NCBI GenBank assembly: GCA_018826295.1
Contig: JAHJZX010000055.1
Coordinates: 1 to 64,000, forward strand
DNA from: Gammaproteobacteria bacterium
Lineage (GTDB): Bacteria; Pseudomonadota; Gammaproteobacteria; Enterobacterales; Alteromonadaceae
DNA length: 64,000 nucleotides
Direction of reading: 5' to 3'
Numbering within the stretch: the stretch's first letter is position 1; each line of letters opens with the position of its first letter. The notes below the pieces were generated by a model. It searched no databases. It was not told the origin of the DNA and was given only the letters and a program-made list of their open reading frames with translations. The position numbers and the translations under genes are program-made. This document shows, in pieces, positions 1 through 64,000 of this stretch.

Positions 1-30
1 CGCCTGCGTCAGTTTGCTGCAAATCAAAAT

Positions 31-65
31 GAAAAAACCCGCTTTGGTGTTAACCTTAGCGGGTT
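31..65 (-). terminator. Rho-independent terminator after tRNA-Arg
   Basis: On the minus strand an 8-bp perfect stem (AACCCGCT / AGCGGGTT) with a 14-nt loop is followed by a run of T residues (complement of the A run at 32-37). It lies 10 bp beyond the CCA end of tRNA-Arg and would end the tRNA transcript. Confidence 0.8.
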
Positions 66-74
66 CTTCGAAGA

Positions 75-151
75 TGGCGGACGCAGGAGGATTCGAACCT
101 CCGACCGCTCGGTTCGTAGCCGAGTACTCTATCCAGCTGAGCTATGCGTCC
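75..151 (-). tRNA. tRNA-Arg (anticodon ACG)
   Basis: The 77-nt gene begins GGACGCA and ends TGCGTCC-G-CCA, so the acceptor stem pairs perfectly and the CCA is encoded. The anticodon arm is CTCGG-CTACGAA-CCGAG, which gives anticodon ACG, normally deaminated to ICG to read CGU/CGC/CGA. The T-loop GGTTCGAATCC is standard. It sits 13 bp downstream of tRNA-Ser and is probably cotranscribed with it, as in the serV-argV cluster next to csrA in enterobacteria. Confidence 0.97.
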
Positions 152-164
152 GGTCTAATAAAAA

Positions 165-254
165 TGGCGGAGAAAGAGGGATTCGAACCCTCGATAGAGT
201 TTCCCCTATACACCCTTAGCAGGGGTGCGCCTTCAGCCACTCGGCCATTTCTCC
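165..254 (-). tRNA. tRNA-Ser (anticodon GCT)
   Basis: This 90-nt class II tRNA has a 7-bp acceptor stem (GGAGAAA / TTTCTCC), discriminator G and encoded CCA. The anticodon loop CTGCTAA gives GCT, reading AGC/AGU. A long variable arm precedes the T arm, as expected for tRNA-Ser. It is the first gene of a two-tRNA transcript with its own promoter just upstream. Confidence 0.97.
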
Positions 255-273
255 GCTCTGTGTTGCGGCGTGT

Positions 274-301
274 ATATTAATGTCTCAGGAAAATAAGTCA
301 A
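274..301 (-). promoter_or_regulatory. Promoter of the tRNA-Ser/tRNA-Arg transcript
   Basis: On the minus strand TTGACT (complement of 296-301) is followed after 16 bp by TAATAT (complement of 274-279). Transcription would start about 13 nt before the tRNA-Ser 5' end. The bases after the -10 are GC-rich (ACGCCGC), like the discriminator of stringently controlled stable-RNA promoters. Called by eye. Confidence 0.6.
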
Positions 302-419
302 ACAATTTTTGGAACCGGGCCAACTGTTTGCTGACCTTTTAAGCAACTCACCGTGTTTTAGTCATAAAACGTACAAAAACGGTATATTTGATCTACTAAG
401 CGCAGATAAAACAACAAAA

Positions 420-620
420 CTAGTCGTCTTCACCATAAGTCGAGCCAGAAGTACCTTTTTCTGCCTGTATCCGCATATAAATTTCTTCACGGTGTACAGA
501 AACATCTTTTGGTGCGTTAACACCAATACGTACCTGATTACCTTTAACGCCCAGTACCGTTACGGTAACTTCATCACCGATCATCAGTGTCTCACCAACA
601 CGACGAGTAAGAATTAGCAT
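420..620 (-). CDS. csrA: Carbon storage regulator CsrA
   Basis: CsrA is a dimeric RNA-binding protein that binds GGA motifs in mRNA leaders and controls translation or stability of transcripts for carbon storage, motility, biofilm and secretion. The 66-aa product starts [16 protein letters not shown] and contains the RNA-binding C-terminal strand segment VHREEIY, as in E. coli CsrA (61 aa), with a slightly longer tail. The open frame extends upstream to 743, but the ATG at 620 matches the family start and is preceded by AAGGAG at suitable spacing. It lies between alaS and tRNA-Ser/Arg, the conserved gammaproteobacterial arrangement. It is the only global post-transcriptional regulator visible here. 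Confidence 0.97.
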
Positions 621-870
621 TCGTTTGCTCCTTGTTCCTTTTTCCCAGCGTGACCCACACCGGTATACACTAAAGCGCCGTATCATAACCCAGCAGACTT
701 GCCGATTAAAAGTAAGGCACTTAAATAAATGATATCTTATCACAGCAATTTTGCTGTCTTAGCGGCGTATTGTAACAATCTGTACGCCGTTTCCGGCAAA
801 TAATCGATACTTCACCGCAACGGTAAGGCAAACAGCCGTTTAAAACAACAGTCAGGCCGGTTTGTCAGAC

Positions 871-895
871 AACAAAAAAGGGCGCATGCGCCCTT
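871..895 (-). terminator. Rho-independent terminator after alaS
   Basis: A perfect 18-bp palindrome (878-895, AAGGGCGCA / TGCGCCCTT) is followed on the minus strand by six T residues and GTT. It lies 23 bp past the alaS stop codon and separates alaS from csrA. Confidence 0.85.
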
Positions 896-917
896 CTCTG
901 ACAACATAAAAAGCAGT

Positions 918-3542
918 TTAGCTCAATTTTTCACGGATATAGCTATTTGCTTCAGTTACTACCTGAGGCAGCGCAGCGACATCAGTACCGCCAGCCTGAG
1001 CCATATCTGGCCGGCCGCCGCCTTTGCCGCCCAGCTTTTGTGCCGCCCAGCCGACTAATTGCCCGGCATGCACCTTGTCAGTTAAATCGGCACTAACACC
1101 GGCAATCAGGCTGATTTTATCTTCATTCACCGTTGCCAGCAGGATCACCGCCGGGCTTAACTGATTTTTCAGCTCATCAAGCATAGTGCGCAGCGCTTTT
1201 GGATCGGTAGCCGGTAATTGGGTAACCAGTACATTAGCACCGGCAATCTGCTCGGCTTGCTGCAATAATGACGCACCGGCCTGGCTGGCCATTTTTGCTT
1301 TTAACTGTTCAATGTCTTTTTCCAGCTGCCGGCTGCGGTCCAGCGTTTGCTGCACCCGCTCAGCAATGCTGAACACATCACCTTTTAACGCGCCGGCAAC
1401 CGCCTGCGCTTGTTGCTCCAGTTGCTGCACAAAGGCGACCGCGCCGGCACCGCTGACCGCTTCAATCCGGCGCACGCCAGAGGCAATACCGGCTTCAGAG
1501 ACAATTTTAATCAGGCCAATGTCGCCGGTACGCTCAACATGGGTACCACCACATAATTCGATGGAAAAATCGCCCATCGACAGCACCCGTACTTCATCGT
1601 CGTATTTCTCGCCAAACAGCGCCATAGCACCGGCGGCTTTGGCGTCGTCAATTGGCATAACCCGGGTTTGCAATTGCAGATTTAACTGCACCTGTTCATT
1701 AACCATGCTTTCAATAGTACGCAGCTCTGCGCTTGTTACCGCTTCAAAATGGCTAAAATCAAACCGCAATCTGTCAGGGCCAACCAGCGAGCCTTTTTGC
1801 GTAACGTGCTCACCTAACACCTGGCGCAGCGCAGCATGCAGCAAATGCGTGGCAGAGTGATTACGCTTAATGGCGCTGCGGCGCGCAGCATCCACCCTGG
1901 CTTCAACTTTGGCGCCAACCGCCAGCTTGCCGCTAAGCTTACCTTTATGTGCAAATGCTTTGGCTACTTTAATGGTGTCGCTAACAGTAAACACCGAGCC
2001 ATCGGCCAGAGTTAAACTACCGGTATCGCCCATCTGGCCGCCCGATTCAGCATAAAACGGCGTTTGGTCCAGAATAATTAAGGCTTCTTCATTGTCGCCC
2101 AGGCTGTCACAATGCTTGCCGTCACGCAGTATTTCTACCACGGCTGCATTGCCAAACTCATGTTGGTAACCGGTAAACACAGTTTGCTGGATTGATGTCA
2201 GCGCTGCATTGTAATCGGCACCAAAATTAGACGCCTGCTGGGCGCGTTTGCGCTGCTCTGCCATGGCGGCATCAAAACCGGCCTGATCAATTGTCAGATT
2301 ACGCTCGCGAGCCACATCGTTAGTTAAATCAACCGGGAAACCATAGGTGTCGTACAGTTTAAACACCAGATCGCCGGGTAACTCGCTACCCGTTAAGCCA
2401 GCCAGGGCTTCTTCCAGAATGGCCAGTCCACGCTCCAGCGTTTTGCCAAACTGTTCTTCTTCCAGCTTCAGTACTTTTTCAACTACGGCTTGTTTGGCGG
2501 CCAGCTCCGGATAGGCCTCGCCCATCTGTGCCACTAAGGCCGACACCAGTTTGTAAAAGAATGCTCCTTTGGCGCCCAGTTTATTACCATGGCGTACCGC
2601 ACGGCGCACAATACGGCGCAATACATAGCCACGCCCTTCGTTGGAAGGCTGCACGCCATCAACAATTAAAAAGGCACAGCTACGGATATGGTCCGCTACC
2701 ACGCGTAACGATTTGTCGGCTAAATCTGTGGCACCGGTCACGTCTGCTGCCGCTTTAATCAAGGCAACAAAGGTATCGATTTCGTAGTTGCTGTGCACGT
2801 GCTGCAAAATAGCGGCTATACGCTCCAACCCCATACCTGTGTCTACGCTGGGTTTTGGCAGAGGCTCCATCCGGCCATCACTGTGGCGGTTAAACTGCAT
2901 AAAGACGATATTCCAGATCTCGATATAACGGTCACCGTCTTCTTCAGCTGAACCTGGCGGGCCGCCCCAGATATGTTCACCGTGGTCATAGAAAATCTCG
3001 GTACAGGGGCCACAAGGGCCAGTGTCACCCATAGCCCAGAAGTTGTCCGACGCATAAGGCGCGCCTTTATTGTCACCAATGCGGATAATACGCTCTGCCG
3101 GCACACCTACGTCGTTTAACCAGATGTTGTACGCTTCGTCATCGGTTTCGTATACGGTTACCCACAGTTTGTCTTTTGGTAGCTTCACCACGACGGTTAA
3201 AAACTCCCAGGCATAGGCGATAGCATCTTGCTTAAAGTAATCACCAAAGCTGAAGTTACCCAGCATTTCAAAGAAGGTGTGGTGACGTGCGGTATAACCG
3301 ACGTTTTCCAAATCATTATGCTTACCGCCAGCCCGGACACAGCGCTGGGCTGACACGGCACGGTTGTAACTGCGTGGGTCCTGGCCGAGAAACACGTCCT
3401 TAAACTGCACCATACCCGCATTGGTAAACAACAAGGTGGCATCGTTACCCGGGATCAGCGAGCTGCTGGAAACGACCTGATGCTGTTTGCTGGCAAAAAA
3501 ATCTAAAAAGGCGTGCCTGATACCGGCCGATGTCATAGTCAT
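918..3542 (-). CDS. alaS: Alanine--tRNA ligase
   Basis: This cytosolic class II synthetase charges tRNA-Ala. At 874 aa it matches the E. coli enzyme. The N-terminal catalytic core is clear ([20 protein letters not shown], motif 1 region), and the editing and C-terminal parts show the zinc-site motifs HSATHLLH (about residue 560) and CGGTHV. The C-Ala oligomerisation domain with the Gly-rich tail [12 protein letters not shown] is present. ATG at 3542 is chosen over ATG at 3536 because AGGA lies 7 nt before the former. It follows recX by 24 bp, so a membrane protein-recX-alaS transcript is likely, ending at the terminator at 871-895. Confidence 0.98.
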
Positions 3543-3566
3543 GGAAAAATCCTGTCCGCTTGAGTA

Positions 3567-4013
3567 TTACTCTGTTTGATTAATGGCAAATTGAATTTGT
3601 TCGTTACTAAAGCCACGGCGCTGCATATACGCCATGCGTTTAAATTTGTCTTTATATTCCGTTACGGCGGTTTGGCCGTATTTTTTCCGGTATTGCTGCT
3701 GTGCTAAGGCAAACCAGTCTATTTCAAGCTCTGCCGCACACAGCTCTACTTGTTCACGGCTGATATTCTGTTGCCGGCATTCTTGCACTATATAAGCCAA
3801 ACCATAGCCTTTATTGGCCCGGCTACGCAGTAGCATACTAATAAACCGCTGTTGATTCAGATAGTTTTCTGCCTTACACCAGGCAATAACCTGAGCAATA
3901 GCACCGGCTTCTGCGCCCTGGCGAGCCAACCGCTGGCTCAGCTGACTTTCGCTGTAATCGCGCCGGCTCAGCCAATTCAAAGCTGTGCGTTTTAGTTCAG
4001 CCAGGTCAGTCAC
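3567..4013 (-). CDS. recX: Regulatory protein RecX
   Basis: RecX binds RecA filaments and limits their extension and ATPase/co-protease activity. The 148-aa protein has the alpha-helical RecX repeats: ALNWLSRRDYSESQLSQRL near the start, YLNQQRFISMLLRSRANKGYG (residues about 50-70) and KRMAYMQRRGFSNEQIQFAI at the end, all family signatures. In most gammaproteobacteria recX lies directly after recA; here the gene before it, 2 bp away, is an unrelated membrane protein and recA is not in the window. The recX-alaS order is retained. The gene appears intact. Confidence 0.93.
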   Translation of the reverse strand: MTDLAELKRTALNWLSRRDYSESQLSQRLARQGAEAGAIAQVIAWCKAENYLNQQRFISMLLRSRANKGYGLAYIVQECRQQNISREQVELCAAELEIDWFALAQQQYRKKYGQTAVTEYKDKFKRMAYMQRRGFSNEQIQFAINQTE

Positions 4014-4015
4014 GG

Positions 4016-4741
4016 CTACACTTCCAGCACGGCTTCATCAGTGGGTTTGATCTGCAAGGCAAAAAGCTCATTAAACGATAAAAAGAATGCAATATGCAGC
4101 AGCGGAAGCACCACTATTAAGCCAATAAAATACGTAGGCATGGTAAGCATTATCAGCAGCATACTCAAGAGGCTGAACAGCGCCAATGGCGTTATATTAC
4201 GCCAACACGCAGCAAAGCTGGCTTGCATAATTGCCAGCACACTGCGCTCTTGCAGGAAATAGGCTATCGCCACCGAATAGGCAAATATCATTTTAGTTAA
4301 GCTAAACCAGACGGCAAACAGCAACACCGCCGGCATACTAATACTGCCGTTGATAACTTGCTGCTGCAGCAGGGCATAAAGATAAATCAGCGGGATAGAA
4401 ACAAATAACTCTGCCAGCGCCAGGCGGATAAAAACCGGCCGGCAGCCTGGCTCTTTAAACGGCTGGTACAGCCCCAATAAGCTAATGGGCTTTTTTTGCT
4501 GCACCGCTACAATGCTTTTATAAACACCAGCAGTAAGAAACGGCATAGCTAACACGCCAATAAAGGTTGTTACAGGCGGTAGCATCATGCTTAGCAACAT
4601 AAAACCAGCCATATGCAGGTACATCAACAGCCATACCGCGGGTGCCTGCATCAGGATTTGCCAGCTTTGCTTTAACCAAGCCAAAGCTGCCAGCGCCGGC
4701 GCCCGTCTTATTACTAGTTTTACTTTAAACTGCTTTTCCAC
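4016..4741 (-). CDS. Polytopic inner-membrane protein, BPSS1780/YciC-like
   Basis: The 241-aa product is mostly hydrophobic with about six membrane segments (for example 45-75 MLLSMMLPPVTTFIGVLAMP and 180-215 PLALFSLLSMLLIMLTM). The opening LAALAWLKQSWQILMQAPAV resembles the start of the BPSS1780 family of uncharacterised membrane proteins (WLKQGW..F...P). No catalytic or transport motif is visible. It ends 2 bp before recX, so the two are probably cotranslated. Family assignment is from memory of the pattern; function unknown. Confidence 0.6.
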   Translation of the reverse strand: MEKQFKVKLVIRRAPALAALAWLKQSWQILMQAPAVWLLMYLHMAGFMLLSMMLPPVTTFIGVLAMPFLTAGVYKSIVAVQQKKPISLLGLYQPFKEPGCRPVFIRLALAELFVSIPLIYLYALLQQQVINGSISMPAVLLFAVWFSLTKMIFAYSVAIAYFLQERSVLAIMQASFAACWRNITPLALFSLLSMLLIMLTMPTYFIGLIVVLPLLHIAFFLSFNELFALQIKPTDEAVLEV

Positions 4742-4850
4742 CGTTACTCCGCATTGTTTGCCCGCAGCACTTAATGCACTGGCGGCTAATGATACTGCAA
4801 AACGGCGTAAATTAAGAGTGCCGGCATTGGCTGCAACGGCGGTAATTGCC

Positions 4851-6824
4851 TTAGTTTTTGTCTGGCTGCAATTCTTTTAACAAACTGCGGCCAGCGTCGC
4901 TTTGTTGCAAATGCCAGCGAATAAAGCGGTTATCAACATGCACTGCCCGGCTAAGCTCTGCCTCATAGTGCCAGTTAGCCAGCAAACGCTGCCCGGCACC
5001 GGCATACATAAGGCCCACTACCTGGCCCTGACGGTTAAACGTAGGCGCACCGGTTACTTCTCCGCAACTGTCTACACTGGATAAAAAGTTGGCATGAACA
5101 CTGTCATTTTTACCATCGACACTATGTTGCAGACGGCTGAAGGGTAAATACAACACGGCATCTTGTGGCTGGTAACCACTTATCTCGCCAACACTAAAGC
5201 GTAAATCGCCGTTAGCTTCGGCATAGGTTGGCTTACTATTGGCATCATTGTACGCCATGATGACTTCCATCAGCGCTGCTCTGGCCTGCTCCAGTTGCAC
5301 CGCCAACTGTTGACGTTGCCCGGCCAGTTGTTGTGTGGTGTCCTGCATGGCCACGGCAAAATTGATCAGCGGATCGTCGCTGTCAGCAAAAGCCTTGCTG
5401 TCGGCATCAAGCCATGCCAGGCGACTGGTGCTGCGGGTCAGGCCGGTTAGGCGATAGATCGCTGACAATTTGTGCCGCACAATTTCGCGGTTAAAGCCAT
5501 CGCTAAGGGCAAAATACTGATCCAGCGCCGGCAGACGCAAAGTCTGCGGCAGCTCCGAATATAACTCGAGAAAATGCAGCGCCAATGTCTGATCAACCCT
5601 GGCATCAAAGCTGGCATCAAGCTGCGTCATTTGCTGTTGCAGCTTGTTGCGGTGCTTAGCACGGCTTTGCTTATCGGCCGCCAGCGCATGCTGATACAAC
5701 TGCAAGGCTAACGCCGGCAATCTGGCATAATACAAATTCTCCAATACCTGATCGCGCAGCATCAGTTGCTGATGCTGTAACTGCAATTGGCGAAAACGTT
5801 CTATGGCAGCACCATAAAGTTGCTGCCGTACCGGGCTGGCATTTATCCAGTCACGGATCTGCTGTTGCTTCTGTTGCCGCCTGGCAATCATCTGCCCTTG
5901 CTGATACTCCTGCAACATCGCCTGCCGGTGCCGGTGCTGGCTGGCCAACTCTGTTTGCAGCGCTAACGTTGCATCGGGTTGTAGCTTATTCAGCTCGTCC
6001 AGCACCGCCATGGTACGTTTGGATTGTGCTTGCGCCTGCGGATACAGTTGTTCAAATAAAAACTGCAGTTCTTCGACAGAGCTATAACGCTGGCTTTGCG
6101 GCACAAAATCGGGCACTAACACTTTTTGCTGTTCTGTCACACCGTCAAACGTCATGCGGCTGTATGGTAAAGCGGCAGCCTGGCCATCCGGTTGATAGAC
6201 CCTCAGCAGAGCAAAGTCAGCATCATAGCGGGGCCAATGATTGTCGTCCTGCTGCGGCACATGCTGTGGCGGCAAATACACCAGCCGGACATCAGAAAAC
6301 GGCTGATAATACTGCAAGGCAAACTGCAAACCATAATGCAGCTTGTTTAGCCGGCAAAGGCGTCCCTGTTGCTGACAGCGGTTTAATAATTCCTGCTCCA
6401 GCTCAGACAAACGCTCAGAGCGGGCAAGGTCATTCGTGGTTTCATTCAGCTGGCGGTTTATCGCTACGGTTACGTCTTGCTGCTCTGTTGGCTGATATAT
6501 CGTTAACCCAGCCAGACGAGCTTCATGTTGCGCTTGGGCCACGGCAAAACCGTTAGCCAGCTCTGCTGTTAAATAAGGCGTGATACAACGCGCGCTGGTA
6601 AGCAGCAAGCCATCAGCTGACACGAACACCGCACTGCACTGCCCCAGTTTTACTACCGAGTGGCGAATGCTATTGAGCGCAACGATATTGTTTGGCTGTT
6701 CAAATTGGGCTTGCGACCTGACATTGTCGCCAGACAACTGTCCTGGCAACCAAAATCCTTCGCCGGCCTGCACATTGCAGCCACTAAACCCGCATAACAG
6801 CGCTACAGCTAGTAATATTCTCAT
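4851..6824 (-). CDS. S46-family peptidase homologue lacking catalytic His and Ser
   Basis: Secreted 657-aa protein with a signal peptide (MRILLAVALLCGFSGC, a weak lipobox). It has the overall plan of S46 dipeptidyl-peptidases (DPP7/DPP11): GFWLPGQL near the mature N terminus, a first half-domain FVSADGLLLTSARC, the central NHWPRYDADFALLRVY carrying the family Asp, a long Gln-rich helical insert, and the C-terminal VVGLMYAGA ... AVHVDNRFIRW. In active enzymes the first motif is TNHHC and the second GNSGSP. Here they read TSARC (residues 76-80) and VTGAP (Thr591), so the catalytic His is gone and Ser is replaced by Thr. It is probably a non-peptidase relative acting in the periplasm. A GTG at 6848 is an alternative start; ATG at 6824 gives the better signal peptide. 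Confidence 0.75.
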   Translation of the reverse strand: MRILLAVALLCGFSGCNVQAGEGFWLPGQLSGDNVRSQAQFEQPNNIVALNSIRHSVVKLGQCSAVFVSADGLLLTSARCITPYLTAELANGFAVAQAQHEARLAGLTIYQPTEQQDVTVAINRQLNETTNDLARSERLSELEQELLNRCQQQGRLCRLNKLHYGLQFALQYYQPFSDVRLVYLPPQHVPQQDDNHWPRYDADFALLRVYQPDGQAAALPYSRMTFDGVTEQQKVLVPDFVPQSQRYSSVEELQFLFEQLYPQAQAQSKRTMAVLDELNKLQPDATLALQTELASQHRHRQAMLQEYQQGQMIARRQQKQQQIRDWINASPVRQQLYGAAIERFRQLQLQHQQLMLRDQVLENLYYARLPALALQLYQHALAADKQSRAKHRNKLQQQMTQLDASFDARVDQTLALHFLELYSELPQTLRLPALDQYFALSDGFNREIVRHKLSAIYRLTGLTRSTSRLAWLDADSKAFADSDDPLINFAVAMQDTTQQLAGQRQQLAVQLEQARAALMEVIMAYNDANSKPTYAEANGDLRFSVGEISGYQPQDAVLYLPFSRLQHSVDGKNDSVHANFLSSVDSCGEVTGAPTFNRQGQVVGLMYAGAGQRLLANWHYEAELSRAVHVDNRFIRWHLQQSDAGRSLLKELQPDKN

Positions 6825-6955
6825 ACTCTGGTATTGATAAAGTTTCACCGGCGCACGCTACCACAACAAAGCCTCCGGCTTATCCTGCTTGCGGTAAAGC
6901 ACCATAATTTGCGACCACTGCCACTGACAGCGCTGACAAAAATCCGCGCCAGAGC

Positions 6956-6983
6956 TTGATATCTGCCCTGTTGTCCGCATAAT
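6956..6983 (+). promoter_or_regulatory. Putative sigma-70 promoter of the YqhA-family gene
   Basis: TTGATA (6956-6961), 16-bp spacer, CATAAT (6978-6983); each hexamer matches consensus at five of six positions. It places the start of transcription about 20 nt before the ATG at 7012, in the divergent gap with the S46-like gene. Confidence 0.45.
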
Positions 6984-7011
6984 ACGGCGACGGTTCTGCA
7001 CGGAAAATGTT

Positions 7012-7500
7012 ATGGAAAATTTTATTGAGAAACTGATGTATTCATCGCGCTGGATCATGGCACCAATTTATCTGGGACTCAGCCTGGCGCTGCTGGCGTT
7101 GGGCATTAAGTTCTTTCAGGAAGTGTTTCATATCATCCCTATTATCCTCAGCATGAAAGAGGTCGAGCTGATCCTGGTCGTACTGTCATTAATTGATATA
7201 GCACTGGTTGGCGGCCTGATAGTGATGGTGATGTTTTCCGGCTACGAAAACTTCGTGTCCCGCCTCGACTTAGAAGGCAATGACGACAAACTTAGCTGGC
7301 TGGGTAAACTGGATTCCGGCTCACTGAAAAACAAAGTTGCCGCCTCTATCGTCGCTATTTCATCTATTCATCTGCTAAAGGTATTTATGAATACCGAAAG
7401 TATCGCTAACGATAAAATTATGTGGTATTTGCTAATTCATATTACCTTTGTATTGTCCGCATTTGCGATGGGCTATCTGGATAAAGTGCTGCGTAAATAA
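7012..7500 (+). CDS. yqhA: UPF0114 / YqhA family membrane protein
   Basis: The 162-aa protein has three or four membrane helices and the family signatures [13 protein letters not shown] at the N terminus, [21 protein letters not shown] in the second helical hairpin, [12 protein letters not shown] after it, and a C-terminal helix ending [10 protein letters not shown]. This matches the TIGR00645/UPF0114 family, including E. coli YqhA, whose role is not established. GGAAAATGTT precedes the ATG. It is divergent from the S46-like gene and 49 bp upstream of the hybrid kinase, on the same strand. Confidence 0.9.
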
Positions 7501-7549
7501 CCTGGCGCTGTAACACGGGCGGTACTACTCGACATACAGGGGGTTGGGG

Positions 7550-10500
7550 GTGACGATTAAGCGGCTTGCAGCAACATTCGGCTGGCTAAGCATAGGCTTG
7601 CTGGCCTGTGCCTTTGCCTGGCGTGCAGCCGCGGCACAATACGGCACCCCGCTACTTAGCAACTTTAAGCCGAAAGACTACAATGGCGGCACGCAAAACT
7701 GGGCCATAGTGCAGGATAAACGCGGCTTGCTCTATGTCGGCAACAATGTCGGCGTACTGGAGTTTGATGGCGCCCAGTGGCGGATGATCCCCACCCGCAA
7801 TAAAGCCGTGGTGCGCTCGCTGGCTTTGGCCGACAGTGGCCGTATTTATGTCGGTTCAAAGGGCGAAATAGGCTACATTGACCCGACATTACCGCAAAAC
7901 CAACAATATATTTCACTGCTGTCAGCCGTACCCTCGCAATACCGGCAATTTCAGGATGTCAGGCAAACCTATGCCATGCCAGATGGTATTTATTTTTTTA
8001 GCCGGGACTATATTTTTCGTTACAACGAGCAAGACGCCGGCCAGGTTAAGGTATGGCGTAGCAACAGCACCTTTCTTAAAGCCTTTAAGTTAAATAACCG
8101 CTTGCTGGTGAAAGAAGAAAACACCGGCCTGCTGGAGCTGCACAACGATGATTTTAAGCTGTTGGCCGGCTCAGAGCCCTTTAGTCAGCTCAATTTATTT
8201 ATGCTGCAGCAGTTTGATGACAAGACACTGCTGGCCGCCAGCCGTGAGGGCAAATTATATCTTTTTGCCGATAAGCAGCTAACCCGCTGGCACACCAATA
8301 TTGACGAGGAATTGCAGCAGGCCCGCATTTATACTGGTATGCGGCTGGAAAATGGCGATTTTGCGCTCGGCAGCAGCCAGAATGGCTTATATATCGTCAG
8401 CGCCGATGCTCAGCTAAAAAGCCATATCAATAAGGCCTTTGGTTTAGTAGACCAAAACATCAGAGCCATGTATCAGGATCATCAGCAAGGTTTATGGCTG
8501 GCGCTGGACCACGGCTTAAGCCGTATTGATCTGGCAGCCGCTATTTCACAATACAACAGTGCCCATGGCCTGCAAGGCAATGTGCTGGCAATGCATCAGC
8601 ACCAAAATACCCTCTATGCCGGCACCAGCCTGGGCATGTTTCGCAAAGATCAACACAACCGCTTTAGCCTGATCCCCGGGCTGCAAAAACAAACCTGGGA
8701 CTTTGCCAGCTTTGACAACAATCTGCTTATTGCAAACAGCGCCGGTGTATACCGCTACGACGGTCAGCATGCCAGTTTGCTGCGCAGTTCAGCCCAGGCA
8801 TCTAAAGTGTTATATCCGTCACCGTTGCAGCCTGACCGGGTTTTTGTTGGCTTACAAGACGGCCTGGCCAGCATAAAACAACAGCCGGATGGCAGCTGGA
8901 CAGATGAAGGCCTGATCCCCGGCATTCAGGGCAACTTAAACAGCATACTGCAAACGGCAAACGGCGAAATCTGGCTCGGCACTCTGGCGCACGGCGTCTA
9001 TTTGTTGTCGTTGCCTGCAGGCTGGCCAGATAGCAACGGCCAGGTTGTGGTGCAGCATTTTAATAAAACAGACGGTTTACCCAGCAACAACCGCAACTCA
9101 GTACATTGGTATAAACAGCAGTTATTGTTCGCCACCGTGGCCGGCTTTTACCGGTTCGACAACCGGCAACAGCGGTTTTATCTTGACCCACAACTGGGCT
9201 CTGCTTTTAGCCACAGCCAGCCCTGGGTGCGTTACCCGCAGACAGACAAAAACAATAACCTCTGGCTGTTAACCTGGGACAACGATACCGGTAGCCGGCA
9301 GGCCGGCATGCTGCAGGCCGACGCTGCCGGTCAGTATCAATGGCAAGCCTCTGCGCTGCAGCCATTGCTGGATATACCACTGGATACGCTATTAATTGAT
9401 GAACAAAACGTAGTGTGGTTTGGCGGCGCTGAAGGTATTTTCCGCTTTGCCGGCAGCGAACACCGCAATCTGGCACCAAAACAACCACTGTTACGCCGCG
9501 TTCGCGCCCTGACCGGCGATGTGTTTTATCATGGCGGCGACTTACCGGCTAAGCTGGCGCTGAATGCCGGCCAAAACCAATTGCGGTTTGAATACGCCAG
9601 CCCGAATTACAGCCACCTGTTTTTGCCGCAATTTCAGGTAAAGTTACAGGGACATGACGACGACTGGTCGGGCTGGAACAACGAAATGTACCGCGATTAC
9701 ACCAACCTGCCCGCCGGTGATTATCAGTTTATGCTGCGCAGCCGCGATCATGCCGGTAACCAGCTATTATCAGCGCCGCTGACGATACACATTCCGGCGC
9801 CCTGGTATCTTTCCTCAGCCATGTTACTGCTTTATGGGTTATTAGTGTTGTTGGCCATCTACCTGTTGCTGAAAGGACGAACCTGGCAACTGGAGCAGGA
9901 GCAACAGCGGCTTACCGCACTGGTACAGCAGCACACGGCCCATTTAAAACAGACCATGCAACAATTGCAGCAGGCAAAACAGACTGCGGAAGCCGCTGCC
10001 CAGGCAAAAAGCGAATTTCTGGCCAATATGAGCCATGAGCTGCGTACGCCACTAAATGCAGTATTGGGCTTTGCTGAGCTGGCCCAACAAAGCCCGGAGC
10101 CACAACAGCAAATTGGCTATGTGGCAAAGATCCATGCTTCAGGAAAGATTTTATTAAGCATTATCAATGATATACTTGATTTCTCAAAAATAGAGGCCGG
10201 TAAACTTGAACTGGAATGCCAGCCTTTCAGCCTGCGCCGCATGCTGGAGCAGGTTAGCGATATGTTCAGCCTGCAACTGGCACAAAAACAACTGCACTTT
10301 GCCTTGCAACTGGACGCCAGCGTACCCGACAGCTTTAGCGGTGACAGCCTGCGGCTGAGTCAAATACTGATTAACCTGCTGGGCAATGCCATTAAATTTA
10401 CCGAGCGCGGCGCCATAACGCTTAACATCAGTGCCAGCAGCGCCCGGCAACATTGCCAATTGCATTTTGCTGTAACCGACACCGGTATAGGCATTAGCGA

Positions 10501-11122
10501 GCAACAGCAAAAACGGCTGTTTATCGCCTTTAATCAGGGCGATAGCTCTGTCAGTCGTAAATTCGGTGGTACCGGCCTGGGGTTAACCATTTGTCAGCGC
10601 CTGCTCAGCCTGATGCATAGCCAGCTACAGGTTGTCAGTCAAAGCGGGCGCGGCAGTACCTTTAGTTTCAGTATTACCCTGCCACGGGTTGAACCGATAG
10701 CAGCGCCGGCGGACAACACTGACAGCAGCAAAACTACGCAAGCTGCGCCTGTTAGCAACCGTAAGATACTGCTGGTAGAGGACAATTATTTTAATCAGGC
10801 ACTGGCACAGATTATTTTGCAAAAGCTGGGGTATCAGGTGCTGACAGCGACCAATGGCCAGGCAGCGCTGACGTTATTGCAACAGCAACAGATAGACTTG
10901 GTGCTAATGGACATTGAAATGCCAGGCATTAATGGCTACGAAACCACACAACAGTTACGCCAGTTGCCCAACATGGCCAGCTTGCCGGTCATTGCCATGA
11001 CGGCGCATCACGGCGCAGATACCCAACAAGCCTGTCTGGCAGCCGGGATGAATGATTTATTGGTAAAACCTATTGAAGCCGCCAGCCTGGCCAAGCTACT
11101 AAAACACTGGTTGCAGGCTTAG
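7550..11122 (+). CDS. Hybrid sensor histidine kinase with periplasmic propeller (1190 aa)
   Basis: One polypeptide carries a full phosphorelay front end. After a signal segment (about 1-28, ending AWRAAAA) come repeated two-component-regulator propeller blades (about 30-640, motifs such as GLWLALDHGLSRID and EIWLGTLAHGVYLL), a Y_Y_Y domain (about 660-750), a membrane helix (SSAMLLLYGLLVLLAIYLLL), then HisKA with phospho-accepting His at about 829 (ANMSHELRTPL), HATPase_c (N box NLLGNAIKF, G1 DTGIGI, G2 GGTGLGL) and a receiver domain with Asp at about 1121 (LVLMDIEMPG). The ligand is unknown. GTG at 7550 is preferred because AGGGGG lies 6 nt before it; a TTG at 7544 is in frame. No separate regulator gene or DNA-binding output adjoins it, so output probably passes through a phosphotransfer protein elsewhere. 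Confidence 0.92.
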   Translation: MTIKRLAATFGWLSIGLLACAFAWRAAAAQYGTPLLSNFKPKDYNGGTQNWAIVQDKRGLLYVGNNVGVLEFDGAQWRMIPTRNKAVVRSLALADSGRIYVGSKGEIGYIDPTLPQNQQYISLLSAVPSQYRQFQDVRQTYAMPDGIYFFSRDYIFRYNEQDAGQVKVWRSNSTFLKAFKLNNRLLVKEENTGLLELHNDDFKLLAGSEPFSQLNLFMLQQFDDKTLLAASREGKLYLFADKQLTRWHTNIDEELQQARIYTGMRLENGDFALGSSQNGLYIVSADAQLKSHINKAFGLVDQNIRAMYQDHQQGLWLALDHGLSRIDLAAAISQYNSAHGLQGNVLAMHQHQNTLYAGTSLGMFRKDQHNRFSLIPGLQKQTWDFASFDNNLLIANSAGVYRYDGQHASLLRSSAQASKVLYPSPLQPDRVFVGLQDGLASIKQQPDGSWTDEGLIPGIQGNLNSILQTANGEIWLGTLAHGVYLLSLPAGWPDSNGQVVVQHFNKTDGLPSNNRNSVHWYKQQLLFATVAGFYRFDNRQQRFYLDPQLGSAFSHSQPWVRYPQTDKNNNLWLLTWDNDTGSRQAGMLQADAAGQYQWQASALQPLLDIPLDTLLIDEQNVVWFGGAEGIFRFAGSEHRNLAPKQPLLRRVRALTGDVFYHGGDLPAKLALNAGQNQLRFEYASPNYSHLFLPQFQVKLQGHDDDWSGWNNEMYRDYTNLPAGDYQFMLRSRDHAGNQLLSAPLTIHIPAPWYLSSAMLLLYGLLVLLAIYLLLKGRTWQLEQEQQRLTALVQQHTAHLKQTMQQLQQAKQTAEAAAQAKSEFLANMSHELRTPLNAVLGFAELAQQSPEPQQQIGYVAKIHASGKILLSIINDILDFSKIEAGKLELECQPFSLRRMLEQVSDMFSLQLAQKQLHFALQLDASVPDSFSGDSLRLSQILINLLGNAIKFTERGAITLNISASSARQHCQLHFAVTDTGIGISEQQQKRLFIAFNQGDSSVSRKFGGTGLGLTICQRLLSLMHSQLQVVSQSGRGSTFSFSITLPRVEPIAAPADNTDSSKTTQAAPVSNRKILLVEDNYFNQALAQIILQKLGYQVLTATNGQAALTLLQQQQIDLVLMDIEMPGINGYETTQQLRQLPNMASLPVIAMTAHHGADTQQACLAAGMNDLLVKPIEAASLAKLLKHWLQA

Positions 11123-11133
11123 CCGTTGCCCTG

Positions 11134-11910
11134 TTAATCGTCGCAATAAAACCGGTTTGGCAGCTGCTGGTTTAGTTGCATAAAATAACGCTGCTGTAAT
11201 TGCTGATACCAGTTATCCATTAACACACTCAATAAGGCGCGGTCAAAGCTGCGCTGCAATTGCGGATCTCTGAAGGCGGCACGATACAAGCTGGAATTAA
11301 ACAGTTCATGAATTTGCACCGCCGCCGGTGAACCGCTGGTTTGCTGATGGTGCATAAAAATATTCCGGTCCAGCACTATTGCCTGCGCCCGGCCACTAAA
11401 CAGCATATCTACCTGGGCCTTTTGATCGACCGTTTCAAGATAGCCAGTGTTATGCACTACCGCATCGCGGTAATCGGCACCCAGCACCCGGCTGGCCCCC
11501 TGAAAGGCAACCACCTGTTTATCCGATAAATCTGCCGGATGGGTAATAGTTAGCTCGTCACGAGCCAGGCTTACCAGTACATTTTGATAACGGATATAGG
11601 GCTGGGAAAAATACAGTTCGGCATCAGCGGTGTCGTTTGGCTGTAAGCTGGCAATATCACCATTACCGCTCTCCAGCAAACCGCGGATCCGCGAGTTAGG
11701 TACAAAGACAAATACCGCTTCATGCCCCATGCGCCGCACAATTTCACGCAGCAACTCCAGCTCGTAACCACTTACCGTTTCCAGCCGGATATAAGGCGGC
11801 TTGTTTTGCCCCACCAGCACGTTAAGCGCAGCGGCCTGCACCGTTAAATAGCCTGTGGGTAGCCATAAACTACAGATCAGTACAGCAAAGCAGCCAAACA
11901 ATTTACGCAT
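11134..11910 (-). CDS. Periplasmic solute-binding protein, family 3
   Basis: 258-aa secreted protein with a signal peptide (1-27, ending VQAA) and a family-3 extracellular binding domain: PPYIRLETVSGYELELLREI at the start of lobe 1, GNGDIASLQPNDTADAELYF, then YIRYQNVLVSLARDE and a hinge region. No ABC permease or ATPase gene is nearby, so it may be an orphan sensor or receptor partner rather than a transporter part. It converges with the hybrid kinase, stop codons 11 bp apart. CAGGAG stands before the ATG. Two further members of the same fold, closer to each other than to this one, lie at 46214-47825. Confidence 0.85.
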   Translation of the reverse strand: MRKLFGCFAVLICSLWLPTGYLTVQAAALNVLVGQNKPPYIRLETVSGYELELLREIVRRMGHEAVFVFVPNSRIRGLLESGNGDIASLQPNDTADAELYFSQPYIRYQNVLVSLARDELTITHPADLSDKQVVAFQGASRVLGADYRDAVVHNTGYLETVDQKAQVDMLFSGRAQAIVLDRNIFMHHQQTSGSPAAVQIHELFNSSLYRAAFRDPQLQRSFDRALLSVLMDNWYQQLQQRYFMQLNQQLPNRFYCDD

Positions 11911-12004
11911 CAGGCACTCCTGATAATATTTTGCTTAAGTTTAGCTGGTTTTACCTGACTGCAATGCTTAATTGCAAGCTGTTTGCTAATGCAGGAACAA
12001 CAAT

Positions 12005-12036
12005 AGCCTGAATAATAACAAATACTTACTCAGGCT
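12005..12036 (-). terminator. Possible terminator hairpin after metH
   Basis: AGCCTGA and TCAGGCT form a perfect 7-bp inverted repeat with an 18-nt loop, 16 bp past the metH stop and followed on the minus strand by ATTGTTGTT. The large loop and broken T run make this weak. Confidence 0.3.
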
Positions 12037-12051
12037 GATGGCGGTAAATTG

Positions 12052-14672
<2,621 letters not shown>

Positions 14673-14673
<1 letters not shown>

Positions 14674-15737
14674 TACCACTCCAGAGAAAAGGCTTCAAGG
14701 CCAGCTAAGTTAAAACTATGGTCAGGCGCTTTCGGTTGGCGCGCCGGCGCATCTTTTACCGCATCAAAGATAGCTTTAATATGCTCAGGCGTGGTGCCGC
14801 AGCAGCCACCAACAATATTTAAAAAGCCCTGCCGGGCCCAATCGGCAATCTCGGCGGCCATCTCAGTGGCGCCCAAATCATACTCACCAAACTCGTTCGG
14901 TAAGCCGGCATTAGGGTGCACCGAGACATAGGCTTCAGATACGCCAGACAAGGTTTCCACGTAAGGGCGCAATAAATCCGGGCCTAAGGCGCAGTTCAGG
15001 CCAAAACACACCGGCTCGACATGGGCCAGGCTGTGATAAAAAGCTTCCGTGGTCTGGCCGGATAAAGTACGGCCGGAGGCATCGGTAATGGTGCCGGAGA
15101 TCATCACCGGCAGCTTAAAACCCACTTCATCAAATACTTTAAGCACAGCAAAGGCCGCGGCTTTGGCATTTAACGTATCAAAGATGGTTTCCAGCATAAT
15201 AATGTCGGCACCGCCTTCGATTAGCGCGTGGGTTGATTCAGTGTAAGCATTTACTAACTCATCAAAGCTGACATTACGAAAGCCCGGATCGTTTACATCC
15301 GGCGATATCGACGCGGTGCGGTTAGTTGGCCCTAACACACCGGCAACAAAACGCGGTTTATGCGGTTCAAGTGCAGTCACTTCATCACAGACTTTACGTG
15401 CCAAAGCGGCAGACTCGCGGTTAATCCGTGCTGACAAGCCTTCCATCTGGTAATCGGCCATGGCAATAGTAGTGGCGTTAAAACTGTTGGTTTCAACAAT
15501 ATCGGCACCGGCCAGCAGATACTGGCGATGAATATCGGCTATCAGATCCGGCTGTGTCAGCACCAGTAAATCGTTATTGCCTTTGACATCACAGGGCCAG
15601 TTGGCAAATTCACTGCCGCGATAATCGGCCTCTTCCAGATGGTGCTGCTGGATCATGGTACCCATGGCGCCATCGAGAATAAAAATACGCTCAGATAACA
15701 GCTTACGAAAATGGTCAGGCGTCAGTCTTGCAGTCAT
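14673..15737 (-). CDS. metH: Methionine synthase, homocysteine-binding part (split MetH)
   Basis: 354-aa homocysteine S-methyltransferase domain (Pfam S-methyl_trans type). It opens [14 protein letters not shown] as in MetH and has the three zinc-binding cysteines at C249 (FGLNCALG) and C312-C313 ([10 protein letters not shown]). It ends [14 protein letters not shown], exactly where full-length MetH continues into the folate barrel. Together with the downstream gene the total is 1227 aa, the usual MetH length. It is 41 bp after metA, so metA and both metH parts probably form one operon. On its own this half should bind homocysteine but needs the partner for the methyl donor. Confidence 0.93.
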
Positions 15738-15778
15738 AAAATGCTCGTTGTTATTCTAAAAGGCCAAGCTGTATTAGC

Positions 15779-16705
15779 TTAAGCGCTGTGGCCAATCTGG
15801 CTTAGCTCAAACGGCGTAGCCTGATACACATAATAGTTCAGCCAGTTGCTGAACAGTAAAAAGGCATGGCTTTGCCACAGCTTTTGCGGCCCCTGCAGAG
15901 GGTCATTCTGGCGATAATAGTTTTCCGGCAGTTTGGCTGCAACGCCTGCGGCTAAATCGCGCTGGTATTCGTCATCCAGCGTGGCTAAATCATACTCCGG
16001 GTGGCCGGTGACAAACACCCGGCTGCCGCTGCTGTTTTGCAGTAAATACGCGCCGGTCACATCGGCTTCGGCCAGAATATGCAAGTCATCATGCTGCTGG
16101 TACTTTTGTTTTGGTACCTGGGCATAACGCGAGTGCGGCACAAGAAACTCGTCATCAAAACCGCGTACCAACGGGCACAACGGCTGAGTTACCTGCTGCC
16201 AGTACACGCCAGACAGTTTTTCGCCACGTATTTCGCGCTGCAGGCCGTAGTATTGATATAAAGCGGCATGCGCCGCCCAACACAAGAATAACGTCGAGGT
16301 GACATTATTGTCGGCCCAGCGCAAAATATCACCAAACTGTGCCCAGTAGGTGACATCTTCGTAGTCCACTAAACCCAGCGGCGCGCCGGTAATAATTAAA
16401 CCATCGTATTTTTGCTGCTGTACTTCAGAGAAGTAACGGTAAAAGCAGTTTAAATGGCTGGGCGGCGTGTTCTTACTGACATGATCATCAATGCGCAGTA
16501 AATCGACATCCACCTGCAACGGGCTATTGGCCAGCAAGCGCAACAACTGAATTTCAGTGGCGATCTTATTTGGCATTAAATTTAAAATGGCAATTTTCAA
16601 CGGCCGGATATCCTGCGACTGCGCCCGGCTTTCGGTCATTACAAACACATTTTCGGCCGACAGCGCTTCAACCGCCGGCAACTGATCGATCACTTTAATA
16701 GGCAT
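15779..16705 (-). CDS. metA: Homoserine O-succinyltransferase
   Basis: MetA acylates homoserine, the first committed step to methionine. The 308-aa protein begins MPIKVIDQLPAV like the E. coli enzyme. It carries the catalytic Cys142 (LFLCWAAHAA), the His-Glu pair in GHPEYD, and the signature SPLQVDVDLLRIDDHVSKNTP. Residue 111 is Gly (TGAPLGLV), the state linked to succinyl-CoA use rather than acetyl-CoA. An ATG two codons upstream (16711) is possible; the chosen start keeps the E. coli numbering. It heads the metA-metH operon and has a MetJ-box-like sequence upstream. Confidence 0.95.
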   Translation of the reverse strand: MPIKVIDQLPAVEALSAENVFVMTESRAQSQDIRPLKIAILNLMPNKIATEIQLLRLLANSPLQVDVDLLRIDDHVSKNTPPSHLNCFYRYFSEVQQQKYDGLIITGAPLGLVDYEDVTYWAQFGDILRWADNNVTSTLFLCWAAHAALYQYYGLQREIRGEKLSGVYWQQVTQPLCPLVRGFDDEFLVPHSRYAQVPKQKYQQHDDLHILAEADVTGAYLLQNSSGSRVFVTGHPEYDLATLDDEYQRDLAAGVAAKLPENYYRQNDPLQGPQKLWQSHAFLLFSNWLNYYVYQATPFELSQIGHSA

Positions 16706-16735
16706 AGCCATACCCGCTTAGCTGACATAGCCGCT

Positions 16736-16785
16736 ACTTTGCGCAAATGCAGCAGCAATGTCAACTTCTATACGTTTAGATGGCC
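16736..16785 (-). promoter_or_regulatory. Putative metA promoter with tandem MetJ-box-like octamers
   Basis: Reading the minus strand, three adjacent 8-mers (16785-16762: GGCCATCT, AAACGTAT, AGAAGTTG) match the met-box consensus AGACGTCT at 5, 6 and 5 positions. They run into a perfect -35 TTGACA (16764-16759). A -10 about 17 bp on is poor (CAAAGT). Overlap of operator and -35 would fit repression by MetJ with SAM. Called by eye without a background score. Confidence 0.4.
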
Positions 16786-16890
16786 AAATAAAAAGAGCTG
16801 CGATGTCAGCGTTCGATTACAGCACCGCTGGCATTTTCGGCATCAGCAGCTAGGCTTAGCCAAGCCACTAACCACGACGATCGTATTGAT

Positions 16891-18042
16891 ATGCCAGAAA
16901 AAACCAGCTCCCGCCTGATGCAAAACTTCCGTTTTTATTTAGTGTTAAGCCTAAGCAGTACCCTATTTGGCATTATCGCACTAGCCGCTATGTGGTATCA
17001 GGCAGACAAAGCCTTTGCACCAACCGAGCACCAGCTCACCACGATGAGCATGGCGCGGGAAAACCTGAAAGCCAAACTGGCCCTGGCTGGCAAAAATACT
17101 GTGCCGCAGTGTGCTCAAATTGCCACCGGCGTCTACCTGCAATCACTTAATTTTCACTCAGCTAACGATGTGCATATCAGCGGCTATATCTGGCAAAAAG
17201 TGCCCATAGCGCCAGATTGCCCGGTGCAGGCCAAAGCCGGTTTTTACTTCCCGGAAGCGGTAGAAGGCGCGAATGAGCTGCGCAAAAAGTACGAATATGT
17301 GCAGGGCAACGAAACCCTGCACGGCTGGATTTTTGAAACTACAGTGCGCCAGCCGTTTGACTACAGCAAGTACCCGCTGGATCATCAAACCGTGTGGCTA
17401 CGCATTTTATCCAATGACTTTGATGGCTACAGTACGCTGATCCCAGACCTTGATGCCTATCCCGATACCGGCATTAAAAGCTATTTTGGCCTCGACCGTG
17501 ACATAGTGCTGGGCGACTGGCAGATAGACGAAACCTTTTTCGATTTTAAAACCGCCACCTATCACACCAACTTTGGTTACCACACCGCCACTACCGAGCT
17601 AAACCCGGAGCTGCATTTTAACGTGGTACTTAAGCGTAAGTTTATCAATGCCTTTGTGGTTAACCTTATTCCAATGCTTACCGTCGCCGCCCTGCTGTTT
17701 GCCGTGCTAATGACGATAAGCCGCAAACGCAGCACGCTGGCGTTTAATGGCTTTTCTATTATGTCGGTTATCGGCACTATTTCGGCGCTGTTTTTTGTGG
17801 TGATTTTATCGCACGTTAATACCCGCACTAAGTTTCCGGCGCAGAGCATTGTGTATATCGAGTATTTTTATCTGTTGCTGTATATCGCGATGATCTTAGT
17901 CGTGCTGTGCAGTTTTATCTTTAACGCCCCGGTAAATGTGCAGCGCAAACTGGTAATGCACGACTTTATGCTACCCAAGCTTATCTATTGGCCAAGCTTG
18001 CTGCTGGCGATGGTGCTAATCAGCTACTGGGCGTTGTTTTAA
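16891..18042 (+). CDS. Pentameric ligand-gated ion channel homologue
   Basis: 383-aa membrane protein with an unusual extra N-terminal helix (13-35). Residues about 60-250 look like the extracellular beta-sandwich of pLGICs: GVYLQSLNFHSANDVHISGYIWQ (beta1-beta2) and the Pro-loop region FDYSKYPLDHQTVWLRI (about 155-171), which parallels FDFRRYPFDSQT of the GLIC channel. Four membrane helices follow: M1 about 251-276 (INAFVVNLIPMLTVAALLFA), M2 281-311 (SIMSVIGTISALFFVVILSH), M3 319-345, and M4 at the C terminus (363-383). This is the canonical 4-TM channel layout. No ligand can be inferred. No strong ribosome-binding site precedes the ATG. The nearest genes are divergent metA and the AT-rich island. 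Confidence 0.75.
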   Translation: MPEKTSSRLMQNFRFYLVLSLSSTLFGIIALAAMWYQADKAFAPTEHQLTTMSMARENLKAKLALAGKNTVPQCAQIATGVYLQSLNFHSANDVHISGYIWQKVPIAPDCPVQAKAGFYFPEAVEGANELRKKYEYVQGNETLHGWIFETTVRQPFDYSKYPLDHQTVWLRILSNDFDGYSTLIPDLDAYPDTGIKSYFGLDRDIVLGDWQIDETFFDFKTATYHTNFGYHTATTELNPELHFNVVLKRKFINAFVVNLIPMLTVAALLFAVLMTISRKRSTLAFNGFSIMSVIGTISALFFVVILSHVNTRTKFPAQSIVYIEYFYLLLYIAMILVVLCSFIFNAPVNVQRKLVMHDFMLPKLIYWPSLLLAMVLISYWALF

Positions 18043-18096
18043 TGGCAGCTGTTTTAGCAATAAAAACTTTGTCAGTCAGGTTAGCCCGTAGTTGCC

Positions 18097-18234
18097 ACTG
18101 GCACAACTATAATCTGTACCTATAATTTATTGTCAGTTCGAAAAAAGCGGTGTAGTGTTCTATACATTAGATTTACAAAGGCGGGTTGGCCGGTTTTTTA
18201 AATACCAGGCGACCGGCTGTATAAGCGTTAGCTA
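18097..18234 (+). repeat. Structured repeat A, attC-like
   Basis: A 138-bp segment beginning ACTGGCACAACTAT and ending AAGCGTTAGCTA. It aligns along its whole length with 19240-19376, with identical blocks such as TGTAGTGTTCT and ATAAGCGTTAGCTA. It ends 11 bp before the next ATG, as an integron recombination site would before the next cassette. The terminal GTTAGCT deviates by one base from the attC core GTTRRRY, and no clean inverse core is visible at the left end. It could also be a duplicated regulatory segment. Confidence 0.45.
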
Positions 18235-18245
18235 AAAAGACAATT

Positions 18246-19082
18246 ATGAATTCATTACCAGAAACCATCGATAGTTTCTTTACATCACTTGTGCCTTCAT
18301 TGTGGCAATTGGCTATTCTTGTATATATTTTATACTTCTTGGTAAAGAAAAGTTACATTCTTAAAACGTTTCTAATAGTTAAGAAATCAATACTGTCAGT
18401 TGAATCGATCGCTGATAACAGAATAGTCAAAGAAACAGGCATTTTAAAACTTGTTCCAATTCTTGTCTTGATTGCATTGGTTGTATTGGCAATGGCTGTC
18501 CAAAGAACAGCGTCAACCATTGGCTCTTGGATTCCAGGGCAGCTGGGGTGGTCGCAGCCGTCCGTATTGGTTCATGCAGTATCAGCAGAAAGGCTTGGAT
18601 CAATATGGGCTAGTTACAAAGGAATTGAAAACGTACACATGCTTTGGAGCTTAATTGAGCTACGTGCATTGGAAGCTGAAAAGCAACATTCCGAAGAGAA
18701 TCCGCCCTATTGGAAGTTGCACGAACGACGTTATAGTAAATATGGGGGAAGGGTGTATTTCAGTAAATTCGCAATATTGTTTACACTTCTACTCTATATG
18801 GTAGCAAAGAGAAAAAGGATACTCCACCCTAACGCAACGAAGCGCAGCCTATTGATTATTTTAGTGTTTTTTGTATACATCGGATTTTGTTTTTCCAATC
18901 AAATTGAAGCAAAAAAACAATCTGACATAGCCAAATCGATCTATGTAGATTTGGAGCTTCAACTTAAGCGGGAAACTATCCTCAAGTACGAGGACTATGA
19001 GCAGTATATTGAAAAAATTACAATTTATCAGTTCCGTGACTCTAAAGAAGAAATACTACAGGGGTTCTGGATAAGTAATTAG
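18246..19082 (+). CDS. Orphan membrane protein in AT-rich island
   Basis: I do not recognise this 278-aa protein. It has about four membrane helices: 18-35 (LWQLAILVYILYFLV), 68-84 (LVPILVLIALVVLAMA), 175-187 (FAILFTLLLYMVA) and 199-215 (SLLIILVFFVYIGFCF). A soluble stretch lies at 90-170, and the tail is charged and Lys/Glu-rich. Codon use is AT-rich, unlike the flanking core genes, which suggests recent acquisition. It starts 11 bp after repeat A and is followed 158 bp later by the related repeat B, so it looks like the content of a mobile cassette. No ribosome-binding site stronger than AAAAAGACA precedes the ATG. Confidence 0.65.
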   Translation: MNSLPETIDSFFTSLVPSLWQLAILVYILYFLVKKSYILKTFLIVKKSILSVESIADNRIVKETGILKLVPILVLIALVVLAMAVQRTASTIGSWIPGQLGWSQPSVLVHAVSAERLGSIWASYKGIENVHMLWSLIELRALEAEKQHSEENPPYWKLHERRYSKYGGRVYFSKFAILFTLLLYMVAKRKRILHPNATKRSLLIILVFFVYIGFCFSNQIEAKKQSDIAKSIYVDLELQLKRETILKYEDYEQYIEKITIYQFRDSKEEILQGFWISN

Positions 19083-19239
19083 ATAAAAAATTGGCCAAAC
19101 GCAATCTCACTGCAAAAGCTATAATAGTCCAGACGTTATGTGCTTAAATGAAGCTCCAAGATGAATTACAAGATGAATTACAAGATAAGAATAATTGGTG
19201 CCAGATCAAAACTAAATATTTGAATTGACTTAATTTATT

Positions 19240-19376
19240 ACTGGCACAGCTATCAGCTACACCTATGAGTTAATGTGAATGTTAAATAAGCGATGTAGTG
19301 TTCTGTACATTAAATACATAAACACGGGTTACCCGGTGTTTAACTGCGGGTCGCTCAGCCGAATAAGCGTTAGCTA
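19240..19376 (+). repeat. Structured repeat B, attC-like, related to repeat A
   Basis: A 137-bp segment starting ACTGGCACAGCTATC and ending ATAAGCGTTAGCTA, similar to repeat A over its full length. The left end contains AGCTATC and the right end GTTAGCT. Reversed, the latter reads AGCTAAC, a 6-of-7 match, so the ends could pair as the outer core sites of an attC. It lies downstream of the membrane-protein gene. Confidence 0.45.
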
Positions 19377-19945
19377 CCCCAAATTCTCCAGGGAAAAGAT
19401 GTCGGAGGCAATTTCAGTTAACTTTAGCTAATACATTATATTTCAGTGATTTACGCAATGGATAGTGATTATTAGCTTCACCCCCTTTTTCTTGGGGCAT
19501 TCATAGCTTCGGTCGATAGCCACGTTCCCCTGAAGAAAACACAGAGCTTTGAGGTTGATAGTCGTAAAGAATCATTTTTATAGATCACAAGATGAACGTA
19601 ATAAAGCTTATATTAATTTTCGATGCAGTCACTAGCCCCGATATAGGAACATAGATATTATTTATGTGATACAGATAAAATAATTATAAATACAATTTGA
19701 CCATATGAGTTAGTTTAAAAACCTCATGTGAAGAATCAGTTAGCGCAGAAGTGTTTTGCTATGACAAATTTTATCATATTCAGCAAATAGAGTTCCAGCT
19801 CCGACTATGACAACTATATTAAGCTCCATGATGAGCTATTTAATAATGAAAAATTGAAGTTCGCAGCATTTCAAAAAAATACGAAAATGAATGCTACAAG
19901 AATTTTCTATGCAAGCAGAACATAACGCCCCCTATCAAAGAGTAT
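19377..19945 (+). other. AT-rich stretch with no recognisable gene
   Basis: About 570 bp of AT-rich sequence between repeat B and the next gene. I see no open frame longer than about 20 codons with a ribosome-binding site, no tRNA and no insertion-sequence ends. It may be a decayed cassette or a long leader. Confidence 0.4.
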
Positions 19946-20503
19946 ATGAATATGAATACTGAAATTACTGAAATGTCCCTGAGGTTTGATGAATCAAACG
20001 ATCCAATTGACGCAGTGTCGTTTTCAAGATTCTTCTTGTTTTTTACGGAAGTATACTCTGGCTTGGTTAAAGCTGAGGAGAAATGTTTAAATTTATCTAA
20101 CAAAACTTACAAAGAAATCCTTACAAATAATGAATTTATGGATGCCCTGGGGGAAGGATTAAACTATTATCGAGAATTAAATAATGAAAAGCTTCTGGTT
20201 TCTAAAATTAAAAAGGAAAGTCCTTTAGAAATATGCTTTATAGGTATTAGTTCTGCATTAACGTTGGCTGTAATATTATCTGGTGGAAAAATAAATATAG
20301 GAGGTTTAAAGGCTGAGCTACCACCTCTAGGTACCGGTATAGAGTGCTTAATGGCAGCTTTTTCCACTAAAGAAAAAAGTCGTCCCAATCCAGATTACTA
20401 TGAAAGCTTAGTAGAGCAATCCGGCAACCAACAGTTATCGGAACAAAAAATTGAAGAGTACCAAACTCAAATGCAATCTAAAACTAGCGGCAACTCCAAC
20501 TAA
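19946..20503 (+). CDS. Orphan protein with one hydrophobic segment
   Basis: 185-aa protein I cannot place in a family. The first 90 residues look soluble and helical. Residues about 95-113 form one hydrophobic segment (ICFIGISSALTLAVILSGG), followed by a conserved-looking KINIGGLKAELPPLGTGIE and a polar Gln/Ser-rich tail. The pattern of a single membrane anchor after SPLE and a Pro-Leu-Gly motif suggests a real protein. Two start codons (19946, 19952) are in frame; AAAGAG is 3 and 9 nt upstream of them, which favours 19952. AT-rich codon use and position between structured elements B and C mark it as accessory. Confidence 0.6.
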   Translation: MNMNTEITEMSLRFDESNDPIDAVSFSRFFLFFTEVYSGLVKAEEKCLNLSNKTYKEILTNNEFMDALGEGLNYYRELNNEKLLVSKIKKESPLEICFIGISSALTLAVILSGGKINIGGLKAELPPLGTGIECLMAAFSTKEKSRPNPDYYESLVEQSGNQQLSEQKIEEYQTQMQSKTSGNSN

Positions 20504-20574
20504 CTGGGTCGAGTAACCGAGTATATCAATAGTCGGGGTTAGATTCTGAGGGATCCCCACGAATTTAATCCCTA

Positions 20575-20714
20575 CATTCAATGTTGTAACTCGTCGTATT
20601 GAGCAAGTATTTACAGTGGCGCAAGGTGCTGCGCCACTGTGTTGTTGTAAACATTACCTGCTTGGCCATCCGCTCTTAGCCCCACTCCGCAGCAGCGAGT
20701 TAAACATTACAATG
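20575..20714 (+). repeat. Structured element C: 140 bp with inverted ends and central hairpin
   Basis: The outer 19 nt on the left (20575-20593) and right (20696-20714) form an imperfect inverted repeat, with AATGTTGTAACTCG at the left and the reverse complement of AATGTTTAACTCG at the right. The right end contains GTTAAAC, a perfect match to the attC core GTTRRRY. Inside is an 11-bp perfect hairpin (20613-20640, ACAGTGGCGCA / TGCGCCACTGT, 6-nt loop) with no T run. The length equals that of repeats A and B. It follows the orphan gene by 71 bp. It could be an attC site or a small MITE. Confidence 0.5.
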
Positions 20715-20761
20715 GTATCTGACCAGTTCACATACTATTCAATTTAAAAAGGATGTAGAAA

Positions 20762-20938
20762 ATGTTTAGCGTAATGGAACTCAGGCTTATCAGAACCTCC
20801 GTAAAGAAAATCATGGCTGATATGCTTAAACGTAAGGCAAGCCTCGATCCCGAATCCGATGACGCTATCGAAATAGCTAATGATTTGGTGATGTACCAAC
20901 ATGTACTGGAGAAAATTAATGAGCGGCAAGATGTTTGA
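20762..20938 (+). CDS. Small orphan protein (58 aa)
   Basis: ATG at 20762 is preceded by AAAAAGGA at workable spacing and opens a 58-codon frame ending in TGA at 20936-20938. The product starts MFSVMELRLIRTSVKK and is predicted helical, amphipathic and charged (MADMLKRKASLDPESDDAIE ... VLEKINERQDV). Base composition is nearer the chromosome average than the two preceding orphan genes. It begins 47 bp after element C, where the next gene of a cassette array would start. I do not recognise a family. Confidence 0.55.
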   Translation: MFSVMELRLIRTSVKKIMADMLKRKASLDPESDDAIEIANDLVMYQHVLEKINERQDV

Positions 20939-20963
20939 GCATCTACTTTTCAGGGCGAGGTTT

Positions 20964-22253
20964 TCACCAACCTAACATTAGTACAGGAAAATCGTGCCTG
21001 GCTACGCGCCGCTGTTTTTTCTCTATATGATTTAGCAACTGCAGCAACACCGCATCCTGATTATTTTTATAAGCCTGCCACGACTCTTGATAGCTGATAT
21101 CCGGATATAACGCATCAGTTGGCTGCAGCACAAACTGATAGTAGCGCTTGGATACACTAAACTTACGGCCGGAATTTGGCAGGCTCAGGCGACGGGTTTC
21201 CATATAATGGTTCGGGTCCGCACCGCTGGGCTGGCCGACCAGAGTTGCATTTAACAGCTGTTTAAACTGAGATGCATTCGCCATAGCTGCAGATTGGGTC
21301 GCGCCATCTATCATCACATAGATACCATTTAACCAGTCAAATTGATCCAACTCTGACAAACAGGACGATAACGCCAGGCCGCTGTAAAAATTGCCGCCCA
21401 TATTGCCGCGCAGGTCAATCACTAAATGCGCGAGCTGGCTTTGTTTAATCGATTGCTGCAGTGCCAGACAATGTTGCTGCACAGCTGCAGGTTCAGGGTA
21501 ATAGTTAAAATCCAGATAAACCGTGTCGTAGGCGGTTAGCATTGAGAATTGCAGGCCTGCAATACCTGTGCTGGTTAGGCTGAGTTGCGGCGTTGTCATG
21601 GAGTAGGCGCTGCTAAGGCTGCCAAACTGCTGCATTGTTACTGTGTCCAGCGTCACGCTGCTGCTGCCACTGTCGCTGCTAAAACTAAATTCAGCTCTGT
21701 CTAATTGCCGGCTTACCCCAGTACCGTATAAAAACTTATTGATGGTAATTTGAAACGCAAACGCGACGTTAAAACTGTATTGGTTTTCGACATAGTTTAC
21801 ATAGGGCTTTAGTTGCTGCTGCAACTGAGCCAGCGGTATGCCATTGATGGCAATCAGCTTAGCGCCAAGCAGGTGTTGATAAGCCGCAATAGTGTCAATA
21901 ACCCGCAGTTCACCGGCAAAGAATTTAAAGCGCAGCGGATAATGCCGATGCGGACCTGACATCAGGTTATAAGCGGTGTGAGCATCACCTATACTGCGGC
22001 TTATCCGCATCAGCTCGGTTTCAATCTGAGCTTCATTTAAGGCCGCCAATTGCGACCATAAGGTGTCAATCTGCTGATCAAATTCCGCCTCACTGATGTG
22101 ATGAAAAGCTGCGATATGGTGCGTTTTAATTTGTGCCTGAAAACTTAAAATATCCTCGCGCCAGGCGTTTTGCTGCTGCACAGACAAGGCCGGGCTGGCC
22201 GCGCTAAACAGTGCCATGGCCGCCATTACCGCCGGCAGGATAAAGTACGTCAT
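20964..22253 (-). CDS. Secreted S41-like (tail-specific protease fold) peptidase
   Basis: 429-aa protein with an N-terminal signal segment (MTYFILPAVMAAMALFSAASPALS). After a helical region comes a PDZ-like part (LIAINGIPLAQLQQQL) and then the S41 catalytic core: VIDLRGNMGGNFYSG, MIDGATQSAAMANASQF with the probable nucleophile Ser in QSAAM, and VGQPSGADPNHYMETRRLSLPNSG, a block typical of this S41 subgroup. Substrate unknown; action expected in the periplasm. The open frame also has a GTG at 22262 that overlaps the stop of the upstream regulator as GTGA. Either way the two genes are cotranscribed. Confidence 0.8.
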   Translation of the reverse strand: MTYFILPAVMAAMALFSAASPALSVQQQNAWREDILSFQAQIKTHHIAAFHHISEAEFDQQIDTLWSQLAALNEAQIETELMRISRSIGDAHTAYNLMSGPHRHYPLRFKFFAGELRVIDTIAAYQHLLGAKLIAINGIPLAQLQQQLKPYVNYVENQYSFNVAFAFQITINKFLYGTGVSRQLDRAEFSFSSDSGSSSVTLDTVTMQQFGSLSSAYSMTTPQLSLTSTGIAGLQFSMLTAYDTVYLDFNYYPEPAAVQQHCLALQQSIKQSQLAHLVIDLRGNMGGNFYSGLALSSCLSELDQFDWLNGIYVMIDGATQSAAMANASQFKQLLNATLVGQPSGADPNHYMETRRLSLPNSGRKFSVSKRYYQFVLQPTDALYPDISYQESWQAYKNNQDAVLLQLLNHIEKKQRRVARHDFPVLMLGW

Positions 22254-22258
22254 AACAC

Positions 22259-23203
22259 TCACTTAGCTTGCTGATAAAACGACGGTGAAATACCGAACTG
22301 GCTGTAAAACGCCCGGCGAAAGCTGTCGTAGCTGCTAAAACCGACTTTGCCGGCCACTTTCTCCAGGTTGAGGTTTTCCTGACACAACAGATCGCGGGCA
22401 TGATTGAGCCGCAATTGGTTCAGGTATTGTTTTGGCGTAGTGTGTAAATGCAGTTTAAATAGCCGGCTAAGTTGCCGGCTGCTAAGCGCGGCATAGTCGG
22501 CCATATCGGTTACCGTAACCGGCCTGGCAAGGTTTTGCACCAGCCATTCCAGCAATGGTGCCAGGCGCAGGCTTTCGCCCGATTGCGCCTGCAACGCATC
22601 AGAATATTGCGCCTGGCCGCCGCGGCGCTGCAGGTACACCACCAGCTCTTTTGCCACCCTGGCGGCTACGGTAGCGCCATGGTCCTGACGAATAATTTCC
22701 AGCGCCAGATCAACACCAGACAACACCCCGGCCGATGACCATACCGGCCCGCTTTGGATAAACAGCGGTGCTTCTTCAACCCGGCAATGTGCGGCTTGCT
22801 GCTGCAACTGCTGGCAATGCCGCCAATGTGTGGTTAAGGTTAACGCCACATCCGGGTAAAGCCGGGCAACAATAAAAGCGCCGGTACAAATGCTTAACAC
22901 CTGTTTGGCGTTATCGGCAAGTGTGCGCAACTGCTGGCGCTGCAGCTCTGTCAGCGTTAAGGTTCGCATGCCAGTGCCGCCGCAAATAATCAGGTAATCG
23001 ACCTCTGGCGCATCGGCAAGTGCATAGTCTGCCATTACCACCTGACCGTAAGCGCTATTAACAGCACCGGCTTGCAAAGCCATTATTTTGCTCTGATACG
23101 CCTGGCTAACAAAGCTGTTAGTCTCCATAAACGCATCCAGCGGGCCAAACAGGTCCAGCGCCTGAAAACCGTCAGCAATAAAAAACAGCAGTTTTGTTGT
23201 CAT
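22259..23203 (-). CDS. GlxA-family AraC-type transcriptional regulator
   Basis: 314 aa. The N-terminal half is a DJ-1/PfpI-like domain (LFFIADGFQALDLFGPLDAF; ICTGAFIVARLYPDVALTLTTHW with Cys in the nucleophile-elbow position; SGPVWSSAGVLSGVDLAL). The C-terminal about 100 residues are an AraC DNA-binding domain with two helix-turn-helix motifs (ALSSRQLSRLFKLHL and VAGKVGFSSYDSFRRAF). The effector is unknown. ATG at 23203 is chosen because GGAGG stands 8 nt before it, although the frame is open to 23242. It overlaps or abuts the S41-like gene, which it may control. Confidence 0.9.
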   Translation of the reverse strand: MTTKLLFFIADGFQALDLFGPLDAFMETNSFVSQAYQSKIMALQAGAVNSAYGQVVMADYALADAPEVDYLIICGGTGMRTLTLTELQRQQLRTLADNAKQVLSICTGAFIVARLYPDVALTLTTHWRHCQQLQQQAAHCRVEEAPLFIQSGPVWSSAGVLSGVDLALEIIRQDHGATVAARVAKELVVYLQRRGGQAQYSDALQAQSGESLRLAPLLEWLVQNLARPVTVTDMADYAALSSRQLSRLFKLHLHTTPKQYLNQLRLNHARDLLCQENLNLEKVAGKVGFSSYDSFRRAFYSQFGISPSFYQQAK

Positions 23204-23299
23204 TGTCGATATCCTCCGCAGGACATCATAACGCAGCAACAATGTCTTTTATTACTTAATCACGACAAAAACAGACGTCACTAACGACCGGCATCCAGA

Positions 23300-24229
23300 C
23301 TAAAAGTGCGCATTAATATAATCTATACAGGCGCGGAAACTGGCGGCCAGATCACCACCGACATTCAGGCCGTAGCGGTCGATTTTTTCTCCCAGCTCCT
23401 GACGGATTTCTTTTTTTGACCGGCCATTGAAATTTACCCGCGAGTCTTGATTATTACCCAGCTTTATATGGTCATAATGGATGTGCCAGACACTGCCGCT
23501 ACCCGCATCAAACTTTTCCCGTTGCGTTACTTTGGCCTGTATCAGTTTACACTGCAGTGCCTTGGCCCCCATGACATCGGCTTCATGCTCCAGGCCAGGA
23601 TCATCATTAATGGCTTCACCTTTTAGCTGGGTGGTGGCTTTTACCCTGCCCTGCTTTTGCTGCGCGACATGCCAGGCTTCGTGTGGCAGATGTTTTTCCT
23701 GCCCCGGCGCGATGTGAATATCAGTGCCCTGGGCATAGGCATGTGCCTGCATAGCGGCCGGTTTGGCCGAGTTGTAATGCACTTTGACATCGTCCATCGC
23801 ATGGCCGGACAAACGTTCAATACCGCTTTTTAGCTGATCCGGCATACCGGTGTTGTTACGGCTTTCTGCCTGGCGCTGGCTGACTACAGCGGCAAACTTG
23901 CCCTGCAACGGCTCTTCATCCTCTAATGCTGCTTGCTGCGCAACATCAAACTTGCCCTGCATGGGCTCTTCTTCCTCCAGCGCCGCTTGCTGTGCAACAG
24001 CAAACTTGCCTTGCATCGGTTCTTCTTCGTCCAGGCTGATTTGCTGGCTAACCGTGCTGTCCAGCTGTTTGCGTTGTAATTGCTGCAACGCACTGTGCTG
24101 AACAGACATTAACTGCGCGGCCTGCTGCTGTAATAACGGGCTTTGTCGTAACGCCGCGCTGGCTATTCCAGACGCTGCCGCATGGCGCGGACTTAAAGCA
24201 GGTTGGGTACGGCCTTTAGCAAATTTCAT
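23300..24229 (-). CDS. eCIS-associated DUF4157 protein, candidate cargo
   Basis: 309 aa. Residues about 125-225 are a DUF4157 domain: SGHAMDDVKVHYNSAKPAA, AYAQGTDIHIAPGQE, the metalloprotease-like HEAWH at 183-187 and LEHEADVMG at 213-221. This domain is strongly associated with extracellular contractile injection systems and is often found on effectors or loading factors. Before it, residues 67-112 hold nearly three copies of an 18-aa acidic repeat (EEEEPMQGKFDVAQQAAL). After it, about 75 residues (VWHIHYDHIKLGNNQD ... ACIDYINAHF) form a separate domain I do not recognise, a possible toxin or anchor. No signal peptide. It is the last gene of the eCIS operon, 80 bp after the preceding gene and with its own AAAGGA site. 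Confidence 0.85.
   Translation of the reverse strand: MKFAKGRTQPALSPRHAAASGIASAALRQSPLLQQQAAQLMSVQHSALQQLQRKQLDSTVSQQISLDEEEPMQGKFAVAQQAALEEEEPMQGKFDVAQQAALEDEEPLQGKFAAVVSQRQAESRNNTGMPDQLKSGIERLSGHAMDDVKVHYNSAKPAAMQAHAYAQGTDIHIAPGQEKHLPHEAWHVAQQKQGRVKATTQLKGEAINDDPGLEHEADVMGAKALQCKLIQAKVTQREKFDAGSGSVWHIHYDHIKLGNNQDSRVNFNGRSKKEIRQELGEKIDRYGLNVGGDLAASFRACIDYINAHF
23894..24055 (-). repeat. 54-bp tandem repeats inside the DUF4157 gene
   Basis: Starts at 23894, 23948 and 24002 share the string AAACTTGCC and adjoining sequence with a strict 54-bp period, encoding the 18-aa acidic EEPMQGKF repeats. In-frame unit gain or loss would change linker length without breaking the gene. Confidence 0.75.
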
Positions 24230-24309
24230 CTTTGGTATCCTTTTGCTGTGCCAAAACTGCGGCGAAAGTTGTTCAAAAATTGTATAGAGTGTAGACGCTG
24301 CTGCAGCGG

Positions 24310-26331
24310 CTAGGGGTAATGTTCACGTTTTAACTGCCGGCGACGGTACAGCATAAAACCCAGCACTACCGCAGCCAGTACCGCGACTAAAATTAACGAC
24401 TGAAACTGATGCCAGTACGGATCGCAGGATAAAATCAGCAATAAACCTACAGCGAAAACCAGTGGCACACCGTACAACAGCGCCGGATGCTCCAGCCAGC
24501 GTTGCAACGGGTAATAAAACAATGTGGCCAACAGATACAACAACAGTACCGACAGCAATAACAACGCCAGCACTAAACGCCAGAACCAGCGTTTTGGGCA
24601 AACTTGATCACAGAGCTGTTGCAGCGCTTGCTGATAAGCATAATTGTCAGGAACACTAAACGCCTGTTGCACAACGTTATACTGCGCCTGGCTTAGCGGC
24701 AAAGTCCAAAATGCCGCACCGCTGAAGTTCCAGTTGGCGTAGGTCAAATCATTGCTAAAATCCGCCTCAGATAGCTGGCCACTTTGCTGCAGCTGCGTCA
24801 TTTCAAACAGCGGCAGGATCTTCTCCAGCAACATCGTTGCTTCTTCAGCACTGGCCATCGTATCGATAGCGGTTTTTAAAAACTTCATCTCGCGGCGAAA
24901 TGGGTAAGGTTCGTGCGCCGCACCTGAAGGCTGGCTTAGTGCTGCCTCGACACTGTGATCAAACCGCACCAACAGCAAGTTAACCAGCGGCGCCAGCTCG
25001 GCCAGTTTTTCCGGTGCATAAAGCGTATCGGCCATATTCGCCGCTGCGGCAGTTTCAGCCAGGGATGGCATTAACTGCGGTAACGCCGCCGTAAGCACCG
25101 CGCGGGCCGGTACTTTTAAATTTATGAAATAGGTGTCCGAATTTGCTGCCTGTGCCGGCAATTTTAAATCGGCACGTAAGTCGCGCAAAAAGGTGGCAAA
25201 ATTTAGCTGTTCAGCCGCCGTCAGCGCAGTTAAATCCAGGTTAAAGGTAATTCCGTCAGCCAGAGTGCGGCGGGAGCTTAAACCAAAGCTCAGCCAGGGT
25301 TGCAGATTATTCAGCGCAAAGCCGGCCATCGGTGTCGTAACTTCAGCCACCAGTTGCTGACGTAAGCGCTGTAAATCGGCGGCCTGGTAGCTGATGTGAT
25401 CAAAGGCTGTAACGACGATGTCCAGATAAGTATTGTGCGCCTGTGCGGTATTAATAAAGTCGTTAAACTGACGGTTGTTGCGCCAGTTTGGCGGGCTTTG
25501 CAGCTGGTTGTGTTCCCCCAGCGTAAACGAATATAAGCCAATACGGTTAAAGGTATTAAACGCAATCTCGCTGACATCACTTTGCCAGTACGGCACAAAA
25601 CCATAACTGAAATTGGTAAAGCGCTCCTGTTTGATGATTTCTGCCGCACAGCCACAATCCGCTGTGGCCTGCCAGCGCAAAGGCAGCGGCGCCTGCTCTG
25701 GCCAGTGTCCGGCTTTAAAGGCGTTGCTATAAACCAATTGCCGCAACCGGCTTTGTTCGGCGCTCGCCAATGGCTTATCGGTATTGGCATCAACAGCAGC
25801 AAAACCAATATTATCCAGCGCCACCTGCATTAGCGGCTCGCTGTTAAAGATCTGATCCTGCAATAGCGCCAGCGGTTTAAGCTCTGCCTCGGGCAGGCTG
25901 GCAATTTCAGGCCGTTGTTGCCACTGCAGCAACCCTTCGCTACTGAGGGTATAAACCGTGCTTGTCCGGGCGGCGTTGTCCGTATCACTTTCGTTAGCCT
26001 CAGCAGGCTGACTGCTGCTGGTTATTAACTGCGCCAGATAGTCGTCGGTGTGGCGCGTTATCGGCCGCAACAAGGGTTGTAATGCATTGACCAGCTGATA
26101 ACGTTCGGTAAACAGCTGCCCCTCCAATGCGGCCACCGCATCAATAAGCGCCTGTCGCTGTGCCATGTCAGCTAAATTTTGCTCTGTCAGTTGGTAATAA
26201 CCAATAACCGCTACCGGGCCCGGTTCATTGGCGCTGGTTGATGCAGACGCTGCAAGCGCGGCCGTTGCGAGCAAAGCCGCACTGAGCATAACAGCGAGCC
26301 TGACGATAAACTGACTTAGCCGGCGCTTCAT
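24310..26331 (-). CDS. eCIS-linked membrane protein with degenerate GH18-like domain
   Basis: 673 aa. Signal peptide or first helix at 10-30 (LAVMLSAALLATAALAAS); three hydrophobic helices at the C terminus (about 570-665) with a basic tail. Between them, from about residue 225 (FSYGFVPYWQSD ... FNRIGLYSFTLGE) to about 410, the layout resembles a glycosyl hydrolase family 18 barrel. The strand that carries DxxDxDxE in chitinases reads D359-G-I-T-F-N-L-D366, so the catalytic acids are missing and the domain is probably a binding module. The start codon overlaps the stop of the AAA+ gene (ATGA), tying it to the eCIS operon. It could anchor or release the particle at the envelope. The GH18 relationship is my inference. 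Confidence 0.6.
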   Translation of the reverse strand: MKRRLSQFIVRLAVMLSAALLATAALAASASTSANEPGPVAVIGYYQLTEQNLADMAQRQALIDAVAALEGQLFTERYQLVNALQPLLRPITRHTDDYLAQLITSSSQPAEANESDTDNAARTSTVYTLSSEGLLQWQQRPEIASLPEAELKPLALLQDQIFNSEPLMQVALDNIGFAAVDANTDKPLASAEQSRLRQLVYSNAFKAGHWPEQAPLPLRWQATADCGCAAEIIKQERFTNFSYGFVPYWQSDVSEIAFNTFNRIGLYSFTLGEHNQLQSPPNWRNNRQFNDFINTAQAHNTYLDIVVTAFDHISYQAADLQRLRQQLVAEVTTPMAGFALNNLQPWLSFGLSSRRTLADGITFNLDLTALTAAEQLNFATFLRDLRADLKLPAQAANSDTYFINLKVPARAVLTAALPQLMPSLAETAAAANMADTLYAPEKLAELAPLVNLLLVRFDHSVEAALSQPSGAAHEPYPFRREMKFLKTAIDTMASAEEATMLLEKILPLFEMTQLQQSGQLSEADFSNDLTYANWNFSGAAFWTLPLSQAQYNVVQQAFSVPDNYAYQQALQQLCDQVCPKRWFWRLVLALLLLSVLLLYLLATLFYYPLQRWLEHPALLYGVPLVFAVGLLLILSCDPYWHQFQSLILVAVLAAVVLGFMLYRRRQLKREHYP

Positions 26332-27698
26332 ACCATCATGCCCTCTTTGCGCCGCTCGCGGCTGATCCCCTGCAACAAGTCAGCCTGATGCAGCGCGATA
26401 TCGCCACGCAATAACGCCGCGATAGCGGCATAGCGCACCACATTGGTCATGGCACCGCCGGATAACTCGAACTCATGCGCCAGATAGTCTAAATCCACAT
26501 CTGTCGCTAACTGCACAGCTTTACCGAGGATGTGCTGCCACAAGCGCAGCCGCTCTGACACCTCGGGTAACGGAAAATACACCATGGTCTGAAAACGGCG
26601 GGCAAAGGCTTCGTCGATATTGGCTTTAAGGTTAGTCGCCAGTAGCACCACGCCGGGGAAATCTTCTATCCGTTGCAGCAAATAGGACACTTCCTGATTA
26701 GCATATCTGTCGTTACTGCTGCTGGTTTGGCTGCGCTTACCAAACAGTGCGTCGGCCTCATCGAAAAACAAAATCCAGTGCCGGGCCTGAGCCTGATCAA
26801 ACACCGCCGCCAGGTTTTTTTCCGTTTCACCAATGTATTTGGATACTACTGCAGATAAATCAATGCGGTAGACATCAGCACCGGTTTGCTGGCCAATTAA
26901 GGTTGCCGTTAAGGTTTTACCGGTGCCTGGCGGGCCATAAAACAAGGCGCGGTAACCGGGTTTAATACTGCGGCCTAACTGCCACTGTTGCATCAGGGTT
27001 TGCTGATGCCGGATCCAGCCGGTGATATGGGCAATATCGGCCATCACCGCCTCTGGCAAGACTAAATCCTGCCAGTTTAGCGGGGTGGTTAATAATTTGG
27101 CCGGAAAATAACTGTTGTAGTCCGGTTTTTGCCGGGTACCGGTTAAAAATAACTGCAGGTACTCGGCGCTAAGGCTTAAGCGGGCACTTAAAAAGGGTTC
27201 ATCGCCACTGTCATGCTGCAGCTGAATAACATTGTCGCGCCGCAGCTGCTGCTCAGGTTGCAACAGCTGTATTAGCTGCAGTCGCGCGGCCAGATCATTG
27301 CCCGCCAGTAAAAACGCCGCGGTTTCGGCACTGGGTAAAAAGCCACTGTGTTGTTTGCTGCTGCAGCCGCCAAACTCGGTGAAGCTGCGCCCCAGATTAT
27401 CATTGCGCACAAAGAAGCTATCCAACAAGTGTGGCTGTAAATGCGGAGCCAGCGCCAGCAGCACGATAAGCCGCTCTGACAGGCTAAGTTGCTGCCTGAG
27501 TATAAAAGCGGCGTAGCTGCCCTGTGCAGCAGACAGCCCCGGCGGCGTAGCTTGCTGCAGCAAGTTAAGCGGCTGTTGCTGAAAATAACTGTGTAGCCTG
27601 AGTTCAATGCAATGCGCAAGCCAGTTCAGCTCCTGCTGCAGGCAGGCAGCATTGCCATCAACGGCTACCGGGCTTAACTTAACCGCGCCAGTGGACAT
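26328..27698 (-). CDS. eCIS AAA+ ATPase (Afp15/Pvc15-like)
   Basis: 456 aa. The C-terminal half is an AAA+ module: Walker A YGPPGTGKT (254-262), Walker B ILFFDEAD (309-316), sensor 1 LLATN (352-356), arginine-finger region FARRF (365-369). The first 200 residues are a family-specific helical region. In characterised eCIS this ATPase is needed for assembly or for loading of cargo. It overlaps the tape-measure gene by 20 bp and the following membrane-protein gene by 4 bp. GGGAG stands before the ATG. Confidence 0.9.
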   Translation of the reverse strand: MSTGAVKLSPVAVDGNAACLQQELNWLAHCIELRLHSYFQQQPLNLLQQATPPGLSAAQGSYAAFILRQQLSLSERLIVLLALAPHLQPHLLDSFFVRNDNLGRSFTEFGGCSSKQHSGFLPSAETAAFLLAGNDLAARLQLIQLLQPEQQLRRDNVIQLQHDSGDEPFLSARLSLSAEYLQLFLTGTRQKPDYNSYFPAKLLTTPLNWQDLVLPEAVMADIAHITGWIRHQQTLMQQWQLGRSIKPGYRALFYGPPGTGKTLTATLIGQQTGADVYRIDLSAVVSKYIGETEKNLAAVFDQAQARHWILFFDEADALFGKRSQTSSSNDRYANQEVSYLLQRIEDFPGVVLLATNLKANIDEAFARRFQTMVYFPLPEVSERLRLWQHILGKAVQLATDVDLDYLAHEFELSGGAMTNVVRYAAIAALLRGDIALHQADLLQGISRERRKEGMMV

Positions 27699-30477
27699 AA
27701 AGTTCTCCCTGCATCCATGGATAACAAATCAGTGAAAATGACCAGGGCAAGCCATCAAGCAACATATCGTAAGGGCCGCTATCGAGCTGTAATTGCCAGC
27801 CACTGCCATTGCCCAGCCGGCTAAGCGCGCCGCTGCGCTGTAAAAAGCACTGGCGCAAGGTATCCACCGAGCTGTTGGCCAGCTTGGGCCACTGCGCCAG
27901 TATGCCGGCCAGCAAGCTGTCGGCCAGCTCCCGCTGTGTGCTGCTCAGACGAATATCGATTTGCTCCGGGCAAGGCGGTTGCAAACCGCACAGCAACATG
28001 GCCAGGCGCCATTGCTGCCAGTAATCTGCCGTCAGTTGCTCTGTCGTTTCACCCTGTGCCATATACTGCAGCAGCGCACATGCCTGCCAGCCATACTGGC
28101 GCTGGCTAAAACGCCGTGCGTCAAACCAGCCAAGACGCTGCCATAACATCGGCAGATAAGGTGCCGCCAAAACCAGGCCGGCATTATTAACCAGTTGCAT
28201 TGCATCTGCTGACCTGGCCTCTGCCTCCTGTCCGGCTGTGTGCTGCGGTTGGCTGTACCGGCTTGAATTTGCCGGACCAACCGGCTGCGCCGGGTTAGCG
28301 GCTTGCACCCGGGTTTGCCTCTGTATCTGCTGCGGGCCATATTGCTGCCCGCTTTTTGGCTCGGCACGGCTGTGCTGCTTGCTGCCTGCTGCTTGCGCCC
28401 TTAATTGCGGCTGTGCAGGCAAGCTAAAGCTGACTAAACGCTGTAGCTGGTTTAGCACTAAATTACGCGCCCGGCCGGGTGTTACCTGCTGCAGCTTAGT
28501 TTGCAGCCGTTGGTAAAATGTCGCCTGGCTGGCCGGTGCCAGCGCGGCGGCCAACGCAGTTAATAAGGCGTGGCTGAGTAACCTCGCAGCACTGGCGGGC
28601 ATGGCCGCCGCTGATGACATTTGCGGCTGTGTCGGGTGCGGTTCACTCAGGTTTTGGGTTTGCCCGGCAGCATTCAGCGGCCTGTCAGCGGTGGTTATCG
28701 GCGCCATTGCCGGCGCCAACACCGGCAAAGATCGCGCTAACGAAGGCAGATACTGCGCTACGACCTGCTGACACAATTGCTGCGCCTGTTGTTGTACTGA
28801 CGCCGGTAGCGCCTGTACCAGCAGCTGCAGCAGTTGCTGCCACAGAGTGTCGCTGCCGGGCTTTGCGGCAGCGCGCGGCGTAGCTGGCGGCAGCGGCTGC
28901 ACCGGCGTGGTCCAGGGGGCGGTTACCGCCAGTTGCCATTGCAGTTGCTGGCACAGCCGGGCACTTTGACTGTCGGCAGTGTTAACAATATGGCCACTGT
29001 AAAATTGCAGCTGGCCGCTTAATTGCTGCAGCGTCTTGCGGCCGGCAACCGCACCTTGCTGGGCCTGTAGCCAGAGTTGTAACTGCACCAGCAATACATT
29101 TAACGTCAGCGGCTGGCGCTGCAGCGCAGATTGCAACAACGGCTGCCATCTGGCCTGTTGCTGTAATGGCTGCGGCAAGCTGATGGCGGCCAGCGCCCAG
29201 TGCAGCAAACGGATATAAGGTGTCATCGCTGCGACACTGGCCGGTTGCAACTGCTGAAACAGCCGCTGTAACAGCTCGGCCTGAGCATACTGCACCAATG
29301 ATGGCAGCAGGCTAAGCTGCTGGAGCTGCAGACGCAGCTGATCCAGCCACAGACTACTGTTTTGCTGCAGTAGCTGTTGCAACAGCGTATTAAACTGGCG
29401 TTTTTCTGCCAGTGTCAGCCGGTGCTGGCGCAATAAGTTCTGCCATTGCTGCCAGCGTCGCACCGGCTGCAGCAATGTCTTATTGGCTTGTACGTCAGAC
29501 ACGACACCGGGGTGGCGCTGCACCTGCGGCAATACCGCCGCGGCTAACGCCCGGCGCTGACTGGCATAAGCCGGTACCACAACCGCCGGGCCAGCCTGGT
29601 TATGCTGATACTGTGCCAGCAAAGGTTGCAGCAGTTCGCTTAGTTGCAGTAATAACGGACTGTGGCCGGCAAAATAGCGCTGACTGTCGGTTAAGGTTTG
29701 CAACATATGCTGCACTAATGCTGGCAACGATACATTGTCATGCGCGGCCATGCGGTGCAGTAAATAATGCAGATAACTTTGCCGGTTAAAGCGGCTGCCG
29801 CGCTCTACCAGTAAAAAGCTCAGACTTAGCTGCCATAAATGGCGTTGACGCTGGCGTAAAGCCGGTGCCGGTAACTGTTGCCGGGTCGCACCGGACAGCC
29901 TTGCCGGTGTTATCGCAAACAGCTGCGGCTGGGCCATCAGCTGCAATATAAAAGGCTGCTCGGCGGGTGCCAGTAATTGCACCAGCTCTGCTAACATGTC
30001 GCTGTTTAAGCCAAATGCCAGCACAGTACAAATATCACCGCTGGCAGCCAGCTGGCGTAATATGGCTACCAGTTCAGCGCTAAAGCGGCGGTACAACGGC
30101 CAGTGCAGTGTTAGTGCTGCTGAATCAGCACTTTTCAGTGCTGCGATTAAGGCATTACGCTGCGTCTGGCTTAGCTGCTGCTGGAGCCGGGTAGCGTTGC
30201 TGGTGGCATGGGGTAACAATAACCATAGCTGGGTACGCAATGCCTGACGAAAACTGTGCTGTAGCAGATAGCGGTCTTGTGGCAGGCACAGCGCCGGCAA
30301 TTGCAGACAAATTTCATCCAGTTTTACCTCGGCGGCAATATCAAATTCATCCAGTACCTGTTGCGCCACCGGCAGCAGCTCGTGCTGCCACAGATGCTCG
30401 GCGCTGGCATTAAACCACTGCGCTCTGTCCAGATTGTGACAGGCAAAATCCAGTTCAATTTCAGTCAGCCGGTGCAT
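27679..30477 (-). CDS. eCIS tape measure protein (Afp14-like, CIS_TMP)
   Basis: 932-aa protein. The N terminus (HRLTEIELDFACHNLDRAQW ... LLPVAQQVLDEFDI ... VKLDEICLQL) is the signature of contractile-injection-system tape measure proteins (CIS_TMP), which set tube length. The rest is Gln/Leu/Ala-rich and helical with low-complexity linkers about residues 590-720. The C-terminal part (ALLQYMAQGETTEQL ... AQWPKLANSSVDTLRQ ... QRSGALSR) is also typical. The frame opens at 30513, but ATG at 30477 has GGAGG 6 nt upstream. It overlaps both neighbours. Confidence 0.85.
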   Translation of the reverse strand: MHRLTEIELDFACHNLDRAQWFNASAEHLWQHELLPVAQQVLDEFDIAAEVKLDEICLQLPALCLPQDRYLLQHSFRQALRTQLWLLLPHATSNATRLQQQLSQTQRNALIAALKSADSAALTLHWPLYRRFSAELVAILRQLAASGDICTVLAFGLNSDMLAELVQLLAPAEQPFILQLMAQPQLFAITPARLSGATRQQLPAPALRQRQRHLWQLSLSFLLVERGSRFNRQSYLHYLLHRMAAHDNVSLPALVQHMLQTLTDSQRYFAGHSPLLLQLSELLQPLLAQYQHNQAGPAVVVPAYASQRRALAAAVLPQVQRHPGVVSDVQANKTLLQPVRRWQQWQNLLRQHRLTLAEKRQFNTLLQQLLQQNSSLWLDQLRLQLQQLSLLPSLVQYAQAELLQRLFQQLQPASVAAMTPYIRLLHWALAAISLPQPLQQQARWQPLLQSALQRQPLTLNVLLVQLQLWLQAQQGAVAGRKTLQQLSGQLQFYSGHIVNTADSQSARLCQQLQWQLAVTAPWTTPVQPLPPATPRAAAKPGSDTLWQQLLQLLVQALPASVQQQAQQLCQQVVAQYLPSLARSLPVLAPAMAPITTADRPLNAAGQTQNLSEPHPTQPQMSSAAAMPASAARLLSHALLTALAAALAPASQATFYQRLQTKLQQVTPGRARNLVLNQLQRLVSFSLPAQPQLRAQAAGSKQHSRAEPKSGQQYGPQQIQRQTRVQAANPAQPVGPANSSRYSQPQHTAGQEAEARSADAMQLVNNAGLVLAAPYLPMLWQRLGWFDARRFSQRQYGWQACALLQYMAQGETTEQLTADYWQQWRLAMLLCGLQPPCPEQIDIRLSSTQRELADSLLAGILAQWPKLANSSVDTLRQCFLQRSGALSRLGNGSGWQLQLDSGPYDMLLDGLPWSFSLICYPWMQGELYVHWRG

Positions 30478-32860
30478 CAGCATCCTCCAAACCGGCCGCT
30501 TTGCGCAGTGCATACAGATACTGCGCCAATGCCACCGTCTCTGCGACCGCGCCCTGCTGCGCCTTCATAGCACTGCGCCAGTATTTAAACAGGCGTTCAA
30601 ACCGGTGCATTCGCTCAAAGCTGATAAATAACACCTGGCAACTTAAATGCGCCGGGCAATTAAGTTGCAGGCTCTCGCTGACCAGCTGCTGAAAACCGGC
30701 GTCGGCAAAACGCGCCGTCCAGTTTGGACACAAAATGGTAATGCGCCCGGCATAGAAGTCAGCCGGCACCCGGGCACGGGCTTTAGCACTGAGTAACAGC
30801 ACATGCTCGACCAGATGCAGGCCTTCTGAGGTATGACTGATATGACATAAAAACCGGCTTAAACAATTGGCCAGGATCAGCGCACTACGATAATGCCGGT
30901 AACTGCCGCACAGCCACCATTCGTCATGCTGACTGCCAGGCACTTTCAACAGCAGCTGATAGCGTTGTTGCTGCAGACTGATACGATAGTTGCTCAGCGC
31001 CACCCCACCTTGCACCATTTGTTGCGGTAGCGTATCGGCCTGCAAGCACACGGCACTGGCCAGGCGCCGGCGCGCTTTGGCACTGTCTGGCGCAAACGGC
31101 AGCCGGATGGCCGGCACAGTGTGCAGCAAATTATCGGCCCGGGTTTCGTCCAGATACAGGCTTTGTAGTCGCTGTTTGCTGCTTAAACGCAGCTTATATT
31201 GCAATACCGCTGTGGTTAATGACTGCGCCATCTGGCCCAGATCCAGCACTATGGCTTGCTTTTGCACAAAGCCACCAACGGCATCACGCCACAAGGGCGC
31301 ATAATGATCCGGCGCCGCAACCCGATCCCGCGTCATAGTGACAATATGTTTAAGGTAGCGGATCTTCTGCGCCAGCCGCCGCGCACTGCTGCTGGCTGCG
31401 CTGTGATAATAATCATAATGTTGCAGACTATGCTGATACAGGCTTTCGCCATACAGCGCCAGCAGGTAGTCCAGCAAACGGTGTTTACGTTGCAGTACAT
31501 TGTCAAACTGCTGGTACAGTTTTGCCAGCTGGGCATTAATATCGGCCGGGTAAAGCTGACTGATGCCGCTGATCTGCTGCTCTGTCAGTGTCTGCCAATA
31601 GTAGCTTTGTGAAGTTTGCCCCGGCGAAAACAGCGCAGGCAGTTGCTGCAGCTGGGCCAAAAAGTTAGCCAGCAGCTGCTCAAACAACAGCAGATAGCCC
31701 TTTAATTGCCATTGTGGCGGCTGCAACTGCGCAGCGCTAAGTGCTAACTTGTATTCTGCCGGCAACAGATGTTGTAACGAATGATATTGCGCCACAGGCC
31801 GGTAATGCCCCTGTGGCAGCGGACACAGCCGGTCGGGATCAGTTTGCCAGCGGCTTTGCTGGCGGAATAACTTTTGCTGGTAGCGCTGCATCACTGCCGT
31901 GATATCGACGCTGACAGCTTTAGTGCCCACCAGCAGCTGCACGCTCAGATCTGCGTTGTCGCCCGGCAGTTGCAAGGCATACAGCGCCAGGCCCTGCTGC
32001 AATGGCAGGCTGTCATAGTACAAATTGTTGTTACAACGCAGCGCAAATTGCGTCAGCTGTACCACCCCGGCAATACTTTGCAGTGGCTGAAAAAACTCAT
32101 GCAGCTGCACACTGGCGCTTTGCCCGGTGCGTTGTAATACGCCACCTGGCGTAAGCGGGCCGTCAAACAGCTCAGTATAATTGTGGCCCTGAGCCAGTAA
32201 ATCAGCGTAGCTTTGCCGCTCTGTACTGCGTTGCAACAATTGCTGACAGCAGTAATAAAACTCGGCCAATAGCTCTACCGGATCAGCGGCAGCGCGGATC
32301 TCAATCTCAGCCACCGGCTGGCACGTCAGCGGGGTCAGCAGGTTAACCTCGCCCAATTGCTCGCCTAAATTACGCTGGGCGCTGTAGCAACGGCGGATAT
32401 CAGCCTCCAGCTGCGCTACATCAATATCCGCGCTGGCGACAAGCGCCTGGGCGCGATACAGCCCGCTGCTGTCATCCGCTTGCAGATAAATATCAGCCAG
32501 CTCAGGCAGCTGATCTAACAGGTAACGGCGGTAATCGGCAGCTGTGGTTGGCCGGCTGGTTAAAATATGTTGTGGCGCCACCAGCCCAAGCGCCGCGTAA
32601 TCAATTTGGCCGTCGGCATTGCTAAGCAACTGGTTGATATCAAAATCGCAGCGGTATTGCAGTTCGGTCAGGCTAAAACACAGCTGTTCCAGCAGCGTAA
32701 TACCCGGATCATGCAGGTTGTAATCGGTCCAGCGTTTGCCGGACAGACTGACAATGTCGGCCAGCCCCTGCTGTTTTAGCTGGTTAAAGCTATCCAGTTG
32801 TTGGGTTTGCCGTCTGGCGAGGCTGGGGCCGGCATGCGCCGCAGTCTTGTGCTCAGCCAT
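30461..32860 (-). CDS. eCIS baseplate wedge protein, gp6/gpJ-like (Afp11/12 class)
   Basis: 799 aa. The N-terminal segment GKRWTDYNLHDPGITLLEQL is the hallmark W-T-D-x-N-x-H-D-P-G-x-T-x-L-E of contractile-tail baseplate wedge proteins of eCIS. Long alpha/beta stretches and a C-terminal region without motifs I know follow. It should form the wedge ring around the central spike. Several ATGs lie at the start (32872, 32866, 32860); GGAG 6 nt before 32860 decides for that one. It overlaps the fibre gene by 8 bp. Confidence 0.8.
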   Translation of the reverse strand: MAEHKTAAHAGPSLARRQTQQLDSFNQLKQQGLADIVSLSGKRWTDYNLHDPGITLLEQLCFSLTELQYRCDFDINQLLSNADGQIDYAALGLVAPQHILTSRPTTAADYRRYLLDQLPELADIYLQADDSSGLYRAQALVASADIDVAQLEADIRRCYSAQRNLGEQLGEVNLLTPLTCQPVAEIEIRAAADPVELLAEFYYCCQQLLQRSTERQSYADLLAQGHNYTELFDGPLTPGGVLQRTGQSASVQLHEFFQPLQSIAGVVQLTQFALRCNNNLYYDSLPLQQGLALYALQLPGDNADLSVQLLVGTKAVSVDITAVMQRYQQKLFRQQSRWQTDPDRLCPLPQGHYRPVAQYHSLQHLLPAEYKLALSAAQLQPPQWQLKGYLLLFEQLLANFLAQLQQLPALFSPGQTSQSYYWQTLTEQQISGISQLYPADINAQLAKLYQQFDNVLQRKHRLLDYLLALYGESLYQHSLQHYDYYHSAASSSARRLAQKIRYLKHIVTMTRDRVAAPDHYAPLWRDAVGGFVQKQAIVLDLGQMAQSLTTAVLQYKLRLSSKQRLQSLYLDETRADNLLHTVPAIRLPFAPDSAKARRRLASAVCLQADTLPQQMVQGGVALSNYRISLQQQRYQLLLKVPGSQHDEWWLCGSYRHYRSALILANCLSRFLCHISHTSEGLHLVEHVLLLSAKARARVPADFYAGRITILCPNWTARFADAGFQQLVSESLQLNCPAHLSCQVLFISFERMHRFERLFKYWRSAMKAQQGAVAETVALAQYLYALRKAAGLEDADAPAD

Positions 32861-33662
32861 TGCCATCTCCATTGCCGGCACCGGTTTGATCCTCAGCTTG
32901 CCAGCATTGGCTCATCAGCGCATCAGACCACAGCTGGATCAGATAATAACTAATGCGGATCTGCGGCCCCAGATCACTACGCGAGCGCAATTGCAGGCAG
33001 TATTTGTCATCCGGCAGCGTCTGCCAGCGCAGTTCCAGCTTACTGCTGCGCGCCAGATAAAAGGCCTGCTGCACCCGGATACGCTTTTTATGATTAAGAA
33101 AATTAAACCACCAACCTGTTGGATTAAACGTATTTATCGCGGTTGCTTTTAACAGCGCGTATTTACCTGTTCCTTTATTGCCGGTGCCGGCCATCACATC
33201 AAACGCATGGCAACCGTGCAGCGGCCCGCTGATATCATGCCACTGGCCATCTGCGGCTATCTGCTTTTTACCGGTGGGCTGATAGCCACGCAGGCCCTGC
33301 ACACTGAGCAGGCCTGCCACATCCAGCGTGCTACCCGGAGTAGTGGTAGCAATACCAACCCGTTGTTGCGGCGTCACCGTTAGCACCGGCTCCGCAGCGA
33401 GCGGTTTAAACTGTAGCGCATTGTTTTTTTCGTCAAACTTCAGCTGCCACAACGGTTGCTCGCTTAAGTTGTCGCGAAAAAAGCTTATTAATTCAGTATG
33501 TTTACCCAGAACAGTAATTTCAAAACCATTACTGGCTGATTTATCGAAGCCGTCTTCCAGCGTATTGAGCGACGAGTCGATCAGATCGGCAAATTCACGT
33601 GCCGACGGCATAGCGCCATCGCGAAAGAAGTTTTTCAGCGTATTACGGTTACGTTTAGCCAT
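32853..33662 (-). CDS. eCIS fibre/adhesin-like protein
   Basis: 269 aa. It begins MAKRNRNTLKNFFRDGAMPSA then REFADLIDSSLNTLEDGF, an opening common in short tail-fibre-like proteins of eCIS that sit between the baseplate genes. Residues about 100-150 have a phage fibre-like repeat (VGIATTTPGSTLDVAGLLSVQG), as found before trimerising fibre heads. The C-terminal 130 residues look like a beta-rich head domain. It probably contacts the target surface. The frame opens at 33710; ATG at 33662 is preferred for its family start and the AGGA upstream. No chaperone gene is seen. Confidence 0.75.
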   Translation of the reverse strand: MAKRNRNTLKNFFRDGAMPSAREFADLIDSSLNTLEDGFDKSASNGFEITVLGKHTELISFFRDNLSEQPLWQLKFDEKNNALQFKPLAAEPVLTVTPQQRVGIATTTPGSTLDVAGLLSVQGLRGYQPTGKKQIAADGQWHDISGPLHGCHAFDVMAGTGNKGTGKYALLKATAINTFNPTGWWFNFLNHKKRIRVQQAFYLARSSKLELRWQTLPDDKYCLQLRSRSDLGPQIRISYYLIQLWSDALMSQCWQAEDQTGAGNGDGNG

Positions 33663-36600
33663 CGCCTGCGTCCTGCGAAATAATAAAAGTCTGGCCAATT
33701 TCCAGCTCACCTACTCCGGTAAGCTGAGCCGCTATCGGCTGGCTTTGGTTAATTAGCTGCAGCGCATGCTGTCTGGCCGGCTGCAGTAAATTCCAGGGCC
33801 GCATGGGCCCCAATACCGGTTGTTCTGCCGCACTAAAACCGGCGCTGTCCAGCATGCGGTATTGCCGGCTGGCGTATTCACCAATGTGCAGCAAGGAGAA
33901 ATCAGTGACGTAATCCACATAGGGCCGCTGGCGTATAAACGACTGCAACAGCTGGGGCCGCAGCTCCCAGCCAAACCGGGCCAGAGCGCCGCTGCTGTGC
34001 CAGGGGCAGAGGTAGTCTGCCAGCTCCTGTTGCAGCAACTGCAGACCGTCACCGCTCTGGCGCAGCTTGTTAAGTTTTACCGCACAACGTACCTGCAGCT
34101 GCTCAAAGCCGGGGTTGGCCACTTCTATTACTGCAAAAGGCGAGGCCAGCTCAGCGACATAATGTTTAATCTGTCGCAGCAGTTCACCGCTAACCAGCTG
34201 ATTAGCACAACGCTGATGCTGGCATAGCGCCACTTTTTCCAGCACAACTATCAATAATTTACCCGGGCTTGGCTGCGCCTGCTGCAAACTGACATTAGCG
34301 AAACACTTCACTTTAGCCAGCTGTGGAAAGGCCTGTAATACCAGTCTTTCGTAGTCGTAAGGCGTGCAGGCACGCTGCTTGTGACTTAAGCGCTCGGCTA
34401 TACGCTGCACGCGCGCGCTGCTGCTTTCCTGCTGTTGCGGCATTTGCAATGGCAGCAGATAGTCCGGTTGTGCCAGCCCGGGTAATTTGCTCTGGCATTG
34501 CCATTGTAGCCTTTGGGCACCATTAAGTTGCTGTGCGCTCAGTTGCCGCTGTGGATCAACGGCTTCTACCGGCACGGCATTGGTTAAAATGCGCCGCACC
34601 CGGCCATAGCGCCGGCTGTGTGCCGGACAGCACAGCCGCAGCCAGCCACAACCTGAGGGCATTAGCTGATGTTGTTGCTGCAGCACCTGTGGCAACTGCA
34701 ACAACACGACACCACTGCAAGTAAGGCCGAAGCTACTATCAGACAACAACGCCTGGCGCGGTAAATCATGCCATTGATCATTATGCAGATACTGCCATTG
34801 CAGCGCATCCTGCGGCACAGTGTTACTGCTGCCCTGTGCCGGTTCAATATCAAACAGCAGGCTAAGCCGGCCGCTGATGTCATCGCCGCTTAAGCCCAGG
34901 CACAGGTAAGCCTGGCCGCTAAAAGCTGGCAGCAAACGGACAGCGCTGCGCTCACCGGACGGATAACTTTGCCGCTGTCCAAACGGATATAACTGCAGCA
35001 ACCGGTCCCGGCTGCCTGTGGCCGGATCTTGCTGCGTAAAAATATCGGCACGGGCCCGGTAATTCAGGCTAAACCGTTGCAGTTGCGGGGCATAAGGTGC
35101 CAATGGCAACGGCTGCGGCTTTTTGTGGCGGGCGTTATACAGCAAGGCATTGCTCAGTGCGCTGGCATACAGGCTGTGCCCAAAAGCCATGGCTGGCGCA
35201 CGCAGTATTAAGCGGAAAAAACCATCGGTAGCACTGTTTTGATAAGGCGCATTTGCCTCAGTGTTAGTTAAACGATACGCCCGCACATCGCTAAAGGTTA
35301 ATGTTTGCCGTTCAGCCAGCTGTGCACTGCCAGCCTGGCTGGCAAACAAGCTGAAGGCGGTATTTTGCTGGCTTTGCTCAGCCAGATTGTGCCACTGGCC
35401 GTTATCCAGCAAATCCAGTTGTGCTTTAAAGCTGTGGTTGGAAATGTGCTGTTCAGTTGCGCTCTGTGCCGTGCTGTATCCGGCATAGTGGCTGGCAAAG
35501 CCGTCGGTGTGATCAGGTAAGTCGGCCCAGTGCAGCTCCAGTTCCAGCTGCTGCAGCTGCTTATGCTGCCAGTCGGCGTGATTAAACAACAGATAACTGC
35601 CGCGTCCGGGCACCGGGCCGAATGGCCAGAACGGTTTGCTGCCATCAAGTGGCCCCTGCTGGTTTGCTAAATTCAGCTGGCACGCGCCGCGGACACTGAC
35701 ATCTAACTGACAGTGCAGCAGATCAAACTGACTACACAGCGTATAACCACATAACTTGGCAGCGGGATTAAGTAACAACTGCATGCTGGCCACGCCCTGC
35801 GCATTGACTGTTAGCGGAGCAAAACTGCTGCTAAGCACACAATTCAGCTGCAAACCGGGCTCTGCCCCGCCCAGCGGCTGCAGGCTGTATTCGGCCACTG
35901 CGCTATAGCCCTCGGCAGTCGATAGATGCAGCAGGAACAAATTGCTGCAGTAGCGGTAAAATACCGTCATTCTGTCATCTTGCAGTAGTTGGCCGATGCA
36001 GTGATAACTCTGGCTGGCCCCCTGCGCCAGACACAGACTCTTGGCTTTTTGCAGCAAACGGTCTTTATCTGCATCACTAAGCCAATCTTCCGGGCCAAAC
36101 AGATAGTAGCTGAACAGCAGGCCAAATAAGCGGTAAAAACGGCTTAACTGCCGGCATTGCAGAAGCTGTGGGATCAGCTGATCAAAGTCTGCCTGCCACT
36201 CGGCGGCCAGTGCCAGCGTTAGCTTTACTGCTATGCTGCGCTCGCCTTCTGATAACTGCAGCACCGGCGATTCAATAGCAAAACCCGGCAAACGCGCCTG
36301 GCTATCATCCGCGACAAATAATGGCCTGACGTCATCCGGCCTGGCGCTGTGTACACTGCTGTACATCCGGCTGACAAAGCCCAGCTCATACTCAGGTGAT
36401 ATGCGTTTGCTGCTCAGTAAACTGACGCTACACAGCTGCTGCACCTGCACTTTATTCAGCCATTGTGGTTGCAGACTTTGAAATAACAGCGGTTTGCCGT
36501 CGCTATGTTTGCCGGCGCTAAAAAGCGTATTGGCACTAAGCGACATCGCTTTCGCCGGCCCCTGCAGCGGTAAACTCAGCCACAAGCGTTGCCGCACCGC

Positions 36601-37416
36601 CTGCTGCGCCGGCATCTTTAAACAGTCATCGTAATAAAATGCCTGATGACGTCCGGTTAGCTGGTTTAATTGCTGCTGCTTGTTTTGATACAACTTTAGA
36701 AACGCCAGCAGCAAAGCCAGTGCCGGCTCAGTGTCACCGGCATGCCACAATGCCTGCAGCCGCAGGGCAGACTCTTGCTGTAAGTAGCGTGCCAGCTGTA
36801 ACGCGGCCGCCCAGCAGTGCGCTATAGGTTCAGGCTCAGTTTGCGCCGGACATTGCTCTGCTGGCGTCAGCGCAAATAAACTGTGCGGCTGCGGCGTTAT
36901 CGTTGTCAAAGCCAGCTTTGGTAACAAGGTTGCCAGATGCAACTGCCAGCTGGTACTGAGCTTATCGGCCAGCAGCAGCGCCGGCTCAGAGCCTGCCGCC
37001 AGCAATTGCTGATACCAGCCATCAAACTGCTGCAGCAGTTTGTCGACAAACTGCAGTTGCCGGCGCCGCGGTTGTGCTGCCAGCGCCTGCCAGTTACGTT
37101 GCAGCGCGGCCAGATCCAGCGCGGCAATCTGTGCCAGCGTTACCAGCTCACTATGCTGAAATAATGGCTGCCAGTTACGCTGCGCTGCGTTGTTGCCAGC
37201 CGCCTCGCTGGCGCAGCGGGCCATCTCATCGCTGTTGCTGATAAACCGGATCTGTTGTGACAGTGCGGCAATAAAACTCAGCTGCTGCTCCAGTGTCAGC
37301 TCATCAACCTGAAAATAGCCTGGCTGCAGCGGTGCATAGCGCTGCGGGCTTTGCGCTGTACCGTCGGTATAACATTGCGCCGGCCAGCGGTTTTTTGGCA
37401 TGTTATTGGCCGTCAC
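33655..37416 (-). CDS. Large eCIS baseplate J-like protein (Afp11/12 class)
   Basis: 1253-aa protein next to the gp25 gene. The C-terminal 300 residues have the baseplate-J pattern: RIAERLSHKQRACTPYDYER, LVLQAFPQLAKVKCF, and later KHYVAELASPFAVIEVANP. The N-terminal two-thirds is alpha-helical then beta-rich and much less conserved. It would be the larger partner of the wedge heterodimer with the 799-aa protein. GTG at 37416 is used because GAGG lies 7 nt upstream and the codon overlaps the gp25 stop (GTGA); an ATG at 37401 has no such site. Confidence 0.8.
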   Translation of the reverse strand: MTANNMPKNRWPAQCYTDGTAQSPQRYAPLQPGYFQVDELTLEQQLSFIAALSQQIRFISNSDEMARCASEAAGNNAAQRNWQPLFQHSELVTLAQIAALDLAALQRNWQALAAQPRRRQLQFVDKLLQQFDGWYQQLLAAGSEPALLLADKLSTSWQLHLATLLPKLALTTITPQPHSLFALTPAEQCPAQTEPEPIAHCWAAALQLARYLQQESALRLQALWHAGDTEPALALLLAFLKLYQNKQQQLNQLTGRHQAFYYDDCLKMPAQQAVRQRLWLSLPLQGPAKAMSLSANTLFSAGKHSDGKPLLFQSLQPQWLNKVQVQQLCSVSLLSSKRISPEYELGFVSRMYSSVHSARPDDVRPLFVADDSQARLPGFAIESPVLQLSEGERSIAVKLTLALAAEWQADFDQLIPQLLQCRQLSRFYRLFGLLFSYYLFGPEDWLSDADKDRLLQKAKSLCLAQGASQSYHCIGQLLQDDRMTVFYRYCSNLFLLHLSTAEGYSAVAEYSLQPLGGAEPGLQLNCVLSSSFAPLTVNAQGVASMQLLLNPAAKLCGYTLCSQFDLLHCQLDVSVRGACQLNLANQQGPLDGSKPFWPFGPVPGRGSYLLFNHADWQHKQLQQLELELHWADLPDHTDGFASHYAGYSTAQSATEQHISNHSFKAQLDLLDNGQWHNLAEQSQQNTAFSLFASQAGSAQLAERQTLTFSDVRAYRLTNTEANAPYQNSATDGFFRLILRAPAMAFGHSLYASALSNALLYNARHKKPQPLPLAPYAPQLQRFSLNYRARADIFTQQDPATGSRDRLLQLYPFGQRQSYPSGERSAVRLLPAFSGQAYLCLGLSGDDISGRLSLLFDIEPAQGSSNTVPQDALQWQYLHNDQWHDLPRQALLSDSSFGLTCSGVVLLQLPQVLQQQHQLMPSGCGWLRLCCPAHSRRYGRVRRILTNAVPVEAVDPQRQLSAQQLNGAQRLQWQCQSKLPGLAQPDYLLPLQMPQQQESSSARVQRIAERLSHKQRACTPYDYERLVLQAFPQLAKVKCFANVSLQQAQPSPGKLLIVVLEKVALCQHQRCANQLVSGELLRQIKHYVAELASPFAVIEVANPGFEQLQVRCAVKLNKLRQSGDGLQLLQQELADYLCPWHSSGALARFGWELRPQLLQSFIRQRPYVDYVTDFSLLHIGEYASRQYRMLDSAGFSAAEQPVLGPMRPWNLLQPARQHALQLINQSQPIAAQLTGVGELEIGQTFIISQDAGDG

Positions 37417-37838
37417 AGCGACACCTCGCTGCCTTCAAGCAGATAAAACGGATACACCATATTGTGCCGGCTGTTACTGCTGCGAATTTGGTAGCTGAGC
37501 CTGAGCAACAATACGCCATCGTACAGTTGCTGCAAGTCTGGCTCGACTTGCAGTAAGCGGATACGCGGCTCGTAAAACAGCACCGCGTGCTCGATGGCCG
37601 CAATAATATTAGCCAGCACATGCTCGTCCAGCGCACTGAATACATAAGGCTGCAATGCACAACCGTATTCCGGCTGCATGATCCGTTCACCGGGCCGGGT
37701 AGAAAATAATATATGCAGGCTTTGCGCTATGTCCTGCTCGTCGGTCACCATCGTCGTCTGGCAATTGTTAACGCTGAACGTCGGCGGGAAAGCCCAACCG
37801 ATGCCGATAAACGCATTATCCGGCTGCTCGCGACTCAT
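37413..37838 (-). CDS. GPW/gp25 family baseplate protein (Afp9-like)
   Basis: 141 aa with the gp25 lysozyme-like fold signature: IGIGWAFPPTFSVNN at the start, QSLHILFSTRPGERIMQPEYG in the middle (the conserved L.T..GER...P..G core) and a C-terminal strand region LRLSYQIRSSNS. gp25 links the inner baseplate to the first sheath ring. A strong AGGAGG precedes the ATG, which directly follows the PAAR stop. Confidence 0.93.
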   Translation of the reverse strand: MSREQPDNAFIGIGWAFPPTFSVNNCQTTMVTDEQDIAQSLHILFSTRPGERIMQPEYGCALQPYVFSALDEHVLANIIAAIEHAVLFYEPRIRLLQVEPDLQQLYDGVLLLRLSYQIRSSNSRHNMVYPFYLLEGSEVSL

Positions 37839-38138
37839 TTAGCCTCCTATTATTACCGTAGCGGCACCCATCACCACAGTACCGCCATGCGCACAATTGT
37901 CGCCCAGCCGGGCTGCAGGTTTACCGCCAATCATCACTGTCGCCGAGCCTTTGATGATACTGTCGGGCGGCCCGACACAAATACAGCTGTCGCCCAGCAC
38001 CGCTGCCGGCAGTTTTTCTATCAGCACCGTTGGTATCCCCGGCCCCAGCACCGGGCCGCCGACATGCGGAATAGGTGGCAAGCCCGGTGTTTGCATCGGA
38101 CACTGGTGCATATCGGTTAAACGTGCTGCCGGTGGCAT
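37839..38138 (-). CDS. PAAR-domain spike tip (Afp10-like)
   Basis: 99 aa composed of PAAR repeats: PAARLTDMHQCP, PPIPHVGGPVLGPGIPTVLI, PAARLGDNCAHGG and TVMIGG. PAAR proteins form the sharp metal-bound cone that caps the VgrG-like spike; here His and Cys residues (MHQCP, CICVG, NCAHGG) could bind the ion. AGGAGA precedes the ATG. It lies between the spike and gp25 genes in the order seen in Afp-type clusters. Confidence 0.94.
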   Translation of the reverse strand: MPPAARLTDMHQCPMQTPGLPPIPHVGGPVLGPGIPTVLIEKLPAAVLGDSCICVGPPDSIIKGSATVMIGGKPAARLGDNCAHGGTVVMGAATVIIGG

Positions 38139-38160
38139 AATCTCTCCTGTGACTGCATCG

Positions 38161-39948
38161 CTAGTTAATCATTACCATGGCGCCCTTTACTGTGGTCTGG
38201 CCGCTGGCCGACACCTCAGCACTGGCATTACCCTTGGCGGTAAAACCTACCTTGGCTTGCTGGCTGATATTCAGCGCCTCGGCCGTAAAATCGGCTTTGG
38301 CGCCAAGCTCTATATTGCCCACAGCCTGCAGGCTGATTTTGCCTTTGGCGTTTAAACTGATGTCTTTTGGGCTATCGAGCAGGATGCCGCTGTCGGACAG
38401 CTCGACTTTATTGCCATGCTGATCTTGCAGCAGGATGGTTTTGCTATCGTCATCCAGTACGGCTTTATTGCCAGCCGGGGTAAAAATGCTGATTTTCTTT
38501 TTGTCTTCGTCATATTCCAACGTCAGCTTGCTGCGACTGACAAAGGCTTTAAGATTGTTTTCTGCTGCATGCTCATAGGCTGGCTTTTGCTTACTGCTGT
38601 ATACACTGCCGAGGATCACCGGGTAACAGGGATCGTTATTCAGATAGCCTAAAATCACCTCATCTGCTATTTCTGGTACGCAATACTGGCCAAAGCCACT
38701 TGAAGCATAAAAGCTGAGTAATCTGGCCCAGACGCCTTCGGTTTGCGCTTCCAACAGCGGTACTTTTACCTGAATACGATATTCACCGGCCGGATCGGCA
38801 TCCAGCTTCTGTACTACGCCAATTTGCAGGCCGTTGACAGCTGGTAGCAAGCCGCCAGCCGCCGGCGCGCTGATATCGCTATTTTCAGCAAACCACTGCG
38901 CCGACATGCCAAAACTGACCTGGCTGACCCAATCGCCCTGGCTCACGCTGTGGCGCACCTGGCTGATAAACACCTTGCCGTTAAAGCGCTCGCCGACACC
39001 GTCAACCTGCAGCAATACGCCGGGCTTTAGCAGTGCCGAGCCTTGACAGCGCAGCTCACCACGAATACGCGACAACGCAGATTTCAGCTGCTGCGCCTTA
39101 GCCCAGCCGGTTAAGCTATCGTTGCTAAGTGGCACTGTTGTTTGCAAACGACATTCAGCAAGGTTAGCCACTTTGGCCAATGTATCGGCATTGAGATTAC
39201 CCTGGGCCGTTAAGCTTTCTGTACCCGCTTCGCTGTTTTGTATTTGCTGGCTGGCCGGATCCCAACTGACCGCTTTAACCGAGCTAAACTGCTGGCTGGC
39301 ATCAAGACTGGCATTAAAACTCAGTAAATCGTCACCATAGGTTACTTTTAACACCGGCTCGCCACTGACATCCGGTGGAGCTATCTGTAAAGTACCGTCA
39401 TCTATGCACAGCAGCATGCCGTTTACCTCGGCCCGCAACAGCATAAAATCCCAGTCTGTGCTGTAATATTGCACCAGCTCGGCATGACTTTCGCTGGTTG
39501 CGGCAGCGTCGCAGCTAACACTGTATTTGCCCGCCAGCTGTTGCCAGATGTCACTGTCGGTCATGTCGACAAAGTTGGCATTATTGCGTGCTAGCGTAGC
39601 GGCAAACAGCGGATCACGACACTCCACCACCAGCTCGGCCTGATTATTACCGCGCACAGTCAAACTGTGCTTTACCACGACGCCGCTAAAGACCTGCTGC
39701 TCATCGTCTTCATAGCCCAGTTTCACCACCAGCTTGGCGCCGGGTGCCAGCTGGCTTTGGTTTGACAGCGGAAAATCTTTATTCGGCATGTCACCGTCGC
39801 TAAAGGTTAATACCGCCAGCGGAATGCGGTTTAACGCCTTGGTAATTTCCACACTGACCACACTGATACTGTCGGCCAGCTCTGTACCATCACTAAAGAT
39901 GGTTAAGCGTACCGGGCCCTCGGCCCCTTGCAGCGGAGAATTGGCCAT
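38161..39948 (-). CDS. VgrG-like spike protein (Afp8-like)
   Basis: 595 aa. The N-terminal part has the gp27-like fold (VSVEITKALNRIPLAVLTFSDG; VVVKHSLTVRG; VDMTDSDIWQQLAGKYSV; YSTDWDFMLLRAEVNGML). The gp5-type OB domain follows (VKVPLLEAQTEGVWARLLSFYA; VPEIADEVILGYLNNDPCYPVILGS), then a beta-helix needle of short repeats (SKTILLQDQHGNKVELSDSG ... SLNAKGKISLQAVGNIELGAK). No extra effector domain is fused. It trimerises into the puncturing spike. Confidence 0.94.
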   Translation of the reverse strand: MANSPLQGAEGPVRLTIFSDGTELADSISVVSVEITKALNRIPLAVLTFSDGDMPNKDFPLSNQSQLAPGAKLVVKLGYEDDEQQVFSGVVVKHSLTVRGNNQAELVVECRDPLFAATLARNNANFVDMTDSDIWQQLAGKYSVSCDAAATSESHAELVQYYSTDWDFMLLRAEVNGMLLCIDDGTLQIAPPDVSGEPVLKVTYGDDLLSFNASLDASQQFSSVKAVSWDPASQQIQNSEAGTESLTAQGNLNADTLAKVANLAECRLQTTVPLSNDSLTGWAKAQQLKSALSRIRGELRCQGSALLKPGVLLQVDGVGERFNGKVFISQVRHSVSQGDWVSQVSFGMSAQWFAENSDISAPAAGGLLPAVNGLQIGVVQKLDADPAGEYRIQVKVPLLEAQTEGVWARLLSFYASSGFGQYCVPEIADEVILGYLNNDPCYPVILGSVYSSKQKPAYEHAAENNLKAFVSRSKLTLEYDEDKKKISIFTPAGNKAVLDDDSKTILLQDQHGNKVELSDSGILLDSPKDISLNAKGKISLQAVGNIELGAKADFTAEALNISQQAKVGFTAKGNASAEVSASGQTTVKGAMVMIN

Positions 39949-39950
39949 GG

Positions 39951-40628
39951 TTACCTCAAAGGTGGAAAATACAGTACGGTACCGGGTACCAGCATGCTGA
40001 TACTGTCGAGCTGGTTAAACTCGGCCACGGCCAGATAGTAGCTACTGTCTTTATACTGGCGGTAACACAGCAGCGGCAGCGTATCACCGGCTTTAACATG
40101 GTATTGATGCGTTAAATCCGGCGACTGCCTGTCCGCTTTCAATGCCTCCTGTTTATTTGACATATAACTGCCAAAATTCAGCTTTATTTTTGCCCTGAGC
40201 GGGTCTCCACCGGGCTTAAACAGGGTGTAATCCAGTGTCATGCTGCTCAGACGGCCAATAAAGCTGAAGCTCTGGCCCCATTGCAACTTAACTATGCTGG
40301 GTTCGTGCTTCTCGCCAACATAGTGATACACGACGTTTTTCAGCTGCTTAACCTGCTCGCTAACCTCTGTTGCTGCCGCTTGCGGTACTGCGCCGGTGCC
40401 ATCCAGCACCAGCTCAAAGCTGAGTTTTTCCTGCTGGTACTGGCTTAGCTTACTTTCCACCGCCGATTTACCTATTGGCAGGTTAGTGCTGCTGTCGCTG
40501 TTATAGCTAATACCCAGCTGGTGGTTCAGGCTGGCAGGGTTGATCATGGCCTGAAACCGGCCTGCGCCACTGGGCTGACCGTTTTGATCGCAACAACTGA
40601 TACTCAGCAGGGTTTTGCTGCCACTCAT
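39951..40628 (-). CDS. LysM tube-baseplate adaptor (Afp7-like)
   Basis: 225 aa. The N-terminal 160 residues match the CIS adaptor between tube and spike (FQAMINPASLNHQLGISYN; EKLSFELVLDGTG; LKNVVYHYVGEKHEPSIVKLQWG; GRLSSMTLDYTLFKPGGDPLRAKI). A LysM domain closes the protein (YHVKAGDTLPLLCYRQYKDSSYY). Its ATG shares its last base position with the TGA of the DUF5908 gene (TGATG), showing coupling. Confidence 0.92.
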   Translation of the reverse strand: MSGSKTLLSISCCDQNGQPSGAGRFQAMINPASLNHQLGISYNSDSSTNLPIGKSAVESKLSQYQQEKLSFELVLDGTGAVPQAAATEVSEQVKQLKNVVYHYVGEKHEPSIVKLQWGQSFSFIGRLSSMTLDYTLFKPGGDPLRAKIKLNFGSYMSNKQEALKADRQSPDLTHQYHVKAGDTLPLLCYRQYKDSSYYLAVAEFNQLDSISMLVPGTVLYFPPLR

Positions 40629-40801
40629 CAGCGCGGCCTCTGCTCAAATCGGGCCTGCTCTACCAAGCGCTGGCATTCCTGCAAAATATCCTCTTTTAAC
40701 TGCCGTATCACTTCGGCTTGCAGTGCCTGCAGCTGATGCTGTTCGGGTTCAGGTTCCAGCAGCGTAGATTTGACAATCAGTCGGCTGACTTCTATCGGCA
40801 T
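40628..40801 (-). CDS. DUF5908 small eCIS protein (Afp6-like position)
   Basis: 57-aa product beginning MPIEVSRLIVKSTLLE, the typical opening of the DUF5908 family (MPIEIxxLxIKxxV), then a charged helix rich in Gln and Glu. These short proteins sit between the second tube and the LysM adaptor in many eCIS clusters; their role is not known. The frame ends in TGA that overlaps the start of the adaptor gene. It lies 4 bp after the tube gene. Confidence 0.85.
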   Translation of the reverse strand: MPIEVSRLIVKSTLLEPEPEQHQLQALQAEVIRQLKEDILQECQRLVEQARFEQRPR

Positions 40802-40805
40802 AGGC

Positions 40806-41264
40806 TTATTTCTCCCGGCTCAGATATTGATAGCTAAACTCCAGTTTCTCTATCGCCACTTCATTTTTACTGGCATTAAAGGCCTCTACCTGCCAACTGA
40901 CCGGCCAGGCGTTGACAAAGTCCCAGCTACGCGCCGGCTGGCCTTTATTATCAAGCAGCGCCACGCTGATACTCATCGGCGTAATGGCGCTGTCCAGGCC
41001 CTGCTCAAACACCTTAAGACACCACTTTATCAGCGGTGAATTAAGGTCGGCGATGCCGCGTTTTAACACCAGATTGCTGTGCTTTACCGCTTTGGGCAAC
41101 CGGTGCACAAAGCGGTTTTCACCGCCTTCTATCACGTCTTCGGTATCGATTTGCACGCCGATGCCCGACACCTCCTGAAAGGCGGTGTCGGCGCTGTCAC
41201 CGCTGGCAGCAAATTTCACCCTAAAGTAAAACGCCGGTAGCGGATATTCTGCCTGCTCAGTCAT
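40806..41264 (-). CDS. Second tube protein, gp19-like (Afp5-like)
   Basis: 152 aa with the T4 gp19/Hcp-like tube fold: YPLPAFYFRVKF at the start, FQEVSGIGVQIDTEDVIEGG, LPKAVKHSNLVLKRGIAD, then RSWDFVNAWPVSWQVEAFNA. It belongs to the specialised tube type that begins the tube on the spike. It is diverged from the main tube protein next to it but colinear with it. AGGTAA is the likely ribosome site. Confidence 0.92.
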   Translation of the reverse strand: MTEQAEYPLPAFYFRVKFAASGDSADTAFQEVSGIGVQIDTEDVIEGGENRFVHRLPKAVKHSNLVLKRGIADLNSPLIKWCLKVFEQGLDSAITPMSISVALLDNKGQPARSWDFVNAWPVSWQVEAFNASKNEVAIEKLEFSYQYLSREK

Positions 41265-41277
41265 ACGGCGTTACCTG

Positions 41278-41736
41278 TCAGGGGTTATCAATGGTGATAC
41301 CTTCGTGCACAATTTCAATGGTTTCTATCGCCACCTCATTGCCATCAGACTTCAGATCAGTGCCGGTGATCTTGGTGGGCCAGGCATTGGTTAGCGTCCA
41401 CACCATAGTGGTGCCGCCGGCTTCATCCAGCAAACTGATGGTAATGGGCAGCCGTTTGATGGTGTTCATCTTGATCTGGCTAAACCAGGCCCAAAACTTG
41501 TTATCTGATTTATACACGCCTTTTTTCATCGTCACATTGCCGGACTTTTTCAGCCCCGGCATCTTAGTGGCAGAAAACACCGGATTGTCGCCGGCACGGT
41601 ATTCAATAATTTGTGCCTCAACATCCAAACCGGACACTTCCTGAAACGACATTACTTCTGAATCCCATTTCACCTGAAAATAAAACTTCGGTAACGGCCA
41701 TACCGAAGTGGATTGAGTTGAACCGTCATCAGCCAT
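41278..41736 (-). CDS. Main tube protein, gp19-like (Afp1-like)
   Basis: 152 aa. WPLPKFYFQVKW, FQEVSGLDVEAQIIEYRAG, ATKMPGLKKSGNVTMKKG and WTLTNAWPTKITGTDLKSD mark the phage tail tube gp19 family. It would polymerise into the inner tube that carries cargo. A clear AAGGAG stands before the ATG. Paralogous to the neighbouring second tube gene. Confidence 0.94.
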   Translation of the reverse strand: MADDGSTQSTSVWPLPKFYFQVKWDSEVMSFQEVSGLDVEAQIIEYRAGDNPVFSATKMPGLKKSGNVTMKKGVYKSDNKFWAWFSQIKMNTIKRLPITISLLDEAGGTTMVWTLTNAWPTKITGTDLKSDGNEVAIETIEIVHEGITIDNP

Positions 41737-41774
41737 TTTTTAGCTCCTTTGTATGCCTATTCGTAGTCAGTTAA

Positions 41775-43334
41775 TCAGGACTTCTGCATCTGCTGCTGGA
41801 AAGTAATTTCGATAAACTCGGCCGGCCGGATCAGCGCTACCAATACCGTTACGCGTAAAATGCCTTCGAGAATATCTTCTGAGGTCATGGTTTCACCCAG
41901 ACCAACACTTACACTGAAGGCATCTTCCGGTGAGGCGCCGGCTAAGCCGCCGCGTTTCCAGATGCCGGTAAGGAAATTACGGATCATGCTTTTGATGGTG
42001 ACCCAGGTGCTGGCCGTGTTGTTTTCAAACACATAAGCTTTGGTGCCAAGCCGGATCGATTCTTCCAGCATAATCATGGTGCGCCGCACACTGATGTAGC
42101 GCCAGTCCAGGCTGTTGCCATCCAGGGTGCGGGCGCCCCACACCAAAGTGCCCTCACCAATAAAGGTACGAATAGCATTAACTGACTTACCCTGGGTGCT
42201 GACGTTCAAATCTTCCTGCTCATCGTGGGTAATATTGACTGCCGGGGATACCACTGCACTTAAGCTGACATTGGCTGGCGCTTTCCATACGCCCTTAGTG
42301 TTGTCTACCATGGTATAAATACCCGCCATCGCCGCTGCCGGCGGAAGTAAGTTCAGCACGGCACGCATCTGGCTAATCAACTGGCTGTACAGCGGGCTGA
42401 TGGCTTTTAGGCTTTTGTGTAATAACATTTGTTTTGCGACGCGCTCGGCACTGTCCAGTGCACTCCAGTCAGCACTGATTTCAGCAATCGCATCCAACTG
42501 CTGCTGCAGTTTCAGCTGCGCTGCTTTATCGGCTGCTGTTGCTTTTGCATCCAGCGCTGGCAGTTCATCAGGCAGGTTGCGCTCTTGTTTAAGTAGCGTT
42601 TGCAGCAGCTCAGCCGGTGCCAGATTCTGATAACTCAGATCGCGCTCCTGTACTATGCTGGTGTTCAGCCACGGATAGTAAGCGGTAGCAAAATCCAGAT
42701 AGTTAATACCTAACTTGCCGCGGAAGTTATCGATGCAATCACCTTCCGGGTGCTGGCGCGGTTTATAGCCCTGCCACACATCTAAAATAGCAACCCGGTT
42801 GCGCATCTTACCGCCACAATGCGCCAGGGCGGCCTGCTGTACGGCAATGCAGTCGTCCTCTTTAAGCAGTACCGCTTCGGGGATCACCAGCATGGTCGGT
42901 TCCTGCTCTTTAATCAGCTGATCGATACCGGCCATTAATTTAGCGCCTTCAATATCATCACTGTAGCTGCCAACCGAGACGATATAGCAAGGCCCGCCAC
43001 CGTTTTGATAAAACAGCATCATGGCGTAATACAACTGGTTTTTACCGCTGTCATGGCTAAGCTGGTAGGATTTTCCTGCGACACTAAAGGTGTTGTCAGC
43101 CGGCGCTGTCGCTTCGGCCAGGCCAAACATCGGCGTTGGCGCAAAGCCAAAATAATTGTGAAATTCTGACATTGAGCTGATACGCATCGGCTGATTAGTC
43201 AGTGACTTAGTGCCATTTAGTGCCTTGTCGGTATAACCGATAAATGCCGGTACTGCCGTTGCAACTTCCACTACCGAATTGGGAAAGGCATTTTTTTCTA
43301 CGATATAAACGCCAGGCGTTTTCATCTGCCCCAT
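41775..43334 (-). CDS. Contractile sheath protein (Afp2-like)
   Basis: 519 aa. KTPGVYIVEKNAFPNSVVEV at the start and the C-terminal sheath domain are diagnostic: AIRTFIGEGTLVWGARTLDG, WRYISVRRTMIMLEESI, TWVTIKSMIRNFLTGIWKRG and LVALIRPAEFIEITFQQQ. Only one sheath gene is present, whereas Afp and PVC clusters have three. AAGGA is 7 nt before the ATG. Confidence 0.95.
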   Translation of the reverse strand: MGQMKTPGVYIVEKNAFPNSVVEVATAVPAFIGYTDKALNGTKSLTNQPMRISSMSEFHNYFGFAPTPMFGLAEATAPADNTFSVAGKSYQLSHDSGKNQLYYAMMLFYQNGGGPCYIVSVGSYSDDIEGAKLMAGIDQLIKEQEPTMLVIPEAVLLKEDDCIAVQQAALAHCGGKMRNRVAILDVWQGYKPRQHPEGDCIDNFRGKLGINYLDFATAYYPWLNTSIVQERDLSYQNLAPAELLQTLLKQERNLPDELPALDAKATAADKAAQLKLQQQLDAIAEISADWSALDSAERVAKQMLLHKSLKAISPLYSQLISQMRAVLNLLPPAAAMAGIYTMVDNTKGVWKAPANVSLSAVVSPAVNITHDEQEDLNVSTQGKSVNAIRTFIGEGTLVWGARTLDGNSLDWRYISVRRTMIMLEESIRLGTKAYVFENNTASTWVTIKSMIRNFLTGIWKRGGLAGASPEDAFSVSVGLGETMTSEDILEGILRVTVLVALIRPAEFIEITFQQQMQKS

Positions 43335-43351
43335 GATTAGATCCTTTCTGG

Positions 43352-44212
43352 TTAATAGTTAAGATATATTTCTGCCAGGTTACGCTTTACTCCGTTTACT
43401 ACTGTGGTGCCCAATTGCCCGGCTGCCGCTACCGGCAACCGTTTAATTAAAACTTTTTCACTACTGTCACCCTGGCTTACCAATGCCAGGCGGTAAGGGC
43501 TCTGCTGTGCCAGGGCCAGTAAATCGGTGGAATCAAATACTTTGGCGCGCCGGCCGTTAGCCAGCGTGACATCGGCCTGCTGTACAAATTGCGCTGTCGC
43601 CGCCTGCGAGCCGGCTTGTGTCAGATCGCGAATACGCAGCGGTACCGCAAAGTTGTCGCCACACAGGTAATAGCGCCAGATGCTGCGCCGGCTGCCAAAT
43701 TTGATCAGATAGTGTTTAGCCGGCTCAGCCGATAGCGCCGTGATATCGTCGTGTTGCAGCGAAACGGCCAACACCAGTTGTGGCAGCGGCGCTTGTGTTA
43801 GTTCTGCCAGCCCGCTTAGCCTGGCATCATCGGCGAAAATAAGCGCAGTGCTATCCAATTCGGCGCCAGCATGCAGGCGAAGCACCCCATCCTGCTGCAC
43901 GGCACTGTTGCTATCGCAGTACCACAACTGGCCCTGCTGCAGCGCCGCAGCGGTGTAACTGCCAAACAATGCATCACGGCTATACAACAGAAAATACAGC
44001 CTTAAGGCTGGCTCACAACAGGCGGCGGCAATATCGGCCCGGCTGCTATCAAGCAGTAGCATGGCGCCTTGTTTTGTTGGCTTGAATAATAGCTGCGCAT
44101 TACGCAGCGCCCGTTGGCTGGCCGCACTTGGCAGCAGCTGCGCCTGTTGCAGATAGCCAGAGCTAAAATAACTGTGTTGTAAGTGAAACTGGCACAGCGG
44201 CAGATAACTCAT
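43352..44212 (-). CDS. Uncharacterised eCIS-operon protein (286 aa)
   Basis: I do not recognise a named domain. The protein starts with SYLPLCQFHLQHSYFSSGYL then QQAQLLPSAASQRALRNAQL, and is beta-rich with few motifs. Its ATG overlaps the stop of the cap gene by 4 bp, and it precedes the sheath by 17 bp, so it is coupled to structural genes. Proteins of this position and general look occur in other eCIS clusters; a role in capping or sheath assembly is possible. No signal peptide or membrane segment. Confidence 0.6.
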   Translation of the reverse strand: MSYLPLCQFHLQHSYFSSGYLQQAQLLPSAASQRALRNAQLLFKPTKQGAMLLLDSSRADIAAACCEPALRLYFLLYSRDALFGSYTAAALQQGQLWYCDSNSAVQQDGVLRLHAGAELDSTALIFADDARLSGLAELTQAPLPQLVLAVSLQHDDITALSAEPAKHYLIKFGSRRSIWRYYLCGDNFAVPLRIRDLTQAGSQAATAQFVQQADVTLANGRRAKVFDSTDLLALAQQSPYRLALVSQGDSSEKVLIKRLPVAAAGQLGTTVVNGVKRNLAEIYLNY

Positions 44213-44790
44213 GCTTTGCCGCCCAGTTCACTGATTGGTTTTGACAGCAAGCTGCTTTGACTGTAAATATCGGCACCGTCAAAGCTGACCATCCGCACCT
44301 TGTACAATACTGATGGCAAATACTTACCACTTAGCATGCCCCATAAGTTGCTGGCATCCTGAATACTGAGGTTTTCCAAATCCAGTGTCAGCCGTTCAAT
44401 TGCCTGATCCAAATCAGGCAAGTTTTGGCGGTTAAACAGAGGGTTACGCTGAAAAAAACTGATACAGGCCGACAATAGCGTTAAGGCATCAGTGTAATTG
44501 GCACCGTTAAAATTGGCCGCCAACATTAAATATAAGTTCAGATGCAAAGGTGGCGCACTGTTGGCACTGCGGCTAAAGCCGGTATCGAGCAGGCTGGGGT
44601 TGTTTCTGCTGGCAGATTCTTTTTCAATGCCAACCAAAAACAGCGCCAGCTTGTTATTGGCATGAGTACAGGCGCTGCCGTCGGCCTCATTTAAGTTCGA
44701 CACCAGCACGATATCTTCATCTAGCTTAAAATTCTGCCGCAAAAACCGGTTTAGCTGAACCGCCAGTTGCGTCAACGTCTTCGCTATCAT
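44209..44790 (-). CDS. eCIS terminal cap protein, DUF4255 (Afp16/Pvc16-like)
   Basis: 193 aa. Family marks are LTQLAVQLNRFLRQNF at the N terminus, NKLALFLVGIEKESASRN, PPLHLNLYLMLAANFNGANY and DALTLLSACISFFQRNPLFN. DUF4255 proteins end the tube and sheath at the distal tip and control length together with the tape measure. The frame opens at 44832 but the ATG at 44790, with AAGAG upstream, gives the family N terminus. It is the first gene of the eCIS operon. Confidence 0.9.
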   Translation of the reverse strand: MIAKTLTQLAVQLNRFLRQNFKLDEDIVLVSNLNEADGSACTHANNKLALFLVGIEKESASRNNPSLLDTGFSRSANSAPPLHLNLYLMLAANFNGANYTDALTLLSACISFFQRNPLFNRQNLPDLDQAIERLTLDLENLSIQDASNLWGMLSGKYLPSVLYKVRMVSFDGADIYSQSSLLSKPISELGGKA

Positions 44791-45149
44791 ATTGCTCTTC
44801 TTCCAGCCAAACGTACACCACACAGCCTTCATGGCTGTGACCGATACATCCTGAATTACTTTACGACTGGCAACGCAGCAGCACTAACAGGCTGTCACGC
44901 TGGCCTTGATCTGCAACGGCGGTAAAAGCAAATAACGACAATCGAACGGCAGTTATTTATACAAGCAGGGTACTTAACGCACTTAAAGATAGTGGCTGCG
45001 CCGGACAATGCAAACATATCGCAAATTTATCATCTGAAGATCGACCGGAGCGAAAACTGCAACCGCGGCTGTTGTGTTAGCACGGCTGGCATTGAGTTAA
45101 GTTGTCAGCTCTGTAACAATGGCAGCAGTTTTTTTACAGAGATCCTGTT
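44791..45149. other. Divergent intergenic region between eCIS operon and apbE
   Basis: About 360 bp without a convincing gene. It must hold the eCIS promoter (minus) and the apbE promoter (plus). On the minus strand a TATAAA at about 44960 is a possible -10, but no good -35 accompanies it. The only clear structure is the dyad at 44821-44839. A T run (45129-45135) lies just before apbE. Confidence 0.4.
44821..44839. promoter_or_regulatory. Inverted repeat upstream of the eCIS operon
   Basis: CACAGCC-TTCAT-GGCTGTG, a perfect 7-bp inverted repeat with 5-nt centre, 31 bp before the start of the cap gene. The dyad could be an operator or a leader hairpin. No known regulator site is matched. Confidence 0.35.
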
Positions 45150-46121
45150 ATGCGTTTTTTTGCTTTTGGCCGCATTAGCCTGTATCTGGCATTAGTGTTA
45201 TTTGCCCAGACGGCAACAGCACAGTGGCATCGCCAGGCCTTTCACACCCTCGGTACCCAGGCTTATATTGAGTTTTGGAGCCCGGACACCAATGCCGCTG
45301 AGATCATTACCCAGGTTCAGGCCGAGTTTGAGCGCATAAATCAGTTAATGAGCCCTTACATTAGCAGCAGTGAACTGAGCATCTTAAACCGCGAAGCCGC
45401 CAATTCGGCAGTGCAGGTGTCCGACGAGCTGTATCAGCTGTTGCGCCAGGCGCGGCAGGTGTCAGAGCTGAGCAATGGTGCCTTTGATATTACTTTCGCC
45501 TCGGTGGGTTTTTATTACGATTACCGCGCCGGTAAAAAACCCGATAGCAGCCAATTATTGCAACAACGTCAGTATGTCAATTATCAGAGTGTACAACTGC
45601 TTAGCGATAATAAAGTGCGCTTTGCCCAACCTGGCGTCAAGATTGATTTAGGTGGTATTGCCAAAGGTTATGCCGTTGAGCGGGCCATGAAAATTATTGC
45701 TGCGGCAGATATTAAACACGCCCAGCTTACTGCTGGCGGTGACAGCCGTTTGCTTGGCGATAAACGCGGTAAGCCCTGGCTGGTTGGCATCAGGCACCCA
45801 CGCCAGGATGCAAAATATGCCGCAACCCTGCCACTGCAAGATACCGCCATTAGCACTTCAGGTGACTACGAGCGCTACTTTATTGAAGAGGGTGTGCGTT
45901 ACCACCACATTCTCGATCCGAAAACAGGCCAAAGCACTACCGGTTTAATGAGTGTCAGTGTCATCGGTGCCGACACCGGCCGCACTGATGCCCTGTCAAC
46001 AACGCTGTTTGTGCTGGGTTTGCAACAGGGTATGCAACTAATAGAACAAATACCTGATTACGAAGCCATTTTTATCAGTGCCGATCATACTCTGCATTTT
46101 TCCAGTGGCCTGGCACAATAG
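45150..46121 (+). CDS. apbE: FAD:protein FMN transferase ApbE
   Basis: 323 aa with a signal peptide (1-24, ending QTATAQ). It attaches FMN covalently to Thr/Ser of exported flavoproteins such as NqrC or RnfG. Family motifs: FERINQLMSPYISSSELSIL, LSNGAFDITFASVG, KIDLGGIAKGYAVERA, LTAGGDSRLLG and YHHILDPKTGQ, with the metal-binding T/D-rich end (GADTGRTDALSTTLFVLG). No substrate protein with an obvious flavinylation motif lies beside it. It is divergent from the eCIS operon and 92 bp before a solute-binding gene. Confidence 0.95.
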   Translation: MRFFAFGRISLYLALVLFAQTATAQWHRQAFHTLGTQAYIEFWSPDTNAAEIITQVQAEFERINQLMSPYISSSELSILNREAANSAVQVSDELYQLLRQARQVSELSNGAFDITFASVGFYYDYRAGKKPDSSQLLQQRQYVNYQSVQLLSDNKVRFAQPGVKIDLGGIAKGYAVERAMKIIAAADIKHAQLTAGGDSRLLGDKRGKPWLVGIRHPRQDAKYAATLPLQDTAISTSGDYERYFIEEGVRYHHILDPKTGQSTTGLMSVSVIGADTGRTDALSTTLFVLGLQQGMQLIEQIPDYEAIFISADHTLHFSSGLAQ

Positions 46122-46213
46122 CCTGACTAAGCGCCAATAAAAACGCTGGGCAAGGGCCTAACTTTGCAGTAGATTCTCTGTAAGGTAATTCAGTTCGGGT
46201 ATATAGCACTTCT

Positions 46214-47017
46214 ATGCACTGGCGTTGTTGTCTGATATTGCTGTTATTAATGGCACCCGCTCTGCAGGCCGAGCCAGCTGCGCCCTGTAAGCTGCGTATG
46301 TCAGCAGAAACAGACTTTCCACCCCATCTGATTAAGCAAGACCAGCATTGGACCGGTCTCAGTGTTGAACTGATGCAAAAGCTGGCGGCTAAAGTAGGCT
46401 GTCAGCTCGAATTTATTAACAGCCCCTGGCTGCGGGCGATACAGCAAAGTGAAGCCGGCGAGCTGGATGTGCTTAGCCATCTGTCATTTAATCCGCAACG
46501 TCAGCAACATTTTGCTTTTATCGGCCCGCATCATATTGAAGCCATTTATCTGATTGGCGAAGCGCAAAGCCTGCCGCAACTGCATGAATTAACCGAGCTC
46601 AGTGAAAACATTGATCTGGGCCGCATTGCCACCTTGCATGGCGCCTACTATGGCGAAGAGTTTTCCCGGCTAATGCAGGCACCTAACTTTGCCCGCCAGT
46701 TAGTTATCATCAGCAGCATTCAGGATAAACTGGCGCTGCTTAGAGCGCATAGGGTAAATGCCATACTGGAAGATATTTCCGTACTGCGTTACTGGCAGCA
46801 ACACCAGTATCCGCAGGCGGCTAAGTACCAGCCACTGCTAAAAGTGTTTGAAAGTCCTGTATATTTTGGTTTTAGTAAGGCAGCATTGTCAGCACAGCAA
46901 ATCACGCAGTTGGTTAATGCCTGGCAGCAATTACATGATGAAGGCGAGCTGACGCCGATATATCAGAAGTATCAGATAATCAATGCTGACAAGCTTACTC
47001 CGGCGCCGAAACTGTAG
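46214..47017 (+). CDS. Periplasmic solute-binding protein, family 3 (paralogue 1)
   Basis: 267 aa with a signal peptide (1-19, ending LQAE). Lobe motifs: SAETDFPPHLIKQDQHWTGLS, VELMQKLAAKVGCQLEFINS, PWLRAIQQSEAGELDVLSHL and YFGFSKAAL. It shares with the facing gene the strings SPWLR, GELDVLSHLS(F/Y)N, HFAFIGPH, YLxG, GAYYG and LEDI, so the two are duplicates. No transporter subunits are adjacent. Its stop codon is 7 bp from that of the convergent paralogue. Confidence 0.88.
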   Translation: MHWRCCLILLLLMAPALQAEPAAPCKLRMSAETDFPPHLIKQDQHWTGLSVELMQKLAAKVGCQLEFINSPWLRAIQQSEAGELDVLSHLSFNPQRQQHFAFIGPHHIEAIYLIGEAQSLPQLHELTELSENIDLGRIATLHGAYYGEEFSRLMQAPNFARQLVIISSIQDKLALLRAHRVNAILEDISVLRYWQQHQYPQAAKYQPLLKVFESPVYFGFSKAALSAQQITQLVNAWQQLHDEGELTPIYQKYQIINADKLTPAPKL

Positions 47018-47024
47018 CACTGGC

Positions 47025-47825
47025 TTAGCGCATTAATAACGGTGCCGGCTCAGGTAAACTAATACGAAATTCTTCCAGCTGGTAACGGCTAACAATAGCC
47101 GCCAAACTGCCGTCATCATACAAACTTTGCCAGGCGTCGGCTATTTGCTGTAATTGCTCGGCGTTGAAGCTGGCGCGGCTAAAACCAAAATATACCGTGC
47201 TACGGTGTACCTCAAATAACGGCAGGTAATCAGCTGTCGGTAATTCACTGCGGGTTTTCCAATAGTGGTAAGCGGTAATGTCTTCCAGCACACCATGTAC
47301 CCGGCCATTCAGTAGTAGCGCCTGTTTATCTTCGTTACCGCGGATAAAAACAAAACGGGTGCGGTTTTTCGCGTCATCTAAAATGCTGGCGAGCTCATCG
47401 CCATAGTAGGCACCGTTTAGTAACGCAATAATACCGGAAGTGCCTTTTTGCCTGAGCTGACTGATATCAGTCAGGCCGCTGAACGCCTGCGGCACACCAA
47501 CCAGATAGATAATTTCCAGCTGATGCGGGCCGATAAAGGCAAAATGGGCGCTACGCTCCTGATTATAACTCAGGTGGCTGAGTACATCCAGCTCACCTTG
47601 TTCAATCAGCTTTAACGAGCGCAGCCAAGGGCTGTGAATAAACTCCAGCGAGCAGCCAAGCTGCTGTGCCAGCCGGGCGAGTAAATCAACGTTCAGGCCG
47701 CGCCAGCTATCATCTTGCTGCATAATATAAGGCGCAAAGCTGGTTTCAATACCCATACGCCAGTTACAGGCCACGGCTTGTGCCGGCAGGCTAACAGCTA
47801 AGACTAACGCGAACAGCAGTTTCAT
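47025..47825 (-). CDS. Periplasmic solute-binding protein, family 3 (paralogue 2)
   Basis: 266 aa with a signal peptide (1-17, ending LPAQA). MGIETSFAPYIMQQDDSWRG, LNVDLLARLAQQLGCSLEFI, GELDVLSHLSYNQERSAHFA and STVYFGFSRASF parallel paralogue 1 residue by residue. The pair is arranged tail to tail. A similar amino-acid-like ligand is expected but not provable. No permease is near; such proteins can also act as periplasmic sensors. Confidence 0.88.
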   Translation of the reverse strand: MKLLFALVLAVSLPAQAVACNWRMGIETSFAPYIMQQDDSWRGLNVDLLARLAQQLGCSLEFIHSPWLRSLKLIEQGELDVLSHLSYNQERSAHFAFIGPHQLEIIYLVGVPQAFSGLTDISQLRQKGTSGIIALLNGAYYGDELASILDDAKNRTRFVFIRGNEDKQALLLNGRVHGVLEDITAYHYWKTRSELPTADYLPLFEVHRSTVYFGFSRASFNAEQLQQIADAWQSLYDDGSLAAIVSRYQLEEFRISLPEPAPLLMR

Positions 47826-47936
47826 AATGGCTTGTACCTGTCTGGCAATGCTGGATCAACTATATACAGCCGGCAGCAAATTTGCCTGTCACAAGCACAA
47901 ATATTCTGTTGCCGACCATTATTTGAGTGCAGATCG

Positions 47937-49514
47937 TCAGATAATAGGCGCAAAAACCGTAAGCCTATCGACACTGGCGGCATTGCCCAAGCCATGAAAG
48001 GGCGCCACTTCCGCCAGGCGGCCTTGTTCACCATGCAGCGCAAGATAGTTAACTAATACCGTTTGTACCAGCAAATTCACGTTATTGGCCGCCACCGACG
48101 AGCCGGTTTCAACTGACGCATCGGCCCGCATAAAGCCAATTTGCTGGTGCCGGGCTTGTTCACTGGCGCTGCCACCTAATAAAGACGGCCTGCCTGTCGG
48201 GCTGTATACCAGTATAAATGACGCCGCTGTTGAGGAGTTATCGCCGGTCCACTCGCCTTTGCCTCGGCCCAGCTCAGACTCATCTATACGGCCATTACTG
48301 GCCACCGAGCCATCACTGTATACATACAGCATTAGTGGCTGATTCACCCTTGCCGCATATTCCAGACAGGCGCCAATGCAGCGGCCAGCCCGCAAGTCGC
48401 GCAGCTCGCCGGTACCGCGCTCACCGGTATGGTAGTCATAACCGCCAAGGGTAACAGAGCCGGCCCCGGCAAAGCCGTTAACCACCAGCTTCATTACCGA
48501 GGCGGTTTTGCGAAACTCAGCGTCGCTATTAAATTCTTCCGCGCTGAAAATACCGGCAGGGCCAACGATATCTGTATCGGCGGCCGGGTCCAGCGTCGCC
48601 GGATTGCCGAAGCGATCGGCCAAATCGGCACTTTTCACATAACCACAGCGCAGCAGATCTTTAATCACCGCATCACGGCTGATATTGGTATTAACGTTAG
48701 CCAGTTTACTGTCGCTGATGCGCTGTACCGACTCCATTACCGCCACCGCATCGCTTTGGTTGAGCAAACCAAACAAGTCGCCGACATCTACCAGGCCGGT
48801 TACATCACTGGGCCGGTCTATTTTGGTTGGCCTAAGCTCAGGATTATAAAACTCGATCGGTGCCATAGAGTTTGCCCCCGAGTCGGAATTGCGCGAACCT
48901 ATCAGCGGCATCAGCGAACCGCTGGCACCGGCTTTGGCGATAGCATACATAGGGTTGTGCGGGTTATTGCCGGTATCGTTTTCAGAGCGCGACGGCAGCA
49001 CAGCGCCATTGGTCATGGCCTGCGTGGCCATAGAGGTGCGCTCTAAAATGCCGGCCAGCATTTGCGAGTCGCTATGAAAAGCTAAACCCAGCTGGCTGTT
49101 AACAAAGCCCGCCGCCGGATCAGCGCTGTTTACCGCCTGCGGCACCATATCGGCCGGCAAACCTAATTTGCTGTATCCTTGAACCGATAGAAAATCCAGC
49201 TGACCACCGGCGCCGCCCACCAACACATTAGAACCGGCAATATTGGCACCGCCGGCCAGATCAAAACAGATAAACGGAATTTTGCCGGCACCCTGCACGT
49301 TAATACCACATTGTTGTTTTAGTGCTTCTAAATCAGGTGATAAATCGGCATAGGCTTTACCCGGGTTAGCAAACAAGCTCAATACCGAGCCACTGGTGAG
49401 TACCGCTGCGCCAAAGCTCATGCCGCAGGCAATAAAGTCGCGCCGGCTCACCGGCTTACTATGGCAGGCGTGCAACAACGGACTGTCTGGCTGTAAGCTT
49501 GCTTTACGTTTCAT
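47937..49514 (-). CDS. Tat-exported DUF1501 family protein
   Basis: 525 aa. The N terminus carries a twin-arginine signal (PVSRRDFIACGMSFGAAVLT). The rest matches the DUF1501 family: FICFDLAGGANIAGSNVLVG, NPHNPMYAIAKAGASG, VTLGGYDYHTGERGTGELRD and LMLYVYSDGSVASN, an alkaline-phosphatase-superfamily-like fold of unknown activity. AGGAGA precedes the ATG at 49514; the frame is open to 49598. It is the last gene of the long operon, 10 bp after the LamG/cytochrome gene. Such proteins are often encoded with multi-domain c-type cytochromes, as here. Confidence 0.85.
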   Translation of the reverse strand: MKRKASLQPDSPLLHACHSKPVSRRDFIACGMSFGAAVLTSGSVLSLFANPGKAYADLSPDLEALKQQCGINVQGAGKIPFICFDLAGGANIAGSNVLVGGAGGQLDFLSVQGYSKLGLPADMVPQAVNSADPAAGFVNSQLGLAFHSDSQMLAGILERTSMATQAMTNGAVLPSRSENDTGNNPHNPMYAIAKAGASGSLMPLIGSRNSDSGANSMAPIEFYNPELRPTKIDRPSDVTGLVDVGDLFGLLNQSDAVAVMESVQRISDSKLANVNTNISRDAVIKDLLRCGYVKSADLADRFGNPATLDPAADTDIVGPAGIFSAEEFNSDAEFRKTASVMKLVVNGFAGAGSVTLGGYDYHTGERGTGELRDLRAGRCIGACLEYAARVNQPLMLYVYSDGSVASNGRIDESELGRGKGEWTGDNSSTAASFILVYSPTGRPSLLGGSASEQARHQQIGFMRADASVETGSSVAANNVNLLVQTVLVNYLALHGEQGRLAEVAPFHGLGNAASVDRLTVFAPII

Positions 49515-49524
49515 GTTATTTCTC

Positions 49525-51951
49525 CTACTGCAGCAACAGTTCTGCACTGGCCAGTACCGCAGTACAGGCCGCTTTGGCAATGGTTTGACTGCGATCATTG
49601 CTGCAGCTGGTGCTGCAGTTACTTAGCCGGTTGATCAGTGCGTCCAGCTCGGCTGCCACCTCAGTGCGCTCAGCCGAAGTTTGCACCGCCAACGGCATTA
49701 AGCGATCCAGTAGCGGCTCAACAAACAAGGCCCGGTTAGCCTCGCTGTACACTGTCGCCGGCGTGGCAGAAAAATCCACTTGCGCAAACCAGCTTTGACG
49801 GATGGCATTGTCATTTATAGCCGCATTGCAATACGCAATACCCAGCTGGGTAATTGCCATTTGCTGCGCTGAAACAAAGGTATCAACGCTATCTGCCGAG
49901 GGTAACTGGCGCTGAATGGTTTGGTATACCTGTGCCACGCCGCTGTGCTGCTGTCCGACACCGGTTAGTGCACTCATGCTGGCATGAATTTCGGCAAAGG
50001 TTCTAAGGCCTATATCACTGTTTGGCTGCGCCACGGCAATAATTTGCTGCAGCGGCGCTGTTGTCGTAGTACGGACATTTTCCCGACTACCAATACGGGC
50101 AAACGACAGAAAAAACTCATCGCTGGCAATGCCCTGCTCGGCAGCAATTATAGTGCCCAGTGCCGATAGCGGCTGGCCCGCAGCCAATGCAGTGCCGCCG
50201 GCCAGCGTAAATTGTTGCTTCAGCCAGGCCTGACCGGTTACTACTTCTTTGCCGTTTAACCCCAGCGCCATACCACTGATCTGCAGCTCATCCGTTAAAC
50301 TGCGGCCTTCGAGGTTAACCAGATAAGGCGCGTTAAATAAATAGGAGTAGCTGTCAAACTGGGCCACCTCAAATACGATATAGCTGTCTGCAACATCAAT
50401 GAGATCGCCAACACCAAACAGCAGATAGAACTTTTGCCCTACCCCGACATCATAATTTTGCTGAATTTGTGCTGCTGTTAGTGCCTTATTGTGAATGGCC
50501 AACAGTCTGATGCTGCCCTGCCACTGCAGGTTACCATTGGCTTCGTTACCAAGGATAAGCGCATAAGTATCATCCCAGTTACGAATGGCCGCCGCCGTAT
50601 CGCGCACACCGGTGTCCTGGCCGTTGACATAAATTCGCCGGCCATTTACCGGGTCCTGCGTCAGCACCACATGCTGTAATGTGGCCTGCAGCACTTCGTC
50701 TGCATCTGCGGTGCTAAGCGCCGGTATACCGGCAAAATCACTACTGTCAGAGCGCAGTAAAAAATCATAGTTATACTGGCTTTGACCCAGTGTCAGATTG
50801 CGCTCGGTATTGCTGCCGGCATAACTGACAATGGCCGCCGGCCCCTCCTGGGTAACATTGGCCGGTACCAGCCAGGCTTCGATGCTAAGCTCGCCAGTAG
50901 CAGAAATAAGCTGCGCCAGCTTACGGCTGTTTTGGGTGCTGGCCTGGGCCCGGCCAGAGTTTATTTGCAAGCCCCAACCTGTTATCCAGTTAATATCGCC
51001 CTGCAGACTTAAGTTAGCCGCCGGTTCAACGCCTGAGGTATCATAAGCAATAGCACCTTCCCCGGTTTTAAACTGGTAAAAGGCAATCTGGCTGGCTTCA
51101 AACCGGCCGCCACTGGAGGCGACCACACCGTCATCCAGCCGCAATGCTTTAGAGACAACAAGCGCCGGATCGATAGCGGTTAGCTCAACGCTGGCAGCAA
51201 TTTGTGTTATCGCGCTTAGCATGTCAGCAGCATTAGCTGTGCAATCGGACCAACAGTTATGGAACTCACCGCCTAAGCGGGCGACAAAACGTGACAGCTC
51301 GGGTGTATCCAGATTAATCAGCTTGCGGCTGGCCTCGTAGGCGGCCGCCAGATTGGCATCAGCAAAAAACGGCGCTTGTGCTTGTGCAGCATCCGGCGCA
51401 TGGCAATTAACACAGTATTGCCGCAATAACGGATAAACCGTGCTGCTAAACAATGCCGGCTCTGCCGGTAACGCTTTGCTGGCACCCGGCTCACGCACCG
51501 GCGGCGCCACCAGCGTTACCGCTGCGGCTTCAGTGTCGCTGCTGTTGGCCCAGTTACGCAGCCACTGCGTTAAGGTATCGCCACAGGCCGTATCGCTGGC
51601 CAGCCAACAGTTGTGGCCGCCACTGACTTTAGTCACCAGTAAAGACTGCGCCGGATCGGCCAGGTTAACCAGTGGCGTAACCGCAGCATAAGCCTGGTTA
51701 ATATCGTCATTCCGGGCAAAAAATGGTGCTGTGTTACCCTGCACATGACAGGCACCACAACGGCTACTCAGCGCAATATTGTCCCACAGTGTCAGTTTAA
51801 ATAACTGAATATCATCGGTTTGCGGCGCAGGGCCGGTGTAATTGGTGTTGTCTTCCTGCACCGGCGGCGGCGGGTTCTGCTCGACTTCAGCGCCACCACA
51901 GCCGCCAAGCAACAAGCTGCATACTAGTATGGGTATGGCATAGTATTTCAT
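49525..51951 (-). CDS. Lipoprotein with two c-type haem motifs and LamG-like domain
   Basis: 808 aa. Lipobox LLLGGC follows a short signal peptide. Two haem-binding motifs, CGACH and CVNCH, each start a homologous block that ends in a GG-x-HNCW motif (GGHNCW; GGEFHNCW). A concanavalin/LamG-like domain follows (about 330-500: LSIEAWLVPANVTQEGPAAI; HVVLTQDPVNGRRIYVNGQD; NLQWQGSIRLLAIHNKALTA). The C-terminal third is unfamiliar. It probably sits at the outer membrane as an electron-carrying or substrate-binding protein. ATG at 51951 is 7 nt after GGGAG; ATG at 51954 overlaps the upstream stop. Confidence 0.8.
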   Translation of the reverse strand: MKYYAIPILVCSLLLGGCGGAEVEQNPPPPVQEDNTNYTGPAPQTDDIQLFKLTLWDNIALSSRCGACHVQGNTAPFFARNDDINQAYAAVTPLVNLADPAQSLLVTKVSGGHNCWLASDTACGDTLTQWLRNWANSSDTEAAAVTLVAPPVREPGASKALPAEPALFSSTVYPLLRQYCVNCHAPDAAQAQAPFFADANLAAAYEASRKLINLDTPELSRFVARLGGEFHNCWSDCTANAADMLSAITQIAASVELTAIDPALVVSKALRLDDGVVASSGGRFEASQIAFYQFKTGEGAIAYDTSGVEPAANLSLQGDINWITGWGLQINSGRAQASTQNSRKLAQLISATGELSIEAWLVPANVTQEGPAAIVSYAGSNTERNLTLGQSQYNYDFLLRSDSSDFAGIPALSTADADEVLQATLQHVVLTQDPVNGRRIYVNGQDTGVRDTAAAIRNWDDTYALILGNEANGNLQWQGSIRLLAIHNKALTAAQIQQNYDVGVGQKFYLLFGVGDLIDVADSYIVFEVAQFDSYSYLFNAPYLVNLEGRSLTDELQISGMALGLNGKEVVTGQAWLKQQFTLAGGTALAAGQPLSALGTIIAAEQGIASDEFFLSFARIGSRENVRTTTTAPLQQIIAVAQPNSDIGLRTFAEIHASMSALTGVGQQHSGVAQVYQTIQRQLPSADSVDTFVSAQQMAITQLGIAYCNAAINDNAIRQSWFAQVDFSATPATVYSEANRALFVEPLLDRLMPLAVQTSAERTEVAAELDALINRLSNCSTSCSNDRSQTIAKAACTAVLASAELLLQ

Positions 51952-51953
51952 CA

Positions 51954-53186
51954 TCAGTCTCCCATACAATATAACGCCGTGTCGGCGAAGACCTGCTTCA
52001 TCCGGTAGCCGCCGGCTTTAAAGCTGTCGGTAATGCTATGCAGCGCATTGACATCACTGAGGCTTTGCGGCTCGCGTAAACAGACGGTACGAAACGCTTT
52101 TTTAACCTGACACTGGGCAAAGGCTTCGGTATGCGCCAGCTCCTGGCCCAGACTTTTGGCACCATTACCCTGGCCTGATAAAGTGTTGTCCCAGCCCAGT
52201 GACTGGTTCTGGCCTTCACGCCAGTAATTTTGCCAGCTGTCATCCGGCGTACTAAAACCGTACGGAAAGGTGCCGGCATTAATATGATACTTCGGCTGCA
52301 CCCGGCTTTGCGTCTGGCTGTTTAGCGTGCCCGGCGCCTGATAAAAAATACGGCCATTACTGCCGTCTTCATCGGTAAACTGGTAGTCGTAGTAAGCAAA
52401 AGCCTGCGCCAGTGGGTCCATACCGGCATGACAACCAACACAACGGTTGTTAAATATACGGCTGTCGCCGCCCGGGCTGCGGCTGACATCCTGGCGGATC
52501 CGATCGGTTGGCCGGCTGATATCCTGCAGCGGCTCTAAATCCGTACACAACTGGCTCATCAGGGTAAAGCGGAACATGGCACGGTTAGTACCGAGGTAAA
52601 AAAATGCTTTGGCCGCCGCGCGGCTGGTCATTACCCCGGCAGCGGCATCGGCCGGTATACCATTTAGCGTGCTTTGTGCCCTGGGCTGCAGATACTGGGC
52701 TAAATCAACCGCCTGCTGCTCCAGCGCCAGATAGTGCGCATTGCTGTCGCTCTGATAAGGCGGCAAGCCTAAGCTGTCAGCGCCAATATATAAGATATCG
52801 GTTTGCAGCAGCTGGCGGTAATCTGCATCATCGCGCACTAAGCCGATTACGGTAGCGACATAGTCATTTAATGGCTCAAACACATCCTGATCGCGATTCG
52901 TCGCGGCGGTGGCAAACAACTTTAATGTGGTACGGTAAAAGTCAGGATGCTGCATGGCCAGCCCGGCCGCAGCGCTGCCATTGCCGCTTTCCAGCAATGC
53001 CTGCATCTGGCTTAATGTCGTCGCATCAGCGGGTACACCGGCTAATCTGTCATGCAGCCGCCGGGCTTGCTCTAAAGAGCCCGCCAGTGCCGGGCTGTTG
53101 TGCAGCAACAGCGCCAGCATAAAGCAGCCCGTAGCTATCGTAGTAGTTATCGTAGTAGCTATCGTAGTACTTATCACAGTACGCAT
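51954..53186 (-). CDS. Exported mono-haem cytochrome-like protein
   Basis: 410 aa with an odd signal peptide built on a 4-residue repeat (VISTTIATTITTTIAT) before GCFMLALLLHNSPALA. One CVGCH motif (about residue 250: RIFNNRCVGCHAGMDPLAQA) and a C-terminal segment HTEAFAQCQVKKAFRTVCLR resembling the DUF1585-type cytochrome tail, where a conserved Cys pair is seen. GGAGG stands 9 nt before the ATG at 53186, so the repetitive leader is translated. It overlaps the following gene's start and is 17 bp after the AgmX/PglI gene. The substrate is unknown. Confidence 0.78.
   Translation of the reverse strand: MRTVISTTIATTITTTIATGCFMLALLLHNSPALAGSLEQARRLHDRLAGVPADATTLSQMQALLESGNGSAAAGLAMQHPDFYRTTLKLFATAATNRDQDVFEPLNDYVATVIGLVRDDADYRQLLQTDILYIGADSLGLPPYQSDSNAHYLALEQQAVDLAQYLQPRAQSTLNGIPADAAAGVMTSRAAAKAFFYLGTNRAMFRFTLMSQLCTDLEPLQDISRPTDRIRQDVSRSPGGDSRIFNNRCVGCHAGMDPLAQAFAYYDYQFTDEDGSNGRIFYQAPGTLNSQTQSRVQPKYHINAGTFPYGFSTPDDSWQNYWREGQNQSLGWDNTLSGQGNGAKSLGQELAHTEAFAQCQVKKAFRTVCLREPQSLSDVNALHSITDSFKAGGYRMKQVFADTALYCMGD
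53136..53183 (-). repeat. 12-bp tandem repeat inside a signal-peptide coding region
   Basis: Four 12-bp units with TATCGTAGTAGT as the type (53136, 53148, 53160, 53172; the last degenerate). They encode the Ile-Xaa-Thr-Thr steps of the signal peptide. Because 12 is divisible by three, slippage alters leader length in frame. Confidence 0.85.
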
Positions 53187-53203
53187 CGTTATTTACCTCC
53201 GGA

Positions 53204-54154
53204 TTAGCCCGGTAAGAACTCAACTGTCCAGGTTGAACGGGTTAGCGCCACCTGGGCCGCGCCAAAATTTACCCCACGCAGGCGCAGCGTTAGTTGCCGC
53301 TCCAGTTTGCTGTCGTTTAACTCGCTGCGCACTATACTGACGTCGGCCAGGCTGCCATCCGGGTTAATTACCAGTTCAAACACTACCTTGCCTTTTAGCA
53401 GCGGATTGGCCCGCAGTGCCCGGCTGTACAAGGTATAGAGGCTACTTTTATTGGCCTCCAACACCCGGCGGATTTCCGCTTCAGACCGGCCCTGGCCGCC
53501 ACTACTGCTGCTGTTATTGCTGCGCGGCTGGACATCTTTGCGACCGGTTGCCGACAAGCCTTGCAGAGCCGTTTCGGCCAGCGCCGTCGAGCCGGTGTCG
53601 GCCAGTTCAGAGCGGACAATATCACCGGCTACTGCAGCCGCCTCTGCTGTGGCAAAGGTTTTAGCGGCTTCATTGCGCAGCAACGTACGTTCGACCTGGG
53701 TAGCCTGTTGCTCTCCGCTGCTTTTTACCTGCGGTGCAGTATTGTTAAGCTGAAAACTTTGTCGCAAGGCGGCTAAGTCGTCGCGCATTGCCATTAATCC
53801 TGCCTGTTCGGCTTGCTGACGAGCCAGTTGCGGATCCGGTTTTACCTGCTCAGGTGTGGCCTCTACCGGTTGCGGTTCTGGTTTAGGCGGCTCGATAATT
53901 TGCTCAGGCTGCGGCTCTGGTTCCGGCGGTGGTGGCGCTTTACGCTCTTCAAGCAGCACCCGCGCCAGCTGCGGCGGTAACTGCTCCTGTAGCTGCCGGC
54001 TGCGCTCTGGCACGGTAATCGCCGGCACCACAACCGACACCAGCAACCATATCACCAGGCCCGCCAGCAGCAGACGGTAAAAGGTTCTATCTTCGCCGGC
54101 CAACTGCAGCGTCTGATTAAACTGCGGTGTCATAGCGCTACTCACACTGCTCAT
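53204..54154 (-). CDS. AgmX/PglI-type TonB-like energy transducer
   Basis: 316 aa. One N-terminal membrane helix (about 25-45, LLLAGLVIWLLVSVVVPAIT), a Pro/Glu periplasmic stretch (PPPPEPEPQPEQIIEPPKPE), a coiled region and a C-terminal AgmX/PglI domain: AEIRRVLEANKSSLYTLYSR, GKVVFELVINPDGSLADVSI, RLRGVNFGAA. In myxobacteria this domain occurs in GltG/GltJ-type gliding proteins, linking an inner-membrane motor to the outer envelope. ATG at 54154 overlaps the TGA of the ExbD gene (ATGA) and has GGAGG upstream; the frame is open to 54232. Confidence 0.85.
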   Translation of the reverse strand: MSSVSSAMTPQFNQTLQLAGEDRTFYRLLLAGLVIWLLVSVVVPAITVPERSRQLQEQLPPQLARVLLEERKAPPPPEPEPQPEQIIEPPKPEPQPVEATPEQVKPDPQLARQQAEQAGLMAMRDDLAALRQSFQLNNTAPQVKSSGEQQATQVERTLLRNEAAKTFATAEAAAVAGDIVRSELADTGSTALAETALQGLSATGRKDVQPRSNNSSSSGGQGRSEAEIRRVLEANKSSLYTLYSRALRANPLLKGKVVFELVINPDGSLADVSIVRSELNDSKLERQLTLRLRGVNFGAAQVALTRSTWTVEFLPG

Positions 54155-54681
54155 GGCGCCTCCGACGGCGCTGTCGCAGCGGCTGTCAGCTCTACCGCTA
54201 GCGACAAGTCCCGGTATTCGGTAGTGGCGCAAATTGCCATCAGTTGACGTAACACCAGATAAGGTGTCGCCGCATCGCCCAGCAAGGTCAGGGCCCGGCC
54301 GGTTGGCTGCTGCGCTTCCGTTAACGGCGCGGCGCGTGCCGAAAGATAGTTCAGCTCAGCCGTTAAGGCTGTGGCCAACTCCGGTTGCCAGACGCTGACA
54401 TCCTGTTGCCAGTCCCCCTGCCATAACGGTTTGCCCTGCACTAAAATGCCGTTAGCAGTGATCGTCAGCATCACCTGTTCGGTCGGCAACTGCTCTGACA
54501 CCGAACGCGGCAGGCTGATATCCTTATTACTTTGCAATACCTTAACTTCGGATTGGTTAACCATCAGGAAAAATACCAAGATGGTAAAAATATCCATCAA
54601 CGCCACCAGATTTAACTTGCTGGCCTGCGCCAGCCGCTGGTTTTGCCGCGCCAGCCGTTTTGCACGAAATGACATCTTCAT
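54151..54681 (-). CDS. TolR/ExbD-like motor protein, canonical
   Basis: 176 aa. N-terminal basic tail, then the single helix LNLVALMDIFTILVFFLMVN with the canonical proton-carrying Asp at D30, and a periplasmic domain with the usual strand-helix order (ISLPRSVSEQLPTEQVMLTI; GDAATPYLVLRQLMAICATT). With TolQ-like ExbB it converts proton-motive force to movement. It overlaps the preceding ExbD gene by 4 bp and the AgmX/PglI gene by 4 bp. Confidence 0.9.
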   Translation of the reverse strand: MKMSFRAKRLARQNQRLAQASKLNLVALMDIFTILVFFLMVNQSEVKVLQSNKDISLPRSVSEQLPTEQVMLTITANGILVQGKPLWQGDWQQDVSVWQPELATALTAELNYLSARAAPLTEAQQPTGRALTLLGDAATPYLVLRQLMAICATTEYRDLSLAVELTAAATAPSEAP

Positions 54682-55205
54682 GGTGCGTCCTCCGCCTGCG
54701 GTAACTGGCCTAACGCAATTTGCGGAAACAATTCTGCATCCACCAGCTGGGCCGCCACTACCGCTTTAAACGAACGGACGGTGTCCATTGCCGTGATCAG
54801 CGTCTGGTAGTCCAGCTCATCCGGCGCCAGTATGCTGATATCCTGCTTTTCAATCTGCTTTTGCTGCAAAATCAGTTTTAAATCCTGCAAATACAGGCTT
54901 AGTGCAGCAAAATCATGCTGGCCCTGCTCGGTAAGCTCAAATACCCGCAACGGTTCACCGGCCGGGTAATTCAGCCGCAGCCGGTCAGCATGAATTTCCA
55001 GCTCCAGTTGTTGTGGCTGCTGTTGCTCCTGCTGCAGTTGTTGCTCACTAAGCGGCGGCAACTGAATATGCAACACCCGGATCTGGGTGAACACCAGGCT
55101 GAGCAGCAATACCGGCACCAGCACGATCATCAGGTTCATAAAGGACGTGATATCAAGCTCTGCATCGGCTATGGCAGCTTTACGCCTTCTGAACATCCGC
55201 GCCAC
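54678..55205 (-). CDS. TolR/ExbD-like motor protein with altered membrane Asp
   Basis: 175 aa. The helix reads LDITSFMNLMIVLVPVLLLS: aligned with E. coli ExbD INVTPFIDVMLVLLIIF, the essential Asp is Asn (N24) and the Asn six residues before is Asp (D18). The periplasmic part is Gln-rich (QQLQQEQQQPQQLELEI) and ends FKAVVAAQLVDAELFPQIAL, a TolR-like last block. It overlaps the ExbB gene by 26 bp. A partner role to the canonical paralogue is likely. Confidence 0.87.
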   Translation of the reverse strand: MARMFRRRKAAIADAELDITSFMNLMIVLVPVLLLSLVFTQIRVLHIQLPPLSEQQLQQEQQQPQQLELEIHADRLRLNYPAGEPLRVFELTEQGQHDFAALSLYLQDLKLILQQKQIEKQDISILAPDELDYQTLITAMDTVRSFKAVVAAQLVDAELFPQIALGQLPQAEDAP

Positions 55206-55839
55206 CTTCTGCTTTTTTTGCCAGGCTGTTCATCAGCTTAATGCCGACCATTTCCATGGTGTCGATAATACTGGCGGTTTTACCCTGCAGCAGTGAATGA
55301 ACAAACACCAGCGGTATCGCCGTGATCAAACCAAAGGCCGTGGTGTTCATTGCTACCGAAATACTGGATGATAACAAGCTGGCTTTTTCCGACGGGTCGG
55401 CATTGGCTACTGCAGAAAACGCAGCAATTAACCCCATAATGGTGCCCAGCAGGCCCAGCAAGGTGGCGACATTAGCCAGCGTAGCTAAAAACGGCGTGCG
55501 CTTTTGCAACCGCAGGCTGTATTCCAGTACCACCTCTTCCATGGCGTATTCCATATCTTCGCGCCGCTGTGACAATTGCAGCCGGTTTACCCCGCTGGCC
55601 AGCATAGCCAACAACGGCGCCGCACTGCTGGCTGCCAGCTCGGTAATACGCGGCGTATCAGCCTGGGTTACCGCAGTTTGCACCTGGCGAAAAGCGCGTT
55701 GATTGACAGCGTAAACCGAGCGCAAAAACCACCAACGTTCGACGGCAATCACAATGCCCAACAGCAGAATAAAAGCGATCGGATACATAAAGGCACCGCC
55801 TTCCTGTAAAAACCGGATTGTGCCGTGAAAAAAATCCAT
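55180..55839 (-). CDS. TolQ/ExbB/MotA-like proton channel
   Basis: 219 aa with three membrane helices: 14-34 (GGAFMYPIAFILLLGIVIAV), about 115-140 (TPFLATLANVATLLGLLGTI MGLIAAFSAV read as one helix pair region) and about 160-185 (MNTTAFGLITAIPLVFVHSL). The TolQ signature L..A..ATLLGLLGT..G is intact. ATG at 55839 has GAGG 9 nt upstream; a TTG one codon earlier is in frame. It starts the ExbB-ExbD-ExbD-AgmX block. Confidence 0.93.
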   Translation of the reverse strand: MDFFHGTIRFLQEGGAFMYPIAFILLLGIVIAVERWWFLRSVYAVNQRAFRQVQTAVTQADTPRITELAASSAAPLLAMLASGVNRLQLSQRREDMEYAMEEVVLEYSLRLQKRTPFLATLANVATLLGLLGTIMGLIAAFSAVANADPSEKASLLSSSISVAMNTTAFGLITAIPLVFVHSLLQGKTASIIDTMEMVGIKLMNSLAKKAEGGADVQKA

Positions 55840-55852
55840 CAAATATGTCCTC

Positions 55853-56224
55853 TTATTGTTGTTGTTCCGGGTTAACTAAACGGGTTTGTACCGCGCCTTG
55901 CTGCACGGCGATAAAACGTAAAAATTGCTGCCTGTCCAGCGGTGACACCCTGATTTGCGGCGCAGCCAGGCTGGAAGGGGGAATACGGATGTGCCCGACC
56001 GGTTGCTGCCAGGGCAACACATAAATGGTTTTCGGCTGTTCCTGATTACCACTGATAGTGGATTCAAGCTGCACACTTTGTGGCAGGCGCTGTTGCGCGT
56101 TTTGCCGCACACCAGGCTGGGCACTTTGTGGCACGGATTGCTGCGCATCTTGTTGCACAGATTGCTGCGCACGGGGCGCCAGGCTAAAACAACACATCAG
56201 GCATGCCAGAATACACTTAGTCAT
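55853..56224 (-). CDS. Small secreted Gln-rich protein
   Basis: 123 aa. Signal peptide about 1-20 (KCILACLMCCFSLAPRAQ), a Gln/Ser low-complexity stretch (QSVQQDAQQSVPQSAQPGVR), then a conserved-looking end with YVLPWQQPVGHIRIPPSSL and IRVSPLDRQQFLRFIAV. No family recognised. ATG at 56224 has AGGAG 7 nt upstream; ATG at 56230 is too close. It lies 13 bp before exbB and overlaps the TPR lipoprotein gene by 8 bp, so it is part of the envelope machine operon. Confidence 0.65.
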   Translation of the reverse strand: MTKCILACLMCCFSLAPRAQQSVQQDAQQSVPQSAQPGVRQNAQQRLPQSVQLESTISGNQEQPKTIYVLPWQQPVGHIRIPPSSLAAPQIRVSPLDRQQFLRFIAVQQGAVQTRLVNPEQQQ

Positions 56225-56873
56225 TGCCATTCTCCTGCAAGGTTGCTGCCGGCACAGCGCTGTCGGTTAAGTGCTGCGAGTCCAACTCTTGCTCAAGTAA
56301 AGCCAGCCACAGTTTTACCTGTTCATCTTGTGTCAGCTGATAATATTGCTGGTAGTGATAATGCGCCTGCAATGGCAAGCCCAGATACAGTTCATATAAA
56401 AACGCCAGGTTTTTATGCGCCATGGCATAGGGCTCGCTACCGGCCAGCGCCTGTTTAAAATGCCGCTCGGCAGCGCGCATATCACCGCGCTGTCGTGCCA
56501 GCACACCGAGTAAATTATGGCTGTCGCTATGTTGTGGTGCCACGTCAACCGCTTGCTGCAAACTAAGCTGAGCTGCATCTGTCTGCCCGCTATACCACTG
56601 GGCCAGCGCCAGGTTGTACCAGATACCACCGGCCTCAGGTGCCTGTTTGCTGAGCTGGTTAAATTGGCTTAGCGCCGCTGGGTAATCTTTGTCCAGCAAC
56701 AATTGTTTTGCTGCAGTAAATTGCTGCTGCAGTTCCGCTGTTAATTGCGGCCTGGTTGTAACCACGGTTTCAGCCTCTGGCACAGTGACCGGCGTATCAA
56801 TTACCGGTTGCGATGGCGGCAACTGAGCACAAGCCGATAACAGTAACAGGCTTAAGCCACTAATACGCTTCAT
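56217..56873 (-). CDS. TPR lipoprotein
   Basis: 218 aa. Lipobox LLSAC gives a lipoprotein of about 203 residues. TPR motifs are clear in the centre: AAKQLLLDKDYPAALSQFNQ, GGIWYNLALAQWYSGQTDAA, HNLLGVLARQRGDMRAAERH, AHKNLAFLYELYLG. Such TPR lipoproteins occur beside TolQR-type motors as assembly or coupling factors (for example GltE/AglT in Myxococcus). It overlaps its neighbours at both ends. Confidence 0.85.
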   Translation of the reverse strand: MKRISGLSLLLLSACAQLPPSQPVIDTPVTVPEAETVVTTRPQLTAELQQQFTAAKQLLLDKDYPAALSQFNQLSKQAPEAGGIWYNLALAQWYSGQTDAAQLSLQQAVDVAPQHSDSHNLLGVLARQRGDMRAAERHFKQALAGSEPYAMAHKNLAFLYELYLGLPLQAHYHYQQYYQLTQDEQVKLWLALLEQELDSQHLTDSAVPAATLQENGND

Positions 56874-59721
56874 TGGCTACCCCGGAATACTGTTCAGTTT
56901 TATCAAATTTTGCCGGCAATAACTTAGCCAGCTCCGCAAAACTTTGCGCTATCCAGCTGTCCCATAGTTGTTGGTTGGTCAGGCTGGTGTTTTGCCGGTA
57001 AATGGCAATCGCCTGCTCTTCAAACGGATAGGCCTGCTCTTCCAGCAGCAGTTCATATTCTTCTAACGCCAGTTCGTCCAGGCCTTTGGGCCGGTCTGAC
57101 TGCAGCAGTGCTGTGGCCATCTGCTGATATAAGCTGGCCACGCGATATTGTGCTTCACTAAAGCTGGCAGCCAGGCCGTATTGCATACTTTGCTCTAAGC
57201 GCTTTATTGCCACTGTCATATGCTGGCGTTTTTTCGCCAGACTGCTGCGCAGCGGGTGGCTTAAGCGTACTGCACTAAACAACATACTTTCATGCCGTCC
57301 CAGTGCCAGCAGTGCATCGGCGGCTAACTGGCGGCTGCGTTCGTTGCCCTCGGCTGCATGCTGTTGTTCAAAGCTGGCTATTTTATCCAGCCAGAAATTT
57401 TGCCGGTAACTGTCTTGTTTTTGCTGGTACAGCTGTACCAGCTGGTAGCGCGCTTCCTGTGCCACAAGGTGCGGCTGCGGATAGCGATGAGCGTAGCTGC
57501 GGTAGCTGTTAATAGCGCCATCATTGTCGCCGGCTTTGTGTTGATACTGTGCGGCTAAATATAACGCCTCACGTTGCTGCTCGGCGTCGGTGCTACTTTT
57601 TACCAGTGCCAGCAATTCGGTTGCGGCATCTGCCCACTGTCCGGCCTGTTCATAACTGTCAAGTAACAGCGCTTTGGCGGCCAGTTGGCGCTCGCTATCG
57701 GAGTAACGCGCGATAAAACTGGTTAATAGCGGGATCACCGCAGTAAATTGCTGCGCTTGGTGTAGCAGGCCAATTTGCTGGTAAGCAGCCGCCTGATGAT
57801 AGGCTGAATCTGGCAGGGTTTGCTGTAAACGCGCCAGATGAGCCAGCACCTCGTCAGCAGCTAACTGCGGTAGCTGCGCCTGCTGATAAATACTGGACGC
57901 CAACTGCTGTGTTAACAATGTTCTGCGCTCTGGGCTTAACGCGCTGCTGCCGGCTTGTAATAAGGCTGTGATACTGGCTTCGGCACTGGCATAACGGGCC
58001 AGCGCCAGCTCGCTTTGGCTGTGTAAAAAACGCGCTTCGAGCACCAGAGCCGCATCTGATTGCGCCGGGTGCGGCCAGTCAATCACACTGTTGCTGTGCG
58101 TCAGCACAGCCGGGTAATCCTGCTCGGTGTAGCGCAATTGTAACTGTTGCAAGGCCACTTGCTGGGCGGCGGCATGCTGGCTGTGGTAACGGACAAAATC
58201 AGTTTGCTGTTGCCACAATCTGGCGCCGTTATCCTTGTAGCCGGCTGATAAGGTGCCGGCCAGTAATAGCGCCTTGTAGGCCGCATCCTGCGGGCTGAAT
58301 AAGGTTGGCTCATCTGAGGGCTGCTGATATCCCAGCTCGCTGTAAAGTGCCAGCGCTTGCTCAGACATAGCCGCACCAGCGTAAGATTCGGCCAGCAGGT
58401 AGCGCAGATCGGCGCTGGAATAACGCTGTGCCAGGGCTGTGCGCTGTACTGTCGGTTCAGACAATATCGTCAGCATCTGTTGCCATAGCGGAATAGCCGC
58501 AGCATAGGCCGCCGGTTGCATTTCAGCGCTTTGTTGCTGCGCTGTGCGGTATTGGTTACGGGCAAAATAATCCAGGTACTGCAGTAACAGCGGCGCGACT
58601 TCATTCAGCTCTGCCTCGCGCCCTTGTTGCCAGAAAGCGCTACCGGGAGCAAACAATGCGATATAGCGCTGCTGCTCAGCTAATGCCTGAGCCGCATCGG
58701 CATCAGTCAGATAATACTCAATCAGTAATAACTGCATCCTGGCGGCAGACAAACTGGCCGGATAGTCGCTGATAAACCGGCGGAAACTGTCCAGACTCTC
58801 GGCAAACAGCTGTTTTTCTGCCAAAAAGCCGGCCAGATTGCGATACAAACGCTCAATCAAGGCCAGCGGGCGCTCACCACTGTAATAAGGCAGCCGGCGT
58901 AACAGCGCTTGTAAACTCTCAGCCTGTTGCTGATAACTCAGCGATACACTTAAGGTGTGCAGCACTTCCTGTTGCAGACTTTGCTGGTTGTCTTCATCGG
59001 CCAGATAGCCACTGTAGCTTTGATCCAGCACCGCTAAAAACTGCTCGTCAGCCTGTTCAAACTGCTGCAGTTTAAAGTAACTCCAGCCTGCCATATAACG
59101 GGCATGTTGTTGTAGCTGGGCATCGCCGGCGCCTAATACCTGCAAATAAGCGGCCAGTGCATCAGCATACTGACTGCGGCTATACAGAATATCTGCCTGA
59201 CGAAACCATAACTCGGCGGCAAACTCAGACCTTGGATAATGCTGTAAAAACTGCTGCAGCTGCTCCAGACACGCTTGCTGCTGGCCAAGTAAGTCATAGC
59301 TGCGGGCCAGTTGGTAGCTGATCAGCTCGTTATTAGGATCATCCGGGTACAGCTCGAGCAACTGCTGGTATTGCTGCACCAATTGCTGCAATTCTGCCTG
59401 CTCTTGTTGCGCTGACAGCTCTGCCTTATCTAATCTGGCGGTATGCATTTGCGATAAGCGGTACTGAATTTTCTGCCGCATTTGCGCCGCCGGCTGCAAT
59501 TGCAAGATCTGCTGATACAATTGCGCCAGCTGTTGTTCACTGACGCTGACATCCTGCGCCAGTATGCTGCGATCAAACGGCGCTATATCGCCAAGCCGGG
59601 GCCGGCTGTGCTGGCCCGCTGGCCCGCTGCAGCCTGCAACCGTGGCCAGCGTCAGGGCAGAAAGCAGTGGCCAGAGTAATAGCGGGTGCTGACATGACTG
59701 AGCAGTTCGCCGCTTAATCAT
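56860..59721 (-). CDS. Large TPR lipoprotein (953 aa)
   Basis: Long helical-repeat protein with a lipobox in TLATVAGC near residue 30. TPR-like repeats run through most of the length, for example LLELYPDDPNNELISYQLAR, FLQHYPRSEFAAELWFRQAD, RFISDYPASLSAARMQLLLI, TSFIARYSDSERQLAAKALL. They have the YP-x-S-x-x-A spacing of YbgF/BamD-like repeats. The C terminus (LLEEQAYPFEEQAIAIYRQN) resembles AglT-type proteins. ATG at 59721 has GGAGG 6 nt upstream. It overlaps the coiled-coil gene by 8 bp. Confidence 0.85.
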   Translation of the reverse strand: MIKRRTAQSCQHPLLLWPLLSALTLATVAGCSGPAGQHSRPRLGDIAPFDRSILAQDVSVSEQQLAQLYQQILQLQPAAQMRQKIQYRLSQMHTARLDKAELSAQQEQAELQQLVQQYQQLLELYPDDPNNELISYQLARSYDLLGQQQACLEQLQQFLQHYPRSEFAAELWFRQADILYSRSQYADALAAYLQVLGAGDAQLQQHARYMAGWSYFKLQQFEQADEQFLAVLDQSYSGYLADEDNQQSLQQEVLHTLSVSLSYQQQAESLQALLRRLPYYSGERPLALIERLYRNLAGFLAEKQLFAESLDSFRRFISDYPASLSAARMQLLLIEYYLTDADAAQALAEQQRYIALFAPGSAFWQQGREAELNEVAPLLLQYLDYFARNQYRTAQQQSAEMQPAAYAAAIPLWQQMLTILSEPTVQRTALAQRYSSADLRYLLAESYAGAAMSEQALALYSELGYQQPSDEPTLFSPQDAAYKALLLAGTLSAGYKDNGARLWQQQTDFVRYHSQHAAAQQVALQQLQLRYTEQDYPAVLTHSNSVIDWPHPAQSDAALVLEARFLHSQSELALARYASAEASITALLQAGSSALSPERRTLLTQQLASSIYQQAQLPQLAADEVLAHLARLQQTLPDSAYHQAAAYQQIGLLHQAQQFTAVIPLLTSFIARYSDSERQLAAKALLLDSYEQAGQWADAATELLALVKSSTDAEQQREALYLAAQYQHKAGDNDGAINSYRSYAHRYPQPHLVAQEARYQLVQLYQQKQDSYRQNFWLDKIASFEQQHAAEGNERSRQLAADALLALGRHESMLFSAVRLSHPLRSSLAKKRQHMTVAIKRLEQSMQYGLAASFSEAQYRVASLYQQMATALLQSDRPKGLDELALEEYELLLEEQAYPFEEQAIAIYRQNTSLTNQQLWDSWIAQSFAELAKLLPAKFDKTEQYSGVANEAY

Positions 59722-61603
59722 TGCGCGCCTCCGCTTCAGCCGGCCCGGCAAGCAGCAACACCCGCTCCATCACCCGCGCCATGGCTTCTTTGTTGTAGCG
59801 TTGTAAATCTGCCAGCGTAGCCAAATCCTGCTGCCGTCGTTGCTGCAACTGTTGGTTTAACTGTGCCAACAGCCGTTGCTGCTGGCTGAGTAATGCCAGG
59901 TTTAGCTGTTGCTGCTGGCCATTAAGCTGGCCCAGGCGCAGCTCTATCTGACTTAACCGGGCGGCTTTATCGCCTTGTTGCTGCAGTGCTGCCAGATTAA
60001 CGTCCAGCTGTTGCACAGCGCTATCGAGTGCGGCCAGCGCGCGCTGACGCTGCAACTGACGTTGCGCCGAGCTGTCGTAATATTGCCACTGTAACAGGCC
60101 ACGCAAACGTTGCAGCCTAAGCTGATAGCGGGCGTTAGCGGACTCGGCCCCGCTTACCTGCAGCTGCGCCAGACGCTGCTCGGCCTGTTGCAACAAACTC
60201 AGCTGTGGATGCAGACTGTTATCGGCCAGCAGCAGCGACATAGGCTCAGCGCCGGCCTGGCTGATGTGTTGCTTAAGTTGCCCGGCTTGCTGCAGTAGCG
60301 TTTGTTGCCGCTGTTGTAAAACAGGTAGCTGACTGCTTAGCAGCTGTTGCTGCTGCGCCAGTTTATACGCCGTTACCTGCTCCAGCCGGTTTAACCGTTG
60401 CTGGCGCACCGGTGCCTGACGCAATTGTTGCTGCAGGGCCAGGATGTCCTGCTGTAGCCGGTTTAACTCATTGTGCTGCGACACTTGCAGTTGCTGCCAG
60501 TCTGACAGGCCCTGCTCTAACTGGGTAACCTGCAACGGCGCTGCTTGTTGTTGTATTAATTGCTGTTGCTGACGGTAATACTGATCTGCCCAGCGATAGG
60601 CTGCCAGTGCATCTTGTTGTTGCAGCGCCCGCTCCAGTTGTTCCCCGATGCGGGTTGCCGCCTGCCAGGCGATGATGCTAAAGGGCTGCAGTTTAATTTG
60701 TTGCTGCAACACCGACAGTAACGTCGGGATATGGCGTTGCTCGGTAAGAATGTGGCTGTATAATCCCAGCGCAGCCGGGCTCAGTACGCTGTTGGCGGCG
60801 AAGTCACTTAAAATGGCATCCGCAGCGGCAAAGTCCTGCTGGCTGATATGCAGCTGGGCCTGTAACAATTGCAGATAATCATGCAGCGCCTGGTATTCAT
60901 CCTCGGCATAAACAAAACCTTGTGGCTTCGACACTACATACCAATCACTGCTGAACAACAATTGCCACTGGCCGCTAAACAGCAATTGCCAGAAACTTTG
61001 CTGCTGTGGTCGCTGTAAATGCTGTTGCAGCCCATCCAGCCATTGCAGCGCCTGCTGCGGCTGTGCTTGCGCTAACGCCAGCGCCTGGTTACTGATGATA
61101 TAAGGCATTTCTGCCTGCTGCTGCAAAGCGGCGAAATCCGGCGCAGAGGGGATGTCGATGTACGGCCAGTTTAGTAACTGTTGCAGCAACTGTTGTTGGC
61201 CCAGCCAGCTTTGATCAGCAGCGATATTTACCCGTGACAAGTAGTGTTTAGCGGCACTTTCGTTGCCCAGTTCCAGCTGATGGCGGGCAAATTGTAACAG
61301 GGCAATATTTAACAAAGATTGCGGTAACCCTGCTGCGGCGTCGTCCTGTACCAGCGGTGCCAATACCTTAGCGGCATGCTGTGGCATTGCCAGTTGCAGG
61401 TATAAGCCGGCTTCAAGTAACTGCGTGCGCTGATCCTGCTGTGGCGCCAGCTGCAGGGTTTCCAGCGCCTGCGCCGGTTGTTGCAGATAAAAATCCCAGG
61501 CCGCCTGCCGGTAGTGCTTGTCGCCCAGTGCCGTTTGCGCCGATGCAGCAACACTGCATAGCGCTAAGCAGCACGCTGCGCCTAGCCTCAATCGTTGGAC
61601 CAT
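59714..61603 (-). CDS. Secreted Gln-rich coiled-coil/TPR protein (629 aa)
   Basis: Signal peptide 1-22 (LGAACCLALCSVAASAQ). The first half has TPR-like helices (LEAGLYLQLAMPQHAAKVLA; LNIALLQFARHQLELGNESA). The second half (about 350-600) is a long, very Gln-rich coiled coil (QQDILALQQQLRQAPVRQQR; LAQLNQQLQQRRQQDLATLA). No enzyme motif. It is probably a periplasmic scaffold of the same machine. It overlaps its upstream neighbour by 16 bp and the TPR lipoprotein by 8 bp. No strong ribosome site is seen before the ATG, suggesting coupled translation. Confidence 0.75.
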   Translation of the reverse strand: MVQRLRLGAACCLALCSVAASAQTALGDKHYRQAAWDFYLQQPAQALETLQLAPQQDQRTQLLEAGLYLQLAMPQHAAKVLAPLVQDDAAAGLPQSLLNIALLQFARHQLELGNESAAKHYLSRVNIAADQSWLGQQQLLQQLLNWPYIDIPSAPDFAALQQQAEMPYIISNQALALAQAQPQQALQWLDGLQQHLQRPQQQSFWQLLFSGQWQLLFSSDWYVVSKPQGFVYAEDEYQALHDYLQLLQAQLHISQQDFAAADAILSDFAANSVLSPAALGLYSHILTEQRHIPTLLSVLQQQIKLQPFSIIAWQAATRIGEQLERALQQQDALAAYRWADQYYRQQQQLIQQQAAPLQVTQLEQGLSDWQQLQVSQHNELNRLQQDILALQQQLRQAPVRQQRLNRLEQVTAYKLAQQQQLLSSQLPVLQQRQQTLLQQAGQLKQHISQAGAEPMSLLLADNSLHPQLSLLQQAEQRLAQLQVSGAESANARYQLRLQRLRGLLQWQYYDSSAQRQLQRQRALAALDSAVQQLDVNLAALQQQGDKAARLSQIELRLGQLNGQQQQLNLALLSQQQRLLAQLNQQLQQRRQQDLATLADLQRYNKEAMARVMERVLLLAGPAEAEARND

Positions 61604-62097
61604 GGCATCACGACAAATTCTGGCTGGTAATCACTGCTACGGTCTTTGATCTGTAACTCCAGCAGCACGGCATCTTCGGCTTTATCAAACGGGTAGCTGA
61701 CGGCACGGCGATAGTCGCGGTTGTCCGGGCCTTTGCCAACAAAAACAGCAGTAAGGTTATGCTTACCGGCATTAACATTGGTTTTAAACAGCGGCTGGAT
61801 TGCACCGCGTTGCAGCGCATGCCACTGCTGCTCGGTATACAGATGGGCGGCTATCGGTTTATCGTTTAGGTGCAGCTCGACGCTGTCGAGGCGGAAAAAC
61901 TGGCCGGTATCTACCGATAAAAATAGTGCCAACTGAGTTTGTGGCGGAAACAGCAGTTCTTCTTCCAGTAAAAATAATTCGCGGTTCAACTGTATAACCT
62001 GCTGTCGTAGCTGCTCCAGTTGTTCCGCTGCTGGTGCCGTATTGGCGTGGGCCAGATTGCCGGACCAGATTAACACCATCAGTACTAAGGCTCTCAT
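61588..62097 (-). CDS. Secreted protein of unknown family in the envelope-machine operon
   Basis: 169 aa. Signal peptide 1-18 (ending NLAHA), a coiled-coil segment (QLEQLRQQVIQLNRELFLLE), then a beta-rich domain (LALFLSVDTGQFFRLDSVEL; KHNLTAVFVGKGPDNRDYRR; EDAVLLELQIKDRSSDYQPE). It resembles small uncharacterised proteins found beside TPR and ExbB genes in related operons. AGGAAC precedes the ATG. No catalytic residues are evident. Confidence 0.65.
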   Translation of the reverse strand: MRALVLMVLIWSGNLAHANTAPAAEQLEQLRQQVIQLNRELFLLEEELLFPPQTQLALFLSVDTGQFFRLDSVELHLNDKPIAAHLYTEQQWHALQRGAIQPLFKTNVNAGKHNLTAVFVGKGPDNRDYRRAVSYPFDKAEDAVLLELQIKDRSSDYQPEFVVMPWSND

Positions 62098-62109
62098 GCT
62101 GTGTTCCTG

Positions 62110-63264
62110 TTAAAAATAAAGACTGAAAAACGCCCGCAACACATTGGCATCTAACCGGTAAAGCGGCTCTTGCCCGGTGGCTGTTTGCGTAATGGTTACG
62201 TTGCGAAAATTCTTATAATTAAAGCGGATATGGTCCCACTGCAGATTTAGCTCGGGCCTGGCGGTGGGCCAGAACGACCAGCGGCTTAGCTGGTAACTGG
62301 CGCCCAAACCCACTGTCAGGTTGTTGAACTCACTGAGCTCTTTATCACGTGCCATAAAATTTTGCTGGCTGGCAAAGTCAAATAAATCACGGTAAAACTC
62401 GGCCTGACTCTGGCTGTACCAGCGCAGTTTGGCTTCGAGTATCCAGCGTTCGGTCAGCGGGTGCACATATTCCAGCTCGGTATCAAAGGCGCGGATATCC
62501 CAACTATCCTGATAATGGCGTAAATTCAGGCTTAAGGCTGCTCGGTATGGCAGATACCATTTATTGACCAGTGACAAGGCAAAGGTATTGCGGCTGTTAG
62601 GATAGACTTCGGCTTGCCAGGCAAAGCCACGCGGATCAGCGCTGTCGATATAGCGCACACTGCGATACGGATTGTTCAAAAAGCCCTGATCTAAATCGAC
62701 CTGCATATTCAGCGCCGCGATCCAACGACTACTAATTACCTGGGTTAAGCCAACTTTATAGTTGGAGCGCTTTACCTGTTCACGAAAGCTGTCATCACCA
62801 TTGCGGCCAACAGTGTCATCGCCCAGACCCGCTTCCAGGCTCAGCGTGGTCATACCGCCAAAGGTGTCATGCGCTATACCAAAGGATACCGATTTGGCGT
62901 TGTAGTCATTTTCATCGCTTTGCGCATAATTCAGGCTGATAATGCTGTTGCCACTGAGGTAGTCGACACCCAAACGCGTTTCGCGGCGGGTTTCGGTATA
63001 GGCCGATGCTGTTGCCTGCACATCAATAGAGGCACCTGAAACCGTATCAACATAATGGTAAGCCGACAGCGACACCGACTGGCCGGCTTTTTTCCTCAGC
63101 ATAAGCGCCGGGCCGTCAATAGACACACCACCGCCCTGATAACTGTGATACAGCAGATCGGCCCTATCTTGTGGCAGTACTGCAGCGTGCAATGCAGTGC
63201 TGCCGGCCAATAGCAATATAACCAGCAGTCTAATTACAACCACAGCCACCGCCTGTACTGCCAT
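62110..63264 (-). CDS. DUF3570 outer-membrane barrel-like protein
   Basis: 384 aa, with a signal peptide ending in STALHAA. It has many alternating beta strands and ends ...RAFFSLYF, with a C-terminal aromatic typical of outer-membrane barrels. Matches to DUF3570 include the opening DRADLLYHSYQGGGVSIDGP then LMLRKKAGQSVSLSAYHYVD and the strand VDTVSGASIDVQATASAYTE. Function unknown. ATG at 63264 (AAGGGG upstream) overlaps the DUF4266 gene by 35 bp; GTG codons inside that overlap are alternatives. Confidence 0.85.
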   Translation of the reverse strand: MAVQAVAVVVIRLLVILLLAGSTALHAAVLPQDRADLLYHSYQGGGVSIDGPALMLRKKAGQSVSLSAYHYVDTVSGASIDVQATASAYTETRRETRLGVDYLSGNSIISLNYAQSDENDYNAKSVSFGIAHDTFGGMTTLSLEAGLGDDTVGRNGDDSFREQVKRSNYKVGLTQVISSRWIAALNMQVDLDQGFLNNPYRSVRYIDSADPRGFAWQAEVYPNSRNTFALSLVNKWYLPYRAALSLNLRHYQDSWDIRAFDTELEYVHPLTERWILEAKLRWYSQSQAEFYRDLFDFASQQNFMARDKELSEFNNLTVGLGASYQLSRWSFWPTARPELNLQWDHIRFNYKNFRNVTITQTATGQEPLYRLDANVLRAFFSLYF

Positions 63265-63463
63265 TAGCCCCTTTTGCCGCTTCACGGGAATCCTGTACGT
63301 GTGCCACATGCTGCAGCGCCACCGGGTGGCGGCCAAACGCCATTATCGGATCGGCCAGCTGGTTACGCTCGTACGGCTTAACCCAGGGGTCAATGCTGGC
63401 ACAGCCCGTGCTACCCAATAGCAATATGGCTAGCAGGCATGACGGCAAACCGCGCTTATTCAC
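63230..63463 (-). CDS. DUF4266 lipoprotein
   Basis: Small lipoprotein of about 77 aa: signal with lipobox LLGSTGC, then the DUF4266 signature CASIDPWVKPYERNQLADP, IMAFGRHPVALQHVAHVQDS and a Cys/Gly tail GGGCGCN. GTG at 63463 overlaps the TlpA stop (GTGAATAA) and gives a normal signal peptide (MNKRGLPSCLLAILLL); an ATG at 63490 with GAGA upstream is the alternative. It pairs with DUF3570 in many genomes, probably with a shared metal or redox-related job; the activity is not known. Confidence 0.85.
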   Translation of the reverse strand: MNKRGLPSCLLAILLLGSTGCASIDPWVKPYERNQLADPIMAFGRHPVALQHVAHVQDSREAAKGANGSTGGGCGCN

Positions 63464-63926
63464 GCAGCAGTTGCTTAATATCGTTTTCATATTTTTTCTC
63501 GTAGCCGGGCTGATAACCGCGATGCACTGCCCGAACCTTGCCATCTTTATCTAAAATCACCGTCGTCGGCATCGCATCTACCTGATATGCCTTAGACACA
63601 CTGTTATCCAGATCAAACAAGATAGGAAACGCCACCTGTACTTTACTCAGGTAGTTTTTTGCTGCGCTGCTGTCACTCTCAACGTTAACGCCCCATACCT
63701 GTACACCCAGTGGCTGATACTTCTGTGCCAGTTTATCCAGTGCCGGCATTTCCTGAATACAGGGGCCACACCAACTGGCCCAGAAGTTAATCAGCATGAT
63801 GTCGCCTTTTTGCTCTGCCAGCCGTAAATTGCTGCCATCGAGTGCTTTAAGGGTAAAGTCCGGCGCTGTTGCCCACAGCTGGTTACTGGCAAGCAGCAAC
63901 AACAAGCTGAAAATCCACTGTTTCAT
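63456..63926 (-). CDS. TlpA-like thiol:disulfide oxidoreductase
   Basis: 156 aa with a signal peptide (1-19, ending NQLWA). Thioredoxin fold with active site WCGPC in LINFWASWCGPCIQEMPALD and cis-Pro MPTTVILDKDG. It acts in the periplasm on cysteines, plausibly of the adjacent Cys-rich DUF4266 lipoprotein or of apocytochromes encoded downstream. GGAGA precedes the ATG. Confidence 0.92.
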   Translation of the reverse strand: MKQWIFSLLLLLASNQLWATAPDFTLKALDGSNLRLAEQKGDIMLINFWASWCGPCIQEMPALDKLAQKYQPLGVQVWGVNVESDSSAAKNYLSKVQVAFPILFDLDNSVSKAYQVDAMPTTVILDKDGKVRAVHRGYQPGYEKKYENDIKQLLRE

Positions 63927-63937
63927 AATGTCTCCAG

Positions 63938-64000
63938 TTAAAAGTACACCGCTACGCCAAGGCCTAATGCCAGGTTGTGCGTGGTTTTAGTGCGCGCCAG
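63938..64000 (-). CDS. C-terminal end of an outer-membrane beta-barrel protein (cut by window edge)
   Basis: The last 20 codons (LARTKTTHNLALGLGVAVYF then TAA at 63938-63940) end in a beta strand with terminal Phe, the Bam-recognition mark of outer-membrane barrels. Such barrel genes precede TlpA/DUF4266 in related operons. It is on the same strand, 11 bp before tlpA. The start is outside the window. Confidence 0.55.
   Translation of the reverse strand: MARTKTTHNLALGLGVAVYF

Follow-up and report, generated by a model that had tools for sequence, protein, structure and literature searches.

An 18-gene operon on the minus strand of a Rheinheimera-like bacterium joins an Agl/Glt-type motor core to a predicted redox module of the outer membrane (OM), and in genome surveys nearly every genome carrying this module also carries the motor's transducer, AgmX. 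We put at about one-half the probability that the operon encodes one trans-envelope machine whose proton-driven motor acts on an OM redox complex, assembling, placing, or opening it at the cell surface. The redox module is the strongest clue to the function of the motor.

The operon spans positions 47,937 to 67,884 of the contig, past the right edge of the 64,000-nt stretch analyzed here (the window; Table 1). Because its genes overlap or adjoin at intergenic distances of −38 to +17 bp, their arrangement indicates a single operon. A preliminary description of this DNA had recognized, at the correct place on the minus strand, one TolQ, two TolR, a TonB-like protein with an AgmX/PglI domain, TPR lipoproteins, and a coiled-coil protein. 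It had also proposed one operon, as the short gaps and overlaps suggest, but drew it too short at both ends. Where it listed "at least one outer-membrane barrel", the right-hand part is a whole redox module, which had been overlooked. This module accounts for nine of the 18 genes and consists of a DUF3570 protein, a DUF4266 lipoprotein, a ResA-like thioredoxin, an HZS-alpha-like lipoprotein, two barrels, and the PSD2 and LamG haem proteins with their partner. The genome survey that the description had recommended revealed that the gene order is kept in dozens of genomes, and the arrangement is therefore not due to chance. A family-3 solute-binding protein gene lies 111 bp downstream of the operon on the same strand, adjoined by a second such gene.

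Table 1. Genes of the operon and the nearby ApbE gene (window positions unless marked as contig positions)
Feature	Position	Strand	Evidence
ApbE flavin transferase, outside operon	45150..46121	+	PF02424 1.4e-80
Exported twin-arginine protein (SRRDF), partner of two haem proteins	47937..49520	-	motif
LamG lipoprotein, two CxxCH	49525..51954	-	PF13385 5.9e-20
PSD2/DUF1585-like protein, one CxxCH	51954..53186	-	PF07624 2.4e-4, under cut-off
AgmX, GltG-like force transducer without FHA domain	53204..54154	-	NF033768 58.2 bits, cut-off 40
ExbD2, membrane Asp kept	54151..54681	-	PF02472 2.8e-11
ExbD1, Asn at membrane Asp position	54678..55205	-	PF02472 9.5e-14
ExbB/TolQ-type motor subunit (AglR-like)	55180..55842	-	PF01618 9.4e-28
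p125, small exported core protein, conserved short motif	55853..56230	-	profile hits in 57 loci; alignment
T218, TPR lipoprotein, GltE-like place	56217..56873	-	TPR_16 3.8e-11; weak GltE model 4e-5
T953, large TPR lipoprotein, YbgF/BamD-like repeats, GltD-like place	56860..59721	-	TIGR02795
CC629, exported TPR/coiled-coil protein, GltC-like place	59714..61603	-	syntenic family built here
p169, exported core protein, module-linked lineage	61588..62097	-	profile, tree
DUF3570 protein, likely OM barrel, flavinylation-like site SGAS	62110..63264	-	PF12094 1.2e-43
DUF4266 lipoprotein ending GCGCN (CXC)	63230..63493	-	PF14086 8.9e-22
ResA/TlpA-like periplasmic thioredoxin	63456..63926	-	PF08534 1.2e-31
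OMP209, OM barrel, 3' end in window	63938..64000, continuing to contig 64,567	-	TIGR04565 OMP_myx_plus 146.9 bits, cut-off 60
SH3-plus-barrel protein, outside window, upstream of OMP209	contig 64,537-65,277	-	predicted
HZS-alpha-like lipoprotein, two CxxCH, outside window	contig 65,278-67,884	-	HZS_alpha 1.4e-15

The genes for ExbB, ExbD1, and ExbD2 are consecutive, as in the gammaproteobacterial Agl/Glt core. Judged by their sequences, the two ExbD proteins are unequal: across 112 pairs, many of which are close relatives, ExbD1 carries Asn where the proton-carrying Asp belongs in 111, whereas ExbD2 carries Asp in 111 and a gap in the remaining one. Three other ExbDs of the same genome carry Asp. 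Alignment of AgmX delineated one transmembrane (TM) helix, a Lys/Pro-rich linker, and an AgmX/PglI C-terminal domain. Profile searches against Glt/Agl families, another check proposed in the preliminary description, gave a mixed outcome, with AgmX passing NF033768 but staying below the cut-offs of the GltG and GltJ models (36.5 of 650 bits for GltG, in the tail only), and with weak matches of the GltE model to T218 and of the GltC model to a few members of the CC629 and T953 families. The system shares with Ton and Tol-Pal the ExbB/TolQ and ExbD/TolR families and a TonB-like C-terminal region, and sequence searches of solved structures returned ExbB and TolQ for the operon ExbB and TonB fragments only for AgmX. 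However, its proteins fell under the cut-offs of the TolQ (59 of 221 bits), TolR (19 of 127 bits), ExbB, and TonB models (TonB_C, 18.6 bits against 24.6; TIGR01352, 21.1 against 27.1). Pal was absent from the operon and neighboring proteins scanned, and no TonB-dependent receptor was found among 28 neighboring proteins scanned by family models. We thus rejected an ordinary Ton/Tol system, the finding that the preliminary description had named as speaking against its own reading.

T218, T953, and CC629 fit GltE, GltD, and GltC, respectively, in place, size, and TPRs, but in comparisons made with family models in place of Myxococcus xanthus sequences the matches were weak; the GltC model recognized two of 22 CC629 members (best 4.5e-4) and one of 20 T953 members. 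TIGR02795 matched all 20 scanned members of the T953 family, and a lipobox pattern is present in 69 of 77 T953 relatives. The 629-amino-acid CC629 of the window had no family match, whereas TPR models match other members of its family. For p169, two scanned members gave no Pfam match, and nothing convincing emerged from the PDB.

Within the redox module, the DUF3570 protein is predicted to be an OM barrel, and 109 of 112 module members end in an aromatic residue. The window protein has one [ST]GA[ST] site (SGAS), not the two that mark the DUF3570 flavinylation clusters. At that place, the published [ST]GA[ST] motif occurs in only 6/36 survey and 34/78 named module DUF3570s, most others reading SSAS, and as a mark of the whole group we rejected it. 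A wider pattern, D..[ST][SG]A[ST], picked after the alignment had been inspected, covers 31/36 and 78/78, respectively; it is missing in five survey proteins (L076, L078, L090, L154, and L155). A sequence search of solved structures yielded nothing useful for DUF3570. Two ApbE genes are present in the genome; ApbE directly follows DUF3570 in some relatives (L070, L071, L073, and L218) and lies within the fetched stretch in eight of 35 module genomes. A covalent flavin attached to DUF3570 by ApbE seems plausible, as does haem loading of the CxxCH lipoproteins. The CGC end of DUF4266 is present in 42/42 and 79/79 proteins of the two sets compared. The thioredoxin scored 118 bits against the ResA model, under the cut-off of 170, and the scanned operon proteins included neither DsbD nor any other electron donor of the inner membrane. 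As for the putative haem proteins, the HZS-alpha-like lipoprotein has a marginal TolB propeller match (15.5 of 343 bits), one of three scanned PSD2-like relatives passed the PF07624 cut-off, and CxxCH is missing in one LamG relative per set (L085 in the survey and one ORF among the named loci). Their twin-arginine partner matched no Pfam or NCBIfam model, and no family was found for it. Members of the families have haem motifs, CXC ends, and lipobox patterns in common, and the cluster holds five lipoprotein families.

Module and core are tightly associated. Among the named loci, a nonrandom selection of the best 80 from 419 relatives, 78 contain the complete set SH3OMP-OMP209-TlpA-DUF4266-DUF3570; p169 and CC629 lie in the same stretch in 57, in 55 of them together with ExbB and both ExbDs, and the gap between DUF3570 and p169 is shorter than 150 bp in 54 of the 57. 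A class survey identified the module in 35 of 229 genomes spanning 23 family codes (genomes and codes were listed by hand), with AgmX over its cut-off in 34 of these 35 versus 20 of the 194 others (p 2e-25). In an order survey, which shares at least G000 and G139 with the former, AgmX was found in 17/17 module genomes versus 8/131 others, and in 3/23 genomes holding only other DUF3570 types. Contig-end fragments (G076 and G186) and genomes with DUF3570 but without the module barrels (G052, G101, and G136) were not counted as module genomes, and the fetched loci did not include the contig-end fragment matches G048:C68 and G076:C351. The 160-bit line between DUF3570 types was fixed after the scores had been inspected; we therefore recounted by gene content and by the group's own profile, whose scores are bimodal (at least 290 versus at most 108 bits) and mark the module DUF3570s as a distinct group. 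Among the 35 and 17 module genomes of the two surveys, AgmX is missing only in G187, a draft in which the contig ends inside the core.

We had predicted that genomes whose fetched module locus lacked a core would carry one elsewhere, that is, outside the fetched stretch. AgmX exceeded its cut-off in 19 of 20 such genomes, the single exception being a 1.9-Mb metagenome assembly. These 20 comprised 18 complete modules, taken from 21 core-less named loci (L221, L226, and L231 were left out), and two contig-cut loci (L230 and L235). Module and core thus co-occur also on different contigs, which in these mostly draft genomes may reflect either an assembly gap or true distance. Under one genus code, both are present in G278 and both absent from G353 and G368.

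The p169 tree likewise ties the core to the module. Module-linked and other copies, with L091 and L152 labeled as module-linked by hand, are separated by three changes, against an average of 17.5 and a minimum of 10 in 2000 shuffles; p169 so has, by its phylogeny, a module-linked lineage. The module group is supported at 87/93 only and includes three copies not adjoining a module. The T953 tree splits the two classes less well (eight changes), and in it the two copies each of G204 and G077 group by genome. The 20 class-survey genomes with AgmX cores but no module indicate that the motor is therefore not redox-specific. Genes that follow other cores encode giant DUF11 proteins (L110, L126, L143, and L148), a protein bearing 21 CxxCH motifs (L116), or an ShlB/FhaC-type transporter (L117). 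In the ExbB tree, the copies from all six loci form one group with that of L162 (support 98/95). The root of the ExbB tree is meaningless because the outgroups sit on very long branches.

In the machine that we favor, ExbB with its unequal ExbD1/ExbD2 pair would use the proton gradient to drive AgmX, which in turn would act on the OM redox complex by way of p169/p125 and the TPR proteins of the periplasm. The latter would comprise the flavin-bearing DUF3570 barrel, two more barrels, the haem lipoproteins, and the CXC lipoprotein with its thioredoxin. By assembling, placing, or opening this complex at the cell surface, through export, movement, or gating, the motor would let it exchange electrons, in one direction or the other, with an external partner, perhaps a metal or a polysaccharide.

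A rather unlikely alternative is TonB-like uptake, in which the motor opens a barrel and imports a substrate freed by the redox proteins, e.g., iron released by reduction. The ExbB/TolQ relationship of ExbB, the three predicted barrels, the solute-binding protein genes downstream, and the connection of other flavinylation clusters to iron (PMC8238504) speak for it. AgmX, however, lacks the His signature that PMC12204202 gives for TonB/TolA: an SxHxS-like motif occurs in 0/102 sequences, and only 9/102 have any His close to the TM helix. In addition to the lack of a receptor among the scanned proteins, the operon barrel proteins measure 209 to 384 amino acids. TonB-dependent receptors are far larger. 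A machine that delivers or anchors surface proteins in general, the redox module being only one client, would account for the DUF11, 21-CxxCH, and ShlB/FhaC-type neighbors of the grouped ExbBs and for the five lipoprotein families. We consider it unlikely; it is compatible with the favored machine and not opposed to it, and secretion itself found no support.

Gliding or polysaccharide export, two purposes entertained in the preliminary description, found no positive evidence. A motor of the Agl-Glt or Agl-Nfs kind, serving gliding or surface transport and carrying the redox proteins as minor passengers, would match the types of motor and transducer, the assignment of OMP209 to the OMP_myx_plus barrel family, and the sharing of one motor between the Glt and Nfs modules in Agl systems (PMC3858216). 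It is nonetheless improbable, given that ExbD1 lacks the membrane Asp; CglC and CglE models had no match in the genome, which shows little, as the controls had none either. That two unrelated operons were joined coincidentally by gene transfer is hardly credible: Luciano et al. did infer horizontal transfer of the core (PMC3169522), but the co-occurrence across different contigs, the joint presence or absence under one genus code, and the module-linked p169 lineage argue against it. As a tentative extension of the favored machine, which we would not bet on, surface redox proteins might be the original or main cargo of the Glt-like core, i.e., flavin/haem OM complexes delivered, moved, or gated by a motor with one protonatable ExbD site, and myxobacterial gliding would be a re-use.

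In 2011 the core complex was presented as ancestral to a gliding motor, with no function assigned (PMC3169522); its tight and widespread genetic tie to an OM flavin/haem module makes that function testable, and relatives occur in genera with cultured members, namely, Rheinheimera, Shewanella, Colwellia, and Microbulbifer. If the favored machine exists, it would be a case in which an ExbB/TolQ-family motor exerts force on redox proteins outside the cytoplasm. The Asn/Asp pair is also relevant to the question of whether motors of this kind combine their two TolR-like proteins into a heterodimer, which for AglQ/AglS is stated as not yet known (PMC9389320).

The likeness to Agl/Glt systems drawn in the preliminary description holds for motor and transducer but is not new, as the genes fit the standalone gammaproteobacterial core of Luciano et al., an Agl/Glt relative of unexplained function in which one TolQ-like and two TolR-like proteins, a GltG-like transducer, three TPR proteins, and an extra gene form one cluster (PMC3169522; PMC3858216). 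The present core differs from it by two small extra genes, p169 and p125, which are candidates for the core gene absent from Myxococcales, by its Asn/Asp ExbD pair, and by its transducer: GltG of the gliding machine bears an FHA domain (PMC3169522, table 1), whereas a family-model scan matched none in the window's AgmX. The main text of PMC3169522 mentions no cytochrome, redox, electron transfer, thioredoxin, flavin, or DUF. With the M. xanthus machines for gliding (Agl-Glt) and sporulation (Agl-Nfs) the operon has in common an AglRQS-type motor, the AgmX/PglI tail, and the design of one motor serving two periplasmic modules. The stoichiometry of AglR, AglQ, and AglS, invoked in the preliminary description, is retained in gene number but not in Asp pattern, AglQ and AglS both being described with the membrane Asp (PMC9389320); nor do flavin or haem partners figure in the descriptions of these machines consulted. 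The redox module, for its part, shares DUF3570, a CXC-ended DUF4266, a thioredoxin, and ApbE in the genome with the ApbE-DUF3570-DUF4266-thioredoxin clusters of Meheust et al. 2021 (PMC8238504), whose main text does not mention ExbB, TolQ, or gliding. In contrast to those clusters, its DUF3570s form a group of their own with a mostly SSAS site, the best Pfam match of its thioredoxin is Redoxin and not PF13899, and the operon adds haem lipoproteins, barrels, and the motor. In open-licence PMC, supplements aside, no paper joining AgmX, PglI, or AglRQS with flavinylation was among the matches listed, and mention of DUF4266 was confined to the same article as DUF3570. What is new relative to these systems is the 18-gene extent, the redox module, the co-occurrence of module and motor, the module-linked p169, and the ExbD Asn/Asp asymmetry.

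Eighteen minus-strand genes, in a run that begins beyond the window (positions 1 to 64,000 of a 285,857-base contig), follow one another at spacings of -38 to +17 bp throughout. They encode a core, made up of a motor with its transducer (ExbB, ExbD1, ExbD2, AgmX) and five periplasmic proteins (p125, T218, T953, CC629, p169), and a redox module around a DUF3570 protein, whose closest named relatives among the best 80 of 419 belong to Rheinheimera (≤83% identity). All the components named in the preliminary description were recovered in this operon, which its end points, 53,204 and 64,000, truncate on both sides. Downstream, a 111-bp gap precedes a solute-binding protein gene on the same strand; no permease adjoining the two solute-binding proteins was seen in the ORF list.

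Coordinates of the operon and of the features discussed
Feature	Position	Strand	Content
18-gene operon	67,884 to 47,937	minus	HZS-alpha-like lipoprotein, SH3-barrel, OMP209, thioredoxin, DUF4266, DUF3570, p169, CC629, T953, T218, p125, ExbB, ExbD1, ExbD2, AgmX, PSD2-like, LamG, twin-arginine protein
Twin-arginine protein	47,937-49,520	minus	no known family match
Solute-binding proteins	46,214-47,825	opposite strands	two, family 3, between operon and ApbE
Contractile injection system cluster	33,655-44,832	minus	adjoins operon; tail sheath, two gp19-like tubes, CIS tube protein, baseplate-hub/spike protein, Pvc16-like protein
Locus L116	1-2,176		core, then protein with 21 CxxCH and MtrC/MtrF-like domains
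Locus L100	9,785-13,415		core with motor, DsbH-like thioredoxin protein, Kelch protein
Locus L105	6,121-9,719		core with motor, DsbH-like thioredoxin protein, second gene

The haem and flavin sites of the redox half are putative, being assigned by motif. Of the long named ORFs, 76/77 for the HZS-alpha-like lipoprotein and 50/51 for LamG have two CxxCH motifs, and all 63 for the PSD2-like protein have one; the HZS-alpha-like lipoproteins of survey members mostly have two or three. LamG is present in 52 named loci, with the twin-arginine protein beside it in 52. OMP209 is a member of TIGR04565, OMP_myx_plus, with 146.9 bits against a cut-off of 60. The DUF4266 proteins (42/42 and 79/79) all have CGC at the C terminus, followed by no more than two residues. 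At the aligned flavin position, the window DUF3570 reads D-T-V-S-G-A-S, and alignment places Ser at the Gly of this site in most survey module proteins. The pattern D..[ST][SG]A[ST] was found in 31/36 survey and 78/78 named module DUF3570s, with Gly within it in 6 and 34, respectively. Flavin attachment to DUF3570 is considered likely. The source genome carries two ApbE genes, one of them ∼16 kb from DUF3570 on the opposite strand, and ApbE directly follows DUF3570 in four fetched loci (L070, L071, L073, and L218). Excerpts of earlier work report that the DUF3570 protein of Chlorobium luteolum is flavinylated by its ApbE and that DUF3570 genes co-occur with DUF4266, thioredoxin, and ApbE (PMC8238504). 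Excerpts of another study describe verrucomicrobial PSCyt proteins with LamG-type domains that adjoin unknown partners, and suggest a role in carbohydrate metabolism (PMC5615132).

Co-occurrence argues that the redox and motor halves work together, a reading to which we assign a probability of roughly 0.85. In the class survey (229 genomes), loci were taken by the lower-scoring DUF3570 type and by AgmX matches over the cut-off, leaving out two contig-end fragments and adding five ordinary-type DUF3570 loci; genes were labeled with profiles made from the window proteins, and a module was defined as DUF3570 with SH3-barrel or OMP209. Such a module was present in 35 genomes, spread over 23 family codes, and AgmX exceeded its cut-off in 34 of these versus 20 of the other 194 (p = 2e-25, with genomes that are not independent). 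Motor and module lay on the same stretch in 17 module genomes; 10 had two to five periplasmic core genes beside the module and the motor elsewhere, standing alone in two (G056 and G193), which makes a split operon; and the remaining eight had at most one core gene there or a contig end (G187). No core adjoined the five ordinary-type DUF3570 loci. The order survey (148 genomes, with at least G000 and G139 common to both) gave module-type DUF3570 in 17, all with AgmX, versus AgmX in 8/131 others and in 3/23 genomes having only other DUF3570 types. Genus code g197 includes one genome with module-type DUF3570 and AgmX together and two with neither. A complete module is present in 78 of the named loci, which are the 80 best of 419 relatives. 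In 57 of the 78 the stretch includes p169 and CC629 as well, and in 55 of those 57 also ExbB and the ExbD pair. When 18 of the 21 complete modules lacking p169 and CC629, plus two contig-cut loci, were followed outside the stretch, AgmX was over the cut-off in 19 of the 20 genomes; it was not found in a 1.9-Mb metagenome assembly (L236). What the motor does for the redox complex is more speculative: that it assembles, places, or opens it is an even bet.

Eight genomes with periplasmic core genes but no motor beside the module (G035, G036, G064, G077, G081, G178, G197, and G204) carry a second core elsewhere, one that includes a motor and periplasmic genes of its own, motors being located through their AgmX partner only. 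This arrangement resembles a sharing of motors between modules. In the p169 tree, the 28 module-linked copies, motor-less ones included, are separated from the other 24 by 3 changes, versus a mean of 17.5 and a minimum of 10 in 2,000 label shuffles, and the two copies of each of seven genomes (G036, G064, G077, G081, G128, G137, and G197) fall on both sides. Against motor sharing, the module group has a support of only 87/93 and also takes in three copies adjoining no module (L147, whose genome has a module elsewhere, and L106 and L158, both on long branches), and the T953 tree requires 8 changes.

The core itself appears to be a general-purpose machine whose cargo can be exchanged, the redox module being the most frequent cargo recognised, because some module-less cores adjoin other proteins and the ExbBs of these group together. 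DUF11 proteins follow the core in L110 (2790 aa), in L148 (1610 aa), and in L126 and L143, where the stretch or contig ends after 3062 and 2041 aa, respectively. In L117 the core is followed by a ShlB/FhaC-type transporter, and in L116 immediately by a protein that the contig end truncates at 725 aa or more and that has 21 CxxCH and MtrC/MtrF-like domains, possibly a second redox cargo. The ExbBs of these loci and of L162 form one group (98/95), although their genomes come from different families.

Separately, a motor sub-type without periplasmic core genes (L120, L127, L128, and L161) stands after genes of ∼240, 270, and 890 aa; the ∼890-aa protein of L120, the one scanned of the four loci, has protein kinase and sulfatase-modifying-factor domains.

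The two ExbDs are unequal. Across 112 cores from survey and named loci, many of them close relatives, the membrane Asp column holds Asn in 111 ExbD1s and Asp in 111 ExbD2s (one gap); the three other ExbDs of the source genome all have Asp. If each motor contains the usual two ExbDs, a single proton site would be present in an ExbD1-ExbD2 heterodimer, and an ExbD1 homodimer would lack one altogether.

ExbB, both ExbDs, and AgmX match the general families but score below the TolQ, ExbB, TolR, and TonB equivalog cut-offs, and AgmX exceeds that of the AgmX/PglI tail model (58.2 bits; cut-off, 40). The preliminary description's view of an Agl/Glt-like trans-envelope machine was right in kind, and this kinship is already published. 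Excerpts of Luciano et al. (PMC3169522) place the aglR, aglQ, aglS, gltC, gltD, gltE, and gltG homologues, with one additional gene, in one region in Geobacter and all non-Deltaproteobacteria having them, and term the complex of unknown function; the operon here is alike in gene content and sizes. Individual Glt family models match its TPR proteins weakly, so position and size are the main grounds for equating these proteins with GltC/D/E. Within the open-licence full-text literature searched, what is new is that the motor is tied to a redox module of the outer membrane and that its two ExbDs are unequal. As excerpted, published DUF3570 clusters comprise the trio with DUF4266 and thioredoxin (PMC8238504), to which two barrels and the HZS-alpha-like, PSD2-like, LamG, and twin-arginine proteins are added here. 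Sharing of motors between modules would be reminiscent of AglRQS serving both Glt and Nfs (PMC3858216, in part). In the sections seen of two reviews, Myxococcus xanthus AglQ and AglS are both described with a membrane Asp, their hetero- or homodimerization being stated as not yet known (PMC9389320), and the conserved proton site of AglQ is named as essential (PMC9120999), whereas the pair described here combines Asn in ExbD1 with Asp in ExbD2.
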